From contig JAHDDO010000001.1 of NCBI GenBank assembly GCA_020629315.1, positions 46,730 to 110,729 on the forward strand: a stretch of 64,000 nucleotides of DNA, read 5' to 3'. Under the pieces are notes generated by a model. That model saw nothing but the letters and a program-made list of their open reading frames with translations. It was not told where the DNA came from and made no database searches. Source of the DNA: Saprospiraceae bacterium (lineage in GTDB: Bacteria; Bacteroidota; Bacteroidia; Chitinophagales; Saprospiraceae). The stretch's first letter is position 1; every line of letters starts with the position of its first letter. Below are positions 1 to 64,000 of this stretch, piece by piece. Made by a program: the position numbers and the translations under genes.

Positions 1-998
1 CAGAATCGATAAAGTCGTTCGTGCCTTCATTCGCTGTAGTGAAGCTAAAATCAGTAACTTGACCAAATCGTACTTGGTAATCGCCCGGTCGTAGTTCTGT
101 AAATCGGTAGATTCCTGCTGCGTCCGTACTCGTCTCATCTAGTAACGAACCTCCCCCATCAAATAAGCTCACACTAACGCCTTCGATTCCGGCATCATCT
201 ACATTCTTCTTTCCATTCCCATTAGTATCTATCCAAGCTAAATCACCGATCGAAGCATATCGCCAGAAACCACCATCTACATTCGTGATGTTCTGACCCG
301 AAGCCACGCTAATTATCGGTGTCTGACCCGATTCTTCAAAATCAAAATCTAGTGTCGAATCGGCCCCTACAAAGGCCATTGAACTATTATAATCAGACGC
401 TATATCCACTAATACATAGTAATTACCCGCATCTACATTTTCGAAGCTATAAGTACCATTCGCATCTGTTGTGTCTGTGGCTACAGGCGTGTCATTAGCT
501 CTGAATAATCGTACCACCCAGCCTTCTAAGCCGCTATCACCATCTTGAATATCATTGGCTAATCCATCTTCTACTATACGTCCACTGATACTACCCGGTT
601 CGTTCGGTGGGTCAATGTCATTCATCTCATAACCTGCATCTACTCGGTCATTCACTTCACCTGATACCACACTAATTAAAGCCGTATTTCCTTGATCATC
701 GATCACATCAGAATCGATAAAGTCGTTCGTGCCTTCATTCGCTGTAGTGAAGCTAAAATCAGTTACTTGACCAAATCTAAGCCTATAGTTATCAGGCATC
801 AGCTGGGTAAAAGTATAGCTTCCGTCCGCATCTGTCGTAGCCTCATTCAATAACAATCCATCGGCATTAAGCAAGCTGACTTCTACATTTGCAAGACCGT
901 CATCATCTGCGTCTCGTATACCATTACCGTTATTATCCACCCATGCTAAATCACCGATCGAAGCATATCGCCAGAAACCACCATCTAAGTTATTTACG
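1..998 (-). repeat. Internal 708-bp tandem duplication in the SdrD-B-like gene
   Basis: Bases 1-~69 match 709-~777 with one mismatch in the first 60. Bases 237-279 match 945-987 exactly. Both pairs have the same offset of 708 bp (236 codons), so the repeat unit is two B-type modules. Sequence between the matching blocks has diverged. This fits duplication followed by drift or patchy gene conversion. Further copies may lie beyond base 1. Confidence 0.85.
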
Positions 999-3900
999 AG
1001 TCCTCCGCCTGATAGCATAAATACTATCGTGCGATAGTTACTTTGAACATCAGAATCAATCGTATCATCATTACCTTCCTGAAATGGACTCACTTGATAT
1101 TCAGCATTCACATTGAACTGAACAAAATATAGATCACTAGATACATCTAAGAAGGTGTAATTTCCTAATCCATCTGTCACTGTACTTGCCACTAACTCAC
1201 CGACTACATTATAAAGCTCAACTGTAATTTGTGATAAAGGATTGGATTCATTCTGAATACCGTCCGCATTATCGTCCTCGAAAACCGAACCGCTAATCAA
1301 ACCAAACTCCTCCACAAATGGAATATACCCTGCGTTAATATTCGTTTCTGATCCACAACTAAGACTAAAAGACGAAGATTGTCCTGAAGCATCTAAATCA
1401 AGTCCAAAAGAAAGATCCGTTAACGCTTGGAATCGCAAAACGTAGGTACCTGGAAGCACAGAAGAAAATACATATTGTCCTTGCTCATCAGATAAGGTAC
1501 TTCCTAGAACATTACCCATAACATCCAATACCTCCACTTGCACATTAGACAATAAGGCTTCACCATTACTTATTTGACCATCTGAGTTATCATCACTAAA
1601 AATCGTTCCTAGAATAAACGAATGTGGAATAAAGCCTGCATTAATTTGCATAGCATCTACTAGATCGAAAGTAGTGGATCTAATCTGTCCATTGATTCGT
1701 TGTACATCAGAATCAAAACCATTAGGGTCAACACCAAAAGGACTAAGTTCAGTATCTGTAGGACTTTCAAAGACTACATAATACATCCTATTATTGGGCA
1801 CCATAAATGTATATTCACCAATACCGTTGGTGCTTGTAGTACCTACTAAGTTGTCATCTTCATTATACAATGAAACAAGCACATCTGGCATTCCGGCTTC
1901 AGGACCGATCAATCCATTTCCATCACAATCAATCCATGCCACACCTGAGATTATCGCAACATCCTCGATATATCCCGCATCAATTTCTGCAGATACGTCA
2001 GACGAAACTAGGAAACAAGATGATGCCCCTTGCCCGGTAAAAGGATTTCCATCATAGGTACCTGAACCCGTAATTGGGTACACATCAGAATCAATGGCTT
2101 CATCACCCAAATCAGCTGAAGTAAACATGCCATCCTCTAGTTCTTCGAATACTATGTAATACGAACCCGCTGGAATTTCGCCAAATGCATATTCGCCATT
2201 ATTATCTGTATTGGTATTTGCCACGAAAGTACCTGAACAAGTAAACAACGAAACTAATAGATCTGACAAGCCATTTTCTTCTTGGTCTTGTTGTCCATTT
2301 TCGTTTTCATCCAGCCAAGCAAAACCGCTGATGTCACCTCTAGACCGTACATAACCAGCATCTATATCATATTGCAAAACACCCGCTTGCAAGGAAAATA
2401 TGGATGTTGCGCCACTTTCTAATATGCCATCCACATCAGAGTCTACAGAACCATCACTGGAGACATTGGAGGTAAATTCAAAATCTGATATATCGTCAAA
2501 CACGAGGTAATAATTTCCCGGGTAAACATCTTCGAAAGTGTACCGTCCATCATTGTCTGTGAGGGCCGCACTCAGTACTTGGCCATTTTCATTTTTCAAA
2601 CTAACTAATACATCAGCTATCCCCGACTCATCCACATCTTGCAACCCATTTTCATTGGTATCTAACCAAACGAAATCACCGATGCTCCCTAATTGAGTTA
2701 TAGGAACATCAATAGAGACGGTCTCATCTTCCATTACCGCAAAGCAGTCTGTTGTTCCAGATCCAGTATTGGCAATAACTGAATTATTCTCACTGAAGAT
2801 ATACGGTTCATCTATTTCGTAGGCCAAAAAATAATCTCCAACAGGAACGTCCTCGAATGAACTACCCCCTGTATCCATTGAATTTGATGTCGCCCATAAT
2901 TCTCCTGCACAGGTATATAATTGAATGGTAATACCTGCCACGAAACCATCCTCAGCATCTACGACACCATCACCGTTCAGATCAAAATAAAGGGCAGTAT
3001 TAACTGTCCCTGACTTTAAAACAAAACCAGCATCCAGATTCTGATCACTTTGGCCAGATAGTATGTCGAAAGAGCCTGTAGTTATAGCGTCATCGACCAA
3101 AGTAAAATCAGAATCTGAACTGTTTTCCCCTATTTTGCTGTCGGTCAACTTGAGATGTTGATCGGTTAAGGATATAGTTATTTCATAACTGCCAGGAAAA
3201 ACATTAGTAAACTGGTAAAAACCATCAGCATTTGTAGTAGCAGTAGCTACTGTATCACCGTTGGCATTAATAAGTTGAAGAGTTGTGTTTTCAATACCTT
3301 CTTCTTCAGGGTCTTGTACCCCGTTTTGATTTTCATCCATCCAAACATAATCACCTAAGCTTGCTGGTCGAACTAAACCAAAATCTATATCATTTTTATC
3401 TTCAGCATTATCTACATAGAAGAATGCACTTCCATTATTATATACATTTTCAAAATCACTGTCTTCTGAGTTATCGCCTTGCGAAGAGAGTGTCAGCCAA
3501 TACCCATCAGGTATAGCTAATGAAATCCTATAGATCCCCTTTTCAAGATCGGCAAAACGATATTGACCATTTTCATCGGTAAGCGCTTCTTTTATTACTA
3601 TTCCTTGATCATTATGCAATGCTACTTCTACCCCTTCAATGCCAGGCTCGCCTGTATCTTGTATACCATTACCATTACTATCTTCCCAAACTATATCACC
3701 CACTGAAGAAGGTAAACATTCGGCATAGCGAAAGGTACGACAACAACTGGTGCCCGTGTTTACATCCACACAGATCTCATAATTGCCAAATTCTTCGGTT
3801 TCTCTTCCAACATTAGCAATGCGGTCAGTAATATTAGCATCCAAATCAATAAAGCCATCTGGCAAGGTCCAAGCATACGAAGCATCGGAAGGCTGGCCTT

Positions 3901-4561
3901 CTATAAAGAAACTTACACAATCATGATCACAAATATCATATAAGGTGTTCCAAACAATATTATATCTAAGTAGATCAATAGAAGCAGAAGACGCTTGTGT
4001 CCCATTATTTACTATTTGTATAGCGATACCCACGTTCTCTTGATTATAGAAATCTGGAGATTGATCTAATCCCCAAAGGTCATCTGCAAATCCATACTTC
4101 CAAGATGGTCTGCTAGTCCATGGTGGTATATCCCCAATGATTTCATTGGCTTTATCCTCACCGATAAATCCTTCTTGCGCTGAGAACCATTGCACTTGTA
4201 GATCTTCAATCCCTTCGCCCATCTGTGCACCAAAGACTTGCAATTGAACTCTGCGAACAATGGCATCATCAGGCATAGCTGCATTCATATTACGCAACCA
4301 AATCGGATGTGATCGCTCTCCTGGCTCCAAGGTTATAGAAGCCATTTGACCATCCGCTTCATTTATATTTTCTAAATCAGACCAAGCAACATCTCCTAAC
4401 TGAAATTGCATTGCTTGGAGAGCAATCCTATTTTGTTCTGATGAAGCTGATTCGCCAACTACACCAATAAAACAAGTTTCTTGAGCTGAAAGCTTAGATG
4501 AAGCGATAAGTAATCCTACTAAAAGAATTACAAATGCTTTCTTGGAGTACGCATTTTGCAT
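1..4561 (-). CDS. Large secreted SdrD-B-like repeat surface protein (3' end outside window)
   Basis: The frame is open from an ATG at 4561 down to base 1, giving 1520 codons with no stop, so the C-terminus lies outside. The first ~27 residues form a signal peptide (MQNAYSKKAFVILLVG... ending near KLSAQ). A ~255-residue Cys-containing domain of unknown type follows. Then come ten complete SdrD-B/Cna-B-like beta-sandwich modules and part of an eleventh. Each opens with a motif such as GDxxWxDxNxNGxQD and contains TxxxGxYxFxxxxPGxYxxxF. The D/N-rich loops suggest Ca2+ binding, as known for Sdr B domains. A structural or adhesive cell-surface role is inferred. A T9SS signal would be expected at the unseen C-terminus. 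The last two modules before the window edge share near-identical DNA, which indicates recent internal duplication. Identification as an SdrD-B multi-domain protein is firm; the ligand is unknown. Confidence 0.9.
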   Translation of the reverse strand, partial: MQNAYSKKAFVILLVGLLIASSKLSAQETCFIGVVGESASSEQNRIALQAMQFQLGDVAWSDLENINEADGQMASITLEPGERSHPIWLRNMNAAMPDDAIVRRVQLQVFGAQMGEGIEDLQVQWFSAQEGFIGEDKANEIIGDIPPWTSRPSWKYGFADDLWGLDQSPDFYNQENVGIAIQIVNNGTQASSASIDLLRYNIVWNTLYDICDHDCVSFFIEGQPSDASYAWTLPDGFIDLDANITDRIANVGRETEEFGNYEICVDVNTGTSCCRTFRYAECLPSSVGDIVWEDSNGNGIQDTGEPGIEGVEVALHNDQGIVIKEALTDENGQYRFADLEKGIYRISLAIPDGYWLTLSSQGDNSEDSDFENVYNNGSAFFYVDNAEDKNDIDFGLVRPASLGDYVWMDENQNGVQDPEEEGIENTTLQLINANGDTVATATTNADGFYQFTNVFPGSYEITISLTDQHLKLTDSKIGENSSDSDFTLVDDAITTGSFDILSGQSDQNLDAGFVLKSGTVNTALYFDLNGDGVVDAEDGFVAGITIQLYTCAGELWATSNSMDTGGSSFEDVPVGDYFLAYEIDEPYIFSENNSVIANTGSGTTDCFAVMEDETVSIDVPITQLGSIGDFVWLDTNENGLQDVDESGIADVLVSLKNENGQVLSAALTDNDGRYTFEDVYPGNYYLVFDDISDFEFTSNVSSDGSVDSDVDGILESGATSIFSLQAGVLQYDIDAGYVRSRGDISGFAWLDENENGQQDQEENGLSDLLVSLFTCSGTFVANTNTDNNGEYAFGEIPAGSYYIVFEELEDGMFTSADLGDEAIDSDVYPITGSGTYDGNPFTGQGASSCFLVSSDVSAEIDAGYIEDVAIISGVAWIDCDGNGLIGPEAGMPDVLVSLYNEDDNLVGTTSTNGIGEYTFMVPNNRMYYVVFESPTDTELSPFGVDPNGFDSDVQRINGQIRSTTFDLVDAMQINAGFIPHSFILGTIFSDDNSDGQISNGEALLSNVQVEVLDVMGNVLGSTLSDEQGQYVFSSVLPGTYVLRFQALTDLSFGLDLDASGQSSSFSLSCGSETNINAGYIPFVEEFGLISGSVFEDDNADGIQNESNPLSQITVELYNVVGELVASTVTDGLGNYTFLDVSSDLYFVQFNVNAEYQVSPFQEGNDDTIDSDVQSNYRTIVFMLSGGGLVNNLDGGFWRYASIGDLAWVDNNGNGIRDADDDGLANVEVSLLNADGLLLNEATTDADGSYTFTQLMPDNYRLRFGQVTDFSFTTANEGTNDFIDSDVIDDQGNTALISVVSGEVNDRVDAGYEMNDIDPPNEPGSISGRIVEDGLANDIQDGDSGLEGWVVRLFRANDTPVATDTTDANGTYSFENVDAGNYYVLVDIASDYNSSMAFVGADSTLDFDFEESGQTPIISVASGQNITNVDGGFWRYASIGDLAWIDTNGNGKKNVDDAGIEGVSVSLFDGGGSLLDETSTDAAGIYRFTELRPGDYQVRFGQVTDFSFTTANEGTNDFIDS

Positions 4562-4620
4562 ATCGATATTGTAAAATCCACAAATTCATGGCTCTACAAT
4601 ACATTCCGGTGGGTAATATG

Positions 4621-4628
4621 CAAATATA
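4621..4628 (-). promoter_or_regulatory. Putative Bacteroidota -7 box for the SdrD-B-like gene
   Basis: On the minus strand the bases read TATATTTG, a perfect match to the Bacteroidota -7 consensus TAnnTTTG, 59 bp before the ATG at 4561. No convincing -33 TTG lies at the usual distance, and the surroundings are very AT-rich, so chance is possible. Confidence 0.4.
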
Positions 4629-4649
4629 ACAATATTCTATATATATAGA

Positions 4650-4669
4650 TTAATTATATATATAATTAA
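4650..4669. other. 20-bp perfect AT-only palindrome between genes
   Basis: TTAATTATATATATAATTAA reads the same on both strands. It starts 3 bp past the stop codon of the glycosyltransferase gene and lies upstream of the -7 box of the SdrD-B-like gene. It could be a weak AT-rich terminator hairpin or a protein-binding site. No G+C stem supports a classical intrinsic terminator. Confidence 0.5.
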
Positions 4670-4672
4670 GAT

Positions 4673-5740
4673 TTAGACAAGTTGATCGTAAATTGAAATC
4701 AGCGATTTAGCCAATTGTTTGCCATCAAACTTCTTGAGATGAGCTGTCACTTTTTCTTCATTCAAGCTAAAGTTGTCAATGGATTGTATGGCCTTTGCTA
4801 GTTGTTGGCTATCGCCTGGTGGCACATAATATACCACATCTCCTCCTGCTTCAGGCAACGAAGAAACGTCAGAACAAATAACCTTAGTTCTTGTATGTAA
4901 GGCCTCAATTATTGGAATCCCAAAGCCTTCATAAAACGAGGGATACACTAAAGCATTGGCTTGGCGATATAAGCCTTCTAACTCTATTCCATTTACATTA
5001 CCTAACCATTGGAGGCTGTCTTCAATTTTCAATTTTTGTGCTAATTGTCTACAATATTTTTCAAAGGCGCTTCCAGTACCTACTATTTTCAGAGGCTTAC
5101 GCTTGTCTGCAGGTATTAAAGCCATCGCATGTAACAATACATCTAAGCCTTTCCGTTCATTGATAGCACTTACAAACAGAAGAAAGTCTTTTTTACTATC
5201 GCTTGCAGATTCAAAACGCCGGCAACTTTGATATAAAACCTGAATCTTTGAAGCGGGGGCGCCTGTATATCTAACAACATCTGCCTTAGTGGCTTCACTA
5301 ATGGCCAGTATTTGATCAGCTTGTTTAGCTGACTTTTTGGTTTTATAGCTATATATCTTCCGATCTATAAATGAATATTGTGCGGGATATGCCTTATATA
5401 TCATATCATGAATCGTAAGAACTTTCTTGCACTTGGCTTTCTCGATTGTTAGGGGTAACTCATTAGATAATCCGTGGAAAATATCAAGTTCATGTCGCTC
5501 AATGTCCTTCGTGAGTCCAAAGGATCGATAAAATGTACTTTTTGATTTAGGTAAGGATATGGTTACCCTTTCCTTTTCAAGAAACCAATCGGATTCAGGC
5601 AAAGAACCTGTAGACGGGGTAAAAAGCACAAACTCCATTTCAGGTGCCATTGCGTGCAGGTTCTTAACTAGCGTCCTTGCATAGTTACCTAAGCCTGTAT
5701 TATTTAAAAAGAGGCGCTTCGCATCAAATCCAACCCTCAT
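4673..5740 (-). CDS. GT4-family glycosyltransferase (group 1)
   Basis: 355-aa cytosolic GT-B fold glycosyltransferase. The N-terminal half has GxGNYARTLVKNL near residues 17-29, typical of the acceptor-side Rossmann domain. The C-terminal half carries the nucleotide-sugar signature EGFGIPIIEA, an E-x7-E motif, followed by SSLPEAGGD. Such enzymes move a sugar from an NDP-sugar to a glycan or lipid acceptor, usually in LPS, capsule or exopolysaccharide synthesis. The specific donor cannot be read from sequence. A GTG lies one codon before the ATG at 5740; ATG is preferred because MRVGFDAKRLF matches the usual family start. No other glycan gene is adjacent, so the pathway is open. Confidence 0.88.
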   Translation of the reverse strand: MRVGFDAKRLFLNNTGLGNYARTLVKNLHAMAPEMEFVLFTPSTGSLPESDWFLEKERVTISLPKSKSTFYRSFGLTKDIERHELDIFHGLSNELPLTIEKAKCKKVLTIHDMIYKAYPAQYSFIDRKIYSYKTKKSAKQADQILAISEATKADVVRYTGAPASKIQVLYQSCRRFESASDSKKDFLLFVSAINERKGLDVLLHAMALIPADKRKPLKIVGTGSAFEKYCRQLAQKLKIEDSLQWLGNVNGIELEGLYRQANALVYPSFYEGFGIPIIEALHTRTKVICSDVSSLPEAGGDVVYYVPPGDSQQLAKAIQSIDNFSLNEEKVTAHLKKFDGKQLAKSLISIYDQLV

Positions 5741-5771
5741 CACGAATATTGCTTTGTTGCTAAGGTAAAAA

Positions 5772-5802
5772 ATAAAGGCCTACTGTAGTGGTAGACCTTT
5801 AT
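5772..5802 (-). terminator. Intrinsic terminator of the EF-G-like gene
   Basis: Minus-strand hairpin with arms 5791-5802 and 5772-5783 (ATAAAGGTCTAC / GTAGGCCTTTAT, one G-U pair), a 7-nt loop and a following T-rich run (TTTTTT). It begins 6 bp after the stop codon at 5808. Confidence 0.88.
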
Positions 5803-5807
5803 CTGCT

Positions 5808-7919
5808 TTAGGCAACAGCTTCTTCCATTGCGCTTACGACTTTTGCTTGTACATCAGGCGGTACTTCAGCGTAATCCGCAAAACTGCGTTTGAACTTTGC
5901 ACGACCTTGTGATAAGGATCTCAAGGTTGAGGAGTATTTATACATTTCACTGAGTGGTACCTTAGCCATAATCTTTTGATAATGGCCTTCAGCATCCATA
6001 CCCATTATGATCGCTCGTCTTCCTTGAAGGTCTCCCATGATTTCACCCATGACATCATCAGAACATAATATTTCTACATCATAAATGGGTTCCAACAATT
6101 TAGGTCTTGATTCGCCGAATGCGGTTTTGAACGCATTGGATGCGGCTAACATAAATGCCATATCATTAGAGTCTACGGAATGCATTTTACCATCATAAAT
6201 ACATACTCTTATATTTTGGCAACATGAGCCAGTCAGTGGCCCATCTTCCATTTTTTGCATGATACCTTTCTTTATGGCATTACTATACTTACTGTCTATA
6301 GATCCACCTACAATACACCAGTAAAAACTGAGCGTCCCACCCCAAGGCAATTCTTCCACTTCTGTATTTCTGACTGTTAAATCAGCGGGATCTGGCATCC
6401 CTTCATAATAGGGCTCAATGCGCATATGCACCTCTGCAAATTGGCCAGAACCACCTGATTGTTTCTTATGGCGATAGCTTGTATTTGCCGATTTTGTTAT
6501 TGTTTCTCTATATTCTATTTTCGGTTTTTCGTACCCAAATTCAAGATTATTCACCTTTTCGACACGGTACTTTATTAGATCGAGATGGAGCTGACCTTGG
6601 CCATGAAGTATGGTTTGTTTCAAGGTTGGCGATTGCTCAACTAATAAGGTTGGATCTTCTTCAGAAATCGACAATAATGATTTCATAAGTTTTTCCATAT
6701 CCCCTTTCCCCGCTGGAACTATGGCTGTTCGCATTCGAGGGTCTGGGAACTGGATTGCCCGTATTTTTCTATCTGTACCCTTTACATTCAGTGTATCATT
6801 AGTAGCGGCTGATTTTAACTTTACTGTGACACCAATATCACCTGCCTGCAACATATCAACTTGCTCGCGGTTTTTGCCATTGGATACATAGATTTGATTA
6901 AATCGTTCTGCATTTCTATTGGATGCATTTGTCAATTCATCACCGGCCTTTAATGCACCAGAATAGACTTTAAAGTAAGACACCTTACCCACCTGTGGCT
7001 CAGATAATGTTTTGTATATAAAAATGGATGCATTATTATCTGTAAGCGCCAACTCGCCTCCATCAGCTAAAGCAGCTGCTTCTCTATCTGCTGGTGATGG
7101 TGCAATATCATTAATAAATCCCATAATACGACCACTGCCCATATTTTGAGACGCTGAACAAACAAAAACAGGATGGAAATCGCCATTGGCTAGTGCTATT
7201 CTCAGACCCGAGGTTAACTCTTCTTCGGTTAGTGATCCTGCATCAAAAAACTTTTCCATTAGACCTTCGTCATTTTCTGCTGCAATCTCTACTAATTGAT
7301 TATGAATTTCTTGAGCTCGACCAATTTGATCATCAGGGATAGGCACTTTTTCCGGCTTACCACCATCAGGACCAAAGGTATACATGGTCATACGTAAGGC
7401 ATCTACTATAGTGTCAAAACCCGATCCTTGATTTAAAGGATATTGAATAGCGACTACGTTATTCCCAAATCTGCCGCGTGCTTGATCGAGTGTATTTTGA
7501 TAATTGGCTTTTTCGTGATCGATTTGATTGATGACTATTAAGGCAGGTGTATTATTATGCTTGATATGCTCCCACATTATTTCGGTACCTACTTCTACCC
7601 CTTGTGTTGCATTTAATATGACTATACCGGTATCTGCTACCTTTAGCGAAGAAACCACCTCGCCTATAAAGTCATCTGATCCCGGGGTATCAATTATGTT
7701 AATTTTGGAGTCTTTCCATTTGACATGCATTAAAGAACTGAATATTGAGTTTCCACGTTCTTTTTCAATGTTTGTATAATCTGAAGTTGTGCTACCATCC
7801 TCTATTTTTCCTCTTCTATTCAAGGCGCCGGCTTCAAAGAGCATGGTTTCGCAAAATGTGGTTTTTCCGCTGCCCGAGTGACCGAGCAGCACAGTGTTTC
7901 TTATTTTTGATCCGTCCAT
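5808..7919 (-). CDS. EF-G-2-like translational GTPase
   Basis: 703-aa, full-length five-domain EF-G relative. G1 is GHSGSGKTT instead of the AHxDxGKTT of canonical EF-G. The switch I region reads RGNSI rather than RGITI, G3 is DTPG and G4 is NQID instead of NKxD. This pattern, with LGHSGSGKTT and VEVGTE, resembles the EF-G-2 lineage (for example the second EF-G of Thermus), not the main FusA. Function of that lineage is poorly defined: ribosome-stimulated GTPase activity is known for some members, and a role in recycling or stress translation is inferred. The ATG at 7919 (MDGSKIRNTVLLG) is chosen over one 11 codons upstream because family members begin close to the IRN motif. A strong terminator follows, so it is probably monocistronic. 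Confidence 0.85.
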   Translation of the reverse strand: MDGSKIRNTVLLGHSGSGKTTFCETMLFEAGALNRRGKIEDGSTTSDYTNIEKERGNSIFSSLMHVKWKDSKINIIDTPGSDDFIGEVVSSLKVADTGIVILNATQGVEVGTEIMWEHIKHNNTPALIVINQIDHEKANYQNTLDQARGRFGNNVVAIQYPLNQGSGFDTIVDALRMTMYTFGPDGGKPEKVPIPDDQIGRAQEIHNQLVEIAAENDEGLMEKFFDAGSLTEEELTSGLRIALANGDFHPVFVCSASQNMGSGRIMGFINDIAPSPADREAAALADGGELALTDNNASIFIYKTLSEPQVGKVSYFKVYSGALKAGDELTNASNRNAERFNQIYVSNGKNREQVDMLQAGDIGVTVKLKSAATNDTLNVKGTDRKIRAIQFPDPRMRTAIVPAGKGDMEKLMKSLLSISEEDPTLLVEQSPTLKQTILHGQGQLHLDLIKYRVEKVNNLEFGYEKPKIEYRETITKSANTSYRHKKQSGGSGQFAEVHMRIEPYYEGMPDPADLTVRNTEVEELPWGGTLSFYWCIVGGSIDSKYSNAIKKGIMQKMEDGPLTGSCCQNIRVCIYDGKMHSVDSNDMAFMLAASNAFKTAFGESRPKLLEPIYDVEILCSDDVMGEIMGDLQGRRAIIMGMDAEGHYQKIMAKVPLSEMYKYSSTLRSLSQGRAKFKRSFADYAEVPPDVQAKVVSAMEEAVA

Positions 7920-8023
7920 TTTTATATGCTTATTTTTATCTAAGTATAACAATAATTTTGCTAACTCGGTTAACGATAAGCATATATTTTACAAATCGAA
8001 CATATCTCCCAATTTTATATGGT

Positions 8024-8040
8024 ACATATTTTTAATATGT
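8024..8040 (-). terminator. Weak AT-rich hairpin after the SDR gene
   Basis: ACATATT-TTT-AATATGT forms a 7-bp stem with a 3-nt loop, 3 bp downstream of the SDR stop codon at 8044. It has no G+C in the core and a poor T tract, so termination would be weak at best. Confidence 0.3.
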
Positions 8041-8043
8041 GAT

Positions 8044-9048
8044 TTAGCGTAAATACAATTGGTCTTTGCCTGCTTTTTCCATGGCAAGGTAACATTTGGC
8101 CGATTCTTCAATGGTGCTTTGGATGGATCTATATGTAAAGGCCAAATCTGTAACACTCCTTTGATTATCAAATTGCATTTGGCGCTGCCCTGTAATTAAA
8201 CGTTGTGAAGAAAGTGCCGTGTTACTGGAAATGAGTCCTAGTTTCTCTGCTATTTTCAATACGGATATGTGTCGTTTATGGACCCATTTATTGGGTGGCT
8301 CTTTATCGAACAGCTGACAAAACTGCGCAACCACTTCGTGGTAAAATAGGTTTTCTGCGGAACAAATGTATTTATCATATTGTGTTTCATTACATAGAAT
8401 GTAATGAACCATCTTAGCCACATCTCTCACATCGACAAAGCCATTAGAACCTGTGGGCAACTTAGTAAGTCCTTGATAAATACGTCGAATCAATGCAGGA
8501 GATCCTTTTGAGGTATCTCCCATCCCAATCATTTGTGAAGGCGATAGTATTGTAGCATTCAAGCCTTCACTAATGCCTCTGAATACTTCTAGTTCGGCTA
8601 AGTATTTAGAATTGCCATAATCGCTATTAAATTCACTAGGTTCCCAATCTGTTTTCTCATCTAGGGCTTTATTATCAAAAGCTTTACCTAACGCGCTGGT
8701 ACTGCTGATATGGATTACTTTTTTAATATCACCAGATAGGCAAATGTCTACTATATTCCTGGTCAGCTGCACATTACTTTCTTCCAGCAAATCTTTATCG
8801 GAGCTAGCCGTGCCTATGTGTGCGGCTGCATGTATGACAGCATCACAAGTATCCATAATTTCGACTAGAGGATGAATGGCCATGATATCCAGTTCATGGT
8901 ACTCCAGTCGATCATCAAAGGGCGATAATTGATGAAGTGACGAACCTTCTCTATGCGCTATCACTAGCTCTATTGTTGATTTTTCATACAACTCCTTTAC
9001 GAGATAGTATCCTAAAAAACCGCTAGCTCCTGTGATTAAGACTCTCAT
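8044..9048 (-). CDS. NAD(P)-dependent extended SDR epimerase/dehydratase
   Basis: 334-aa extended short-chain dehydrogenase. The Rossmann motif TGASGFLG lies at residues 7-14. The active-site Ser is in the HISSTSALG stretch and the Tyr/Lys pair in DYGNSKYLAE (YxxxK). This family acts on nucleotide sugars, sterol-like or flavonoid-like ketones and alcohols; the substrate cannot be assigned. The start codon overlaps the anmK stop as ATGA, so the two genes are translationally coupled, with anmK first. The coupling suggests a shared transcript, perhaps linked to cell-wall sugar handling, but that is inference only. The protein is complete with no missing catalytic residue. Confidence 0.87.
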   Translation of the reverse strand: MRVLITGASGFLGYYLVKELYEKSTIELVIAHREGSSLHQLSPFDDRLEYHELDIMAIHPLVEIMDTCDAVIHAAAHIGTASSDKDLLEESNVQLTRNIVDICLSGDIKKVIHISSTSALGKAFDNKALDEKTDWEPSEFNSDYGNSKYLAELEVFRGISEGLNATILSPSQMIGMGDTSKGSPALIRRIYQGLTKLPTGSNGFVDVRDVAKMVHYILCNETQYDKYICSAENLFYHEVVAQFCQLFDKEPPNKWVHKRHISVLKIAEKLGLISSNTALSSQRLITGQRQMQFDNQRSVTDLAFTYRSIQSTIEESAKCYLAMEKAGKDQLYLR

Positions 9049-10118
9049 AGCTGCCTTGGATTTGGCCCATATATCGCTCCTCCAAGCGAATCTTTACTGG
9101 CACCTGTCACTGCATGCAAGACATTCTTTCTCTCCAGTAGTCGATTATAGGCTAAGTAACACATAAGCATAGACTCTTTATAATCAATGATATCTTCTGA
9201 CGGAATCTCCAATGACATTCCCAAGGTATCTAATCTATCATTTAACAATTGCCTAAAGAATAAGTTCCGAATACCTCCCCCTGATGCTAAAACTTTCATG
9301 CTTGCAGATCCATACTTTTCACATTCCATGCCTATCTGCTCTACCAGAAAGCGATTGAAGCTATGTAATACATCTTTAGGCGTAAAGGAAAGCTTTTGAG
9401 TCCTTGGGATAAATGCTTTTTGAATCCAGTTATTATCTAAAGACTTAGGTGGCGCCATTTCAAAATAGTCCATCGATTGCCATAAGGACACTAATTCTTG
9501 CTGGAACACTCCTTCCTTTGCTAAGTCGCCATCGGGATCGAAAGAATGCCCCTCTAAGCGGGCGAAAAAATCATTGACTTGGTTAGCAGGCCCCACATCA
9601 TACGCTATTCTTTTATTGGCATCTTGAAAGTGAATATTAGCTATACCGCCTATATTTAAGCAACAATGGTATTCTGGAAATCGCAAACTATCAATTAAGG
9701 GTGCCAAGGGAGTGCCTTGGCCACCTAAATACAAATCTTGGACTCTAAAGTCCGCAATAACTGTCGTATTGGTTAATGCTGCTAAGCCTGCTCCTGAGCC
9801 TAATTGTATAGAGATTCCCTTTTCTGGTCTGTGAATAAGGGTATGCCCATGAAGTGACAACAAATCAATGTTATATTCTGCCAACAAAGGATTGATCTGC
9901 TCAGCTATCCACTTAGTAAATACATATTCAGTTTCAAAAACCGATAGTGCTGTTGATTCTTGATCCACTTGCAAATGCTGTTTTATTGAAGCTGAGTACC
10001 GGATCATTTTGTGAAAAACAATGGCAGGTTTACTTTTTTCTTGCCTTGGAAAATGCATCAAACTGAGATCCATTCCATCTTTAGAACTACCCGTCATTAT
10101 TCCCAAAATAGCAACCAT
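9045..10118 (-). CDS. anmK: Anhydro-N-acetylmuramic acid kinase
   Basis: 357-aa AnmK-family sugar kinase. It converts 1,6-anhydro-MurNAc released by wall turnover to MurNAc-6-phosphate, hydrolysing the anhydro ring and using ATP, in the cytoplasmic peptidoglycan recycling route. Visible family motifs: GIMTGSSKDGMD at the N-terminus (usual GTSxDGxD, with K in place of the common L/M), GTPLAPLID, NIGGIANIHF and DVGPANQVND, then a GGGIRN phosphate-binding loop near the C-terminus. Length matches the family. It overlaps the downstream SDR gene by 4 bp. It is divergent from the TetR-led efflux cluster; the gap to the TetR start is 176 bp. Confidence 0.93.
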   Translation of the reverse strand: MVAILGIMTGSSKDGMDLSLMHFPRQEKSKPAIVFHKMIRYSASIKQHLQVDQESTALSVFETEYVFTKWIAEQINPLLAEYNIDLLSLHGHTLIHRPEKGISIQLGSGAGLAALTNTTVIADFRVQDLYLGGQGTPLAPLIDSLRFPEYHCCLNIGGIANIHFQDANKRIAYDVGPANQVNDFFARLEGHSFDPDGDLAKEGVFQQELVSLWQSMDYFEMAPPKSLDNNWIQKAFIPRTQKLSFTPKDVLHSFNRFLVEQIGMECEKYGSASMKVLASGGGIRNLFFRQLLNDRLDTLGMSLEIPSEDIIDYKESMLMCYLAYNRLLERKNVLHAVTGASKDSLGGAIYGPNPRQL

Positions 10119-10239
10119 TCGTCGAAGATATCCTTATTCTTTTGCTTCTAAAAGTGGCATTGAACCAATAAAACGATTCGTACATAGAAAAAAGCAGTTG
10201 AAAGCTAAACCGCCATGCTCTTTTTATGTTAAGAGTACA

Positions 10240-10277
10240 TATATTTGGAAACTCAAAATTCCTTCAGAGTTTCCAAA
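10240..10277 (+). promoter_or_regulatory. Promoter -7 box overlapped by a probable TetR operator
   Basis: TATATTTG at 10240-10247 fits the Bacteroidota -7 consensus TAnnTTTG exactly. It is overlapped by a perfect 11-bp inverted repeat, TTTGGAAACTC (10244-10254) and GAGTTTCCAAA (10267-10277), with a 12-bp spacer. The repeat ends 17 bp before the TetR ATG. Half-sites 23 bp apart centre to centre suit TetR dimers. Binding would cover the -7 box and start site, so autorepression of the efflux cluster is inferred. Confidence 0.7.
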
Positions 10278-10294
10278 GTTTTTATCCATTTGAA

Positions 10295-10888
10295 ATGAAT
10301 AAAGCAGTAATAGATAAAAGTCGGGAAATGTTCTTACAATTAGGTATACGTAATATCAGCATGAGCGATATTGCCTTATCTCTTGGCATTTCTAAAAAGA
10401 CCCTATATCAGGAAGTAGACTCCAAGGAAAGCCTTTTGCAAGCCGTGGTAGAGGATTATATCCTACAAGAGAGAACAATGATTCAACAGATCATTGGACA
10501 TTCTGAAAATGCCATTGACGAGATCTTTAAAATTTCGCAATATCTTCTTCAGTTCCTGAAAAATGTAAAACCCTCCACGTCTTATGAACTGAGAAAATAC
10601 TATCCAGACGTTGCAAAATTGCTAGATGTAGATCACATTTCTTTTATAAAGGAAACCATGTCAGGCAATTTGAGAAGAGGCATACAACAAGGTCTTTATA
10701 AAAGTGATATGGATGAGATTTTGATTTGTGAATTTTACATAAATAACGCCCGATTTATTTCACAACAAAAGGAGTTTAAGCCGATAGATGTTTATCGTGC
10801 CTTCATAAACTACCATATGAGAGGTATTGTCAATACCGAAGGATTGAAAATTTATAATTCGTACATTAAAAATATTGAATATGCATAA
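10295..10888 (+). CDS. TetR/AcrR-family transcriptional regulator
   Basis: 197-aa regulator. The N-terminal ~50 residues form the TetR helix-turn-helix: MSDIALSLGISKKTLYQ is the typical MxxIAxxxGxSKxTLY pattern. The rest is an all-helical ligand-binding and dimer domain without recognisable ligand residues. The ATG at 10295 is chosen over one 23 codons upstream because the upstream stretch contains the promoter and inverted repeat and lacks family similarity. The tolC-like gene overlaps its 3' end by 8 bp, so the regulator is co-transcribed with the pump it probably controls. Repression through the 10244-10277 inverted repeat is inferred; the inducer is unknown, but pump substrates are the usual candidates. 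Confidence 0.88.
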   Translation: MNKAVIDKSREMFLQLGIRNISMSDIALSLGISKKTLYQEVDSKESLLQAVVEDYILQERTMIQQIIGHSENAIDEIFKISQYLLQFLKNVKPSTSYELRKYYPDVAKLLDVDHISFIKETMSGNLRRGIQQGLYKSDMDEILICEFYINNARFISQQKEFKPIDVYRAFINYHMRGIVNTEGLKIYNSYIKNIEYA

Positions 10889-12263
10889 ATGGATCTTCAC
10901 GCTAATGCTATTCTGTCTAAGTGGTTTGGTCTTACAAAGTCAGACATCGTATACCTTAGAAGAGGCACTCGCTAAAGTTGAAGAGGATAACCGATCCATT
11001 CGCCGAAATGCCATAGAGGTAGAAAAAGCAAAGCAACAGATTAAAATATTGAGAGCGTCTGGACTACCTCAGGTGAACGGTAAAATAAATTACAATTATT
11101 ACGTAGCGCCCCCAGTAAGTCCTGTTGAGGATTTTATAACACCCTCCATTTATGGTGTTTTAATTGGAACAGGGCTTTTACCGCCATCTGCTGACCCGGG
11201 ACCCCCTCAAACCTTTGAGTTTGGTTTTGTGCCAAGAAACGTTTTAACCGGAGACATTTCGGCTAACTGGGTCGTTTTTGATGGTTCTTATCTGGTTTCT
11301 CTAGAAGCGGCTCGATTATACGAAGCCTTCACTTTGTCCAATTTGGATACAAAAATGGCTGAGCTAAAAGCCAATGTCACCAAAGCATATTTAAATGTGA
11401 TGTTAGCTGAAATAAATAAAGAGACCCTCATAAATAACATTGGAATACTAGAAAAAAGCCTGGCTGAATCACAAGCGATTTATGCCGAAGGATTTATCGA
11501 ACAACTAGATGTAAAACGCATCGAGATGTCTTTATCAAATCTCCAATCAGAGCTAATTAAGATTGATGAAGTGATTGCCTTGTCAAAAAATCTTCTGAAA
11601 TTTTACATAGAACATCCTATGGATGAAGAAATCTCTGTGAGTGATGACTTGAAAACCTTAGTGGGGCAATTGAAGACAGATGCCGATATAGCCTTGTTAG
11701 AATTTGATGTAGCCCAACGTCCAGAATTGCAAGAAATAGCCTTAGGAAGAGCACTGCAAGAGTTAGATGTAAAACGCTACCAACGAGGCTACTATCCGAC
11801 TGCTAGTGTTTTTGCATCAGGGCAAGAATCATTACAGCGAGATAATCTTTTCGACAATGATGAATTGGGTTTGATTCCAACGGTTGTTGTTGGTTTTAAT
11901 ATAAATGTGCCTATTTATGACGGCGGGCGAAAGAAGGCACAAATTCAAAATGCCAAATTGGAATTGGAGCGAATAGACTTAGATAAGAAGGACTTTGAAG
12001 ACAATATGAATCTTCAGTTCCTAAATGCCAAAACTCAGTTTTTAAACGCAAGAGTAAGTCTAGATGCCGCAGAAAAGTCACTGGCTCTGACGGAAGAAAT
12101 TTTGAGAACTGCTCAAATAAAATATAAAGAAGGTGTAGGATCGAGTCTTGAAGTTACACAAGCCGAATCATCACTCTATCAAGCACAATCCAGCTATATG
12201 AATGCCATTTATAATCTAGTCAATGCCAAGGCAGATCTAGATATAATCATGGGAACCCTTTAA
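10881..12263 (+). CDS. TolC-like outer membrane efflux protein
   Basis: 460-aa outer membrane factor. A signal peptide covers residues 1-20 (MHKWIFTLMLFCLSG..., cleavage near LQSQ). Two long coiled-coil halves follow, each with the OEP family feature of repeated Ala/Gln/Leu helices: ALAKVEEDNRSIRRNA in the first half and KYKEGVGSSLEVTQAE in the second, the latter being the classic YxxGxxSxLEVxxA signature. It forms the trimeric channel that takes substrate from the RND pump across the outer membrane. A TTG two codons upstream is in frame, but the ATG at 10881 fits the signal peptide. It overlaps tetR by 8 bp and precedes the adaptor gene by 20 bp. Confidence 0.92.
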   Translation: MHKWIFTLMLFCLSGLVLQSQTSYTLEEALAKVEEDNRSIRRNAIEVEKAKQQIKILRASGLPQVNGKINYNYYVAPPVSPVEDFITPSIYGVLIGTGLLPPSADPGPPQTFEFGFVPRNVLTGDISANWVVFDGSYLVSLEAARLYEAFTLSNLDTKMAELKANVTKAYLNVMLAEINKETLINNIGILEKSLAESQAIYAEGFIEQLDVKRIEMSLSNLQSELIKIDEVIALSKNLLKFYIEHPMDEEISVSDDLKTLVGQLKTDADIALLEFDVAQRPELQEIALGRALQELDVKRYQRGYYPTASVFASGQESLQRDNLFDNDELGLIPTVVVGFNINVPIYDGGRKKAQIQNAKLELERIDLDKKDFEDNMNLQFLNAKTQFLNARVSLDAAEKSLALTEEILRTAQIKYKEGVGSSLEVTQAESSLYQAQSSYMNAIYNLVNAKADLDIIMGTL

Positions 12264-12283
12264 CTATCATAACAATCAAACCA

Positions 12284-13435
12284 ATGAAAAAAGTCGCACT
12301 ATATATTGTAAGCCTATTTATACTTGTCTCTTGTGCTCCACCTGCAGACAACGCTACAGCTATCCCAGAAGACCTAGCTGGCCTTAAGAAAATGTTGGCC
12401 GAACAAAAGAAACAAGCCAAAGAGTTAGACGAAAAAATGGCAATGGTCCAAGAAAAAATAAGTGAACTACAACCTGCTATGGAAAAGGAGCGCTTATTAG
12501 TTGAAACGGAAGTTTTAGAAAGGAAATCTATAGACCTTTCCGCCCAAGTACAAGGGTCTGTTGTTTCTGATGACTATGCTATGGCATCTAGCGAAACAGG
12601 CGGTCGTCTCATGTCAGTAGTTGTTAACGAAGGAGACTATGTTAGAAAAGGGCAATTAATCGCTACCGTCGATTTAGAAAGTATTGAAAAGCAAAAGGCT
12701 GAATTACAAACAGCGCTTTCCTTAGCCACAGATGTCTTTGAAAGGCAATCTAGATTATGGAAGCAAAACATTGGTTCAGAGATCCAATACTTAGAGGCCA
12801 AAAACAGTAAAGAGCGTCTAGAAAAATCGCTAGAAACACTAGGCTCTCAAATTGCAAAAAAGAATGTTATGGCCCCTATTTCTGGTGTAATTGATCAGAA
12901 GTTCTTGACTCAAGGAGAGTTAGCAGGTCCTGGTACGCCCATTGTACAGATTCTAAATACAAGCGCACTAAAGGTGGTGGCGGATATTCCAGAAAAGTAT
13001 ATTGCTTCTGTACGTAGAGGTCAAGGGGTAACGGTACGTTATCCTGCTTTAGATATCGAACGAAAAAAATCGATCAGCATGGTAGGCCGAACCATAGATC
13101 CTAGTAATCGAACGTTTAAGGTGGAGATTAAGACTGGCAATGAGGGCGGTGTCGTAAAGCCTTTCCTCCTAGCACAAGTAGAATTTGTAGCGGATAAGAT
13201 TGAAGACGTGATTGCTATCAATCCAGAATTAATCCAAGAAGAAGTTAGCGGTAAAAAATATGTTTATAAAAACGATGGAGGCGTTGCCAAAAAAGTCTAT
13301 GTCGAAACGGGTGATAATAGTGACGATGCCATTGTCATTACTACGGGCTTAGATACTGGCGATGAGATTATTACAGAAGGTGCTTTCTTTGTAAAAGAGG
13401 GCGAATTAATCGATGTAAAAACAAGCGAAGAATAA
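12284..13435 (+). CDS. RND periplasmic adaptor (membrane fusion lipoprotein)
   Basis: 383-aa HlyD/AcrA-type adaptor. The N-terminus MKKVALYIVSLFILVSC ends in a lipobox with Cys17, so it is probably a lipoprotein. Residues ~30-65 form a coiled coil (KKMLAEQKKQAKELDEKMA). The biotinyl-lipoyl half motif VVNEGDYVRKGQLIATVD is near residue 110, a second hairpin near 140-190, and the other lipoyl half at KKNVMAPISGVIDQKF. A beta-barrel and membrane-proximal domain complete the chain. It links the RND pump with the TolC-like channel. The extra coiled coil before the lipoyl domain is longer than in AcrA. The gene lies 7 bp before the pump gene. Confidence 0.92.
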   Translation: MKKVALYIVSLFILVSCAPPADNATAIPEDLAGLKKMLAEQKKQAKELDEKMAMVQEKISELQPAMEKERLLVETEVLERKSIDLSAQVQGSVVSDDYAMASSETGGRLMSVVVNEGDYVRKGQLIATVDLESIEKQKAELQTALSLATDVFERQSRLWKQNIGSEIQYLEAKNSKERLEKSLETLGSQIAKKNVMAPISGVIDQKFLTQGELAGPGTPIVQILNTSALKVVADIPEKYIASVRRGQGVTVRYPALDIERKKSISMVGRTIDPSNRTFKVEIKTGNEGGVVKPFLLAQVEFVADKIEDVIAINPELIQEEVSGKKYVYKNDGGVAKKVYVETGDNSDDAIVITTGLDTGDEIITEGAFFVKEGELIDVKTSEE

Positions 13436-13442
13436 TACGGGT

Positions 13443-16400
13443 ATGAAAGACTTAATCAAAAACCTTCGCGAATTCAGACTTACCACACTTGCTGTCGATA
13501 ATGGCACAAGTGTATTCCTGATCGCTTTTATGGTATTGCTTTTTGGGATTCGCTCCTATATAAGCATGCCCAAAGAACAATTCCCAGAAGCATCTCTACC
13601 AACAGTATATATCAATACACCTTACTTCGGAAATTCAGCTGAGGAAATTGAAAGTTTAGTTTCTAGACCCATAGAACAGGAGTTAGAAAATCAAACGGGC
13701 GTCAAATATGTTCGATCCACCTCTGTTCAGGACTTCTCAGTTATTATTGCTGAATTTGATACTGATGTACCTATGACTTTGGCTGTTAGCAGAGTAAAAG
13801 ACGCTGTAGACTTGGCTAAAAGCGAACTGCCGGACGACCTCAGCTCAGAGCCTAGCGTTTTAGAGGTTAACTTCAGTGATATTCCTATTGTAACCGTAAA
13901 TATCTCTGGTGATTATTCGAATGACGAACTTAAGCAGTTTGGAGAGTACATCAAGGATCGGATCGAATTATTAAAGGAGGTCTCTGAAGTAGATATGAAA
14001 GGGGACAGAGAACGAGAAGTGAAGATCGATGTGGATATGGTCAAAATGCAAGCTGTAAAAGTTTCTTTTGGTGATATTGAAAATGCCTTTAGAACGGAGA
14101 ATTTAACCATGTCGGGCGGTGAAATTCTGAATAACAACTTTAAACGATCTGTTCGGATTATTGGACAGTTTGGCGATGTTGATGAGATGAAAAACATGAT
14201 TGTTAAGGCTGAAAATCAGCGGCCGATTTACCTAAAAGATATCGCTGAAGTAAGCTTTAATTATGAAGAGGAGACCAGTATTGCACGGTCTGATAAACAA
14301 CCTGTTATATCCTTGGATATTATCAAACGACGAGGTGAAAACCTAATTGATGCCGCTGATGGTATCAAAGCTATTGTAGACGAGGTGCGGCCAGATCTTC
14401 CTGAAGAACTGAAAATTTCATTATTTAATGATCAATCGGTATACACCAAAAATGAAGTCGACAACTTATTGAACTCCATTATCTCTGGTGTAATTCTAGT
14501 GGTATTAGTCTTACTATTTTTCTTAGGCTTACGGAATGCCATGTTTGTAGGATTAGCTATTCCATTGTCAATGTTGACTGGAATTTTGATCTTGAACCTT
14601 ACTGGTACTACATTAAATATTGTTGTTCTTTTCGCGCTAATATTAGCTTTAGGTTTATTGGTTGACAATGCTATCGTGGTAGTAGAAAACATCTACCGCT
14701 ATATGCAAAATGGCTTTAACAATAAAGAGGCCGCCAAATATGGCGCCGGCGAAGTTGCATTGCCGATTATCGCGTCTACGGCAACTACTCTAGCTGCTTT
14801 CCTTCCCTTAGCTTTTTGGCCAGGGATCATGGGTGAGTTCATGTATTACCTACCGGTGACCTTAATTATAGTGCTATGCTCATCCTTGTTTGTAGCGCTG
14901 GTAATTAATCCAGTGTTTACGGCTAGCTTAATGAAGGTAGACGAACGGAAAGAAACTAAAGCAGAAATTAAACGGAGTCGTCGAAACCAATTAATAGGCG
15001 CTGTCGTCATGTTGATGGCGGCTGTACTTTTCCATTTTGCAGGTGTGGAGTGGATGCGTAATTTATTAGGGATCGCATTTATCGTGACATTAGTCAACTT
15101 CTTTTTGCTACGACCTGCGTCCTTTTATTTCCAAGAAAGAATATTACCTGTCCTCGAGCGTATTTATGATAAATTCATCCGATTTGTATTAGGTGGCTTC
15201 AGACCCGCCATGACACTTTTCGCTACCTTCTTAATCCTAATTGGTTCGATCGTATTGTTGTCGATAAACATGCCTAAGGTAGAATTCTTCCCGGCGGCAG
15301 ACCCATTGTATGTCAATGTATTTATTGAATTGCCGATGGGTAAGGATATAGCAGCCACTAATGATTTTGTCAGAAATATTGAAGATAGAGTATTGGAAAC
15401 TTTAGAACCTGACATGGAGATTGTGGAGGCGGTTTTGACACAGATCGGCGAAAACACATCGGACCCTAACTCACCACCAGAGCCTGGGGTAACGCCACAC
15501 AAGGCAAGGATAACTATTTCTTTTGTGGAAACTAAGGAGCGAGGCGGCAAATCGACTAAGCGAATTATGGAGGATGTCAGAGCGGCTGTCTCCGGTTATG
15601 CAGGGGTACAAATCTTTGTGGACCAAAACGCATCGGGTCCTCCTGTTGGGAAGCCTATCACAATTGAGCTTAGGGGTGAAAATATTGACTCCTTGCTAGA
15701 GGAATCAAACCAAATGATCGCATTTATTAATGATTTAGCGATACCCGGTATTGAGGAATTAAAAGCTGATGTGAAATTAGGTAAGCCTGAATTATTAGTA
15801 AATATTGACCGAGAAGCTGCTCGGCGTTATGAAATATCAACATTTGGTATTGCAGATGCTTTACGTACCTCTGTGTTTGGAAAGGAAGTATCTAAGTATA
15901 AACAAGGGGAAGAGGAATACCCTATTATGGTTCGACTATCTGAAGAATATCGCAACAATATGAGTTCACTTCTGGATCAAAAGATCACCTTTAGGAACCC
16001 AGCGAACGGTCGGATTGCACAAGTACCTATATCAGCCGTTGCGGATGTTCAATACTCAAGCACCTACTCTTCCATTAAACGAAAAGATGGTAAACGACTT
16101 ATCACTATTGACTCTAATGTACTTGATGGCTACAATCCAAATGAGATCGTCGGAGAAATAAAAGCAGGTTTGGAAGACTTCCCATTAGCTGATGGATTAA
16201 GTTTTGAATTTGCGGGTGAGCAACAACAACAAGCAGAAGATTCATCATTTTTGATGACTTCATTTTTGGTGGCGATCTTCTCCATTTTTATCATTATCGT
16301 AGCCCAGTTTAATTCACTCATAAGTCCATTTATCATAATCCTTTCGATTCTATTTAGTACTATCGGTGTATTCTTAGGCTATGCGTTTACCGGTCGAACG

Positions 16401-16868
16401 ATCACCGTTATTTTTACGGGTGTGGGTATTATTTCATTGGCTGGTGTGGTTGTCAATAATGCGATTGTATTGATTGATTATATCAATTTATTGATAAAAC
16501 GAAAGAGAGAAGAACTCGGCTTTGAAAGTATGTCTTCACTCAGTTTTGACCAAATAAAGGAATGTATTATCGAAGGAGGAGCGACACGTTTACGACCCGT
16601 GCTACTTACCGCGATTACGACAATACTCGGATTGATACCTTTAGCTATTGGCTTCAATTTTAATTTCTTTACCTTGATTAGTGAGTTAGATCCAAAGATA
16701 TTTATCGGTGGTGATAATACTGCTATGTGGGGTCCAATGGCCTGGACGGTAATATACGGATTGACTTTTGCTACATTCCTAACTTTGGTAGTCGTACCTG
16801 TGATGTATTGGTTGGCTGTACGTTCAAAATTAGGACTGGCAAAAATGATAAATAGAAGACGGAAGTAA
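13443..16868 (+). CDS. RND-family efflux permease (AcrB/MexB-like)
   Basis: 1141-aa proton-driven inner membrane pump. Two homologous halves, each with a periplasmic porter loop and six membrane helices, are visible. The proton-relay helix has GLLVDNAIVVVENIYR with Asp408 and Asn409: AcrB has two Asp here, while VDN is common in other RND branches. The second-half helix GVVVNNAIVLIDYINL matches. An additional hydrophobic hairpin of about 50 residues (near 510-560, LIGAVVMLMAAVLF and LGIAFIVTLVNFFLL) sits between helices 6 and 7. It explains much of the excess over the usual ~1040 aa. Substrates cannot be read. It is coupled to the adaptor upstream and overlaps pdxH by one base (TAATG). Confidence 0.93.
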   Translation: MKDLIKNLREFRLTTLAVDNGTSVFLIAFMVLLFGIRSYISMPKEQFPEASLPTVYINTPYFGNSAEEIESLVSRPIEQELENQTGVKYVRSTSVQDFSVIIAEFDTDVPMTLAVSRVKDAVDLAKSELPDDLSSEPSVLEVNFSDIPIVTVNISGDYSNDELKQFGEYIKDRIELLKEVSEVDMKGDREREVKIDVDMVKMQAVKVSFGDIENAFRTENLTMSGGEILNNNFKRSVRIIGQFGDVDEMKNMIVKAENQRPIYLKDIAEVSFNYEEETSIARSDKQPVISLDIIKRRGENLIDAADGIKAIVDEVRPDLPEELKISLFNDQSVYTKNEVDNLLNSIISGVILVVLVLLFFLGLRNAMFVGLAIPLSMLTGILILNLTGTTLNIVVLFALILALGLLVDNAIVVVENIYRYMQNGFNNKEAAKYGAGEVALPIIASTATTLAAFLPLAFWPGIMGEFMYYLPVTLIIVLCSSLFVALVINPVFTASLMKVDERKETKAEIKRSRRNQLIGAVVMLMAAVLFHFAGVEWMRNLLGIAFIVTLVNFFLLRPASFYFQERILPVLERIYDKFIRFVLGGFRPAMTLFATFLILIGSIVLLSINMPKVEFFPAADPLYVNVFIELPMGKDIAATNDFVRNIEDRVLETLEPDMEIVEAVLTQIGENTSDPNSPPEPGVTPHKARITISFVETKERGGKSTKRIMEDVRAAVSGYAGVQIFVDQNASGPPVGKPITIELRGENIDSLLEESNQMIAFINDLAIPGIEELKADVKLGKPELLVNIDREAARRYEISTFGIADALRTSVFGKEVSKYKQGEEEYPIMVRLSEEYRNNMSSLLDQKITFRNPANGRIAQVPISAVADVQYSSTYSSIKRKDGKRLITIDSNVLDGYNPNEIVGEIKAGLEDFPLADGLSFEFAGEQQQQAEDSSFLMTSFLVAIFSIFIIIVAQFNSLISPFIIILSILFSTIGVFLGYAFTGRTITVIFTGVGIISLAGVVVNNAIVLIDYINLLIKRKREELGFESMSSLSFDQIKECIIEGGATRLRPVLLTAITTILGLIPLAIGFNFNFFTLISELDPKIFIGGDNTAMWGPMAWTVIYGLTFATFLTLVVVPVMYWLAVRSKLGLAKMINRRRK

Positions 16869-17503
16869 TGAAGCTTTCAGATCAGAGGCAACAATATGAA
16901 AAAGGGAGCTTGGATAGAGCTGAGCTCCCAGACACACCTTTAGTTTTATTTGAGGCTTGGCTAAAGTATGCCTTTAGCGAAGGGGTCACTGAGCCCAATG
17001 CGTTCACCCTGGCGACTGTGCGGGACGGCATACCTTCAGCTAGAGTTGTACTCATTAAGGAAATCACAGAGCAAGGGATAATCTTTTACTCAAACTATGA
17101 AAGTGCGAAAGCAAAGGATATAGAACAAAACCCTATAGTAGCTGCTTCTTTTTTGTGGAAAGAAGTAGAGAGACAAGTCCGTATTGTAGGGCGGGCCAAT
17201 GTTATTCCTGAAGAGAAGTCCTTAATGTATTTTCAATCCAGACCCAAAGCCAGTCAAATCTCAGCCTGGGCATCCCCGCAAAGTGAGGTAGTTAATAGCC
17301 GAGATTTTTTACTAGAGATGCGAGACAAGGTCGAAATGCGATTTGCTAATGATGATGTACTTCCACTACCGCCTAACTGGGGTGGATATGAAATCGTCAT
17401 TTCTTCCATCGAATTCTGGCAAGGCCGTCCAGATCGATTTCATGATAGATTTAAATACAGCTTACAAGATGGACATTGGACCATCGAAAGACTAGCCCCG
17501 TAA
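16868..17503 (+). CDS. pdxH: Pyridoxamine/pyridoxine 5'-phosphate oxidase
   Basis: 211-aa FMN enzyme that oxidises pyridoxamine-P or pyridoxine-P to pyridoxal 5'-phosphate with O2, in the cytoplasm. Family motifs in order: SARVVLIKEI, the FMN-binding stretch FYSNYESAKAKDIEQNP, RIVGRANVIPE, YFQSRPKASQISAWASPQS, and the C-terminal FWQGRPDRFHDR followed by WTIERLAP. Length matches PdxH. The start codon shares its first base with the RND stop codon, so it is translationally coupled to the efflux genes. The next gene, lysA, encodes a PLP-dependent enzyme. Presence in an efflux transcript is probably positional, not functional. Confidence 0.95.
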   Translation: MKLSDQRQQYEKGSLDRAELPDTPLVLFEAWLKYAFSEGVTEPNAFTLATVRDGIPSARVVLIKEITEQGIIFYSNYESAKAKDIEQNPIVAASFLWKEVERQVRIVGRANVIPEEKSLMYFQSRPKASQISAWASPQSEVVNSRDFLLEMRDKVEMRFANDDVLPLPPNWGGYEIVISSIEFWQGRPDRFHDRFKYSLQDGHWTIERLAP

Positions 17504-17514
17504 GAAACCATACT

Positions 17515-18714
17515 ATGAATTCAATATTTACTGACATTGCACGGGAGTATGGGAGTCCCGTTTTTATTTATGATGGTAATCGAATTGTAGAAAATTACAA
17601 TCGATTTAAGGACGCCTTCCATGTACCTGACCTTAAGATTCATTATGCCTGCAAGGCCTTGAATAATATAAATATCCTGAAGCTATTTAAATCCTTGGGT
17701 TCCGGTTTAGATTGTGTGTCTCAAGGAGAAGTACATATGGGTCTCAAAGCCGGTTTTGCGCCAGAGGATATCATTTATACACCCAATGGTGTTTCTTTAT
17801 CTGAATATGAATCTGTGATCGAAAAAGGTTGTCGGATAACCTTGGACAACCTATCGATATTAGAAAAATTTGGTGTCAGTCACCCTGACTACCCTATCCA
17901 CATTCGGATCAACCCACACCTTATGGCTGGTGGCAATCGTAATATTTCGGTGGGTCACATTGATTCTAAGTTTGGGATTTCTATTCATCAATTACCGCAT
18001 ATCCTCCGTTTAGTAAAGAACTTAGGGATTAATGTGGAAGGCATCCATGTACACACAGGTTCCGATATCATCGATAAGGATGTTTTCTTGCGAGTGGCTG
18101 ATATGATTTTTGGCATTGCTGAACAATTTGACACCATCAAGTCTATTGACTTAGGTAGTGGATTTAAGATTAAGTATAAGGCCAACGACCTGTACACTGA
18201 TATTACGAAATTAGGCGCTTCGTTTTCGGACGCTTTCAATGCATTTAGTGAGCGATTAGGACGTCCTTTGACCCTTCGATTTGAGCCGGGTAAATTTATG
18301 GTCAGCGATGCAGGTTATTTTGTATCTCAGGTAAATGTTATCAAACAAACGACTGCATGTACCTTTGTTGGTATTAACAGTGGATTTAATCATTTAATAC
18401 GTCCGATGTTTTACGGATCGTATCATCAAATAGAAAATATTTCTAATCCAGAAGGCGAAAAGAAGCTCTATTCCGTTGTAGGTAATATATGTGAGACCGA
18501 TACCTTTGCGGAAGATCGTCTGATATCAGAAGTGCGAGAGCAGGACTTGTTAGTCTTTAAAAACGCAGGTGCATACTGCTTTACCATGGCTTCTAATTAT
18601 AATAGTCGATTACGGCCGCCAGAGGTATTAATCAAAGATGGCGGGTATTCTTTGATTCGAAAACGAGAAAGTTATGATGACCTACTGAGAGGTCAAGTAG
18701 AAATAGACATCTGA
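17515..18714 (+). CDS. lysA: Diaminopimelate decarboxylase
   Basis: 399-aa fold-III PLP decarboxylase that converts meso-diaminopimelate to L-lysine, the last step of the DAP pathway. The PLP lysine is Lys47 in HYACKALN. Further motifs: HVHTGSDI (the family's HIGSQ region), DLGSGF for phosphate binding, RFEPGKFMV, the substrate-binding CETDTFAED, and GAYCFTMASNYNSRLRP at the dimer-interface active site. These separate it from arginine/ornithine or carboxynorspermidine decarboxylases. The ATG at 17515 is chosen because an upstream ATG at 17476 lies inside pdxH and adds unrelated residues. It is 11 bp after pdxH and 4 bp before the VOC gene. Confidence 0.92.
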   Translation: MNSIFTDIAREYGSPVFIYDGNRIVENYNRFKDAFHVPDLKIHYACKALNNINILKLFKSLGSGLDCVSQGEVHMGLKAGFAPEDIIYTPNGVSLSEYESVIEKGCRITLDNLSILEKFGVSHPDYPIHIRINPHLMAGGNRNISVGHIDSKFGISIHQLPHILRLVKNLGINVEGIHVHTGSDIIDKDVFLRVADMIFGIAEQFDTIKSIDLGSGFKIKYKANDLYTDITKLGASFSDAFNAFSERLGRPLTLRFEPGKFMVSDAGYFVSQVNVIKQTTACTFVGINSGFNHLIRPMFYGSYHQIENISNPEGEKKLYSVVGNICETDTFAEDRLISEVREQDLLVFKNAGAYCFTMASNYNSRLRPPEVLIKDGGYSLIRKRESYDDLLRGQVEIDI

Positions 18715-18718
18715 AAAT

Positions 18719-19396
18719 ATGGTAATTAAAGAACTACAGATCTTTACCGACTCTATTAAAAATGTTGCGGCATTTTACGGAGATCTGCTTGGTTTCAAGG
18801 TACTACAACGGGATGAAGATTCTATTTCTTTTCAAGCAGGAAAGACTGTGTTACGTTTTCTATACAGCCCTCATACAACGCCCTATCATTTTGCATTTAA
18901 TATTCCTAGCAATGCCATAGAAGAAGCTCACATTTTTCTTCAAGGTAAGGTGGATATTTTAAATGATGGCTATACTGAAATCTTTGATTTTGACACCTGG
19001 AATGCACGAGCCATTTACTTCTATGATCAAGATAAAAATATCGTAGAGTGTATCGCACGCAAGAATTTATCTATATATAAGGAAGGACCCTTTAGCATTG
19101 CAGATATCTTGGGTATATCCGAGATGGGAATGCCTGTGGATGATATTCAATCGTATTTTGATCAAATTAAAAACACGCTCGGTTTAGTGCAATACTCAGG
19201 CAATAAAACTAGCTTTTGCGCGCAAGGTACAGAAACAGGCCTTTTTATTTTGATTGACAAGAATAATAGAAAGTGGTTTCCTAAAAATGATAATGCCTTT
19301 GAAGCTAACTTTAAAATGATAGTTTCCATCCAAGGGCAAGACTTTATCATCAAAAATACACCTAACGACTTTTCCATCAAGGACTACAAGAACTAG
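18719..19396 (+). CDS. VOC (glyoxalase/bleomycin-resistance) superfamily protein
   Basis: 225 aa. The first ~120 residues form a VOC module of paired beta-alpha-beta-beta-beta units: QIFTDSIKNVAAFYGDLLGF is the typical opening, and RAIYFYDQDKNIVECIAR the typical closing strand with a potential metal-binding Glu. The second ~100 residues look like another, degenerate VOC module (MGMPVDDIQSYFDQIKNTLG). VOC proteins are metal-dependent lyases, isomerases or dioxygenases, or binding proteins; none of these can be chosen here. It sits 4 bp after lysA and 12 bp before the MBL-fold gene, so it is probably in the same transcript. Confidence 0.8.
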   Translation: MVIKELQIFTDSIKNVAAFYGDLLGFKVLQRDEDSISFQAGKTVLRFLYSPHTTPYHFAFNIPSNAIEEAHIFLQGKVDILNDGYTEIFDFDTWNARAIYFYDQDKNIVECIARKNLSIYKEGPFSIADILGISEMGMPVDDIQSYFDQIKNTLGLVQYSGNKTSFCAQGTETGLFILIDKNNRKWFPKNDNAFEANFKMIVSIQGQDFIIKNTPNDFSIKDYKN

Positions 19397-19408
19397 AATA
19401 CCTTACTT

Positions 19409-20317
19409 ATGAGTACCTACCTTTTTACGCTAAGAACCCTTTGCTTTTGCTTTTGTATTTCAATGTCCTTTATTGCTATATCACAATCTTTTGATGACGT
19501 AGAAATCAAGGCTACTGCCCTTACTGAAGATATATTCATGTTAGAAGGTGCTGGCGGTAATATGGCCCTCTATGTGGGTGATGAAGATGTATTTTTAATT
19601 GACGATCAATTTGCCGAGCTAAGTACAAAGATTCTGTATGCTATCGATAGTTTGTCTGGCGGAAAATCGATAAAATATGTGTGTAACACGCATTGGCATG
19701 GGGACCATACTGGTGGCAACGAAAACCTCTCTAAACAAGGAGCTACTATCATAGCCCATACCAATGTCTACGAACGCATGAGCACTCGCCAATTTAGAGG
19801 TATGGGTCGATTTCAAGAAGCGTCACCGCCGGCCGCTTTGCCGGATCTAAGCTTTGATGATCAAATGACCATTCATATTGACACGCTAGAAAAGGTTCAT
19901 CTTCAACATGTACACAATGCGCATACAGATGGAGATGTACTCATTTTTTTTAAAGAACATAATGTATTGCATATGGGTGATATCTTTTTCCATAAGAGAT
20001 ATCCCTTTATAGATCTTAATTCTAATGGACAGATTATCGGCTATATCAATGCCGTAGAAAAGGGGCTCGCTTTAGCAGACAATAATACCCAGATAATACC
20101 TGGTCATGGCCCGCTAGCCACAAAAGAGGATTTGTATGCGTATCATGCTATGCTGACCGATATAACTTTTAAAGTAAATAAAAGGAAGGCTGCAGGAGAA
20201 GATCTAATCACTATTCAAGAAGCAGGAATTACCGTGGATTATGATGAAGAATATACTTGGAACTTTATTGACAGTGATACATTTATTTCCTTCATTTATA
20301 ATTCATTGCCTGAGTAG
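19409..20317 (+). CDS. Secreted metallo-beta-lactamase-fold hydrolase
   Basis: 302 aa. An N-terminal hydrophobic stretch (residues ~7-25, ending near AISQ) is a signal peptide, so a periplasmic or exported enzyme is predicted. The zinc motif HxHxDH is present as THWHGDHTGG (His95, His97, Asp99, His100). Downstream metal ligands appear as HVHNAHTDGD, HMGDIFF and IPGHGP. The arrangement resembles subclass B1-like or quinoprotein-relay MBL proteins in Bacteroidota. Substrate unknown; beta-lactamase activity cannot be assumed. Located 50 bp before yjbQ. Confidence 0.85.
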   Translation: MSTYLFTLRTLCFCFCISMSFIAISQSFDDVEIKATALTEDIFMLEGAGGNMALYVGDEDVFLIDDQFAELSTKILYAIDSLSGGKSIKYVCNTHWHGDHTGGNENLSKQGATIIAHTNVYERMSTRQFRGMGRFQEASPPAALPDLSFDDQMTIHIDTLEKVHLQHVHNAHTDGDVLIFFKEHNVLHMGDIFFHKRYPFIDLNSNGQIIGYINAVEKGLALADNNTQIIPGHGPLATKEDLYAYHAMLTDITFKVNKRKAAGEDLITIQEAGITVDYDEEYTWNFIDSDTFISFIYNSLPE

Positions 20318-20367
20318 GAATCAATCTATTGCAGTAGGCGTTATAGCTTCGAACTGAATATACTATA

Positions 20368-20778
20368 ATGGTTACCCATATTGCACACACGCTAGCCGCT
20401 AGGTCTCGTGGATTTCATTTGATTACGGAAGAAATTCTTGCTGTTGCTGGCTCACTACCAAGCACTGGAATACTACATGTTTTTATCAAACATACATCGG
20501 CAGGCTTATGTGTTAATGAAAATGCTGATCCTGATGTTTTACATGACTTTGAATTATATTTTAATAGACTAGCTCCTGAGCACATGGAAGGTATGAAGCA
20601 CACCATCGAAGGTCCTGATGACATGCCTGCACATATTAAAGCTGTACTTACAGGAAACCATATCAGCCTCCCAATTGTGAATGGGCGTTTGGATTTAGGT
20701 ACATGGCAAGGTATCTACCTATGTGAATGTAGGAATCGTGCAAACCCTAGAAAATTACTGATTAGCATCTACAGCTAA
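20368..20778 (+). CDS. yjbQ: YjbQ/UPF0047 family protein
   Basis: 136-aa single-domain protein. Family-defining segments are all present: HTSAGLCVNENADPDV, a central DDMPAHIKAVLTG and LPIVNGRLDLGTWQGIYLCE. The His/Asp/Cys residues form a metal-binding pocket in solved members. Some homologues show thiamine-phosphate synthase activity in vitro, but the physiological role is not settled. It ends the nine-gene plus-strand run and its stop codon abuts the stop of the LamG gene on the other strand, with no gap. Confidence 0.9.
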   Translation: MVTHIAHTLAARSRGFHLITEEILAVAGSLPSTGILHVFIKHTSAGLCVNENADPDVLHDFELYFNRLAPEHMEGMKHTIEGPDDMPAHIKAVLTGNHISLPIVNGRLDLGTWQGIYLCECRNRANPRKLLISIYS

Positions 20779-21732
20779 TTATTGCTTTATAAACTGGGCT
20801 TTCTGTTTTACTTTTCCATCTTCAAATAGTAGAGCAGTGTAGTGTCCTTGTACAAGCTTTGATAGCTCTAGCCTTTCTTGTGCTTTTCCCTTCATCACAA
20901 GAGTACCTGCACTATCATATATTCTGAATGTACAAGAAGGACATTGGACCACCCCATCCAAATGTATATAGTTATCCGATGGATTCGGAAATACCGTAAT
21001 ATTTGGTAGCTCTGACCACTCATCCAATCGACTCAGTGTCCTATTATAGATATCACCAATTTCTTCAGCAGAAAGCGCTCGCTCATAAATAAGAAGCTCA
21101 TCAACCAAACCATTAAAAGTGTGATCTGAGAAAAAATCCGATTGCAGTCCAATTAAAAATGGAGATTGACTAGGAGGCAGCGCTTCATCAAATAGCATTT
21201 CACTAGACAGGGCCCCATCGATAAATAACTGAATAGAATTGCTATCCACCTGGGCTGTAATATGTTGCCATACCTCTGGCACTAAACTTTCTGCATGTTC
21301 CAAGATGTTCCCTGATACCAGATTAGGGTTAAAACGGACTACCTGTTCATAGGGATTGACGCCAATATAAATACCGCCAACGCCAAAGCCAGACCAATTA
21401 TTTACTAGTGCTGTCCAATCCGTTATACTCTCATTAGGATATACCCAAAAGCTAATACTAAAGTCATTATTCTGTCCACTGAAATCAAAATCTGTAGGTT
21501 CAATCGTCCCGAAATACCCTCCATTTAAGTCAATGGCTTCAATAGCTTGACCAAATCGATCATCCGCTCTGAGGAAATCATTCATGTAATTATCAAAGTG
21601 CTTTTCATTACCACTTTGATCAGTGATCCCGCCATTATAGAATTCATAATACGCTACTAGTCCTTCCGTTGGGATCTGAGCGTAAATCGATGAAAAAAGG
21701 AACAGAAAAAGGTTTAGGTACACGTATTTCAT
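20779..21732 (-). CDS. Secreted LamG-domain protein with T9SS type A signal
   Basis: 317 aa. Signal peptide at residues 1-18 (MKYVYLNLFLFLFSSIYA). A LamG/concanavalin-A-like jelly roll follows at ~20-225, with FSISFWVYPNES, WQHITAQVDSN and FNGLVDELLIYERALSAEEI, the standard strands of this fold. The last ~75 residues are a T9SS type A sorting domain (ITVFPNPSDNYIHLDG ... GHYTALLFEDGKVKQKAQFIKQ). Such domains are recognised by the T9SS and removed on attachment to the surface. Sugar or protein binding is inferred. It lies downstream of the 1926-aa gene but is separated from it by a strong terminator. Confidence 0.9.
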   Translation of the reverse strand: MKYVYLNLFLFLFSSIYAQIPTEGLVAYYEFYNGGITDQSGNEKHFDNYMNDFLRADDRFGQAIEAIDLNGGYFGTIEPTDFDFSGQNNDFSISFWVYPNESITDWTALVNNWSGFGVGGIYIGVNPYEQVVRFNPNLVSGNILEHAESLVPEVWQHITAQVDSNSIQLFIDGALSSEMLFDEALPPSQSPFLIGLQSDFFSDHTFNGLVDELLIYERALSAEEIGDIYNRTLSRLDEWSELPNITVFPNPSDNYIHLDGVVQCPSCTFRIYDSAGTLVMKGKAQERLELSKLVQGHYTALLFEDGKVKQKAQFIKQ

Positions 21733-21758
21733 ACTTCAGAATTTACCTTAAAATAAAA

Positions 21759-21786
21759 AAGAGCTTGCAAAAATTCGCAAGCTCTT
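21759..21786 (-). terminator. Intrinsic terminator of the 1926-aa gene
   Basis: Arms 21777-21786 and 21759-21768 form a perfect 10-bp stem (AAGAGCTTGC / GCAAGCTCTT) with an 8-nt loop. On the minus strand it is followed by TTTTTATTTT, 22 bp after the stop at 21808. Confidence 0.92.
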
Positions 21787-21807
21787 AGTATTTCCTTTTT
21801 ATTTCGG

Positions 21808-24800
21808 CTATTGAACCTTCGTGATTTTACTGGTTTGATATACCTTCCCAGAGCTGAATTTCACAATGTAATTTCCTGCCGCTAGGTCCGTTAGGGGTAT
21901 CGTTATTTTACGAGGATCCGTCTTTTTAGCAGATACCGCATGTAGCACTTTTCCATGAATATCCACCACACTAATTTCGCAATAGTCGCCTGGAATCTCT
22001 TGAAGATCGACGATGATATAATCATTAGCTGGATTAGGCATAAGCGTGTATAACAACTTCCCTTGCTTAATACCAACCTCAGGATCTTCCTCGCCAGGCC
22101 CTGCTCCATCTCCACAATCATCTCCGGTCAATCTTTCTATTTCTACATAGTTAGCAGACAATGCAGAGCAACCTATTGCCAAGGATGAGCTCGATAAGTC
22201 ATCCCCTACCTCAATGTCCAAAGTTCCAATATAAGCTACGCCCCATACTCGACAAAAACCAGCATCTGCCCCTTCAACATCTAGTGTATTATCCGGTAAT
22301 ACACCTAAGACAATATTGCTATCATCCGTAACTACAAAGGCATAATCACTACTCTCATTCGTAGACTCAAACACCAAAATATCAGATGTTCCATCGTCAA
22401 CACAAACCGTGGTACTTTCACTACCATCGATTAGACTGACTTGGCCGGCAGACATTTTGTTCGAGCAGCTAGCCACTAATTCTAATTCATCTATATCCCA
22501 AGCCGTAGCTTGCGCTAAACTTCCAATTAAACAGTATCCTAATAACTCAAAACTAAATTCAGTGACCTCATCAACTGTAAAAGCAGGAACATCAGAAAAA
22601 TCAAATATCTCCAGTGAATAATCAGGACCCGTTTCTATTCCAGTCTGTTTGTATACTTCTGTACCATTGGCCAAAACTCTAATACCATAAAGGGTTGGGT
22701 AATTATTGTTTCCAGTCGCCCCATTTAACCATTCAAATTGCTCAGGGGCTCTTTCGAAGAAGCTCAATTCTGAAATGTGTGCAACACCACTAATACCAGG
22801 CGTCACTACCACTGAAAAGCGCAAGGCATAATCACTATCATTCTGGAAGCTACAACTATTCAATGAGCTCACACAAATAGCCGGTGTTTCCTGGATACCT
22901 GGGGTACATGAATGTTTGAAGTTTTGCGGATCGTTTCTAAATACAACATTGCTACTCACCTCAAAACTGGCACAATCCTCCATGTTAGAAATGATAGGCG
23001 TAAACTCTGAATAGTCACAATGCTCATTCTCCTGTGTATCCGCATTACAATCATTAAAATTGAAGTAAACAAAAGACTCTCCTTCCCCTTCGGCTTCCAC
23101 TCTATTTACAATGATCAAATTCGAAAGATCATAACAACCTTCTAAATCAAATAATGAACCACCCACTTCGAGGTTTTCGATATCATAATAACTAACGTGC
23201 CCCACTAAACAAGTACCTGGATCTGTACCTTCAAAATCAAAAGGTGGGCTATCTGGCAATTCAAGAATAACCCCATCTCCATTCGTAATAAACCAGCTCA
23301 TTTCTGGTCCTTGGGCACCTGATAGATTCACATCGAATACATCGGAAATGCAATCTCCTGTACAAATAGTAATCTCTTCACTACCATCTTCTAACGATAG
23401 CACGCCCCCATCAGGTGCTTCGATAATAATCGTTATTGGGTTTGATAGTTCAAAACATCCAGACAAATCAGCCGCAGAAGATCCAAGACTGAATCCAGAT
23501 GGCAATTCATTATAACTAATACTCCAAATCTGGTAGACTGGATCATTACCAAGAGCATTTATATCAAAGGTATTTGAGGAACTGATCACAATAATTTCAC
23601 CTGTCGGATCAGTAACTAAATAGCGCTGGTTTTCCCCTTTAGCTTCTTCTACATTTACCGTCACAAAATTAGGTGTCCCGTTAAAACAAATATCCGTGTT
23701 ATCATTCGTACTTAGGAATCCGCCTTCAACACATTCTCTAGTTACCGTAAATGGGTCTGATACCGCGTAACAACCTTCAAGATCTTCTAGATCACCACCC
23801 ACTTCTAATCCATCGAGGTCTGTAAAGCTGACATTCCAAATATCAAAGTTAGTACCTGATCCAGTGGTAGGAATAATAACAGGTAGGTCATCATAGATCG
23901 CTATAATTTCGCCTGTAATTTCGGTTACGACAAAGTTAGTATTACCCTTTGCGCCTTCTAATGCCACATCAATTATAATGCCTTCACCCGTTTCACAATA
24001 GATAAGTTCTGGACCACTTAATGAGCCTGGATCTACACATTGACGTTCGATAGCAATCGGATCTGATAAATCAAAACATCCTACTATATCATTGGCATCA
24101 GCTCCGATTTCAACACCGCCTAAAATACCTTCGTAAGATATATGCCAGACTAAACAAATGCCGTCCCCTGCTCCACTAAAGTCTATCGGAGTACTGGCCG
24201 GCAGTCCTAGAATGATTCCATTTTCATCAGTTACAATCCACGCAGATTCTGATCCTACATTTTCTGACACACTAAAATCTACTATATCAGATTCATCATC
24301 ATCACCTAGACAAAGGACGGTTGGTCCTGGCGTAGAAATCTGTCCACCATCAACTTCTAAATAACTAAATGTGATGCCATTAGAAAGATCGAAGCAGCCC
24401 TCTAGGTCCGACACATTTTCGCCTTCAAGCAAGCCTGAAAGGCCATCCGTATAAGAAATGTTCCATACGGTATAATTCAACTCATCTTCGGGTAGAATGA
24501 AAGAATCCGTATTCGATACAAGTATTATGTCTCCTTCATCGTTCGTTAGCACTAATCGCTGATTATCTCCTTTAGCGCCAGATGTATTGGTTTGGATGGT
24601 GTATTCACTACCATCTAGACAATAGAATAATGGGTCGTTAGAACTGATTGATCCACCATCTACGCAATTCCGGGTTACAGATACCGGATTAGAAAGATCA
24701 AAACAGCCTGCTAATTGACTGGCATTATTACCGACAGCCAAACCTTCTATTTCATCATTATAACTAAGATGCCAGACTAAGCATACCCCCGCTCCTGCGT

Positions 24801-27588
24801 CACTAAAGTCAAATGGCGGTACTACTGGCAATCCCAATATATTTCCATTATCGTCTGTAATGACCCATTGGGACGTTTCACCAAAAGTATTAGACACAGA
24901 AAAGTTAACTAGATCTTGTTCATTTGCATCACCTAAGCATATATCCGTAGGGCTTAGTGCGACAACTTCACCACCATCTACATATTCAATATCCACCACT
25001 CTTGGCTCAGATAAAACATAGCAACCTACAAGATCATCAATATTTTCTCCTTCCGTTAAACCGATAATACCTTCTGTATTGCTAATATGTACTATTTCAA
25101 AACTTTGATCTTGACTATTAGAAGGGATCGTAAACTGACCCGTTTCTTGAATCTGGATAATAAGCCCTTCTTCATTTAGTAAGGTCCAATGTCCTTCATC
25201 GCCTTTTTGACCATCTACGGTCATAGTAATCGACATTGTTTGGCCTAAATCACAAATGGTGGTATCTGTAGCCGGTATCAATTGGCCGGGCGCTACACAG
25301 TTTCGTACGATGGCTACAGGATTAGAGAGATCAAAACAGCCTGCTAAATCCCCAGCATTAGCTCCAGCTTCTAGCCCAATAATGCTTTCATAGCTTAGGT
25401 GCCAAATCAGACAAGTACCGGGTCCTGCTCCTGATAAATCGAAAGGAGGAGAGGCAGGCAATCCTAAAATGGTCCCATCTTCATCTGTAATCACCCATGC
25501 TGACTCTGAACCTTCCTGGCCCATCAAGCTGACACTCACTGTGCCCTCTGATCCATCACCTATGCATATTTCTGATTGCGGACTAGACAGTTCTCCACCT
25601 TCAACCAATAGCTTCTCTATGGTAAGGACATTGGACAAAGCAAAACAACCGGATAAATCAGAAAGCGTATTCCCTAGAGTGAGTCCTTCAATCTCAATGT
25701 AAACCAGATGTATAATGCTACATTCTTCCGCATCATAATTCGATACATCAAATAAATTTGACGATTGTATATCCAATATCTCCTGATTCTCATCGACAAC
25801 TAAAAATGTGTTATTATCTCCTTCGAAGTTCGAGGCCGTTACCGTTACTATATCTGTCTCATTCCCACCGATACACACCTCTGCAATGTCAGAAGATATT
25901 TCAGCCGGAGTAACCCCGTTTCTAATCACACGGATAGGATCGGAAAGTGAAAAACAACCTTCCAGATCATCAATATTTTCTAGACCTGAAAGATCTCCTA
26001 CTTCATCTTGATAGGCTAAATGATAGATAAAACATACGCCATCCCCTGCCCCTTCAAAATCAAAAGGTGGTACAGCATCAAATGCGATAACCCCGCCAAA
26101 AGCATTGGTTATAATCCAAGCAAAATTCTCACCCAGATTAAATAGTACATCTACATCCACAAGGTCTGCTACACCATCTGTCACACAAAACTCTGTCGGA
26201 TCTTCAGTGCTAATTTCGCCTGAAGCCACTTCTTCTCGTACTACTTCAATAGGGTTAGATAAAGCATGACAACCCACTAGATCATCGATATGCGCACCAA
26301 AGGTTCCTCCTTCTAAGGTTCCAAACCAACTGACGTGCCATATCTGGCAAATACCCACCCCGGCTTCTTCAAAATCAAAAGGCGCTTGCGCATCAAAGAT
26401 CAATATGTTACCAATGCCATCCGTTATAACCCATGCATTGTTATCTCCATTATTACCTTCTAAGCTAACATTGATTATATCTTCCGTTTCATCACCAGAA
26501 CAAATAAAGGTATTATCCTCTGTACTTATTTCACCACCTAAAATCTCTGTTCGCTCTACTGCAATAGCATTGGACAAATCAAAACAACCTTCTATAGTAT
26601 CTAAATCAACGCCTGGTTCTAATTGCGTAAACAGTGAGGAATAACTGATATGATAAATCAAGCACGTACCCCCACCAGCACCTTCAAAATCAAAAGGAGG
26701 TTCGCTAGGCACAGCTAAAATTTGTTTGTTCTCATCGGTAATTACCCATGCTGAAAAATCACCAAAGTCACCACCCAAGTTTACATCAACTAGGTCTGGC
26801 TCGCCGTCACCCGTACACACACTTAGTGGGTCTTCGGTCTCGATACTTCCTCCCTCTACTAGGCAAAAGTCACAGCAAGAAAGGACTGTTATTTCATCAA
26901 TATCCCAAGCAGTTGCTTTACCCCAATTTTCGGCCAAACAGTAGCCTAAAAGTTGAAATTGGAAGTCTGTGGTTTCAGTAACACTAAACGCTGGGTTATC
27001 ACTAAAATCAAAACACTCCAAGGTCCAATCGGTAGTCGTAGGAATATCTTCTTGTAAGAACACTTCTTGTCCATTTGCCAACACTCGCAATCCATATAAG
27101 GTAGGATAATTATTATCATCTGATGCCCCATTCACCCATTCGAAAATTTCGGGTGCTTTTTCGTAAAACTCAAGGCCACTAAGGCTAGCTACCTGACCGT
27201 TTTCAGGTGATACGCGCACATCGAAATACAATGTCCGGCTGTGCTCTGGTGTAAAAGTACAGGTGTCCGCCGATGAGATACACATCGCTAAAGAATCAAA
27301 ACCTGGTGTACATGAGTGTTTACTCAGATACGGGTTTTCACGATACAAATGACCGCCTAAAACTTCAAAATTGGCACAATCGGAGCCCATAGGATAACTA
27401 GCCGTAAATTCACTGTAATCATGGTCATTAACCCCTGCAATGGCTTCGCAGGCATCTAAACTAAAATGAATAACTTCTAATGGGTTTTCGCAAGCCGGTC
27501 CTTGGCTAGCTGTAGTAGTTGAAGTAGGGTTTGCCATTGCCCCAACGCAGAGCAAGGCCCAAATGAGCATTGTAAAAATTCGTTTCAT
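21808..27588 (-). CDS. Giant bookended-repeat secreted protein 1 (1926 aa, T9SS type A)
   Basis: I do not recognise a named family for the repeat. Signal peptide at residues 1-19. Residues ~30-240 form an uncharacterised domain (here 'A') with DYSEF, KHSCTPG, NNYPTLYG and ATAWDIDE. Twelve tandem repeats of about 104 aa follow (~240-1495), with consensus ISTxDP...C..., AWVITDExGxILGLP, PPFDFxGAGxGxCLIWHLSY and DLxGCFDLSNPI. A second A domain lies at ~1500-1707, then a thirteenth repeat, then a T9SS type A sorting domain (LMPNPANDYIIVDL ... GNYIVKFSSGKV). Repeats 5-10 alternate between GxC-containing and GxC-lacking types, the latter preceded by a linker Cys. Extracellular, probably disulfide-stabilised rod, inferred. 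Paralogue of the next upstream gene. Confidence 0.88.
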   Translation of the reverse strand: MKRIFTMLIWALLCVGAMANPTSTTTASQGPACENPLEVIHFSLDACEAIAGVNDHDYSEFTASYPMGSDCANFEVLGGHLYRENPYLSKHSCTPGFDSLAMCISSADTCTFTPEHSRTLYFDVRVSPENGQVASLSGLEFYEKAPEIFEWVNGASDDNNYPTLYGLRVLANGQEVFLQEDIPTTTDWTLECFDFSDNPAFSVTETTDFQFQLLGYCLAENWGKATAWDIDEITVLSCCDFCLVEGGSIETEDPLSVCTGDGEPDLVDVNLGGDFGDFSAWVITDENKQILAVPSEPPFDFEGAGGGTCLIYHISYSSLFTQLEPGVDLDTIEGCFDLSNAIAVERTEILGGEISTEDNTFICSGDETEDIINVSLEGNNGDNNAWVITDGIGNILIFDAQAPFDFEEAGVGICQIWHVSWFGTLEGGTFGAHIDDLVGCHALSNPIEVVREEVASGEISTEDPTEFCVTDGVADLVDVDVLFNLGENFAWIITNAFGGVIAFDAVPPFDFEGAGDGVCFIYHLAYQDEVGDLSGLENIDDLEGCFSLSDPIRVIRNGVTPAEISSDIAEVCIGGNETDIVTVTASNFEGDNNTFLVVDENQEILDIQSSNLFDVSNYDAEECSIIHLVYIEIEGLTLGNTLSDLSGCFALSNVLTIEKLLVEGGELSSPQSEICIGDGSEGTVSVSLMGQEGSESAWVITDEDGTILGLPASPPFDLSGAGPGTCLIWHLSYESIIGLEAGANAGDLAGCFDLSNPVAIVRNCVAPGQLIPATDTTICDLGQTMSITMTVDGQKGDEGHWTLLNEEGLIIQIQETGQFTIPSNSQDQSFEIVHISNTEGIIGLTEGENIDDLVGCYVLSEPRVVDIEYVDGGEVVALSPTDICLGDANEQDLVNFSVSNTFGETSQWVITDDNGNILGLPVVPPFDFSDAGAGVCLVWHLSYNDEIEGLAVGNNASQLAGCFDLSNPVSVTRNCVDGGSISSNDPLFYCLDGSEYTIQTNTSGAKGDNQRLVLTNDEGDIILVSNTDSFILPEDELNYTVWNISYTDGLSGLLEGENVSDLEGCFDLSNGITFSYLEVDGGQISTPGPTVLCLGDDDESDIVDFSVSENVGSESAWIVTDENGIILGLPASTPIDFSGAGDGICLVWHISYEGILGGVEIGADANDIVGCFDLSDPIAIERQCVDPGSLSGPELIYCETGEGIIIDVALEGAKGNTNFVVTEITGEIIAIYDDLPVIIPTTGSGTNFDIWNVSFTDLDGLEVGGDLEDLEGCYAVSDPFTVTRECVEGGFLSTNDNTDICFNGTPNFVTVNVEEAKGENQRYLVTDPTGEIIVISSSNTFDINALGNDPVYQIWSISYNELPSGFSLGSSAADLSGCFELSNPITIIIEAPDGGVLSLEDGSEEITICTGDCISDVFDVNLSGAQGPEMSWFITNGDGVILELPDSPPFDFEGTDPGTCLVGHVSYYDIENLEVGGSLFDLEGCYDLSNLIIVNRVEAEGEGESFVYFNFNDCNADTQENEHCDYSEFTPIISNMEDCASFEVSSNVVFRNDPQNFKHSCTPGIQETPAICVSSLNSCSFQNDSDYALRFSVVVTPGISGVAHISELSFFERAPEQFEWLNGATGNNNYPTLYGIRVLANGTEVYKQTGIETGPDYSLEIFDFSDVPAFTVDEVTEFSFELLGYCLIGSLAQATAWDIDELELVASCSNKMSAGQVSLIDGSESTTVCVDDGTSDILVFESTNESSDYAFVVTDDSNIVLGVLPDNTLDVEGADAGFCRVWGVAYIGTLDIEVGDDLSSSSLAIGCSALSANYVEIERLTGDDCGDGAGPGEEDPEVGIKQGKLLYTLMPNPANDYIIVDLQEIPGDYCEISVVDIHGKVLHAVSAKKTDPRKITIPLTDLAAGNYIVKFSSGKVYQTSKITKVQ
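23080..26870 (-). repeat. Array of 12 ~104-aa repeats in giant protein 1
   Basis: Twelve tandem coding units of roughly 312 bp. Each ends in a GCxxLSN/GCYxxS motif followed by a short linker and GG/PG. Units 1-5, 7, 9 and 12 have Cys in the GxC/EC position. Units 6, 8, 10 and 11 lack it and instead follow a linker ending CV. Confidence 0.85.
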
Positions 27589-27602
27589 GTAAAATCATTT
27601 AG

Positions 27603-27631
27603 CCGGCTTCTTCTGGTTAGGAAGAAGCCGG
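27603..27631 (-). terminator. Hairpin terminator between the two giant genes
   Basis: Perfect 11-bp G+C-rich stem, CCGGCTTCTTC (27603-27613) with GAAGAAGCCGG (27621-27631), and a 7-nt loop, 33 bp downstream of the 2115-aa gene's stop. The minus-strand tail (AAATGATTTT) is a weak T tract, so termination may be partial, allowing some read-through into the 1926-aa gene. Confidence 0.65.
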
Positions 27632-27664
27632 TTAATTATTTGAGGTCTTGTGTAAAGAGACCTT

Positions 27665-30600
27665 TTAAATCTTAATAAACTTCTGGGTCATTCGTTGATC
27701 ACCACTGGTCACCATTACGAAATAACTACCCATACTCAGCGACCTTACATCTAGGTTCACTGTTGTTGCATCAATTATATTGAATGGGTTCATACTAACT
27801 TTCTGACCCAATTCATTCAAGATCAGCACCTCAAACGAAGTTGAAGGCAGTTGATCAAATTCTATTCTAATAAAGTCTGAGGCTGGATTAGGGCTTATGC
27901 TATAATCCAATGCCACTGTCTGAGGTAAGACCATCAAGCATCCAGTCTCCGTAGTCACAATAAGTGGATCCTCCGTGATATCAAAACAACCTTCTATATC
28001 TAGATTGTCGATATGGGCTCCCGGTATGTAATCAAATATGCCTAAGTATACCATAGCATACACCTGGTACTGTCCAGGACTTAATAAGCCAAAATCAAAA
28101 CTATCCTCCGTGCTCGCGACTACTCTATCATTACTATCTACGATTAGGTAGACATAATCTAAATCTCCTGCGTAATCAGATGAGAAATCTATCATACTTA
28201 CATCTTCTTCATCCAAGCAAATCTCAATATCATTACCTCCAGGAAGTGTAAAGGAGCCGGCAGAAAGCTTGCCTGAACAAGTAGCTTCTACGAATAATTC
28301 ATCGACATCCCAAGCCGCTACGTCTGCCCCATTTCCAATTAGGCAATACGGTAATAACTCGAAATCAAAGTTTGTCTTCTCAGAAACTTGGAAGGCTTCA
28401 ATACTGCTAAAATCAAAGCTTTCTAAGGTGTAGTTAGGACTCGTATTAATATCCGCTTCTTCATAGATCACACCCCCGTCTACAAGCACTCGTATAGCGT
28501 ACTTAGTCGGATAGTTATTTATCCCATCAGCACCATTGATCCAATCAAACGTTTCAGGAGCTGCTTCATAAAAACGAAGGGCAGCTAAACTAGCTGTTTG
28601 GCCCTCTGCAGGATCTACAGAGAAGGTAAACCTAATGGCATGATCATTACCCGCATCATACGTACAATCATCCAAAGCGCTGACACACATAGCTGGCGAA
28701 CCATTTACACCTTGCGTACAAGAGTGCGCATTTATGTCCGGATTACTTCTATACAAGAAGCCCCCTTCTAGTGTCAGATTTGCACAATTTTCGTCATTGT
28801 CCATATCAGCGGTAAACTCACTATAATCTATATGACTAGCATCGTCTGGATGAGAGGCGCAATCATCGAAGTCTATATGAGCCAGAGATCGACCATTATA
28901 ACCTGCACTATATCTAGTTACGGTCACACTATTCGACAGATCAAAGCAGCCTTCGAAATCTAGGATTTCATTTCCGACAGTAAGACCAGTAAAGTTATCA
29001 TCGAATACCACATACCAAATTCGGCAAATGCCTGGTCCAGCGTTTTCAAAATCAAATGGAGGACCGGCCGGTAGTGCTACAATAGCTCCTTCCTCATTGG
29101 TGATAAACCAAGCTCCTTCAAATTCGCCAGTAGTGGTGCTTTCTACAAACAGAGGTTCAATCACGCAATCACTGACACAGATTCCGACCTCAATATCTCC
29201 GTTTTCAAGATTTATCTTTCCAGCTTCTAATTGTGATTGCGTAATCACAATTTTATTGGAAAGATCAAAACAACCCGATAAAGCAGTGATATTATTACCT
29301 ACTGCAAGACCAGAAATACCTGTTGCATAGCGCAACTGATATATAAAATAAGGTCCCACCGTTAGGTTGCTTACATCAAGCGTGTTTGACGATTGTATGT
29401 CAACAATATTCTCATTTTCATCTGTAATCACAAATACTGATTCACCGCCTGAGCCACCTACTACTTCAACAACTAAAGTCCCGAAGTTCTCATTACAGAT
29501 TATCGTTGGATCTGTGGTAGAAATGGTTCCCGCTGTTATGTCATATAAGCTTACATCAAGGCCATTGGACAAGTCAAAACAACCTTCAATATCACTGACA
29601 TTATTACCTACACCTAGGCCATTTATGTTTGTAGAACTGATATTCCATATCGTCCAAGCTGAACCTACATTTGCATCAAATGTAATTGGGCTTGTTTCTG
29701 ACAAGGCTATGATATCGCCTGTATTATTCGTTACTACGAAAGACTGATCGTCTCCTTTCTGCCCAGTTAAAACAAGATCTAGTGTGATCGACTCTGTATT
29801 ATCACAATACGAGAGCGGGTCTGAAGTACTCAATTCTCCACCTGCCACACAAGCAACAGAAACCTCGATTGATTCACTACTATCAAAGCATCCGGAAAGA
29901 TCATTAAGGGCATCACCTATTCCGATAGCTCCTATATTATCCGAGGCTATACTTGTAACAAAGAATGTTTGTGAGCCACCAGCATATGGATAATCTATGG
30001 CTCCTGAGGCAGTAATGTGTACTATTTCACCCGTAGCATTGGACAACACAACAAGCTGATCTCCAACAGCATTTGTAGTTGTAACATTCAGTTGTATATT
30101 CTCACCAGGGTGTAAACAAAGTGAGGTATAATCAACCGATATCGTCCCTGCATCAAGCTCAATAAAAGTGAGATCTATTGGGTTAGATAGGTCAAAGCAA
30201 GCTTCTACATCACCCACATTAGTACCTACATGTAATGGTGTACTTGCGCTGGCAACATTCCATACTTGCAATCCAGAACCTGATCCAGACAATGGAAGAT
30301 CAAATAGGCTATTAGTACTTGTGTATATGATAGTACCTGACTCATCCGTCACTACAAATTGCTGTACAGGTCCTTTTTCGTTTTCAAGTTGTATGTCTAG
30401 ATTTAAAATATCTGTAGTCGCACAGAAACTAGTTTCGCTATTGGTTGAGATATCTCCACCTTGGACACAATCAATAGTAATGTCAATCGGATTAGATATG
30501 TCTGTGCAGCCTGCAAGATCTTCTATGTTCTGCCCAAGGTCTAGTCCCGTTCCACTCCCGGTGCTTACTATCTGATAAATTTGGTAACTACTAGCTCCGC

Positions 30601-33600
30601 CTTCGTGAACTAGATCGACTATATTCCCTTCAGTGCTGAACACTACATTCCCAAATTCATCCAAAAGAACTAATTGACTAAGATCACCTTCTTCTTGCGT
30701 GCTTTCAACACTAATGCTAGTGCTGACATTTTCATCGCAGAAATACACAGGATCATCTGTGGATATTGTACCTGCCTCAGCCACTAAGATGGTAACTGGG
30801 ATATTATTAGACCGGTCAATACACCCTGTGATATCATCTACTGATTGGCCTACTACATTATCTAAAGCTGTATCCGAAGCAATGTACCAAATATCACTGG
30901 CCGTCCCTGACCCTGTCATGCTGATGTCAATGGTACCGTTCTCACTGCTGCCAATCACTACACCCGCCTCATTTGTTACGACGTATACACCAAAGTTGCC
31001 TTCTGCATCTATGAGGGTTACATCTATGGTTTGGTCTCCATCACTCGCACAAAAAATGCTTGGATCATCAGTGCTAATCATGCCTCCATCAACAAACGCA
31101 AGTGATACGGCTAATGGATTAGATAAATCATAGCATCCATTGAGTGAAGTCACGCTATCACCCTCATCTAGGTCTACCTCTTCCGAAGAAGATACATTCC
31201 AAATTTCGTATTGGGTCCCAGACCCAGTTAAGACTATATCTACAGTGGTACCTGAACCTGTGTAAACTACTAGTCCTTCTTCATTGGTAATCACAATTTG
31301 CTGAAAAGATCCTTTCGCTTCTTCGAGTTGTATATCTACATTTAGATTGGCATCATGTCCACACAGGTCTAGCGGATCATCTGTGCTAATGACACCACCA
31401 TCCACACAATCCACTTTTACGTCCAATGCATTAGATAAAGCAAAGCATCCTGTAATATCGGCAAGAGTATTAGATACTTCTAAACCAGTAACGCCATCGT
31501 TATAACTGATTAAATAAATAGAATATCCTAACTGCCCATTAGTAAGATCAAAGGTAAACTCAGCTGTATTGTTAATCTCGATTATCTTTCCTGTCTGATC
31601 TAAGAGTAGATAGCGTTGGTTCTCACCTTTAGCATTTGATGATGTCAGATGTATGGATGCAGATTCATTGATATTACATAAGGTCAATGGATCTTGGGTG
31701 GAAATTTCACCCCCATTTACACAGCTCACAGTAAAGGCAATGGGTTGTGATAAATCAACACAACCACTAATCGCTGATGCGCTTGAACCTAGCTGCGGAG
31801 CCTCGTTCACATCGCTATACGAAAGATACCATAATTGGAAATTACTTCCTTGTCCAGAGAGATCCGTAACAAACATACCTTGCTGAGATAGCGCTACAAC
31901 TATACCCGCTTCATTTGTAATTAAATAGCTTCCAAAGTTTCCTTTAGCGCCTACTACATTGGCATTGAAATCAATTACACCATTGGAACTACAAATATGC
32001 TCACTGATATCACCTTCTAACACGCCGCTATCTACGCAATCAACGGATATTTCAAGAATGTTTGACAGTGCAAAACAGCCTGTAATATTTTCTAATGTAG
32101 CGCCTTGCTCTAAGCCGGTTAATCCACCTTCAAATGATATATATTGAATGGTATATCCCGTTATGCCATTGGTAAGGTCCAATGTTATGTTTGGCGTATT
32201 TTCAATACTCTGTATTACTCCAGCATTATCTGTAAGAACCCAAAATCCTTCATTACTAGTATTACCTGCAATATCGAGATCTATAGTTGCTGTAATTGAA
32301 TTACTACAAAATGCTAGGGATTCAGTGGTGGAAATACTTACATCATCTAAGGCGATGATCTCGAATGAAACCGCTTCAGAGGCTTCATAACAACCAGCCA
32401 CACTACTCAATTCACTGCCTGGAAAAAGTCCATTTAAATCACCTGTATTATGAAGTAAAACTACTTGATAGTTTCCACCTGATAAGGCGCTTATGTCTAT
32501 CGTATTATCTTGAGAAATAAGCGTAATAAGCCCTAGATCATTGATTACTAAATACGTAGCTTCAAATGCTATGCTGCTTGCAGGATTTACCACTAAGACA
32601 TCGCTCTCGCTTTTACAAAAGCTGTTATTATCTATATTGATTTGAATGGGCTCTAGGTCTATAATATTGATAGTAATGCCATTACTGATTGCAAAACAGC
32701 CTTGAATATCAGTAACATGGACACCATCTAGTACATTTGAAATAGTATTATAGGAAACATTATACACTGTGTACGTCCCTACTTCTAAGCTAGAAATATC
32801 AATAGTATTCCCATCAAAAAAGGCTAGGATCATACCATTCGCATCAGAAATAAGCAGAATATTTTCGTCCCCATTATTTCCAGATATCTCAAACGCAATT
32901 TCAGTAGCATTTGCTTGCTCATCTATACATATATCTGTCTTGGAAGAGGTAGTCAAATTGCCCCCTTCGATCAAGTCAAAGCTCACATTTATTGGGTTAG
33001 ATACCACATAACATCCTTGAGAGCCAAATAATGAATCACCAACTTGTAAAGGGCCAAAACCATCGTCGTAATTGACATGATATACAGCAACACCATTTGA
33101 TGAATTTGCATCGAAAGTAGGCTCTGTATCATTATAAACGGCTATAATTGAACCGGTTGCGTCAACAAGAACAAAAGAATAGTGCTCACCTACTCCCCCA
33201 ACTATGCTAATGTCCATAGCTAGGTCCGCTGGATCATTTAAGCAAAAGTTTGTTTGATCTGCATTTATTTCAGCAGCCTCAGGATTGCATGGATCACAAC
33301 AATTGTAAAATTTTATTTCATCTATATCCCATGCATTTACTGGAGAACCATTATTAACTGTACAATAAGGTAAAATTTCAAAATTGAACTGGGTCGTTTC
33401 TGTAACTGTAAAGTTAGGGTTTGAAGAAAAATCGTAGCTTTCGAAACTCCAATCTCTTGATGTCTGGATCCCTTGTCTGAGATATATTTGGACGGAATCA
33501 ACCGTCACTCGTAAAGCGTATTTAGTAGGATAATTATTTGGACCAGACGCACCATCGATCCAATCAAACGTTTCTGGGGCCTTTTCAAAAAAGCTAAGCC

Positions 33601-34012
33601 CGCTTAATGAGGCTTCTTCACCTGTTGTAGGAGATACGAGCACTTCAAAACGGATGGCTTTATCATGATACGGTACAAAATCACATTCATCCACAGACGA
33701 AATACACATGGCTTCGGAATCATCCACACCTGGTGTACACGAATGACCATTTACTTCAGGATTATTTCTGTATAGTTGGGAAACCGTAAAAGATCCACAC
33801 TGACTTTGTGAAGGATAAGAAGCCTGAAACTCTGAATAATCGTTGGCTGTACTTCCTACAACCGCGTCACAGGCATTTAAGTCGAAATGAGCTACAATGA
33901 TAGAGTCATTGCAAATAAAATCTGAATTAATTGCAGAACTGTTTGCAAAACCATCGTTTGCAAATAGTACACAACTAACAATACCAAAAAGTAGCAAAAG
34001 CATGCGTTTCAT
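27665..34012 (-). CDS. Giant bookended-repeat secreted protein 2 (2115 aa, T9SS type A)
   Basis: Same architecture as the 1926-aa neighbour: signal peptide (~1-23), A domain (~30-237), fourteen ~104-aa repeats (~237-1705), second A domain (~1707-1910), a fifteenth repeat and a type A sorting domain (SISPNPASDFIRIEF ... GSYFVMVTSGDQRMTQKFIKI). A-domain motifs NGHSCTPGVDD, NNYPTKYA and NAWDIDE match the paralogue. Most repeats are the GxC-lacking type with IWN/VYN instead of IWH; only repeat 14 has GPGICRIW. Repeat 14 also has a C-x3-C pair (ICVSDC) at the same place as repeat 12 of the paralogue (ICTGDC), so the C-terminal ends align in register. Function unknown; adhesive or fibrous surface role inferred. 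It has its own predicted promoter. Confidence 0.88.
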   Translation of the reverse strand: MKRMLLLLFGIVSCVLFANDGFANSSAINSDFICNDSIIVAHFDLNACDAVVGSTANDYSEFQASYPSQSQCGSFTVSQLYRNNPEVNGHSCTPGVDDSEAMCISSVDECDFVPYHDKAIRFEVLVSPTTGEEASLSGLSFFEKAPETFDWIDGASGPNNYPTKYALRVTVDSVQIYLRQGIQTSRDWSFESYDFSSNPNFTVTETTQFNFEILPYCTVNNGSPVNAWDIDEIKFYNCCDPCNPEAAEINADQTNFCLNDPADLAMDISIVGGVGEHYSFVLVDATGSIIAVYNDTEPTFDANSSNGVAVYHVNYDDGFGPLQVGDSLFGSQGCYVVSNPINVSFDLIEGGNLTTSSKTDICIDEQANATEIAFEISGNNGDENILLISDANGMILAFFDGNTIDISSLEVGTYTVYNVSYNTISNVLDGVHVTDIQGCFAISNGITINIIDLEPIQINIDNNSFCKSESDVLVVNPASSIAFEATYLVINDLGLITLISQDNTIDISALSGGNYQVVLLHNTGDLNGLFPGSELSSVAGCYEASEAVSFEIIALDDVSISTTESLAFCSNSITATIDLDIAGNTSNEGFWVLTDNAGVIQSIENTPNITLDLTNGITGYTIQYISFEGGLTGLEQGATLENITGCFALSNILEISVDCVDSGVLEGDISEHICSSNGVIDFNANVVGAKGNFGSYLITNEAGIVVALSQQGMFVTDLSGQGSNFQLWYLSYSDVNEAPQLGSSASAISGCVDLSQPIAFTVSCVNGGEISTQDPLTLCNINESASIHLTSSNAKGENQRYLLLDQTGKIIEINNTAEFTFDLTNGQLGYSIYLISYNDGVTGLEVSNTLADITGCFALSNALDVKVDCVDGGVISTDDPLDLCGHDANLNVDIQLEEAKGSFQQIVITNEEGLVVYTGSGTTVDIVLTGSGTQYEIWNVSSSEEVDLDEGDSVTSLNGCYDLSNPLAVSLAFVDGGMISTDDPSIFCASDGDQTIDVTLIDAEGNFGVYVVTNEAGVVIGSSENGTIDISMTGSGTASDIWYIASDTALDNVVGQSVDDITGCIDRSNNIPVTILVAEAGTISTDDPVYFCDENVSTSISVESTQEEGDLSQLVLLDEFGNVVFSTEGNIVDLVHEGGASSYQIYQIVSTGSGTGLDLGQNIEDLAGCTDISNPIDITIDCVQGGDISTNSETSFCATTDILNLDIQLENEKGPVQQFVVTDESGTIIYTSTNSLFDLPLSGSGSGLQVWNVASASTPLHVGTNVGDVEACFDLSNPIDLTFIELDAGTISVDYTSLCLHPGENIQLNVTTTNAVGDQLVVLSNATGEIVHITASGAIDYPYAGGSQTFFVTSIASDNIGAIGIGDALNDLSGCFDSSESIEVSVACVAGGELSTSDPLSYCDNTESITLDLVLTGQKGDDQSFVVTNNTGDIIALSETSPITFDANVGSAWTIWNISSTNINGLGVGNNVSDIEGCFDLSNGLDVSLYDITAGTISTTDPTIICNENFGTLVVEVVGGSGGESVFVITDENENIVDIQSSNTLDVSNLTVGPYFIYQLRYATGISGLAVGNNITALSGCFDLSNKIVITQSQLEAGKINLENGDIEVGICVSDCVIEPLFVESTTTGEFEGAWFITNEEGAIVALPAGPPFDFENAGPGICRIWYVVFDDNFTGLTVGNEILDFEGCFDLSNSVTVTRYSAGYNGRSLAHIDFDDCASHPDDASHIDYSEFTADMDNDENCANLTLEGGFLYRSNPDINAHSCTQGVNGSPAMCVSALDDCTYDAGNDHAIRFTFSVDPAEGQTASLAALRFYEAAPETFDWINGADGINNYPTKYAIRVLVDGGVIYEEADINTSPNYTLESFDFSSIEAFQVSEKTNFDFELLPYCLIGNGADVAAWDVDELFVEATCSGKLSAGSFTLPGGNDIEICLDEEDVSMIDFSSDYAGDLDYVYLIVDSNDRVVASTEDSFDFGLLSPGQYQVYAMVYLGIFDYIPGAHIDNLDIEGCFDITEDPLIVTTETGCLMVLPQTVALDYSISPNPASDFIRIEFDQLPSTSFEVLILNELGQKVSMNPFNIIDATTVNLDVRSLSMGSYFVMVTSGDQRMTQKFIKI
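28920..33300 (-). repeat. Array of 14 ~104-aa repeats in giant protein 2
   Basis: Fourteen tandem coding units, each with an early Cys and a late GCxxxS motif. Linker Cys (DCV/SCV/ACV) precedes units 5, 6, 7, 10 and 12. The GxC Cys occurs only in unit 14. Divergence between units is higher than in the paralogue. Confidence 0.83.
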
Positions 34013-34209
34013 GCATCAAACTTTAATTCATCAAATAAAGTAAACATGACCAGCTAGGTCGCTACAGGTTGGTTTTTATCACATAACTTTCTGACTAATA
34101 AAGCCTTAGAAAGTCACTACAGTAATAACTAGTAATAGTTTACTGTGTACCATATACTATTATATCAAATAAAGGACCAATAATTTCTCGGGTATAAGAT
34201 ATGGTGGTG

Positions 34210-34240
34210 AGGGTAATAATATTACCCTTCTACAAATATA
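34210..34240 (-). promoter_or_regulatory. Promoter -7 box followed by a 19-bp palindrome (giant gene 2)
   Basis: Minus-strand TATATTTG at 34240-34233 fits TAnnTTTG exactly. Five bases downstream is a perfect palindrome, AGGGTAATA-A-TATTACCCT (34210-34228), which would cover the predicted transcription start. This is an operator-like layout. The leader to the ATG at 34012 would be about 215 nt. No T tract follows, so it is not a terminator of the upstream gene. Confidence 0.5.
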
Positions 34241-34297
34241 TAAATACTTGGCTTGAAGAGGATTAGCTTGGTAGTTAATATTATAATTTTAACATAT

Positions 34298-35392
34298 TTA
34301 ATATCCCAAGATGCTTAATCTTCTAGTAAAGATTTTTTTACCATCTGGTCGTACAATGGCATATAAAAACGTTCCTTTTTGAGGGTTGGGTAGATTAAAT
34401 TTATGTACCATTAATTCCTCATTTACTAAGAAGGATTGCCGCCATTGTCTTTGCCCTATAATGTTGTATAACTCAAAAAAGTAATCACCAGGTTCTAGTT
34501 GATTACACAACACATTTACATTCCCAAAAGTGGGATTTGGGTACACTTGTATAGACGAATCTTCACTCTGGCATAATCGTTTATTAATAGGGAAATTAGG
34601 TTGACTTATCAAATCAACATACTTTATTTGCTCCTTGTATTTACAAAGCTGGGCCATCCAAATACCCTTAAACGAATTAAATATATCTATATATGTAAAT
34701 GAATCATTAACAGATAAATGTGTAGCAATACTTTCCAAATCAAGATTAGTACCTGAAGCAGGATCCGAGACTTCGACGATACTACATTTATAATTAGAGT
34801 TAACCGGATAACTCAGTCGTTCTCCAAAATTGAAAATCGTTTTTTGTTGCAAGTCTACTTCATATACAAGCTCCAAATTTACTTTTAAGATCAAGGAGTC
34901 TTTTCCCGCTGTTGTCAATATTTTATGCCAAGTCTCCCCTACCTGACCTTGCCGTACCGTAATATATCCAGTAGTGTTATGTGTCTGGCTTTGACCTTCA
35001 CGTGCAGGATAGCTTATATATCGTAGGGTTTTATCAAAAATCAGTTTTTGCGGCCTACTGAATCCAAAAATATATTGTACACTAATGCCCTCTAGATAAA
35101 AGGCCTTTTTTTCATGACTATGCTGCTTTCTCCAAAAATGAGGGGCTTCCAAGGTATACCCATGATCATTCGCAGCTATTAACATATGCTGGGCACATGG
35201 AAGATCTAATTGACCAAGATCGTAATTCTGAATATTTCCTTGATCATCTTCACCGATATATCCGGGTTCATATACACGTACGTACACCAAAGAATCTTGA
35301 TCTTCTTGAAAGTATAATGAAGAAAGCGGCACTTGAGCCATCAATTGAAGGCTCCAAAGAAAAGCGGTAATGGATAATAAACGTTTGATCAT
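34298..35392 (-). CDS. Secreted protein of unknown function with T9SS type A signal
   Basis: 364 aa. Signal peptide at residues 1-19 (MIKRLLSITAFLWSLQLMA). The central ~260 residues resemble no family I can name; they include SYPAREGQSQTHNTTGYI and NFGERLSYPVNSNYKCS, and look like a beta-rich, lipoprotein-like or calycin-like fold. The last ~80 residues are a type A sorting domain (IQVYPNPTFGNVNVLC ... GTFLYAIVRPDGKKIFTRRL). The start codon overlaps the ABC exporter stop by 4 bp, so it is translated from the fabH-led transcript, which is unusual for a surface protein. Confidence 0.85.
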   Translation of the reverse strand: MIKRLLSITAFLWSLQLMAQVPLSSLYFQEDQDSLVYVRVYEPGYIGEDDQGNIQNYDLGQLDLPCAQHMLIAANDHGYTLEAPHFWRKQHSHEKKAFYLEGISVQYIFGFSRPQKLIFDKTLRYISYPAREGQSQTHNTTGYITVRQGQVGETWHKILTTAGKDSLILKVNLELVYEVDLQQKTIFNFGERLSYPVNSNYKCSIVEVSDPASGTNLDLESIATHLSVNDSFTYIDIFNSFKGIWMAQLCKYKEQIKYVDLISQPNFPINKRLCQSEDSSIQVYPNPTFGNVNVLCNQLEPGDYFFELYNIIGQRQWRQSFLVNEELMVHKFNLPNPQKGTFLYAIVRPDGKKIFTRRLSILGY

Positions 35393-37194
35393 CTTACATT
35401 CTGAATTTCAATATACTTTCTATAAATACCTTCTGTTTGAGATAAGCTCTCGTGATCACCTGAAGCTACAACCTTTCCTTGATCAAAAACATAAATTAAG
35501 TCCGCATTTTTTATGGTACTCAGTCTATGAGCTACAATGATCGATGTCCTTCCTTTCATGGCCTTTTGCAAGGCTTCGTTTACTATTTTTTCAGCCGCTG
35601 GATCTAACGCAGAGGTTGGCTCATCTAATAATAAAATTTGTGGATTAGCAAAGAGTGCCCTAGCTATAGATATTCGTTGTTTTTGTCCCCCTGAAAATCT
35701 AGAGCCTTTTTCAGCAACCACTGTATGTATTCCATTTTCTAATGGTTTAACAAATTCGGAGACATAGGCCATCTCCATAGCTTTGTTGAAATCTTCAACA
35801 TCCAGCTGACGCCCGAAGAGTATGTTCTGTTCCAAACTATCATGAAATAGAAAGGCTTCTTGTGTTACCCAACTTACGCTTGATCTCCATTGTTGCTGTG
35901 GGATACCTTTCAATGGGATCCCATCTATTAGTATTTGTCCAGTATAATGAGGGTGGAATTGCATTAAAACCTTTAGCAGAGTAGATTTTCCTGACCCAGA
36001 GGCACCCACAAAGGCCACTGTTTTTCCTTTAGGAATCACAATATTCACATCAGAAAGAATCTCTTCATCTTCATAGGCAAAATGGAGCCCTTTTATAGCG
36101 ATTTCTTTATTGAATGTAATGGCCTCTCCTCTATTATTCCCAATTTGATCTACGGTTTGCATTCCCAAGACATCCTCAATACGATCTAATGCACCCATAC
36201 CTTTCTGAATATTATAAAAGGCATTAGCAAAGGTTTTGGAAGGATTAATGACCTGATAAAAAGCGAAGATGAAAGAGAAAAAAACAGCAGAAGTAATACT
36301 GCCGTTAAACACTTGAAAAGCCCCAAAGTAAAGCAAGGCTGCTACCACACTCACACCTAAGAATTCAGAGATGGGCGAAGAGAGATCTTTTCTACGGATC
36401 AGGGCATTAATCCTGTGTTTATAACTAGCATTGATCTTTCGAAATCTATGTAACCAATAATCATAGGCATTATATGATTTTATTACCGGCATACCACTGA
36501 TAGTCTCCTCTAAGGTCGCATTGAGCCGTCCCAAATCCTGCTGCACTATGCCAGATTCCTTTTTTAACGTTCTAGAGATTCCACCAATTATTAGACCGGT
36601 GAAAAGAATTAATACAAACACAAATAAAGTAAGAGGAACATTGACATATAGCATATACCCAATACAACCTATTATCATTAATGGTGCTTGGAAAGTGACT
36701 ATGAGAAACTGTAGAATACTAGACTCCACTTCTTGCACATCATTACTCATTCTGGCTAATAAATCTCCTTTTCTGTTTTTTTGAAAATATTGGATAGGTA
36801 GTGCTAAGTATTGTTCGAATAACTGATTACGTAGACCTTCAACTACCCCATTTCTAACACCAGCCAAAAAATACATGGCTCCATATCTAAATGCGTTTTT
36901 TAGAAAGAATACCGCAATAATAAAAAGACATAAATATAGTAGGGTTTGTTCTTTACTATGATCCAATACAAGGCTAGAAAATTTATGCTTGATAATATCA
37001 ACAAAGCTAGGATCAGCACCTAATGACAAAGTCATGTTAGGTTCGCCTCCAAATAGGATGTCAAAAAATGGAATGAGTAATGGAATAGAAATTAAAGCAA
37101 AGATAGCTTCTAATATCAAGCACAAAACACTTACAGTGACTTGAGATTTGAATGGTCTAATTTTCGATAAGAGACTCCGGAAAGAGGCATTCAT
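35389..37194 (-). CDS. ABC exporter, MsbA/MDR-like half transporter
   Basis: 601 aa. Residues ~15-320 hold a six-helix exporter membrane domain. Residues ~355-600 are the ATPase: Walker A GASGSGKSTLLK, Q-loop VTQEAFLF, signature FSGGQKQRISIARAL, Walker B ILLLDEPTSALD and the H-loop AHRLSTI. The protein works as a homodimer exporting lipids or other hydrophobic substrates from the inner leaflet. A lipid A/LPS flippase role is the common one in this branch but is not proven. Located 18 bp after accC and overlapping the next gene by 4 bp, which ties membrane lipid synthesis and export on one transcript. Confidence 0.9.
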   Translation of the reverse strand: MNASFRSLLSKIRPFKSQVTVSVLCLILEAIFALISIPLLIPFFDILFGGEPNMTLSLGADPSFVDIIKHKFSSLVLDHSKEQTLLYLCLFIIAVFFLKNAFRYGAMYFLAGVRNGVVEGLRNQLFEQYLALPIQYFQKNRKGDLLARMSNDVQEVESSILQFLIVTFQAPLMIIGCIGYMLYVNVPLTLFVFVLILFTGLIIGGISRTLKKESGIVQQDLGRLNATLEETISGMPVIKSYNAYDYWLHRFRKINASYKHRINALIRRKDLSSPISEFLGVSVVAALLYFGAFQVFNGSITSAVFFSFIFAFYQVINPSKTFANAFYNIQKGMGALDRIEDVLGMQTVDQIGNNRGEAITFNKEIAIKGLHFAYEDEEILSDVNIVIPKGKTVAFVGASGSGKSTLLKVLMQFHPHYTGQILIDGIPLKGIPQQQWRSSVSWVTQEAFLFHDSLEQNILFGRQLDVEDFNKAMEMAYVSEFVKPLENGIHTVVAEKGSRFSGGQKQRISIARALFANPQILLLDEPTSALDPAAEKIVNEALQKAMKGRTSIIVAHRLSTIKNADLIYVFDQGKVVASGDHESLSQTEGIYRKYIEIQNVR

Positions 37195-37212
37195 ACTATA
37201 AATAACGTGAAT

Positions 37213-38562
37213 TTAGCCTTCTTCTTCTCCTAGATCAAATTCATTTATAAATCCCGTATGGAAATTACCGGATAAAAACCGCTCATCTAGCATCAACTTC
37301 TTGTGAAAAGGAATAGTAGTCTTAATTCCTTCGATGACAAATTCATCTAATGCTCGCTTCATTTTCTTAATACACTCTTCCCGTGTTTGGGCACGACATA
37401 TTAGCTTGGCAATCATAGAATCATAATACGGAGGTACCGAATAGCCCGCATAGACATGTGTATCTACCCGAACTCCATGTCCTTTAGCGCTATGAAATGA
37501 AGTTATATGACCGGGGCTAGGTCTAAAGTCTTTATAAACATCTTCGGCATTGATTCTACACTCCATGGCATGCATCATAGGAATATAGTCTTTGCCTTCA
37601 ATTTTTATCCCTGCAGCCACTTTTATTTGCTCTTTTATAAGGTCATGATCGATAACCTCTTCGGTAACCGGGTGTTCCACTTGAATCCTTGTATTCATTT
37701 CCATGAAATAGAAATTCTTGTACTTGTCTACTAAGAATTCTACTGTACCTACCCCTTCATAGTTAATGGCAGTTCCTGCTTTTACCGCAGCAGCCCCCAT
37801 CTTTTTACGAAGTGGTTTTGTCATGAACGGTGATGGCGCTTCCTCTACCAACTTCTGATGCCTTCGTTGAATAGAACAATCTCTTTCAGAAAGATGAATC
37901 ACCTTGCCAAATTGATCGCCAATAATCTGGAATTCAATGTGCCTAGGCTCTTCAATAAACTTTTCTATATATACACCATCGTTAGTAAAAGATGCCTTCG
38001 CTTCTTTCTTTGCTAATTCGCATTGCTCTTCAAATTCGCTAGCCTCCCATACGATTCTCATTCCCTTTCCACCTCCACCAGCTGTAGCTTTGATAATGAC
38101 TGGAAATCCGATCTCTTCTGCTATCTTAACCCCTTCGGCTGGATTTTTAATGAGTCCATCCGAGCCGGGCACAACTGGTACTCCAGCCTTAATCATCGTT
38201 TCTTTTGCTGTGATTTTATCACCCATCTTTCGGATCATTTCTGCCGATGGACCAATAAACTTCACGCCATACTCTGTGCATACTTCAGCAAAATCACCAT
38301 TCTCGGCCAAAAAACCATATCCAGGATGGACGGCATCTGCATTGGTGATCTCCACTGCGGCCATAATCTTTGGAATACTTAAATAAGACTCCAAAGAACT
38401 CGGTGGGCCTATGCAAACAGCTTCATCTGCAAAACGCACATGTAAACTATCCTTATCCGCTGTAGAATATACGGCTACTGTACTAATGCCCATTTCTCTA
38501 CAGGTACGAATTATACGTAAAGCAATCTCGCCCCTGTTTGCGATCAATATCTTCTTAAACAT
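37213..38562 (-). CDS. accC: Acetyl-CoA carboxylase biotin carboxylase subunit
   Basis: 449-aa ATP-grasp enzyme that carboxylates biotin on AccB with bicarbonate and ATP, the first half-reaction of malonyl-CoA formation. Motifs: [17 protein letters not shown] at the N-terminus, ATP-grasp Gly-rich loop [30 protein letters not shown], and [15 protein letters not shown] with the catalytic Arg. Length is typical of AccC, not of pyruvate carboxylase. It lies 19 bp after accB. The carboxyltransferase genes are not in this window. Confidence 0.96.
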
Positions 38563-38581
38563 AAATGTTTAGGGTATTTAA

Positions 38582-39076
38582 TTAAGCAGGTTCAACCAAG
38601 TATAAAACTTGGTCATATTCTACAGGAGATGCATCTTCTACCATCACTTGAACAATCTTGCCACTGATCTCACTTTCAATCTCATTGAATAACTTCATAG
38701 CTTCAACAATACAAACCACAGAGCCTACTTCTACACTATCTCCTACTTTCACATAAGGCGGCTTATCGGGTGCTGAAGATCTATAGAATGTTCCCACTAT
38801 TGGAGAGCGGATCTCTAATAAGTTATCAGCAGTAGATACAGGTTTTTCCTCAGCTGCCGCTGCGGGTGCTGCGGGAGCCGGTGCGGGCGCTGATTTCTCA
38901 ATAACCGCAGGGGCTTGAACGACCGTAGGCATTGCAGCTGCCGGCAATACAGCTGATTTTGTACTAAAATGCTTAGTACGTAATGTCAATTCAAAGTTTT
39001 CTTCCTTAACTTTCAATTCAGCCAAATCAGTTTTATTTACCAATTTGATAAGCTCTTGTATTTCTTTGAATGTCAT
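38582..39076 (-). CDS. accB: Biotin carboxyl carrier protein
   Basis: 164-aa carrier subunit of acetyl-CoA carboxylase. Residues 1-40 are the helical AccC-binding part, ~50-85 a flexible Ala/Pro linker ([15 protein letters not shown]), and ~87-164 the biotinyl domain. Biotin is attached to Lys128 in [10 protein letters not shown]. The thumb-loop [11 protein letters not shown] is present, a feature of AccB as opposed to other biotin domains. It lies 4 bp downstream of efp. Confidence 0.96.
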
Positions 39077-39080
39077 ACGT

Positions 39081-39647
39081 TTAGTTTTTAACTCGTTCCA
39101 TATAATTTCCAGTCGCTGTCTCCACCTTTACTGTATCACCTTCGTTTACAAATAAAGGCACTTTAATGGTGGCGCCTGTTTCTAGCGTAGCTGGCTTGGT
39201 TGCATTATTAGCCGTGTTCCCTTTTTCTCCGGGCTCAGTGTAGGTTACTTCTAGACTAACATACTGAGGAAGATCTACCGTCAGTGGCTCATTCTTTTCT
39301 GCATGAAATAACACTTCGATAGTATCTCCTTCTTTTAGAAACTCTGAATTGTCAATAATGCTTTCTTGAATATTAACCTGATCATAGGTTTCATTATCCA
39401 TGAAATTGAATCCCGAATCATCTTTGTATAAAAACTGAAACTTTCTTCTTTCAACTCTTACCACATCTATCTTATGCCCAGCTGGAAAGGTATTATCAAT
39501 TACTTTACCTGATTTTAAACTCTTCAATTTAGTCCTTACAAAAGCAGGTCCTTTACCTGGTTTTACATGAAGGAATTCAACAACCTTGTACACATCATTG
39601 CTATGATTAATGCACAAACCATTTTTGATATCTGATGTACTAGCCAT
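39081..39647 (-). CDS. efp: Elongation factor P
   Basis: 188-aa three-domain factor that rescues ribosomes stalled at polyproline. The tip loop reads KPGKGPAF with Lys32 as the residue that may be modified. The genes for the EpmA/EpmB modification route are not visible here. The C-terminal OB domain ends in the signature [24 protein letters not shown]. The gene order fabH-efp-accB-accC is a recurrent Bacteroidota arrangement. The start 63 bp after fabH may allow an internal promoter. Confidence 0.96.
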
Positions 39648-39710
39648 TTTTCTGTTTTAACGAGCGCAAATATAGCCAAAATAGCGTGAACTACTTAACA
39701 CTTAAAATAG

Positions 39711-40694
39711 CTAATATGCCCACTTCAAGTATATAGAACCCCAAGTGAATCCACCTCCAAATGCCGTAAGAATAATATTATCCCCTTTGTTTAGCTTCGA
39801 CTCATAGTCATTCAAGCATAATGGAATGGTAGCGGCCGTCGTATTTCCATAATTCTCGATAGTAACCATTACTTTCTCTGGAGGAAAATCTAATTGATCA
39901 CTGACAGACTGGATTATTCGCATATTGGCTTGATGAGGGACTACCCAATTTACATCTTCGGGACGTAGATTGTTTCGTTCCATTAATTGCTTTATAGTCG
40001 AGGACATCCCTAGCACGGCGCGCTTAAATACGGGTCTTCCGTCTTGAAAAATATAACGACCGGAGTCATTCAAGTTTTCAGCTGTAATAGGATGTAGGGA
40101 CCCGCCTAATTTTAGATTAAGATATTCTTTACCTGATCCATCACCCTTAAGAACTTGGTCGATAATGCCATGTCCATCTTCATCCGCTTCTAATAATACC
40201 GCAGCGGCTGCATCACCAAATAAAATGCAGGTCGTCCTGTCTGTATAATCAATAATAGAAGACATAGTATCCGAACCAATTACCACTACGCGATTATACA
40301 TACCACTCTGAATATAACTGGCTGCGGTAGCTAAGGAAAAAAGAAAACCTGAACACGCCGCATTGACATCAAAGCCAAAGGCATTTGTGGCACCAATGGC
40401 GTGTGCTACTCCATTTGAAGTATCAGGAAAATTGTGGTCAGGTGTGACGGTCCCTGTAATGATTAAATCAATTGAACTTGGGTCTACCCCCGTATTTTCT
40501 ATTAAATTCTTAGCCGCTTGAGTGGCCATATACGTCGTCGCCTTATCCGGGTCTTTCATCATATGACGCTGCTTGATACCAGTCCTAGTCGTTATCCACT
40601 CATCGCTGGTATCTACCATCTTTTCCAGATCTGCATTTGTCAAAACATCAGGTGGCAGAAACTTACCTACACCTTTAATTGCCGCTCTTCGCAT
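39711..40694 (-). CDS. fabH: Beta-ketoacyl-ACP synthase III
   Basis: 327-aa condensing enzyme that starts fatty-acid synthesis by joining an acyl-CoA primer to malonyl-ACP. The catalytic triad is visible: Cys114 in NAACSGFLFS, His in VPHQANMRI and Asn in ENYGNTTAATIP. The GGGFTWGS loop closes the C-terminus. Bacteroidota FabH often uses branched primers; the primer cannot be read here. It is the first gene of the lipid cluster. The rpmF gene that often precedes it is absent from the 203 bp to the divergent thioredoxin gene. Confidence 0.95.
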   Translation of the reverse strand: MRRAAIKGVGKFLPPDVLTNADLEKMVDTSDEWITTRTGIKQRHMMKDPDKATTYMATQAAKNLIENTGVDPSSIDLIITGTVTPDHNFPDTSNGVAHAIGATNAFGFDVNAACSGFLFSLATAASYIQSGMYNRVVVIGSDTMSSIIDYTDRTTCILFGDAAAAVLLEADEDGHGIIDQVLKGDGSGKEYLNLKLGGSLHPITAENLNDSGRYIFQDGRPVFKRAVLGMSSTIKQLMERNNLRPEDVNWVVPHQANMRIIQSVSDQLDFPPEKVMVTIENYGNTTAATIPLCLNDYESKLNKGDNIILTAFGGGFTWGSIYLKWAY

Positions 40695-40897
40695 ACCAAG
40701 TTGATTTTTTTGAAGCTCGAAAGGTAATAAAGCTTTTTCATTAAATATTCTTCACGCGCCCATTTTCCTTAGGCTTTTTACGAATCCCTAACACTCATTA
40801 ACTACATATTAATATTTATGATAATATGTTGGCATACTTCTTGCATCGTCGTAGATATCAGTTATTCAATTTGATATACATATTAAAAAAAAATAAT

Positions 40898-41686
40898 ATG
40901 ATACAGACGCAAATTTTCAGACACACCTCATTAATCCTAGTATTAGGATTATTCTTTGGCCCCTTTACAGCGGCCGCAAACAACATTGAAGAAGAAGTAG
41001 CCTTCTATACAGGTAGCTTTGAAGCCGCAAAGACTAAAGCGCTTGGAGAAAGCAAATACTTATTCGTAGACTTTTATGCCAGATGGTGCACACCTTGCAA
41101 ATGGATGGATGAAACAACCTTTAAAAATGGTGAAATCGTTGACCTATTAGCAGATAACTTCATTTCATACAAAGTAGATATAGACAAAGAAGATGGCTTC
41201 AAGCTTAAAAACCAATTCGAAGTCAAAATGCTACCCACTATCCTCATTTTTAATAAGCAAGGAGAGTTAGTCGAACGCGTAGAAGAAACCTTAGATGTAA
41301 AAAAACTTAAATCATTGATCGAATTTCATCTCGAAAATGATGTTAAAAAGATAAATGTCTCACCTAATGTGAGTCCTAAAGAAGCCGTTAAAAATAAAGA
41401 ACAACAAGAGCTAGATCAGTTGTATAAAGAATACAAAGAAAAGCTAGCAATGGAAGGTCGAACTTTCAATGCACAAGTGGGTAAATACAATAATTATAAA
41501 GATGCTTTTGATCAAGTCAAGGCAATCAGAGAAAAGTTCTTAGAACAAGTAATCGTATTAACCGAATATAATGACGGAAGGACCTTTTATAAGGTCATGT
41601 TAGGAGAATTTGAAACTATTGAAGAAGCCACAAGCTTCTGCGAAATACTTAGGCGTGATTACCACTATGACGCCATAGTATATTGA
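40898..41686 (+). CDS. Exported thioredoxin-like protein fused to a SPOR-like domain
   Basis: 262 aa from the ATG at 40898. The signal peptide covers ~1-27 (IFRHTSLILVLGLFFGPFTAAA). Residues ~35-150 form a thioredoxin fold with the redox motif WCTPCKW (Cys64, Cys67) and the cis-Pro loop VKMLPTILIFN. After a charged linker, the last ~75 residues (FNAQVGKYNNYKDAF ... RTFYKVMLGEFETIEEA) have the length and pattern of a SPOR repeat, which binds denuded septal peptidoglycan in known cases. A wall-associated disulfide reductase or isomerase is inferred. The ATG 24 codons upstream is rejected because it would put a basic segment before the signal peptide. Confidence 0.8.
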   Translation: MIQTQIFRHTSLILVLGLFFGPFTAAANNIEEEVAFYTGSFEAAKTKALGESKYLFVDFYARWCTPCKWMDETTFKNGEIVDLLADNFISYKVDIDKEDGFKLKNQFEVKMLPTILIFNKQGELVERVEETLDVKKLKSLIEFHLENDVKKINVSPNVSPKEAVKNKEQQELDQLYKEYKEKLAMEGRTFNAQVGKYNNYKDAFDQVKAIREKFLEQVIVLTEYNDGRTFYKVMLGEFETIEEATSFCEILRRDYHYDAIVY

Positions 41687-41710
41687 TAATCAACAAAATA
41701 TGTGTTAAGC

Positions 41711-42976
41711 ATGTCCCATCCCAAGACAATTTTAATACATAGCGTCCGAAAAATTTGTGGTATAGATCATCCGCCTTACCCCTTGCGATTGGGTAAGGCG
41801 ATGTCTTTTCTACAATCTATCGATGACGCTTACCTTCTTATCGAAAATGGTACCATTACCGATTTTGGACCCATGTCCAATTGTGCCTATGAAAATGTAG
41901 ATCTTCACATTAATGCACAAGACCGCTTCCTCCTACCCGCTTGGGTGGACTCCCATACACATATCGTGTTTGCTAAAACCAGAGAAGCGGAGTTTGTAGA
42001 TCGCATTAAAGGACTTAGTTATGCTGAAATTGCTGCAAATGGTGGTGGCATCCTTAATTCTGCACGCGTATTACAAGAAACATCCTTTGAAGATCTATAT
42101 GCATCGGCTGAACAACGACTACTCGAGGTGCAGCGAAAAGGTACGGGAACCATTGAAATAAAAAGCGGTTATGGATTGAGTTTTGATGCGGAAATCAAAA
42201 TGCTGCAGGTGATCAAACAATTAAAACGTTCGCATCCTGCCATGAATATTCATGCGACGTTTTTGGGCGCCCATGCTATCCCACTGAAATACAAAGAAAA
42301 CAGACAGGAATACATTCGCATCATCACCGATGAAATGCTGCCCTACATAGCTGATAATCAACTAGCTAACTATTGCGACGTCTTTTGTGATGAAGGATTT
42401 TATACCGTTAAAGAAACGGATCTGATCTTGAAAAAAGCAGCATCTTATGGACTCAAAGCAAAGATCCACGCCAACGAATTAGCCGTTTCTGGTGGGGTCC
42501 AAGTCGGAATAGCAAATTCCGCCATTTCGGTAGATCACTTAGAGGAAATTACAGAAGTTGAGATTGATGCCCTGAAAAATAGCCATACCATTCCCACCCT
42601 ATTACCAGGCACGTCCTTTTTTCTGAATATACCCTATGCACCAGCAAGAAAAATGATAGATAGTGGTTTGGGAATAGCCTTAGCTACCGATTATAATCCA
42701 GGATCTACGCCATCTGGAGACATGTCCTTCTTACTATCATTAGCTTGCTTAAAAATGCGATTATTACCAGAGGAAGCGATCAATGCAGTCACTATAAATG
42801 CGGCACACGCCCTTGAAAGTCAGGACCTTGTAGGATCTATTGCCATTGGGAAGGAGGCTAAGCTAGTGCTTACAAAACCCATCGATAGTTTGGCAAGGAT
42901 ACCCTATTCGTATGGTTCTTCTGTCATAGATTTCACCATTTTAAACGATCAAATTATTAAAGCATCTGATATGTAG
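41711..42976 (+). CDS. hutI: Imidazolonepropionase
   Basis: 421-aa amidohydrolase of histidine degradation; it hydrolyses 4-imidazolone-5-propanoate to N-formimino-L-glutamate. Metal ligands and family motifs are seen: DSHTHIVFAKTREAEF, GGGILNSARVLQ, GTGTIEIKSGYGLS, FLGAHAIP, KIHANELA, SVDHLEEIT and ATDYNPGSTPSG. An in-frame GTG three codons upstream is less likely than the ATG at 41711. The gene is 24 bp after the thioredoxin gene. hutH, hutU and hutG/ftcD are not in the window, so the pathway is scattered. Confidence 0.94.
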   Translation: MSHPKTILIHSVRKICGIDHPPYPLRLGKAMSFLQSIDDAYLLIENGTITDFGPMSNCAYENVDLHINAQDRFLLPAWVDSHTHIVFAKTREAEFVDRIKGLSYAEIAANGGGILNSARVLQETSFEDLYASAEQRLLEVQRKGTGTIEIKSGYGLSFDAEIKMLQVIKQLKRSHPAMNIHATFLGAHAIPLKYKENRQEYIRIITDEMLPYIADNQLANYCDVFCDEGFYTVKETDLILKKAASYGLKAKIHANELAVSGGVQVGIANSAISVDHLEEITEVEIDALKNSHTIPTLLPGTSFFLNIPYAPARKMIDSGLGIALATDYNPGSTPSGDMSFLLSLACLKMRLLPEEAINAVTINAAHALESQDLVGSIAIGKEAKLVLTKPIDSLARIPYSYGSSVIDFTILNDQIIKASDM

Positions 42977-43380
42977 TTGGCGGACTCCTCTGCGCCTCAT
43001 TTTATGAGTGCTCGAGGACCAGGTGATGCCAGGCTCCCTATTCGGTCGGTCCTGTGGACCCTGCATTATTTTTAGCGCCACTTACGTGTTGCTTTAAAAA
43101 TAATACCGGCCTTATCTCCCCTTGTCCGGTGATTTTTAGCCTAAAATTACATTGGACTAAAAAAAAGAATCCCCTCCTGCAACATTTGGCGTAATTTCTG
43201 ACTATAATAATATACAGACTGTACACTTCCAAAACCCTGATATTTATCGAAAGAACAAAGAAAAATAGTCACAATTTTCGGGCATTCGCAACGTTTAGTA
43301 CTTGTCGTCCGTTTCAAGTATACAGCGACTGGAAATCCACTATATTTGCAGGCGAAATTAACAGATCCGAAAAACATCAC
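42977..43380. other. 404-bp intergenic stretch with several inverted repeats; no gene seen
   Basis: The first ~160 bp are rich in short stems: AGGACC (43015-43020) with GGTCCT (43048-43053); GGTCC (43048-43052) with GGACC (43056-43060); ATTATTTTTA (43065-43074) with TAAAAATAAT (43095-43104); ACCGG (43105-43109) with CCGGT (43126-43130), followed by GATTTTT. The last pair could terminate hutI. The phrase TTTTTAGC recurs at 43070 and 43133. Open frames here are short and lack family features. The rest is AT-rich and ends with the promoter of the SprB-like gene. A decayed mobile element or structured RNA is possible. Confidence 0.5.
43341..43348 (+). promoter_or_regulatory. Putative -7 box for the SprB-like gene
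   Basis: TATATTTG matches TAnnTTTG exactly, 32 bp before the ATG at 43381, predicting a leader of about 26 nt. The -33 region has no clear TTG. Confidence 0.5.
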
Positions 43381-46300
43381 ATGCTATCTACCGTATTCAC
43401 ACGTATTACACTTCTTTGTCTCTTTTTAGGAGCGATATCCGCGGGATTACATGCACAAGACTGCGACAGCTTTGTACCAGATCTTACGATTAATGGTGTA
43501 TTAGAAGGTCCTCCAGGTAGTACGATCTGTGTAGAATTTGAAACAAATGGTTGGAATTTTCCAAATGGACAAGGCATGCAAGGCTTTGATATTTCACTTA
43601 CATGGGATCCAGAAATCTTACAATTTGACTCATTTAATGATGAGCTCATGCTAGATGGACCGATGCTTTTTGCGCAGAACAGAATAGATGAAGGACTCTT
43701 ACCCATTAGCTATGTCGGCCTTTCTGGAAATTGCTTGCCCTACCCGGATGGCACCTTTATATTCGAAATTTGCTTTGTTGTCATAGGCGAAATAGGACAA
43801 GAAACCTGCTTGAACATTGTTAAGCCTGAACCGAGCTCTTCGGTCTTAAATTTTGTGGGTTGTGATTGTGTATACGAACCAGAACCTCACAAAATAGGTA
43901 ATGTGATCGTCAGTTGTGATGCCTTAGAATCATATACAACAAGCTGTAGCTCTGATATTGGCTTGGGTACAATCCAGGTAGATCCTTGTGGTGGCAATGC
44001 ACCCTATGATGTTGCCTTATGCATTGGTGCTTCCAATATCGCTAATATGGTGGTGAATAATCAGGATGGTGTAGCTACTTTTACTAGTCTTGCACCCGGG
44101 AACTATACTGTTAAGATTGAAGATGATAATGGAGATACCTTTTCGGAGAATATCACCATAGAAGATAACCCACCGCTAACTGTAAGCTTCGAAAAAAGAC
44201 AACCCACCTGCTTTAATGGTAAAAATGGGCGGATATCAGCGATTCCTTCCGGTGGTAATGCTGTTACAGCTGATGATTATTCCTATAAGTGGTCTAATCT
44301 GTATCATACACAAACACTAATTAATCAATCACCAGGCAGTTATACTGTTACCGTAACCGATCTAAACGGTTGTTCTGTTGTGGAAACCTGCGATCTAGTA
44401 GCTCCTGAAATTATTGCCGAAAACCTAGTAATAACTCCGGCTACATGCGACGAATCCGAAGATGGGTCTATCGCATTTGATATAACCGGAGGTGCCAGTG
44501 AGACAGGGCTATACGAAGTCAATATCAATAATTTTGTATTGATTGATGAAATTACAAATACAGTAAATGAAGCCGTGGACACAGGGCTCTATATTATTGA
44601 AATTCAAGATGATAGTATGTGTGTTCTTGAATTTGAGGTATATGTTGATGCAAGCTTTTCTAGAATTTCGACAGAAAACTATGAACAGACAGAGTTACTG
44701 TGTTTTGGCGATTCTACCGCTTGTGTTACCATAGATTTGGATCAGCCAGGTCCTTATGTATTTTCCAATTTTGTAAGTATTTCGGGAGATGGATTTCCCT
44801 TTCCAATAACGTCCCAAGATTTAGATGAAGGTTTGGTCGAGGTTTGCGATTTGCCTGCAGGGACGTATAATTGGTCGGCTTTTATTGTAGGTGCTCCAGA
44901 ATGTGCATTTGATACCATAATTACTATAAATCAACCGGATAGCTTAGTGCTTACCGGAGGAAACATTGACCCAAATACCAGTTGCACAGATCCAAATGGC
45001 GTTGTCTTAGTGGATGCCAATGGAGGGACAGGTAGTTATACCTATGATTGGGATCCAGATGTGTCTAATACTGATATTTTTGATATGGCGGATGCCGGTC
45101 TCTATTCCATAACAGTAACAGACGAAAATCTATGTACGGATACAACCAGTGTGTTGGTGATCGGTGCCACTTCGTTTGACATAGATATTCAAAGAGATAG
45201 TGCTATAGGTTGTAATGGTTCGACATTGGGTGGTTTGACGGTATTGATCGATGCAATGATAAATGATCTTTCTATTACTTGGACGCAAGAAGAGGATGCT
45301 TCTTTTATGGAAAATGGCGCCTCCATTACAGGACTAGGCGAAGGAACGTACTATGTAGAAGTCCTAGATAATGAAAGTGGTTGTGTAGCCTTGGATACAG
45401 CTATTTTGGCTGAAGTAGTGGATGTTGTTTTAGATGTCACTGCACAAAGTAATCCTAGTTGCGCTAATAGCACTGACGGAATAATAGAGCTGTCTGCCAT
45501 GGGAGGTGATGCGCCTTATATGGCTATGTGGGCTGATTTTCCAGGGAATACTAGTCTACGTATAGATACCGCGGGTTGTGGCTTATTTGCCGTGACTATT
45601 ATGGATAATATGGGATGTACCGCGGATACTATACTTGAGTTATCTTGTCCGCCAGCCTTGAGTATAGATACTTCTATGGTTACAGGTATTACTTGTTATG
45701 AAGATCAAACTGGATCTGTTACAGCTACGGCCTCTGGAGGTACTCCGACTAACAATGGAGAATATAACTATAGATGGTGTGTGCAAACCTGCAACCAGAA
45801 TAGCTTTGTAAGCAGTACATGTAATGGAATCGGCAACCAGGATTGTTGGGTGGTAGCTGAAGATATAAACGGCTGTTTGTCAGATACCTTGTTCTTTACT
45901 GTTCCAGCTCCAGATTCAATTGAATTCGACCTGTCTAGCGTTTTCATGGATCCACCGTGCAAAGGTGAATGTGATGGAGTCGCTGATCTTACAATTATAG
46001 GCGGTACTAGCCCTACTGGTATATATACGGCTCAGTGGGATGATAATGTAGATGCTTTACTTCGCACTGATCTATGTGCAGGTGATTATACGGTAACGGT
46101 AACAGATGAAGTGGGTTGCAGCAATGAATTAAGTTTCTCATTATCAGAACCTTTAATGCCATTTATAGTCGAAATTGACTCTGCCTTTACTACCGATATT
46201 AAATGTCCAGGTTCAATCATCCCTGATGGTAGAATAATAATTAGAACGCAAGGTGGAACGGGTAATCCAGGTAATTTTACCTATGATTGGTTTCCTAACG

Positions 46301-47202
46301 TTTCTGATGGACCTATAGCAGATAGTTTGACGGCAAATTTGTATACAATAACGGTAACAGATGAAGGTGGCTGTGCACAAGAAGTGAGTTATGAAGTAAT
46401 AGAACCAGACGAAATTGATTTTGAAATTGCGCCTGTGGTTCCCATTCAATGTGCCGGTGAATCCACTTGCGTGCAACTCGAAAATGTGACTGGTGGTACT
46501 GGAAATCGATTTAGATTTCAGTTAAATAATCAACCGCCATTGATAAGTGTTGATTCATGTATTGAGGTCCGTGCGTCCGAATATTTACTATCATTATTTG
46601 ATTCGCTAGGATGCTTTACAGACACGATCATAACTATCACAGAACCAGATCCTGTACTTGTGGATTTAGGAGGTGATATAACGGTAAATTTAGGCGATGA
46701 TGAGTTTATCTTAACGCCTGATGTCGACGCGCTACTCCCGATTATTAATTACACATGGGCGCCTATTGATGAAACAGAATGCGTGGATGCTTCTTGTTCA
46801 GAAGTATTTATCAATCCAATTGCAGATGGGAATTTCTCGTTAACGGTCACTGACGAAAATGGATGTACGGGTGATGATGAAATTTTTGTTGCTGTGCGTG
46901 AGGTAAGAGATGTGTTCATGCCTAATATATTCAGCCCTCTTGGTTCGCAAGAAAATAGAAAAGTCATGGTTCAAGTGGGACCATCAGCAGAAATAATCAA
47001 TTTCTATAAAGTGTATGATCGTTGGGGTAATGAAGTGTATTCTGTTACTGATATAGACCCTAGCATGACGGACGATTTAGGCTGGGATGGCTCTATCAAT
47101 GGAAATCAATTAGTGGTGGGTGTTTATGTTTCTATTGCAAGCATTCGATTTAAAGATGGGAAGGATTACATCTTCACGCAAGATGTAACACTCATTAGGT
47201 AG
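43381..47202 (+). CDS. SprB-repeat surface protein with T9SS type B signal
   Basis: 1273 aa. Signal peptide at ~1-25 (ending GLHAQ). Residues ~28-165 form a cohesin-like beta sandwich (GSTICVEFETNGW, GMQGFDISLTWDPEILQF). About ten Ig-like SprB-type repeats follow, recognised by ends such as SYTVTVTDLNGC, SITVTDENLC, TVTVTDEVGC and TITVTDEGGC, and by CxGxxxGxxxxxxxGG openings. The C-terminal ~95 residues are the gliding-motility-associated type B domain (MPNIFSPLGSQENR ... KVYDRWGNEVY ... GVYVSIASIRFKDGKDY). Proteins of this kind are T9SS-exported adhesins; SprB itself drives gliding in Flavobacterium. Motility in this organism is not shown by the window. Transcribed alone. Confidence 0.9.
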   Translation: MLSTVFTRITLLCLFLGAISAGLHAQDCDSFVPDLTINGVLEGPPGSTICVEFETNGWNFPNGQGMQGFDISLTWDPEILQFDSFNDELMLDGPMLFAQNRIDEGLLPISYVGLSGNCLPYPDGTFIFEICFVVIGEIGQETCLNIVKPEPSSSVLNFVGCDCVYEPEPHKIGNVIVSCDALESYTTSCSSDIGLGTIQVDPCGGNAPYDVALCIGASNIANMVVNNQDGVATFTSLAPGNYTVKIEDDNGDTFSENITIEDNPPLTVSFEKRQPTCFNGKNGRISAIPSGGNAVTADDYSYKWSNLYHTQTLINQSPGSYTVTVTDLNGCSVVETCDLVAPEIIAENLVITPATCDESEDGSIAFDITGGASETGLYEVNINNFVLIDEITNTVNEAVDTGLYIIEIQDDSMCVLEFEVYVDASFSRISTENYEQTELLCFGDSTACVTIDLDQPGPYVFSNFVSISGDGFPFPITSQDLDEGLVEVCDLPAGTYNWSAFIVGAPECAFDTIITINQPDSLVLTGGNIDPNTSCTDPNGVVLVDANGGTGSYTYDWDPDVSNTDIFDMADAGLYSITVTDENLCTDTTSVLVIGATSFDIDIQRDSAIGCNGSTLGGLTVLIDAMINDLSITWTQEEDASFMENGASITGLGEGTYYVEVLDNESGCVALDTAILAEVVDVVLDVTAQSNPSCANSTDGIIELSAMGGDAPYMAMWADFPGNTSLRIDTAGCGLFAVTIMDNMGCTADTILELSCPPALSIDTSMVTGITCYEDQTGSVTATASGGTPTNNGEYNYRWCVQTCNQNSFVSSTCNGIGNQDCWVVAEDINGCLSDTLFFTVPAPDSIEFDLSSVFMDPPCKGECDGVADLTIIGGTSPTGIYTAQWDDNVDALLRTDLCAGDYTVTVTDEVGCSNELSFSLSEPLMPFIVEIDSAFTTDIKCPGSIIPDGRIIIRTQGGTGNPGNFTYDWFPNVSDGPIADSLTANLYTITVTDEGGCAQEVSYEVIEPDEIDFEIAPVVPIQCAGESTCVQLENVTGGTGNRFRFQLNNQPPLISVDSCIEVRASEYLLSLFDSLGCFTDTIITITEPDPVLVDLGGDITVNLGDDEFILTPDVDALLPIINYTWAPIDETECVDASCSEVFINPIADGNFSLTVTDENGCTGDDEIFVAVREVRDVFMPNIFSPLGSQENRKVMVQVGPSAEIINFYKVYDRWGNEVYSVTDIDPSMTDDLGWDGSINGNQLVVGVYVSIASIRFKDGKDYIFTQDVTLIR

Positions 47203-47206
47203 CATC

Positions 47207-48031
47207 CTATTTCATACTATCTTTCTCTGCACTCGCTTCTACAGCTGGTTTATCCAGAACCACCCCTTTTAGATACACCTTTACGGGTTCTGGACTGATG
47301 TTAGTATACAACCTAATTTCCGGATTTTGAGGCCCTAACTTACCCGTAGAATTATATTCAACACCAATATATCCTCGTTCGCCAGGTCCTATAGGTAGAA
47401 AAGGAAACGTAGGTCTCGTACAACCACATGAAGCGGAGGCATTAACTACTTCCAGAGGTGCATTACCTGTATTGATAAAGTTTATTTTAGTTTGAATAAC
47501 ATCTCCTTGCACTATACGACCAAAATCATAGGTTGTCTTTTCAAAACTCATGATAGGCTTTCTGATTTCAGGTTTTATATCTGGAATAGCTGGCGTTTCT
47601 TTTGGGGGTTTAGCTGGGGCAGAAATTTCTTTTTCCTCTATTATCTTATCCTTGGGTTTAGTATTTTCTTCCTTTACCTGTGTTTTTTGAGCTTTCTTCT
47701 CTTCCTTAATTTGGGTAGTTTTTGTGGAAGCTGTCTGCTCAGTTTTGGATTTTGCTATTACTTTATCTGGATTTTTTGCTTTATTCTTTGGTGCTATAAG
47801 CTGTGGTTGATTAAGAGGCGGCAAATCATTTGATGATTTAGATAAGGCATCTGCTTCAGTATTGGAGGTTTCCTCATCAGCTGTTTTTTCAAGAGCAGAT
47901 TCTGGGTGAACTTCCTGATCTACAGCGGCTTGTGATTTATTTTTATCAGACCCACAAGCACCGATTAGTATTGCAAAGCACAAAACTAAGGTCTTGTTGC
48001 GAAAAGAAACAATAGGGTCTTTTGCTATCAT
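47207..48031 (-). CDS. DUF1573 lipoprotein
   Basis: 274 aa. A lipobox lies at LIGAC with Cys26, so a membrane-anchored periplasmic or surface lipoprotein is predicted. Residues ~30-165 are a highly charged Lys/Glu/Pro/Thr-rich, disordered linker (KEEKKAQKTQVKEENTK). Residues ~170-265 form a DUF1573 Ig-like domain with the conserved FDFGRIVQGD-like opening (YDFGRIVQGD), NTGNAPLEV and SCGCTRPTFP. Function of DUF1573 is unknown; it is abundant in Bacteroidota surface proteins. The stop lies 4 bp from the stop of the SprB-like gene. Confidence 0.85.
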   Translation of the reverse strand: MIAKDPIVSFRNKTLVLCFAILIGACGSDKNKSQAAVDQEVHPESALEKTADEETSNTEADALSKSSNDLPPLNQPQLIAPKNKAKNPDKVIAKSKTEQTASTKTTQIKEEKKAQKTQVKEENTKPKDKIIEEKEISAPAKPPKETPAIPDIKPEIRKPIMSFEKTTYDFGRIVQGDVIQTKINFINTGNAPLEVVNASASCGCTRPTFPFLPIGPGERGYIGVEYNSTGKLGPQNPEIRLYTNISPEPVKVYLKGVVLDKPAVEASAEKDSMK

Positions 48032-48117
48032 TTTTTCAGGGTTGAATCAATAGATGTGGCTAAGGTAAAGTTTTTTGATATAAACAGTAGCCTAGAATCA
48101 AGGTCGTAACATTCTCC

Positions 48118-49323
48118 CTATCTCATTAGTGAAAGGCTGCCTTGCTTTACAAAGGATTCATCTTGGCAGGTATACTCTACCCTATACATGTAGGTACCGA
48201 GCATTAGAGGCGTTCCTTGATACGTTCCATCCCAAGTACTATTTTTATTTACACCTTGAAAAACTAAAGATCCATATCTATCGAAAATATCAAAGCGATC
48301 AATATCTTCAATCAAAAATGGGTTTGATATCCCAAATTGATCATTCACTTGATCACCATTAGGTGTGAAAACATTAGGTAATAATAAATCCTCACAATTC
48401 AGTAAGTCTTCATCAATAACATTCACTTTTATACTATCTATCGTTGTACAAGACACGCCTGATGTCGAAAGAAAATAGGTGGTCGTTTCTTCTGGAGTTA
48501 CAGAAGGCATATTGGTGTCTGCATCCACTATATTTTCTAGCGGACTCCAAAAGAAGGAAGCAGAGCAAATATTACCTGCCAATATATCGACAGAATTACC
48601 TTTAAAAATCGTTGTGTCATTCGTTATGATCCTGTCTGGGAAAAAGTCCGTATCACGGATTTCACTAAATGACCAAGCCCTTGTATCCATAAATAGTTCA
48701 TCAAATCGGCCCCTGTATAATTCGTCATCAATATTGACACATGGTGATGAACCAATGTAAATTCTAGCTTCCGGAATCAATGGAGAGGTGACAATGTTAT
48801 CAAACTGCTCAACAAACTGATTATCAACATAATAGCTATACACAGAACCTTCTTTTGTAAGGACAATTCTATGCCAACACGCATTCTCATCAAGAGACCC
48901 TCTTGGAGACCAAGATGTACCTAATTTCTCAGAAATGGATAGTTCAACTTTGTTAATGCCTGGTAAATATCTAAAGGTCAATAAAGAATCTCGATCACAT
49001 GAATCCTGGACAGCAAAAATGGGTTGATTATCCGTATCTTTTTCTGGAGAAAAGTAGAAGCCTAATGTGAAATCATTTTCAAAAAGTTCTTTAGCCACTG
49101 GCGGCAGAAAAAAGCTGTCATTTATGCCATCCAAAAAGAGTCCATCATCCACTACGCCGCAAACACAGGTGGTATCATTAATGGCATCTATATCTGCAAA
49201 AGTATCATTACTATCTTCTAGATTACAACTGGAAAAGTTGTAATAAAACCCTTGGCTAAAAAGGCCCGGATTTACTAAGCTGACACTACAAAGCACTGAT
49301 ATGATCAAAATAATTCTTACCAT
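48118..49323 (-). CDS. LamG-like secreted protein with T9SS type B signal
   Basis: 401 aa. Signal peptide at ~1-23 (ending GLFSQ). Residues ~25-215 form a LamG-like jelly roll (FTLGFYFSPEKD, CWHRIVLTKEGSVYSYYVDN, RGRFDELFMDTRAWSFSEI). An Ig/PKD-like stretch (TTYFLSTSGVSCTTIDSIKVNV) precedes the C-terminal gliding-associated type B domain (LPNVFTPNGDQVNDQFG ... FDIFDRYGSLVF ... GTYMYRVEY). The start overlaps the ybaB stop by one base. Coupling of a nucleoid protein gene to a surface protein gene is odd, but it is probably just compact packing. Confidence 0.88.
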   Translation of the reverse strand: MVRIILIISVLCSVSLVNPGLFSQGFYYNFSSCNLEDSNDTFADIDAINDTTCVCGVVDDGLFLDGINDSFFLPPVAKELFENDFTLGFYFSPEKDTDNQPIFAVQDSCDRDSLLTFRYLPGINKVELSISEKLGTSWSPRGSLDENACWHRIVLTKEGSVYSYYVDNQFVEQFDNIVTSPLIPEARIYIGSSPCVNIDDELYRGRFDELFMDTRAWSFSEIRDTDFFPDRIITNDTTIFKGNSVDILAGNICSASFFWSPLENIVDADTNMPSVTPEETTTYFLSTSGVSCTTIDSIKVNVIDEDLLNCEDLLLPNVFTPNGDQVNDQFGISNPFLIEDIDRFDIFDRYGSLVFQGVNKNSTWDGTYQGTPLMLGTYMYRVEYTCQDESFVKQGSLSLMR

Positions 49324-49631
49324 TAAAATAGGTCCTTTAATTGGTCCATTGAAAAGCCTCCTGGCATCATATTTTGAAGCAAAGACTGTTGTGCTTCCGC
49401 CTGAATGGCCATCGATTTTTGCTGAATGACGTTGGCCATTACCACTAGTAAATCCTCCAACTTATCCTTATCATTATTCTCAAAAAAATCGGGGGATATA
49501 GAAATCTCTTGCCACTCTCCCGCACCATTAGCTATCACTTTTATACTCCCATTATCCAAGCTCTCTTCGATCCGTTGCTGGGCAATTTTAGATGCTAATT
49601 CTTCTTGTTTTTTCTGTATATCTCCAAACAT
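49323..49631 (-). CDS. YbaB/EbfC-family nucleoid-associated protein
   Basis: 102-aa small DNA-binding protein. The family pattern is clear: N-terminal helix KKQEELASKIAQQRIEES, central beta-hairpin SIKVIANGAGEWQEISISP and C-terminal helix VVMANVIQQKSMAIQAEAQ. YbaB dimers bind DNA without strong specificity and affect nucleoid structure. The gene is not next to dnaX/recR as in many bacteria. It lies 33 bp downstream of the exchanger gene and overlaps the LamG-B gene by one base. Confidence 0.88.
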   Translation of the reverse strand: MFGDIQKKQEELASKIAQQRIEESLDNGSIKVIANGAGEWQEISISPDFFENNDKDKLEDLLVVMANVIQQKSMAIQAEAQQSLLQNMMPGGFSMDQLKDLF

Positions 49632-49664
49632 AATCCTTTAACTCTTGAACTTGGAATTTAGTAT

Positions 49665-50648
49665 TTATTTATCGATCAATTGTATTATGTAAAAGCCATA
49701 TAAGACTAGTAGCATACAAGCCTCCCATCTGGAAACGCGCCTTGACATAGTGACCAAGGCAAAAATAAAGGTAACGACAAGCATAAATGGTAGCCCAAAA
49801 CTAATGATACCGTCAGGTATTTTTAAGGTGCCAAATAAAGCAGGTATTCCCATAACGGCATAGGTATTGAAAATATTAGATCCTAACACATTACCTACAG
49901 CGATAGCGTGCTTGCCTTTTCGAGCAGCGGCAACACTCACTATTACTTCAGGTAAAGAGGTGCCAAGAGCGACCACGGTTAAGGCAATCAGCTCTGGATC
50001 TATGCCTAGTTCCGTACTTATTAGCTCCAAATAATGAATAGTATATCGAGCGCCAAGAAAGACGAATACGATACCTAAAAGAACAAAAATATAGTCCTTA
50101 ACTGAAGAACTAGGGCGATCGTCTTCATCACTTATAGACCCGGATACTGAGTTTGCTAAAAACACAACCAAGGCAATAATAAATAGAATGACTTCTGGAA
50201 AAGTTAATACTTGATCAGACAGCACAAAATATAGCAAAAGCGCTGAAATCAGGAGCAAAGGCATATCGACATCCATGATGTCAAAATCCATTTTAAACTC
50301 TTTGCTTATAATACCCGTAACCCCTAGCACCAATAAAATATTGGTAATATTAGAACCTACGACATTACCTACCACCACTTCTGAAGATCCACTAAAAACA
50401 GACGCCAGTGAGGTAGCCAATTCTGGTAAGGACGTACCAAAGGCAACGATAGTAACCCCAATAATAAATGGGGATATACCCATAGATAGGCCTATTTTCT
50501 CGGCAGATTCTATGAATTTATCTGAAGCAAAGAGCAAAACACTTAAGCTCAATACAAACAATATAAAATACACAGCTAAGCTTCCCAAATTCTTTGTATT
50601 AATTAGAAAAACAAATATATAAAATATAAATATGTGGACTTCGAGCAT
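49665..50648 (-). CDS. CaCA-family Na+/Ca2+ exchanger (YrbG-like)
   Basis: 327-aa integral membrane antiporter with about ten membrane helices in two inverted halves. The alpha-repeats that form the ion site are visible: TIVAFGTSLPELATSLASV with GNVVGSNITNILLVLG, and TVVALGTSLPEVIVSV with GNVLGSNIFNTYAVMG. Both central Glu residues are present. Ca2+ extrusion driven by Na+ or K+ is the family role; ion choice is unclear. The start at 50648 gives an additional hydrophobic lead of ~20 residues; no better ATG is near. It is divergent from tatC. Confidence 0.9.
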   Translation of the reverse strand: MLEVHIFIFYIFVFLINTKNLGSLAVYFILFVLSLSVLLFASDKFIESAEKIGLSMGISPFIIGVTIVAFGTSLPELATSLASVFSGSSEVVVGNVVGSNITNILLVLGVTGIISKEFKMDFDIMDVDMPLLLISALLLYFVLSDQVLTFPEVILFIIALVVFLANSVSGSISDEDDRPSSSVKDYIFVLLGIVFVFLGARYTIHYLELISTELGIDPELIALTVVALGTSLPEVIVSVAAARKGKHAIAVGNVLGSNIFNTYAVMGIPALFGTLKIPDGIISFGLPFMLVVTFIFALVTMSRRVSRWEACMLLVLYGFYIIQLIDK

Positions 50649-50665
50649 AAGCGTTAATCTCTATC

Positions 50666-50673
50666 TATCTTTG
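50666..50673 (+). promoter_or_regulatory. Putative -7 box for tatC
   Basis: TATCTTTG matches TAnnTTTG exactly in the 51-bp gap between the divergent exchanger and tatC genes. It lies 34 bp before the TTG start at 50700. No clear -33 element is seen. Confidence 0.5.
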
Positions 50674-50699
50674 TGCCTCGCTTAACAAATGTTTGATCA

Positions 50700-51509
50700 T
50701 TGAGTACAGAAGTTAAAATCAAAGACGCAGCTGACAAGGAAATGAGTTTTCTGGATCATCTAGAGGAGCTCAGATGGCATTTGATCAGAGCTGCTGTTGC
50801 TGTTGTAATTATCGGTATCGTCGTTTTTTCCGCAAAGAAATTTGTCTTTGAGTCTATCATATTTGGCCCTAAAAACGAGTGGTTTCCTACCTACCAATTC
50901 TTTTGTGGTTTAAGCGAACGAACCTGCTTTCATCCACCTAAATTTGATTTGATCACCCGAGAAATGGGCGAACAGTTTTTTGTCCACCTGAAGGTGTCCA
51001 TTTGGATGGGAATTATAGTTGCCTTTCCTTATATCTTTTGGGAATTTTGGCGGTTCATAAAGCCTGGCTTATATGAAGCTGAACAAAAAATAACAAGAGG
51101 TGTCGTTTTTGTTTGTTCCTTATTATTCTCCATGGGCGTTCTCTTTGGTTATTATGTTATCGCCCCTTTTGCGGTTACATTTTTAGCCAATTACAATGTG
51201 GGTGTAGATGCAATTACAAGCCCGACCCTGGCTTCATATGTAAGCTATCTCACTATGTTTACCATACCTACTGGACTCGTATTTGAATTGCCTGTGGTCG
51301 TGTATTTTCTTTCAAGGATTGGGATGATTTCTCCGGAAATCATGAAGAAATATCGAAGGCACGCTATCATCATTATTTTAATACTAGCCGCCATTATTAC
51401 TCCTCCAGATGTTATTACTCAATTTCTAATCGGCATACCTGTATTCATTCTATATGAGATTAGCATTCTTATTTCAAGGAGAACGGTAAAAAAATATAGA
51501 AATGACTGA
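50700..51509 (+). CDS. tatC: Sec-independent (Tat) protein translocase subunit TatC
   Basis: 269-aa inner membrane protein with six helices; it binds twin-arginine signal peptides and forms the Tat receptor with TatA/B (not in the window). The family opening MSFLDHLEELRWHLIRA lies at residues 15-31, then FWRFIKPGLYEAEQK near the first periplasmic-cytosolic loop. The start is TTG at 50700, which gives a 14-residue acidic/basic lead common in Bacteroidota TatC. An ATG at 50742 is the alternative but leaves no lead. It overlaps the next gene by 8 bp. Confidence 0.94.
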   Translation: MSTEVKIKDAADKEMSFLDHLEELRWHLIRAAVAVVIIGIVVFSAKKFVFESIIFGPKNEWFPTYQFFCGLSERTCFHPPKFDLITREMGEQFFVHLKVSIWMGIIVAFPYIFWEFWRFIKPGLYEAEQKITRGVVFVCSLLFSMGVLFGYYVIAPFAVTFLANYNVGVDAITSPTLASYVSYLTMFTIPTGLVFELPVVVYFLSRIGMISPEIMKKYRRHAIIIILILAAIITPPDVITQFLIGIPVFILYEISILISRRTVKKYRND

Positions 51510-51972
51510 TCAAAAACTGTATAGATTGTCCAGTAATATGACCCTGTTTTTAAAGATTTTCCTTCCGAATTTCTGGATCGTTTTTTTCGGTCTTTTCACA
51601 CTGATGATATTTATTTCTGGCAATGAAGCACTACCCTTTTTAAGTCAAACAATTGTAAAGTGGAGCATCCTCTTTTTCTTCCTCTTATTTTTAGGGCTTT
51701 TTTATGTAACCATAATGAGCTTAAAGCGGGTGGATGTAGATGCACAACACATCTATATTTCCAATTACTTTAAGACCTATCGATATAAGCTTACGGATAT
51801 AGAGAAAACATCAGAAATAAATTTTGGACTCGCCAATATAATTCGAATACACCTCAAAGAACCTGGAAAAATGGGGAAAAGGCCTTTCTTCATTTTAAAT
51901 AAAGCGATGTTTAGCCATTATATGGACATACATCCTGATAATCACCAGTATTTTACTTTGAGCTCAATGTAA
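51502..51972 (+). CDS. Two-helix membrane protein of unknown function
   Basis: 156 aa, family not recognised. Two hydrophobic helices at ~20-40 (FLPNFWIVFFGLFTLMIFI) and ~52-74 (ILFFFLLFLGLFYVTIMSL) are followed by a ~80-residue soluble part (RVDVDAQHIYISNYFKTYRYKLTDIEKT) that looks like a PH-like membrane domain (bPH style). It is translationally coupled to tatC by an 8-bp overlap. Its 3' end overlaps the convergent porX gene by 20 bp, an antisense overlap that could affect both transcripts. Confidence 0.7.
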   Translation: MTDQKLYRLSSNMTLFLKIFLPNFWIVFFGLFTLMIFISGNEALPFLSQTIVKWSILFFFLLFLGLFYVTIMSLKRVDVDAQHIYISNYFKTYRYKLTDIEKTSEINFGLANIIRIHLKEPGKMGKRPFFILNKAMFSHYMDIHPDNHQYFTLSSM

Positions 51973-53509
51973 TCATTGGGCAGACTACCTCTTCTAGTGA
52001 AATACCGCCATGCTGAAATGTATCCAGATATAATTTATTGTAATAGTTGTAATTATTAGGATACAGGAAGAATCGATCTTCTAATGCAAAAATATAACTA
52101 GAGCTAATATTAACTTTTGGCAAGCCTAGGGATTCTGGATCAGTGATAGCAAATACTTCTGAATCTTTGTAATTTAAGTTTCGACCCGATTTATAACGAA
52201 GGTTGGTAGTCGTTTCACGGTCACCTATGACTTTAGTAGGTGTACCAACTTTTATTGTCCCATGATCTGTTCCAATCAATAAGTACACATCTTTTTCTGC
52301 AATTTTCTGAAGGGCTTCCCAAAGCGGTGAATTCAAGAACCATGATTTCGTTAATGATCTATAGGCTTTTTCGTCTTTCGCTAATTCTTTCAACACTTCC
52401 ATCTCTGTCCTAGCATGAGAAAGCATATCAATAAAGTTGTACACAATTACGCTTAAATCATAATTCATGACATTCATGATATTTTCATTTAAGCTTTTAG
52501 CATGAGCCACATTGGTTATTTTCTGATACTGATATTTTACAGGCTCTCTGAAGGTCCGTTTTATTTGCTCTCCTAGGAAAAACTCCTCATGCATATTCTT
52601 ACCTCCTTTTTCATGATCGTGCAACCATTTATCGGGGTACTTTTTCTTGATTTGTTGGGGTAACATTCCAGCAAATATGGCATTTCTAGAATATTGGGTT
52701 GACGTAGGCAAGATCGAATAAAAATGATCTTCTTGCTCTACTTTGAATAAGGATAGAATGGTAGATTCCAGAATACGCCATTGATCGTAACGGAGATTAT
52801 CCAAGAGTAAAAACACAGTAGGTTTTCCCTTTCCAACTTTGGGAGCTATAAACTTTCTAAAAAGTTGATGACTCATCACAGGCGCTTGGTCAGGATTCTG
52901 CAACCATCCCTCATACCTCTTTTTAATAAATCTTGAGAATTCACGGTTGGCTTCTTGCTTTTGTGTATTTAATATGCCAAACAATTCTGCATTATCTGAC
53001 TGATCTAATCGAAGTTCCCAACTGATAATTTTTTTGTACAAGTCTACCCAGCTATCTCTATCTAATTGTCCTCCTATATCTAAACTGATATTTCTAAACT
53101 CTTGTTGATAGCTCATCGCTGTCTTTTCAGAAACCAATCGCTTATTGTCAACGATTTTCTTCAATGTCATTAATATCTGATTCGGATTTACCGGTTTAAT
53201 CAAATAATCATCAATTTGGGAGCCAATCGCCTCTTCCATTATATTCTCCGCCTCGTTTTTAGTAATCATGACAACTGGCAGTGAAGCCGAATTCTCCTTG
53301 ATCTTCTCTAAGGTTTCTAATCCAGTAATGCCTGGCATGGATTCGTCCAAGAATACCACATCAATATCATTCATTTCGTCAAGCATGTCTAAAGCATCAT
53401 GACCATTTGTAACTGTTAAGACCTCATAGCCTTTCTTTTCTAGGAAAAACAATTGAGGCTTCAGTAGATCTATTTCGTCATCAGCCCAGAGAATTTTAAT
53501 ATTTGACAT
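51953..53509 (-). CDS. porX: PorX-type response regulator with PglZ domain
   Basis: 518 aa. Residues 1-~120 form a CheY-like receiver: acidic pair Asp10-Asp11, phospho-acceptor Asp55 in DVVFLDESMPG, and the switch Thr/Lys in MITK. Residues ~200-515 are a PglZ (alkaline phosphatase-like) domain with VFLLLDNLRYDQW, IGTDHGTIKVGTPTKVIG and RYKSGRNLNY. PorX with sensor PorY regulates T9SS genes in Porphyromonas and is conserved in Bacteroidota; PorX proteins also show phosphodiesterase activity on oligonucleotides. porY is not in this window. PorX control of the T9SS here is inferred, but the cargo-rich context fits. Confidence 0.93.
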   Translation of the reverse strand: MSNIKILWADDEIDLLKPQLFFLEKKGYEVLTVTNGHDALDMLDEMNDIDVVFLDESMPGITGLETLEKIKENSASLPVVMITKNEAENIMEEAIGSQIDDYLIKPVNPNQILMTLKKIVDNKRLVSEKTAMSYQQEFRNISLDIGGQLDRDSWVDLYKKIISWELRLDQSDNAELFGILNTQKQEANREFSRFIKKRYEGWLQNPDQAPVMSHQLFRKFIAPKVGKGKPTVFLLLDNLRYDQWRILESTILSLFKVEQEDHFYSILPTSTQYSRNAIFAGMLPQQIKKKYPDKWLHDHEKGGKNMHEEFFLGEQIKRTFREPVKYQYQKITNVAHAKSLNENIMNVMNYDLSVIVYNFIDMLSHARTEMEVLKELAKDEKAYRSLTKSWFLNSPLWEALQKIAEKDVYLLIGTDHGTIKVGTPTKVIGDRETTTNLRYKSGRNLNYKDSEVFAITDPESLGLPKVNISSSYIFALEDRFFLYPNNYNYYNKLYLDTFQHGGISLEEVVCPMITLSSK

Positions 53510-53634
53510 GTATGAATTTATTAATGTGTAAATAATATATTTTACCGCGGTTTTGCCGACTTTTGTTGCTTGATAAGGAACGCAAACTGCAAAAGATACA
53601 ATGAAACGCTGTAAAAGCTTTCATTATTACAAAG

Positions 53635-54840
53635 ATGGAAAATAAAAGGAAGCTATTTAATGATCCTATTTATGGATTGATTCAATTTGAGAGTGATATC
53701 CTATATCGCTTGATAGAGCATCCTTATTTCCAACGATTAAGAAGAATAACACAATTAGGCCTTTCAAATTATGTTTATCCTGGTGCAACCCATTCAAGAT
53801 TCCACCACGCTATTGGTGCACTCCATCTTATGGATAAAGCCCTTCATAATCTAAAGCGGAAGAATGTTGAGATTTCACCTGAAGAAGCAGAAGGCGCGAT
53901 GATCGCCATTTTGCTACATGATATTGGGCATGGTCCCTTTTCTCATGTTCTTGAACATGTATTTGTAAAAGAAGATCATGAAACGATCTCTTTAGCTATT
54001 ATGAAGCTATTGAATGAAGAGTTTGAAGGCAAATTGGATATGGCAATCGCAATATTTACTAAGCAGCATCCTAAGGAATTTCTCAGTCAACTCGTCTCTA
54101 GTCAAATAGATGTTGATCGAATGGATTACTTAAATAGGGACAGTTTTTACACGGGCGTAGCAGAGGGAGTCATCGGATATGACCGTATTTTAAATATGAT
54201 AAATGTTCATAATAACAAGTTGGTCGTAGAGGAAAAAGGCAAGTATTCTGTAGAGAAGTTCCTGATAGCCAGGAAAATAATGTATAACCAGGTCTATCTA
54301 CATAAGTCAGTATTGGCATTGGACCAAATGTTAATAAGCTTTCTGCAACGATATAATGCACTTTATATTTTAGGAAAAATCTCAGAAAGTGATACCTTTA
54401 CATGCCTATTTGACTTATATGCCCAAAAACTCCCGATTTTAAAAACGTTCCTTAAGATCGATGATGTAGATGTTATGTTTCTTTTGAAACAATCAATGAA
54501 TAGTGAAGATGAAATCCTGCGATTTATATCGACTTCGATTGTAAACAGGAAATTATTTAAAATAATGCTATCAGAACATGCTTTTTCGAGTGACTTTATC
54601 GAAGAGCATCGTCAGAAAGTTAAATACCAGTTAAATCTAAGTGAAGACGAAATCAAACATTACTATTTAACTGGAACAGAAAGGATAATTACGCATATAA
54701 GTAAAGACCAAATATGCATAGTTAATAAACAAAAGAACGTTAAGCCAGTCTCTGAGATACTGCCAGATATTTTATCAACTGGAAAGCAGATTAATAAACA
54801 TTTTATCTGTTATCCGAATAAACAGTACTTTCGCGGCTGA
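53635..54840 (+). CDS. HD-domain phosphohydrolase (COG1078, SAMHD1-like)
   Basis: 401-aa metal-dependent hydrolase. HD motif residues are clear: THSRFHHAIG, then LLHDIGHGPFSH and later DVDRMDYLNRD. The N-terminal DPIYGLIQFE and FQRLRRITQLGLSNYVYPGA are family signatures. Members hydrolyse dNTPs or related nucleotides; substrate here unknown. It is divergent from porX with a 125-bp gap, a neighbourhood often kept in Bacteroidota. Confidence 0.9.
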   Translation: MENKRKLFNDPIYGLIQFESDILYRLIEHPYFQRLRRITQLGLSNYVYPGATHSRFHHAIGALHLMDKALHNLKRKNVEISPEEAEGAMIAILLHDIGHGPFSHVLEHVFVKEDHETISLAIMKLLNEEFEGKLDMAIAIFTKQHPKEFLSQLVSSQIDVDRMDYLNRDSFYTGVAEGVIGYDRILNMINVHNNKLVVEEKGKYSVEKFLIARKIMYNQVYLHKSVLALDQMLISFLQRYNALYILGKISESDTFTCLFDLYAQKLPILKTFLKIDDVDVMFLLKQSMNSEDEILRFISTSIVNRKLFKIMLSEHAFSSDFIEEHRQKVKYQLNLSEDEIKHYYLTGTERIITHISKDQICIVNKQKNVKPVSEILPDILSTGKQINKHFICYPNKQYFRG

Positions 54841-54885
54841 TTAGCATATTTATTTCAATTTATTAAGTAAACCTTAAGTAAAATC

Positions 54886-57800
54886 ATGAGGAAACTAAAC
54901 ACGATTCTTACTTCTGTGTTGGTTTTGTTAGCTTGTGTAGCTTATGCTCAGCCAGAGGCAGGTATGCCTTCTGAGCCTGGAAAGTGCTATGCTAAATGTC
55001 TTATACAAGATGTTTACGAAACTGTCACAGAAGAAATTCAAACACAAGCTGCTTCAACAAGAGTAGATATTGTACCTGCTCAATTTGAGACGGTAACAGA
55101 AGAGGTGCTAAAAAAAGAAGCATCATCTACTTTAAGTGTTGCACCTGCTCAGTTTGAAACAGTAACTGAAGAAGTTCTTACAAAAGAAGCTTCTACAACC
55201 CTTTCAGCAACGTCTGCGCAATTCGAAACAGTAACAGAAGAAGTTCTTGAAAAAGAAGCATCTACTGTTCTTAGTGCTGTTCCAGCACAATTCGAAACAG
55301 TAACAGAAGAAGTTCTTGAAAAAGAAGCATCTACTGTTCTTAGTGTAGTGCCTGCACAATTTGAAACAATAACAGAGGAGGTTCTTGCAAGAGAAGCTGC
55401 TATATCTGTTTCAACTTCGGCTGCTCAATTTGAGACTGTATCAGAGCAAGTTCTTGTAAAAGAAGGTGCACCAACATTATCTGTTTCTCCAGCGCAGTTT
55501 GAAACTGTTACTGAAGAAGTATTAATGAAAGAAGCGTACACTGAACTACGAGTAGTTCCTGCACAATTCGAAACTGTTACAGAAGAAGTATTGGTTCAGG
55601 ATTCGTATACAACACTTTCTGTTGTACCTGCTCAGTATGAAACCATTACAGAAGAAGTATTGGCTAAAGATGCCTACACAACTGTAGAAAAAGTACCCGC
55701 TATTACTAACCTGAGCAAGCTTTACGAAATGCTTGATGCAGGTGCAAGTTCATTGACGGTTTCAAGAGGTGGTCAAGTTCTTGGTATTGGTGATATCACA
55801 GGTGGTGCTGCTGGATCAGGTGCTGGTGCAAGTGCTGCAAGTATGGTGCGAAACTTTACAGCAGCAGAGTTAGAAGCATTACGATCTCTACGAGCGTCTG
55901 CTGGTGGATCAGCAAACTTGAAAGCTGACGAGTATGGTAATGTTTATGCAACATTTACCGAGCAAGTACTAGAGAAAGAAGCATACTCTACACTTCAAGT
56001 TGTTCCTGCTTCATATGAAACAGTAACGGAGGAAGTATTAGAAAAAGAAGCGTATTCTACACTTCAAGTTGTTCCTGCTTCATACGAAACAGTAACAGAA
56101 GAAGTACTAGAAAAAGAAGCATATACAATCGTAAAAACTATTCCTGCTACTTACGAAACAGTAACGGAAGAAGTATTAGAGAAAGAAGCTTATTCTACGC
56201 TACAGGTTGTACCTGCTACGTATGAGACTGTTACTGAGGAAGTACTTACTAAAGAAGCGTCTACAACTATAGAAAAGAGACCTGCTCAATATGAGACAGT
56301 AACGGAAACTATCGTTGTCGCTCCTTCTTCTCAGAGATGGGAAAAGAAGAAAGCTGATAAAAACTGTTTGTCTGCAAACCCAGATGACTGTTTAGTATGG
56401 TGTTTAGTTGAAATTCCAGAGCAAACAAGAACAATCTCTAAGAAAGTTAAGATGGCTTGTGAAGCTGGATGGACTGATATGGGTGATGACTGCGTAAGAA
56501 CAGTTGACGTTCCAGCTCAGTACTCTACAAGAACATACCAAAGACTAGTTAGCCCGGCTACCACTACTTCTAATGAAGTTCCAGCTAAGTATGGTACTAG
56601 ATCTTACCAAAGATTAGTTAGCCCGGCTTCTACAACTGTAGAGGAAGTGCCTGCTAAATATGGTACAAGATCTTACCAAAGATTAGCTAATGCTGCTTCA
56701 ACTACGTCAAATGATGTAGCGGCTAAGTATGGTACTAGATCTTACCAAAGATTGGCTAACGCTGCTTCAACAACGTCAAATGATGTAGCGGCTAAGTATG
56801 GTACTAGATCTTATGATAAGTTAATCATGTCTGCAGCTACTGCTGAAGTATCAGTACCAGCTCAATATCAGACTAGAACGTACCAAAGATTAGTATCTCC
56901 TCCAACATCAACATCAACTGATGTTCCTGCGAGATATGAGACAAGAACATACCAAAGATTGGTTTCTCCAGCTACAACAGAAGTAGTAGAGGTACCTGCT
57001 CAATACACAACAAGAACATACAAGAAATTGGTTTCTGCTGCGGCTACAAACGAAGGTCCTTGTGGTTCTAAAGGAACGTCTTCAACATTAGATAATATCA
57101 ACTTCGAAACTGCTTCTGCAGTATTGACATCGTCTTCTTATGCAGAGATTGATAGAGTTGTTGCTATGTTGAATGCAAGCCCTAACACTACAGCTAGATT
57201 CGTAGGTCACACAGATAGTGATGGATCTGATGCTAGCAATATGACACTATCAAATAACAGAGCAAAAGCTGTGTACGATGCGGTTGTGTCTAAAGGTATA
57301 TCTGCAAGCAGATTAAGTTATGAAGGTAAAGGTGAGTCTTCTCCTGTTGCTAGTAACGCAACTGCTGCGGGTAAAGCTCAAAACAGAAGAACTGAAATGA
57401 TCACTTACGGTACATCTACTGGTGGTGGTGACTGTGATGAGTACACAACTAGAACATACCAAAGATTAGTAAGCCCGGCAAGTGCAAGTCAAGCTGATAT
57501 TGCTGCACAATACAAAACTAGATCTTACCAAAGATTAGTAAGCCCAGCTTCAACTACATCTACTGATGTTCCTGCTAAATATGGTACAAGATCTTACCAA
57601 AGATTAGTAAGCCCAGCGACTACTACGTCAACTGAGGTACCTGCTAAATACGGTACAAGATCTTACCAAAGATTAGCTGCTCCTGCTGGATCTAATACTA
57701 CTGAAGTTCCTGCAACTTATACTACTAGATCTTACCAAAGACTAGCTAGTCCTGCAACGACTAATAGTACAGATGTACCAGCTCAATACGAGTCTAGATC

Positions 57801-58122
57801 TTACCAAAGATTAGCTAATGCTGCTTCAACTAACCAAGTTGAAGTACCAGCTAAATATCAAACTGTAAGTAAGAGACAACTTGTATCTCAAGGTGGTTTC
57901 ACTGAGTGGAGAGAAGTTGTTTGTAATGATGCGATCACATCAAATCTAATCCGTCAAGTTCAAAATGCATTGATCTCAAGAGGTTATAATGTAGGAGCTG
58001 CTGGTGCTGATAATGATTTTGGTCCATCTACGAAAGCTGCATTGGTTAAATTCCAAAAAGATAATGGATTACCAATCGGTCAGTTAGACTTTGAAACATT
58101 GAAAGCATTAGGTGTTAAGTAA
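54886..58122 (+). CDS. 23-aa-repeat surface protein with OmpA-like and peptidoglycan-binding domains
   Basis: 1078 aa. Signal peptide ends at AYA|Q near residue 21. A first block of sixteen 23-aa repeats (~41-272 and ~356-490, consensus PAQFETVTEEVLEKEASTxL) is acidic and interrupted by a Gly/Ala/Ser-rich insert at 273-355. A Cys-containing linker (~490-540, NCLSANPDDCLVWCLVE) leads to a second, basic block of fifteen 23-aa repeats (~541-725 and ~846-1005, PAKYGTRSYQRLVSPATTT). This block is interrupted by an OmpA-like domain (~732-840, GHTDSDGSDASN and NNRAKAVYD). The last ~63 residues are a PG_binding_1 domain (VQNALISRGYNVG, FGPSTKAALVKFQ). It is probably an envelope anchor or periplasmic scaffold. 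Similar OmpA proteins with YETVTE repeats occur in Bacteroidota, but their role is unknown. Confidence 0.88.
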   Translation: MRKLNTILTSVLVLLACVAYAQPEAGMPSEPGKCYAKCLIQDVYETVTEEIQTQAASTRVDIVPAQFETVTEEVLKKEASSTLSVAPAQFETVTEEVLTKEASTTLSATSAQFETVTEEVLEKEASTVLSAVPAQFETVTEEVLEKEASTVLSVVPAQFETITEEVLAREAAISVSTSAAQFETVSEQVLVKEGAPTLSVSPAQFETVTEEVLMKEAYTELRVVPAQFETVTEEVLVQDSYTTLSVVPAQYETITEEVLAKDAYTTVEKVPAITNLSKLYEMLDAGASSLTVSRGGQVLGIGDITGGAAGSGAGASAASMVRNFTAAELEALRSLRASAGGSANLKADEYGNVYATFTEQVLEKEAYSTLQVVPASYETVTEEVLEKEAYSTLQVVPASYETVTEEVLEKEAYTIVKTIPATYETVTEEVLEKEAYSTLQVVPATYETVTEEVLTKEASTTIEKRPAQYETVTETIVVAPSSQRWEKKKADKNCLSANPDDCLVWCLVEIPEQTRTISKKVKMACEAGWTDMGDDCVRTVDVPAQYSTRTYQRLVSPATTTSNEVPAKYGTRSYQRLVSPASTTVEEVPAKYGTRSYQRLANAASTTSNDVAAKYGTRSYQRLANAASTTSNDVAAKYGTRSYDKLIMSAATAEVSVPAQYQTRTYQRLVSPPTSTSTDVPARYETRTYQRLVSPATTEVVEVPAQYTTRTYKKLVSAAATNEGPCGSKGTSSTLDNINFETASAVLTSSSYAEIDRVVAMLNASPNTTARFVGHTDSDGSDASNMTLSNNRAKAVYDAVVSKGISASRLSYEGKGESSPVASNATAAGKAQNRRTEMITYGTSTGGGDCDEYTTRTYQRLVSPASASQADIAAQYKTRSYQRLVSPASTTSTDVPAKYGTRSYQRLVSPATTTSTEVPAKYGTRSYQRLAAPAGSNTTEVPATYTTRSYQRLASPATTNSTDVPAQYESRSYQRLANAASTNQVEVPAKYQTVSKRQLVSQGGFTEWREVVCNDAITSNLIRQVQNALISRGYNVGAAGADNDFGPSTKAALVKFQKDNGLPIGQLDFETLKALGVK
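55008..57895 (+). repeat. Two blocks of 69-bp (23-aa) coding repeats
   Basis: About 16 acidic TEEVLEKE-type and 15 basic TRSYQRL-type units share the same 69-bp period and the PA-x-[YF]-x-T start. Several neighbours are nearly identical in DNA, for example around 55230-55345 and 56680-56810, which indicates recent expansion. Confidence 0.88.
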
Positions 58123-58148
58123 TTATAACATCTAGTCCACAATACATA

Positions 58149-58178
58149 AGCCCTGGCAATTTTGCCGGGGCTTTTTTA
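58149..58178 (+). terminator. Intrinsic terminator of the 23-aa-repeat gene
   Basis: AGCCCTGGCA (58149-58158) pairs with TGCCGGGGCT (58163-58172) with one mismatch/wobble and a 4-nt loop, followed by TTTTTT. It lies 26 bp after the stop codon. Confidence 0.93.
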
Positions 58179-58209
58179 TTTTATATACTAAAATGTTAGT
58201 TGCAGCACT

Positions 58210-58217
58210 TACATTTG
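58210..58217 (+). promoter_or_regulatory. Putative -7 box for glyA
   Basis: TACATTTG matches TAnnTTTG exactly, just after the terminator and 22 bp before the TTG start at 58240. Predicted leader is ~16 nt. Confidence 0.5.
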
Positions 58218-58239
58218 TGGAAAATAAAACCTTGTCATT

Positions 58240-59517
58240 TTGAGAGATTCAATCATATTTGACTTAATACAGAAGGAGCAGATAAGACAACGCGAAGGTA
58301 TAGAGCTAATCGCTTCTGAAAACTATGTTTCCAAACAAGTAATGGAAGCAATGGGCTCCGAACTCACTAATAAATATGCCGAAGGTTACCCTGGAAAAAG
58401 ATACTATGGCGGTTGTCATGTAGTTGATCAAGTAGAATCGATTGCCATTGATCGATTAAAAGAGCTTTTTGGAGCTGCTTATGCTAACGTCCAACCTCAT
58501 TCAGGGGCACAAGCTAATGCAGCTATATTTTTAGCATGTCTTCAACCGGGTGACACTGTTCTAGGCTTTGATCTTTCTCATGGCGGTCATTTATCGCATG
58601 GATCGCCTGTGAATTACTCTGGTAAAGTATATAATCCAGTATTTTATGGCGTAGAAGCTGATTCTGGACTCATAGATATGGATAAGGTTCATGAAAAAGC
58701 GCTGATGCACAAACCAAAACTTATTATTTGTGGTGCTTCAGCTTATTCTCAAGATTGGGATTATGAACGGTTTAGACAAATAGCCGATGAAGTAGGCGCT
58801 TTATTACTTGCCGATATTGCTCATCCTGCAGGACTAATAGCTACCAATAAACTTAATGATCCACTGCCCCATTGCCATATTGTTAGTTCTACTACTCACA
58901 AAACCCTTAGGGGGCCTAGAGGTGGCATTATAATGATGGGCGAAGATTTTGAAAACCCTTGGGGACGAACAACAAAAAAGGGCAATCCTATTAAAATGTC
59001 ATCCATATTGAATAGCGGTGTCTTTCCAGGTATGCAAGGCGGGCCCTTAGAACATGTAATCGCAGCTAAAGCAGTCGCATTTCAAGAAGCTTTACAAGAA
59101 AACTATCAAAAGTATACTTCTTCAGTGATTGATAATGCCCAAGTCATGGCCAACACCTTTGTAGATTTAGGATATAAAATCATTTCTGGAGGTACAAAAA
59201 ACCACTTGATGCTCATCGATTTAAGGTCTAACACCTCAATCACTGGGAAACAAGCGGAAGCCGCTTTGGGTATGGCAGAAATTACTGTGAATAAGAACAT
59301 GGTGCCGTTTGACGATAAAAGTCCATTTGTTACCTCAGGTATTAGAATAGGTACCGCTGCTATAACCAGTAGAGGATTACAAGATTCTGATTGTGAGCAA
59401 ATTGTACATTGGATTCACGAGATTCTACAAAATGCAGAAAACGAGACAATACTATTGGGTATTAAGGAAAAAGTCAAAGCTAAAATGAATGACTACCCTA
59501 TTCACCCATCGGTTTAG
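58240..59517 (+). CDS. glyA: Serine hydroxymethyltransferase
   Basis: 425-aa PLP enzyme converting serine and tetrahydrofolate to glycine and 5,10-methylene-THF. Motifs: [38 protein letters not shown] and the PLP-lysine stretch [13 protein letters not shown] (Lys221). The open frame begins after a stop at 58225. No ATG precedes the conserved IFDLIQKE segment, and TTG at 58240 is the only sensible start (MRDSIIFD). The 3' end overlaps convergent truA by 20 bp. Confidence 0.96.
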
Positions 59518-60283
59518 TCAGGATCTCTACAGGATATTCTACTTTGTTTAAATACAATCCGTGAGGGGCTACACTCCAGTTAATGGGCAATTTAGTTTGT
59601 GTATCAAAAGCAGATAAGATCTGATCTACTGAGATTTTATCGCGTTCATAATTAAGATACATCCCTACCATTAGACGTATCATCCCACGAAGAAACCTAT
59701 TTGATTCGATACTAAAATGGAAAACACCCGAAGCTATTTCCTCCCATGAAATGGTTTTTATAACACACCGATAATGCTCCACGTCCGAACCTTCTTTGCA
59801 TAAAGGGGCAAATGAAGACTGCGCCAACACATGGTCGTTTAAGTCATTTAGTTTATTGACATCAAGCGAGTCTTTCCAATTATACTCAAAAGATAAATAT
59901 TCTTTAAATGGGTCTTTCTGAAGATGGATTCGATAAATATAACCCCTATTTATAGCAGAAAAACGAGCATGAACTTCATCAGAAACAGCCACAATATTAT
60001 GGACGGCTATTGAATGAGGCAACATTTGATTTAACTTATGTGTCCATTGTTCTTTCGCCATATCCCGTGTAAGATCTACATGGAAATAGTAACAACTAGC
60101 ATGAACGCCTGCATCCGTGCGTCCGCACCCAACGATACTAATAGGTCTATTTTCGATCTTACTCAAACACGATTCAATGGTTGATTGCACACTTATTTGA
60201 CTTTCTTGTCTCTGCCAACCATGAAAAGAGGTCCCCGAGTAAGAAATACGGAAAAGATAGCGTTGCAAATTTGGCTTATCCAT
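59498..60283 (-). CDS. truA: tRNA pseudouridine synthase A
   Basis: 261-aa enzyme that makes pseudouridine at tRNA positions 38-40. The catalytic Asp is in [11 protein letters not shown]. Also seen: [12 protein letters not shown] at the N-terminus, [12 protein letters not shown] and the C-terminal PHGLYL. The ATG at 60283 ([15 protein letters not shown]) is chosen over one 28 codons upstream, because the longer form adds a hydrophobic run encoded within the OsmC gene. With this start the gene overlaps the OsmC-like stop by 8 bp, suggesting coupling. Overlaps glyA by 20 bp at the 3' end. Confidence 0.93.
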
Positions 60284-60698
60284 GGCTTTCGGAAGACCTA
60301 ATTTCAAAACTATGACTAATTTCTGCCCGAGCACTAACCATATGAGAAACAGAACAATACTTCTCAAAAGAAGAAGCTATCGCTTGTTCCGCTTTTTTCT
60401 CCTTTACATCCCCTGTCAGGGTAAAATGAGCATGTATTTTAGTAAAAATTCGGGGTAATTCTTCTCTTCGCTCTCCTTTTACTTCCACAGATAACCCCGA
60501 TAATTCTTGACGCATTTTTTCTAAAATCATGACCACATCTATACTAGCACAACCCGCCAGCGCCATTAATAAACTTTGCATGGGTCCGACTGAATGACCA
60601 TCATTCCCCAAAATTATTCGGGCCCCTTTCTCATTTTGTCCTTCAAAACGATGCAAATTATCCGTTGTCTTCAACCTAATTGTAGTTATATCGCTCAT
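60276..60698 (-). CDS. OsmC/Ohr-family protein
   Basis: 140-aa protein of the OsmC fold. The two redox cysteines of the family are seen: MALAGCASIDVVMILEK and FEKYCSVSHMV. The family reduces organic or lipid hydroperoxides as a dimer; this short YhfA-like branch is less well studied. Own predicted promoter upstream; truA overlaps its end. Confidence 0.88.
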   Translation of the reverse strand: MSDITTIRLKTTDNLHRFEGQNEKGARIILGNDGHSVGPMQSLLMALAGCASIDVVMILEKMRQELSGLSVEVKGERREELPRIFTKIHAHFTLTGDVKEKKAEQAIASSFEKYCSVSHMVSARAEISHSFEIRSSESHG

Positions 60699-60738
60699 AG
60701 CATTATATATCTTTAACTTATCTTCAAAATATAGAAAT

Positions 60739-60746
60739 CAAAGGTA
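60739..60746 (-). promoter_or_regulatory. Putative -7 box for the OsmC-truA pair
   Basis: Minus-strand TACCTTTG matches TAnnTTTG exactly, 40 bp before the ATG at 60698, in the 116-bp gap between divergent genes. A TTG at 60762-60760 is closer than the usual -33 spacing. Confidence 0.45.
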
Positions 60747-60814
60747 TAATTGTGTCGTCCAATGATACTATTTGAGCCTGATAAATAACTACTTTTATCT
60801 GACAAGCTAGATTT

Positions 60815-63376
60815 ATGAAAGTACAAATCGTATCCATCCTATTGCTATCAATATTGATTACCGCTTGCGGCGATCAAAATAAAACACAAGATATTTCACT
60901 TCCAGCTCCTACCGAGAAGTATGAAAACCATGAAGAAGGTTCACTTTCTTCTGCAAGGAAAGAATGGTATGAAAAAATTCATAGCGCTCCAGAAGGAATC
61001 AACTGGAGAGATATCGAGTATGAAAATCAAATGAGAAAACATCTAGCTAAACAAGCAGAAGATAAAAGCAGATCTGCTGAATGCGATGAAATAAGCAGTT
61101 ATGCAAATGAGTTAGTAGATGCCTTATGGGTAGAAAAAGGCAGTATAAACCAATCAGGGAGTGTATTTGACACCGATTACGATATTGAAGAAGACATGAT
61201 ATACGTAGTGTCAGCAGGAGGTACACTTTTTAAAGGGCCGAGAACAGGTAACGAATGGGAAGTGATTAATCAAGATTTTGTCTTTTCGCACGGTTTATTA
61301 AAGCTATTGCGGCCGGAATCAGGACAAAAAAGAATACTGTCAGCCATCAATGAAACACCTCATTATTCCGATGATGATGGACTTACTTGGATAAAAAGTG
61401 ACGGTGTAGATAATACCGCGGGTGGAGACCTAGATGATGTATATGTATTTGATAGAGAGGACTCTACTTACATTTTCTTAGTAAATAAAAGAGGCCCTGG
61501 ACAAAACTTACAGGTTATATATTCAACAGATTTCGGTTCCAGTTTCAAAGTGGCCTATAACGTGGCTACTGGAGATAATGATCGATTTAGTATAAATAAA
61601 CCATACCAATCAGAGGACTTGTACATTATCGAACGTAAAGGTGGTAACTTTTCACACATGTATCAATGGGATTTTGAGTCATGGTCTTTAGATACGCTTT
61701 CTTCATTTTCAAATATTGAATTTTCTTTTAAATCGGACTTGGATGGGATACGTTATAACGACACTATAACTCGATTCTATACCTACAATGGCTCTAATGA
61801 GGTCTCGTATACCGAAGATTTTGGAAATACGTGGACAAAAACAGGTTCATTCCCTGTTAACCCTTGGGCGGTAGGTCTTCATGTTTCACCTCAATATCCC
61901 GATATAATTTACTTTGGAGAAGTCAATTGTTGGAGAAGTCTAGACGCAGGAGCTACTTGGACCGCTGTAAATGAATGGTGGGAGTATTATGATAATGTAG
62001 AGAGCAAGTTGCACGCAGATATCATGTTCTTTGAAAATTTTGAAGACCAAGAAGGAGAGCTATTTACACTGATAAGTAACCATGGTGGTTTAAGTATATC
62101 GTATGATGAACTTGTCACCAAGACGAATATAGCACTAGAAGGATTAAACGTAAGCCAATATTACAGTGTTAGAACTAGCCCTGATAAGCCAGAGCTTGTT
62201 TTTGCTGGATCACAAGATCAAGGTATGCAACGAGGATTTAGTTTTGATGAACAAGAGCTTATGTACTTGGATCAATTAATTTCTGGTGATTATGGACACA
62301 TTGTATTTACAAATGGTGGACGAAATATGTGGACTACCTATCCATTTGGTGCTATTAGTGTGTATATCAATGCCCAGTCGGTCGATGACCCTACTACCTG
62401 GTATACCATAGAATCCAATAATGAAGCGCCTTGGTTACAATATATGGTCGCTGATCCTGATCCAGAAGCAAATATAATTTACGCTGCAGGTGGCTCGGCT
62501 GAAGGAGGAGCAGGCTCATACATGATCAAACTAGAGTATCAACCACCAAATATTGTTGCCGAAAACCTACCATTCGACTTTTGGACGGCTGCTGGAGGTT
62601 CACTACTTACAGCTATTGGTATTTCCACTCTTGAAGACGAAACGTATTATGGACTAACTGAAAATGGGCGATTCTTCAGTTCTGCCGATAAAGGTCAAAC
62701 ATGGACTCAAGGTTCTACTATATTAAATAATGGTGCATGGTTATATGGTCAAGCTATGTGGGTTTCTAAAAATACGCCGGGTACTATTTATGTAGGAGGC
62801 TCTGGATATGGCGGCAATGCTGTTTGGAAATCGACTGATTTTGGACAAAGTTTTGAAGCCATCACAGAAGGATTACCTCAGACATTAGTATATGATATAG
62901 CGGCAAATGATGACGAATCCCTTCTATTTGCAGCTACCGAGAATGGTCCATATATGTATGTCGCTGATGAAGCTCAATGGTATGATATTTCAGGTCAATG
63001 TGCACCAGCAAACACGTATTGGTCTGTAGAGTTTGTTTCTCCACTCCAAACGGCTAGATTTGGAACCTATGGCAGAGGCATCTATGATTTTGTCATTAAG
63101 TCATTTGTTGATACAGAAATAGAACCATACAAGGCAGACGTACGTATTTTTCCGAACCCTGTGGATGACATAATTAATGTTTCAGGTACTTTGACCGAAG
63201 ATAACTATGAAGTGAGCTTATTAAATATGCAAGGTCAACGGGTTTCTCACTGGCAAAATAAATCTAAACATGATTTAGAGGATGGTTTACGATTAGCCAA
63301 TATTTTACCAGGTCAATATGTCTTGCACTTGAAAAGTGAAACACAAAACATGACCTTGTTAATGATTAAATCGTAA
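60815..63376 (+). CDS. Asp-box/VPS10-like beta-propeller protein with lipobox and T9SS type A signal
   Basis: 853 aa. N-terminus MKVQIVSILLLSILITAC carries a lipobox ending at Cys18. Residues ~120-770 form a sortilin-like propeller with Asp-box (BNR) turns: YSDDDGLTWIKS, STDFGSSFKVAY, YTEDFGNTWTKT, SLDAGATWTAV, SADKGQTWTQG and STDFGQSFEAI. The last ~75 residues are a type A sorting domain (VRIFPNPVDDIINVSG ... GQYVLHLKSETQNMTLLMI). Function is unknown; members are often glycoside-binding or hydrolase-like. A lipid signal at one end and a T9SS signal at the other is unusual. Overlaps the convergent gene by 11 bp. Confidence 0.85.
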   Translation: MKVQIVSILLLSILITACGDQNKTQDISLPAPTEKYENHEEGSLSSARKEWYEKIHSAPEGINWRDIEYENQMRKHLAKQAEDKSRSAECDEISSYANELVDALWVEKGSINQSGSVFDTDYDIEEDMIYVVSAGGTLFKGPRTGNEWEVINQDFVFSHGLLKLLRPESGQKRILSAINETPHYSDDDGLTWIKSDGVDNTAGGDLDDVYVFDREDSTYIFLVNKRGPGQNLQVIYSTDFGSSFKVAYNVATGDNDRFSINKPYQSEDLYIIERKGGNFSHMYQWDFESWSLDTLSSFSNIEFSFKSDLDGIRYNDTITRFYTYNGSNEVSYTEDFGNTWTKTGSFPVNPWAVGLHVSPQYPDIIYFGEVNCWRSLDAGATWTAVNEWWEYYDNVESKLHADIMFFENFEDQEGELFTLISNHGGLSISYDELVTKTNIALEGLNVSQYYSVRTSPDKPELVFAGSQDQGMQRGFSFDEQELMYLDQLISGDYGHIVFTNGGRNMWTTYPFGAISVYINAQSVDDPTTWYTIESNNEAPWLQYMVADPDPEANIIYAAGGSAEGGAGSYMIKLEYQPPNIVAENLPFDFWTAAGGSLLTAIGISTLEDETYYGLTENGRFFSSADKGQTWTQGSTILNNGAWLYGQAMWVSKNTPGTIYVGGSGYGGNAVWKSTDFGQSFEAITEGLPQTLVYDIAANDDESLLFAATENGPYMYVADEAQWYDISGQCAPANTYWSVEFVSPLQTARFGTYGRGIYDFVIKSFVDTEIEPYKADVRIFPNPVDDIINVSGTLTEDNYEVSLLNMQGQRVSHWQNKSKHDLEDGLRLANILPGQYVLHLKSETQNMTLLMIKS

Positions 63377-64000
63377 TCTCGTTTGGTAATTTTTTAGAAC
63401 GTAATTTATAACTACGTATATCAAAGTAAAGCAAAACGACGACAGGTAGGTACTGTAAATACATAGCCCAATAGTGCTGTTGAACAGGATTTGTATCATA
63501 AGCGCTATAACTAAGAAATACCAAACAGGTCCACAAAAGCACTGAATTACATTGGACTAAAACAGAAAAAAATAAAGGTACAATTAGGTACCATGGGTGA
63601 ACTGTTGTGGCAAGAAATAGGTAAATATAGAATGCCGCTAATAAATAAGGAAAATAGTCCTTAAGAGTGCGAGCCCTGAAAAAAGCAAGTATACTTACAC
63701 TAACAATGAGTAAAAAGCTAATGATACCTAGGATAGGTCCTAAACTTGCAATGGGGTTATAGCCAATAAAATATCCCCAAATATCCCGAGCCATAAAGTA
63801 GATACTTGCATTAAATTCGAAAGACTGAAAGTACAGATCTACACTGGCCAACATATTCAAATAGTGATCCTTGAACAAAGGAACAAATAATAAAATCATA
63901 GCAATGGAAGCTGCACCCCAAAACTGAGCCCATCTCTTTTTACGGATGGTATAAAACAACAACATAGGACCAAAAAGCAAGGGAACCAACTTGGTTGCAA
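63366..64000 (-). CDS. Membrane glycosyltransferase, GT87-like (5' end outside window)
   Basis: The frame stays open to the window edge and a visible TTG at 63989 is probably internal, since the codons before it give ATKLVPLLFGPMLL, the helix typical of polyprenyl-phosphate-mannose transferases (GT87/DUF2029). About 211 residues are seen, with several membrane helices (FGAASIAMILLFVPL-like, LGIISFLLIVSVSILAFF, YLIVPLFFSVLV) and the motif ATTVHPWYLIVPL, common near the end of this family. The C-terminus is basic (KLRSKKLPNEI). Full-length assignment needs upstream sequence. Confidence 0.75.
   Translation of the reverse strand, partial: ATKLVPLLFGPMLLFYTIRKKRWAQFWGAASIAMILLFVPLFKDHYLNMLASVDLYFQSFEFNASIYFMARDIWGYFIGYNPIASLGPILGIISFLLIVSVSILAFFRARTLKDYFPYLLAAFYIYLFLATTVHPWYLIVPLFFSVLVQCNSVLLWTCLVFLSYSAYDTNPVQQHYWAMYLQYLPVVVLLYFDIRSYKLRSKKLPNEITI

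Follow-up and report, generated by a model that had tools for sequence, protein, structure and literature searches.

Two paralogous, probably T9SS-exported surface proteins of a Saprospiraceae bacterium, with predicted jelly-roll domains on either side of an Ig-like repeat array

Introduction

Saprospiraceae are often encountered in activated sludge and on marine particles. Little is known of the proteins with which they attach to particles and to other cells. The stretch of DNA analysed here (64,000 nucleotides of a Saprospiraceae bacterium, hereafter the window) carries two neighbouring genes, P1 and P2, each of which encodes a giant, presumably secreted protein in which two copies of one domain, A, are separated by a long series of repeats. 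The questions raised by this locus are what these modules are, how the two proteins came to share a single plan, and what such proteins may do at the cell surface.

Architecture and export of the gene pair

The features of the pair and of its immediate neighbours, in window positions, are as follows.

34298..35392, reverse strand: neighbour upstream of P2, 364 aa, with a T9SS tail and no other family
27665..34012, reverse strand: P2 gene, predicted 2115-aa surface protein and T9SS cargo, SP-A-r14-A-r1-CTD (ORF, domain and repeat searches)
33944..34012, reverse strand: P2 signal peptide, about aa 1-23
33290..33913, reverse strand: P2 first A domain, aa 34-241, predicted jelly roll
28904..33280, reverse strand: P2 array of 14 repeats, aa 245-1703, Ig-like according to the model
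28271..28891, reverse strand: P2 second A domain, aa 1708-1914
27956..28249, reverse strand: P2 last repeat, about aa 1922-2019
27677..27901, reverse strand: P2 T9SS type A sorting domain, aa 2038-2112 (Pfam, NCBIfam)
21808..27588, reverse strand: P1 gene, predicted 1926-aa surface protein and T9SS cargo, SP-A-r12-A-r1-CTD (ORF, domain and repeat searches)
27532..27588, reverse strand: P1 signal peptide, about aa 1-19
26869..27489, reverse strand: P1 first A domain, aa 34-240
23092..26853, reverse strand: P1 array of 12 predicted Ig-like repeats, aa 246-1499 (modelled pair at 24034-24663)
22465..23085, reverse strand: P1 second A domain, aa 1502-1708
22132..22446, reverse strand: P1 last repeat, about aa 1715-1819
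21826..22041, reverse strand: P1 T9SS type A sorting domain, aa 1850-1921 (Pfam, NCBIfam)
20779..21732, reverse strand: neighbour downstream of P1, 317 aa, with a Laminin_G_3 domain and a T9SS tail

P1 and P2 are paralogues that share one layout, and the order given by the initial annotation (signal peptide, A, 12 or 14 repeats, A, one further repeat, type A signal) was borne out in both, as was the fourfold occurrence in the window of the A motifs HSCT[PQ]G, NNYPT and AWD[IV]DE, two sets per protein. The N-terminal Sec signal peptides were recognised by eye and by a crude hydrophobicity rule, while the C-terminal sorting domains exceed the cut-offs of both libraries in P1 and P2, with 37.5 and 42.4 bits for Por_Secre_tail (PF18962; cut-off 27) and 32.6 and 34.7 bits for TIGR04183 (cut-off 23). 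A profile search of the same genome also recovered components of the T9SS machine, i.e., SprA_N at 416 bits and GldM at 207.2 bits against a cut-off of 180. The tail of the 364-aa neighbour lies above the NCBIfam cut-off and below that of Pfam, and the Laminin_G_3 neighbour is possibly co-transcribed with P1, given the 75-base gap between them.

The A domain: an apparently new sequence family with a familiar predicted fold

The A domain has a length of about 200 residues and at least six conserved cysteines. The remaining three copies in the window align with the first at 42-54% identity and the HSC, NN and WD residues are invariant in all four; the genome has a fifth copy outside the window, within a protein truncated by the end of a contig. 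Positions of A that do not vary, or hardly vary, include H57, S58, N126, N127, R135, Y183, W195 and D196. The earlier view that neither module belongs to a nameable family held up in the profile searches, given that neither Pfam nor NCBIfam matched A or the repeat in P1 and P2, and that a Pfam rerun extended to 79 copies of A and 72 repeat pairs gave no recognised family for either one. Weak Pfam matches of individual A domains, the best of which was SGL (E 0.00095, in 2 of the 79), were taken as chance. Similarly, no name for the A domain, the repeat or the layout appeared in the titles and abstract openings of the open-licence PMC literature searched.

Structure prediction, on the other hand, returned highly confident models for both modules (pLDDT 96). 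The model of A, made from aa 34-241 of P2 (pLDDT 96.1, pTM 0.91), is that of a cysteine-rich beta jelly roll, predicted to lie nearest to the domains of CBM4, CBM22, clostridial RBD1, meprin, reelin and the gingipain adhesins. Foldseek, run against solved folds, retrieved CBM4-2 at E 7.5e-6, and the highest VIA scores were obtained with CBM4-2 XG34 (Z 11.2, 3.3 Å over 151) and C. difficile RBD1 (Z 11.2, 2.5 Å over 123), followed by CBM22 (Z 10.9), meprin beta (10.4), CBM16 (9.7), reelin (9.6), the gingipain K3 adhesin (9.5) and Stig cyclases (about 9.5). Matches to tail and CenC-like proteins in a viral structure library (E 1e-6 to 4e-4) were set aside as generic jelly rolls.

Two candidate families were rejected as sequence homologues. 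None of the 79 A domains matched either CBM_4_9 (PF02018) or Cleaved_Adhesin (PF07675) in Pfam up to E 0.1, and hhalign gave a probability of 0.6% for A against 15 CBM_4_9 domains of relatives, when two halves of the CBM_4_9 set aligned with each other at 99.9%. For Cleaved_Adhesin (11 domains), the probability was 14.5% over 50 columns, which is above the negative comparisons (0.1-3.1%) and far from significant. One of 16 CBM loci and two of 13 Cleaved_Adhesin loci had been dropped from these sets due to incomplete flanks. Given that no clear homology to CBM4_9 or Cleaved_Adhesin was found, the A domain appears to be a new sequence family within a known fold.

The family is concentrated close to home, being found in 104 of 398 genomes of its own bacterial family, about a quarter of those sampled, and in 2 of 395 across the phylum, this genome counted. 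Other Bacteroidota with an A protein include Emticicia and Maribacter. Among the 43 complete A proteins, 33 have a single A; in 25 of the 43, no more than 100 residues separate the ORF start from the beginning of A. A T9SS-like C-terminus was detected with a home-made profile in 40 of the 43, seven of which were seeds of that profile, leaving 33 of the 36 others. In 12 scanned A proteins, the partner modules were of adhesin type, namely 18 SprB repeats, SdrD_B, a C-type lectin with DUF11 and a dockerin-like module. No glycoside hydrolase or lyase domain was found in these 12 up to E 0.01, which counts against a CBM-like role, as a typical CBM is often accompanied by such enzymes. Within A, the cysteines C77 and C184 co-occur perfectly over 74 rows, with only two changes on the tree, so that the small p-value does not stand for many independent events.

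The repeat array

The arrays contain 12+1 repeats in P1 and 14+1 in P2, and the spacing between consecutive GC motifs is 102-108 aa, except for intervals of 320 and 322, which enclose the second A domain, and one of 206, where the motif pattern missed a P2 repeat. A profile built on the P1 repeats alone detected P2 at a whole-sequence E of 1e-267, with 15 repeats recovered, and matched neither the reversed P2 nor any of 20 shuffled versions of it up to E 10, which shows that the repeats are not a product of chance. At the DNA level, Tandem Repeats Finder (TRF) reported no array between positions 20000 and 36000, and across the two genes (12.2 kb together) only two 20-base words, and no 25-base word, recur on the direct strand. 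The DNA has thus diverged too far to reveal the repeats.

The modelled repeat pair (pLDDT 96.0) is an Ig/FnIII-like tandem of beta sandwiches. This is a crowded fold, in which 677 of 997 chains reached a VIA Z of at least 5 and the best attained only 8.2. Two further candidates for the repeat were rejected: a DUF5643 match in Pfam (E 0.001, 2 of 72 repeat pairs), taken as chance, and the PDB matches Ika8 and Ika4 (whole-sequence E 3.9e-6 and 7.8e-4), ascribed to the repetitive nature of the chains given that no single stretch passed and that both disappeared with the larger profile A4.

Conservation and ancestry of the pair

The pair and its neighbours are kept in two congeners, and across three congeners the counts stay at 12+1 and 14+1 in a fixed neighbourhood, even though orthologous repeats share only 26-64% identity. 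The cargo genes as a group diverge faster than their surroundings, with identities of 34% for the LamG protein, 37-41% for the CTD protein and 26-64% for the repeats, against 63-90% for the flanking genes. Beyond these congeners, the tight two-headed layout occurs in five complete genes, all from one other genus (g33), where the number of repeats varies by species (8, 9, 11 or 13), and a looser two-headed form, with only 2-4 recognised repeats between the A domains, is found in four genes of two further genera. In light of this spread, and given that both folds are common and that the whole resembles a T9SS adhesin, the term "undescribed surface system" used for the pair in the initial annotation was an overstatement.

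The initial annotation also traced the pair to the duplication of a single ancestor that already had the full architecture, which the data favour without establishing it. The N-terminal A domains of the P1 and P2 orthologues group together (6 rows, SH-aLRT 93, branch not starred), as do the C-terminal ones (5 rows, SH-aLRT 90, branch not starred), and the repeats that precede the second A, i.e., P1 R12 and P2 R14, are reciprocal best matches with four cysteines each. However, the AU test did not reject a grouping of the A domains by protein (p 0.25 and 0.22), and 8 of the 13 P1 repeats find their best match in P2 R14.

Proposed function and alternatives

P1 and P2 most likely act as adhesins of a generally well-known type, made from two protein families that the main libraries do not name. 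More specifically, the two paralogues are probably T9SS cargo and cell-surface adhesins, in which CBM-like, glycan-binding heads would be carried on an Ig-like stalk. Following Sec export, each protein would cross the outer membrane through SprA and lose its CTD, and its C-terminal end would then be anchored statically or be partly released, while the first A domain would end up outermost, at the tip of a rod made of the 12 or 14 Ig-like domains. As an Ig-like domain is about 4 nm long, the stalk would measure some 50-60 nm, the rod shape itself being extrapolated from two repeats modelled together. The likeliest job of the tip A domain would be to bind a polysaccharide or glycoprotein on other cells, particles or matrix. 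The second A domain would sit close to the cell, where it may hold the matrix or the cell's own glycan, although these roles of tip and base are guesses. Each paralogue would thereby present its own set of heads at its own reach.

The glycan-binding part of this model comes from the predicted fold alone, and jelly rolls also serve in protein binding, as in meprin and reelin, or in catalysis, as in the Stig cyclases, which counts against it. It is conceivable, albeit rather unlikely, that A mediates protein-protein contacts or oligomerisation and that the proteins build a fibre or coat and bind no sugar; meprin beta and reelin do stand close to the top of the VIA list, but the CBM entries score at least as high and a shared fold decides no function either way. 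That P1, P2, the congeners and the five genes of the other genus all have an A domain at either end, with the invariant residues retained in the four window copies, would also suit a matrix or cell-to-cell linker, in which the two A domains clamp the same kind of glycan and cross-link at a set distance rather than stick to a foreign target. The constancy of the repeat counts in three congeners, despite the divergence of the repeats, points in the same direction. We consider this reading unlikely, given that most complete A proteins have a single A, so that two heads are not needed for the job of this domain, that the count varies among species of the other genus, and that a fixed count may simply reflect DNA too diverged to recombine. 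Distinctly doubtful, too, is the idea that the proteins are double-headed molecular rulers in which stalk length, and not sequence, is selected, each paralogue bridging the surface and a target or matrix at its own distance, with A as the founder of a new, mostly Saprospiraceae carbohydrate-binding family that heads many T9SS surface proteins; it is weakened by the restriction of the tight layout to two genera and by the varying count in the second.

Two further alternatives invoke known machinery. Gliding adhesins carried along the cell in the manner of SprB are very improbable here, even though SprB repeats stand alongside A in another protein (L092) and the genome has GldM and SprA, given that SprB relies on a type B CTD, which has a dedicated shuttle, and that P1 and P2 have type A. 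PMC12618676 bears on both sides, in that RemA formed mobile foci despite its type A CTD, whereas SprB given a type A CTD was immobile or released. The least probable is that P1 and P2 are relatives of GhpA, the grappling hook protein of Aureispira, and form hooks for prey capture (ixotrophy); Aureispira, like the congeners of the window, belongs to the Saprospiraceae. GhpA is also a chain of Ig-like domains, and its fragments make up 7 of the first 11 Foldseek matches of the repeat pair (best E 6.9e-5), but the likeness appears generic, with TM-scores of 0.37-0.50 and a VIA Z of 7.2 amid many unrelated Ig and FnIII pairs. In addition, no GhpA entry appeared among the sequence matches of the A and repeat profiles (A1, A2 and A4) up to E 10, presuming that GhpA chains are in the set; the VipB protein of type VI secretion was not found in this 94% complete genome; and P1 and P2 are each less than half as long as GhpA, for which the PDB titles imply at least 5009 residues.

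Returning to the adhesin model, P1 and P2 are best read as proteins that would work like RemA or SprB while belonging to neither. They resemble RemA of Flavobacterium johnsoniae, which PMC12618676 and PMC11205867 describe as an adhesin with a type A CTD and a lectin domain, in their type A signal and in a domain of sugar-binding type; the same papers associate type A CTDs with static anchoring or release. P1 and P2 differ from RemA in having two CBM-like A domains that flank an Ig-like array, and no lectin family was found in either protein (Pfam up to E 1). With SprB they share very large size and predicted export by the T9SS, but SprB repeats (PF13573) are absent from both up to E 1 in Pfam, and the NCBIfam matches up to E 1 include type A and no type B CTD (TIGR04131). 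The A domain, for its part, is like CBM families 4/9, 22 and 16 in its predicted fold, while its length, its cysteines and the profile results above set it apart from family 4/9. The adhesin domains of gingipain K, which is a T9SS cargo as P1 and P2 are by their CTDs, have the same jelly-roll fold and differ in the Pfam profile that they match.

The A domain is a recurrent head, unnamed in Pfam and NCBIfam, in about one in four sampled genomes of the family. If it binds glycans, it would represent a new carbohydrate-binding family, for which 79 sequences are already aligned, and would provide a model of attachment that can be tested, and the two-headed stalk of constant length in the three congeners provides a natural test for selection on adhesin reach.

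Variation within the arrays

After the removal of duplicates and gappy rows from 449 aligned repeats, 341 distinct repeats remained, of which 319 have C13, 246 have C64 and 315 have C90. Both C13 and C90 are present in 293, C13 only in 26, C90 only in 22, and neither in none. As the two do not vanish together, a C13-C90 bond has no support from co-loss. Where C90 is missing, the next repeat lacks C13 in 9 of 23 cases, and where C90 is present, in 13 of 245. A linker cysteine and the C64 of the repeat that follows tend not to occur together; no disulfide was deduced from these neighbour counts, given that the repeats are related and the counts not independent. Separately, the repeat profiles also gave weak matches to mistletoe lectin (E 0.015 and 0.028).

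In titin, neighbouring domains have been proposed to avoid likeness. This was rejected for the present arrays, in which neighbours are slightly more alike than in random order (the shuffled mean was equal or lower in 296 of 300 cases). Finally, a weak period of two was observed, with repeats two apart sharing 46.1% identity versus 43.6% for neighbours, in 16 of 23 arrays, those of the congeners included, a result reached in none of 300 permutations.

The Gene Pair and Its Modules

Two neighbouring paralogous genes, P1 and P2, separated by 76 bases, encode large secreted proteins built from a head domain (A, of approximately 205 aa) and a repeat of approximately 104 aa, and both were confirmed at the position and with the module order described in the initial annotation. 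The pair is flanked by two smaller T9SS cargo genes:

21808-27588, minus strand: P1, 1926 aa; signal peptide, A, 12 repeats, A, 1 repeat, type A sorting domain
27665-34012, minus strand: P2, 2115 aa; signal peptide, A, 14 repeats, A, 1 repeat, type A sorting domain
20779-21732: smaller T9SS cargo gene flanking the pair
34298-35392: smaller T9SS cargo gene flanking the pair

A profile made solely from the repeats of P1 detected 15 repeats in P2 (14 + 1, as against 12 + 1 in P1), and zero matches in reversed or shuffled P2. At the DNA level, TRF found no tandem arrays and the repeats have no 25-base words in common, which indicates that the arrays are old; the mean identity among the repeats of one protein is 37% in P1 and 30% in P2.

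Predicted Folds and Sequence Kinship

The sorting domain was the sole Pfam or NCBIfam family above the cut-off in P1 and P2, in a search that considered matches up to E 1. Pfam searches of single modules returned scattered weak matches, the commonest family appearing in 2 of 79 A domains and in 4 of 72 repeat pairs, so that neither module has a named family in these libraries, as had been proposed from the sequence.

The AlphaFold2 model of A, built from the alignment of the 79 domains, is a confident jelly roll (pLDDT 96.1, pTM 0.91), and the solved folds closest to it (Z 9.5 to 11.2) are CBM4-2, CBM22, CBM16, RBD1 of a clostridial binary toxin, meprin (its MAM domain), reelin, and the gingipain K3 adhesin; a Z of 8 was reached by 226 of the 973 aligned chains. 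In profile-profile comparison with sets drawn from the genomes of relatives, A scored 0.6% against 15 CBM_4_9 domains and 14.5% against 11 Cleaved_Adhesin domains, given controls of 99.9% between the two halves of the CBM set and 0.1 to 3.1% for expected failures. As both comparisons fail, A is best called, on its alignment and model, a new sequence family within a known fold, a fold assignment that is new, and its lean toward Cleaved_Adhesin is faint and insignificant.

Among the 79 domains, H57, S58, C59, C70, and N126 are invariant, and C15, E28, T60, F108, P113, N127, Y128, P129, R135, T151, F162, F168, Y183, W195, and D196 are nearly so. The disulfides might be guessed as C15/C206, C59/C70, and C77/C184; the presence of the last pair is fully matched (53 domains with both, 21 with neither, none with one), yet reflects just two changes on the tree.

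The 72 repeat pairs yield a model with Ig/FnIII-like sandwiches in tandem (pLDDT 96.0). Of the 11 top Foldseek rows, seven are fragments of the grappling hook protein GhpA from Aureispira, another member of the Saprospiraceae; their TM-scores do not exceed 0.50, and in a second alignment program GhpA (Z 7.2) falls amid animal and bacterial Ig/FnIII pairs (best Z 8.2). Given these low scores and the crowd of similar Z values among unrelated pairs, the likeness to GhpA is read as one of common fold rather than kinship.

Distribution and Partners

Counting the genome of the window, A occurs in 104 of 398 genomes and 39 of 112 genera of the bacterial family, in eight of the 60 nearest genomes, and in two of the 395 genomes sampled across the phylum, the window's own among them. 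A pattern scan that took a single genome from each of 84,980 species gave at least 61 loci, a lower bound, titled mostly as Saprospiraceae or Saprospirales, the remainder as Chitinophagales, Flavobacteriales (including Maribacter), Emticicia, and one Cytophagaceae. The repeat was found in 10 of the 395 phylum genomes: three are from the same family, and the remaining seven, of which two gave weak, partial matches, are from three further families of the class.

A T9SS-like C-terminus was recognised by a home-made profile in 40 of 43 complete A proteins (seven of the 40 being profile seeds), drawn from loci L056-L116 and the window, and was missing by this profile in L087, L089, and L097. The spread of A through the family as a T9SS head is also new. 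In 25 of the 43, no more than 100 residues separate A from the beginning of the ORF, and 10 have two A domains. In 12 A proteins, Pfam partners (up to E 0.01) included 18 SprB repeats, SdrD_B, dockerin-like with CarboxypepD_reg, and C-type lectin with DUF11, and no catalytic domain was found at that threshold. The window also encodes a 1273-aa protein with SprB repeats (43381-47202, plus strand), 25-28% identical to A-containing proteins, including L092-L096 and L099.

Besides the window and its congeners, the tight arrangement, in which a repeat array lies between two A domains, was found in the following loci:

L058: A, 11 repeats, A, 1 repeat; complete
L059: A, 9 repeats, A; complete
L070: A, 8 repeats, A, 2 repeats; complete
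L156: A, 13 repeats, A, 1 repeat; complete
L157: A, 8 repeats, A, 2 repeats; complete
L088: tight form, incomplete gene

As all five complete cases are species of a single other genus (g33), several sharing gene neighbours, the tight layout has been seen in just two genera, its presence in the second being a new finding. A looser form, with two A domains and just 2-4 recognised repeats between them, occurs in L065, L068, and two genomes of genus g26 (L211, L212). In L215 (2179-9681, plus strand) and L216 (1420-8208, minus strand), a single A precedes 19 and 18 repeats, respectively, which shows that arrays longer than those of the window exist in the absence of a second head. L061 (1629-13100) shares with the window a block comprising KAS III, a pair of small genes, biotin carboxylase, and ABC transporter, and there the gene with an A domain is found on the block's other side.

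Probable Duplication and Stalk Length

In the A tree, the N-terminal domains of the P1 and P2 orthologues are grouped (support 93), as are the C-terminal ones (support 90), the pattern that duplication of a two-headed gene ahead of the radiation of the genus would leave. The repeats that directly precede the second A in P1 and P2 are each other's best match and both have four cysteines, although R14 of P2 scores best with seven further P1 repeats too. AU tests do not reject the alternative topology (p 0.25, 0.22). The duplication of a complete two-headed ancestor, asserted outright in the initial annotation, is likely rather than demonstrated.

P1 and P2 have the same flanking genes in two congeners, G001 (L057/L112) and G002 (L056). 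P2 has 14 + 1 repeats in all three species and P1 has 12 + 1 in two of them, the retrieved sequence of the third stopping within the gene; this constancy among congeners is a new observation. Between the window and L112, the starts of the P1 repeats differ by no more than one residue across 1700, although the orthologous repeats are only 38-64% identical; those of P2 are 26-55% identical, many without their positional partner as best match. The A domains change more slowly (60-68% to the best congener), as do the flanking genes (63-90%). The two cargo genes next door (both within 34-41% to congeners) diverge as fast as the pair and its repeats.

The fixed count in the window's genus may reflect selection on length, or it may be that recombination between diverged repeats was merely lost. 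Arrays elsewhere are recent (neighbouring repeats 92% alike in L079 and 83% in L159). In g33, the count varies by species (8, 9, 11, 13), and protein lengths are common to groups of species (1535-1544 aa; 1637-1680 aa). That the stalk is selected to hold two bridging heads at a set distance is accordingly unlikely in our judgement, and it is rather doubtful that the two A domains instead clamp matrix or cells.

The arrays of P1 and L159 (1845-8906, minus strand) have a weak period of two, repeats two apart being more alike than neighbours, and over the first half of the L159 array the repeats are for the most part 104 and 107 aa long in alternation, which suggests growth by two-repeat units.

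Proposed Function

P1 and P2 have the type A sorting domain, and T9SS genes are present in the genome. Type A cargo is reported to be carried by PorV and to finish either static at the cell surface or released to the medium (PMC12618676), and type A proteins are covalently joined to anionic lipopolysaccharide (PMC9143113). The C-terminal end would lie at the cell and the N-terminal A at the tip of an Ig-like rod of perhaps 50-60 nm, and the A domains would bind glycans. The type A adhesin RemA, which has a lectin domain, is the closest functional precedent. Prey capture by hooks is an unlikely role, since no type VI VipB was found in this genome (94% complete) and no specific kinship to GhpA was seen. 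The pair had been put forward as the best candidate for an undescribed surface system; the modules are unnamed in the libraries, and in kind the proteins are most likely T9SS surface adhesins of a familiar sort.

The same 3.9 Mb genome has at least 150 type A sorting domains, found in all 150 candidates scored out of 233, and five copies of A. Its third A protein (L158, 3-1001, minus strand, contig C8) is broken off at a contig end, and a repeat with a sorting domain lies at another (L155, 1-594, plus strand, contig C57); these may be two ends of a single gene. On contig C48, L154 (3885-6989, plus strand) encodes a 1035-aa protein without A, which has a signal peptide by eye and seven of these repeats, followed by approximately 240 aa resembling, by eye, a lamin-tail domain, and then a T9SS tail.
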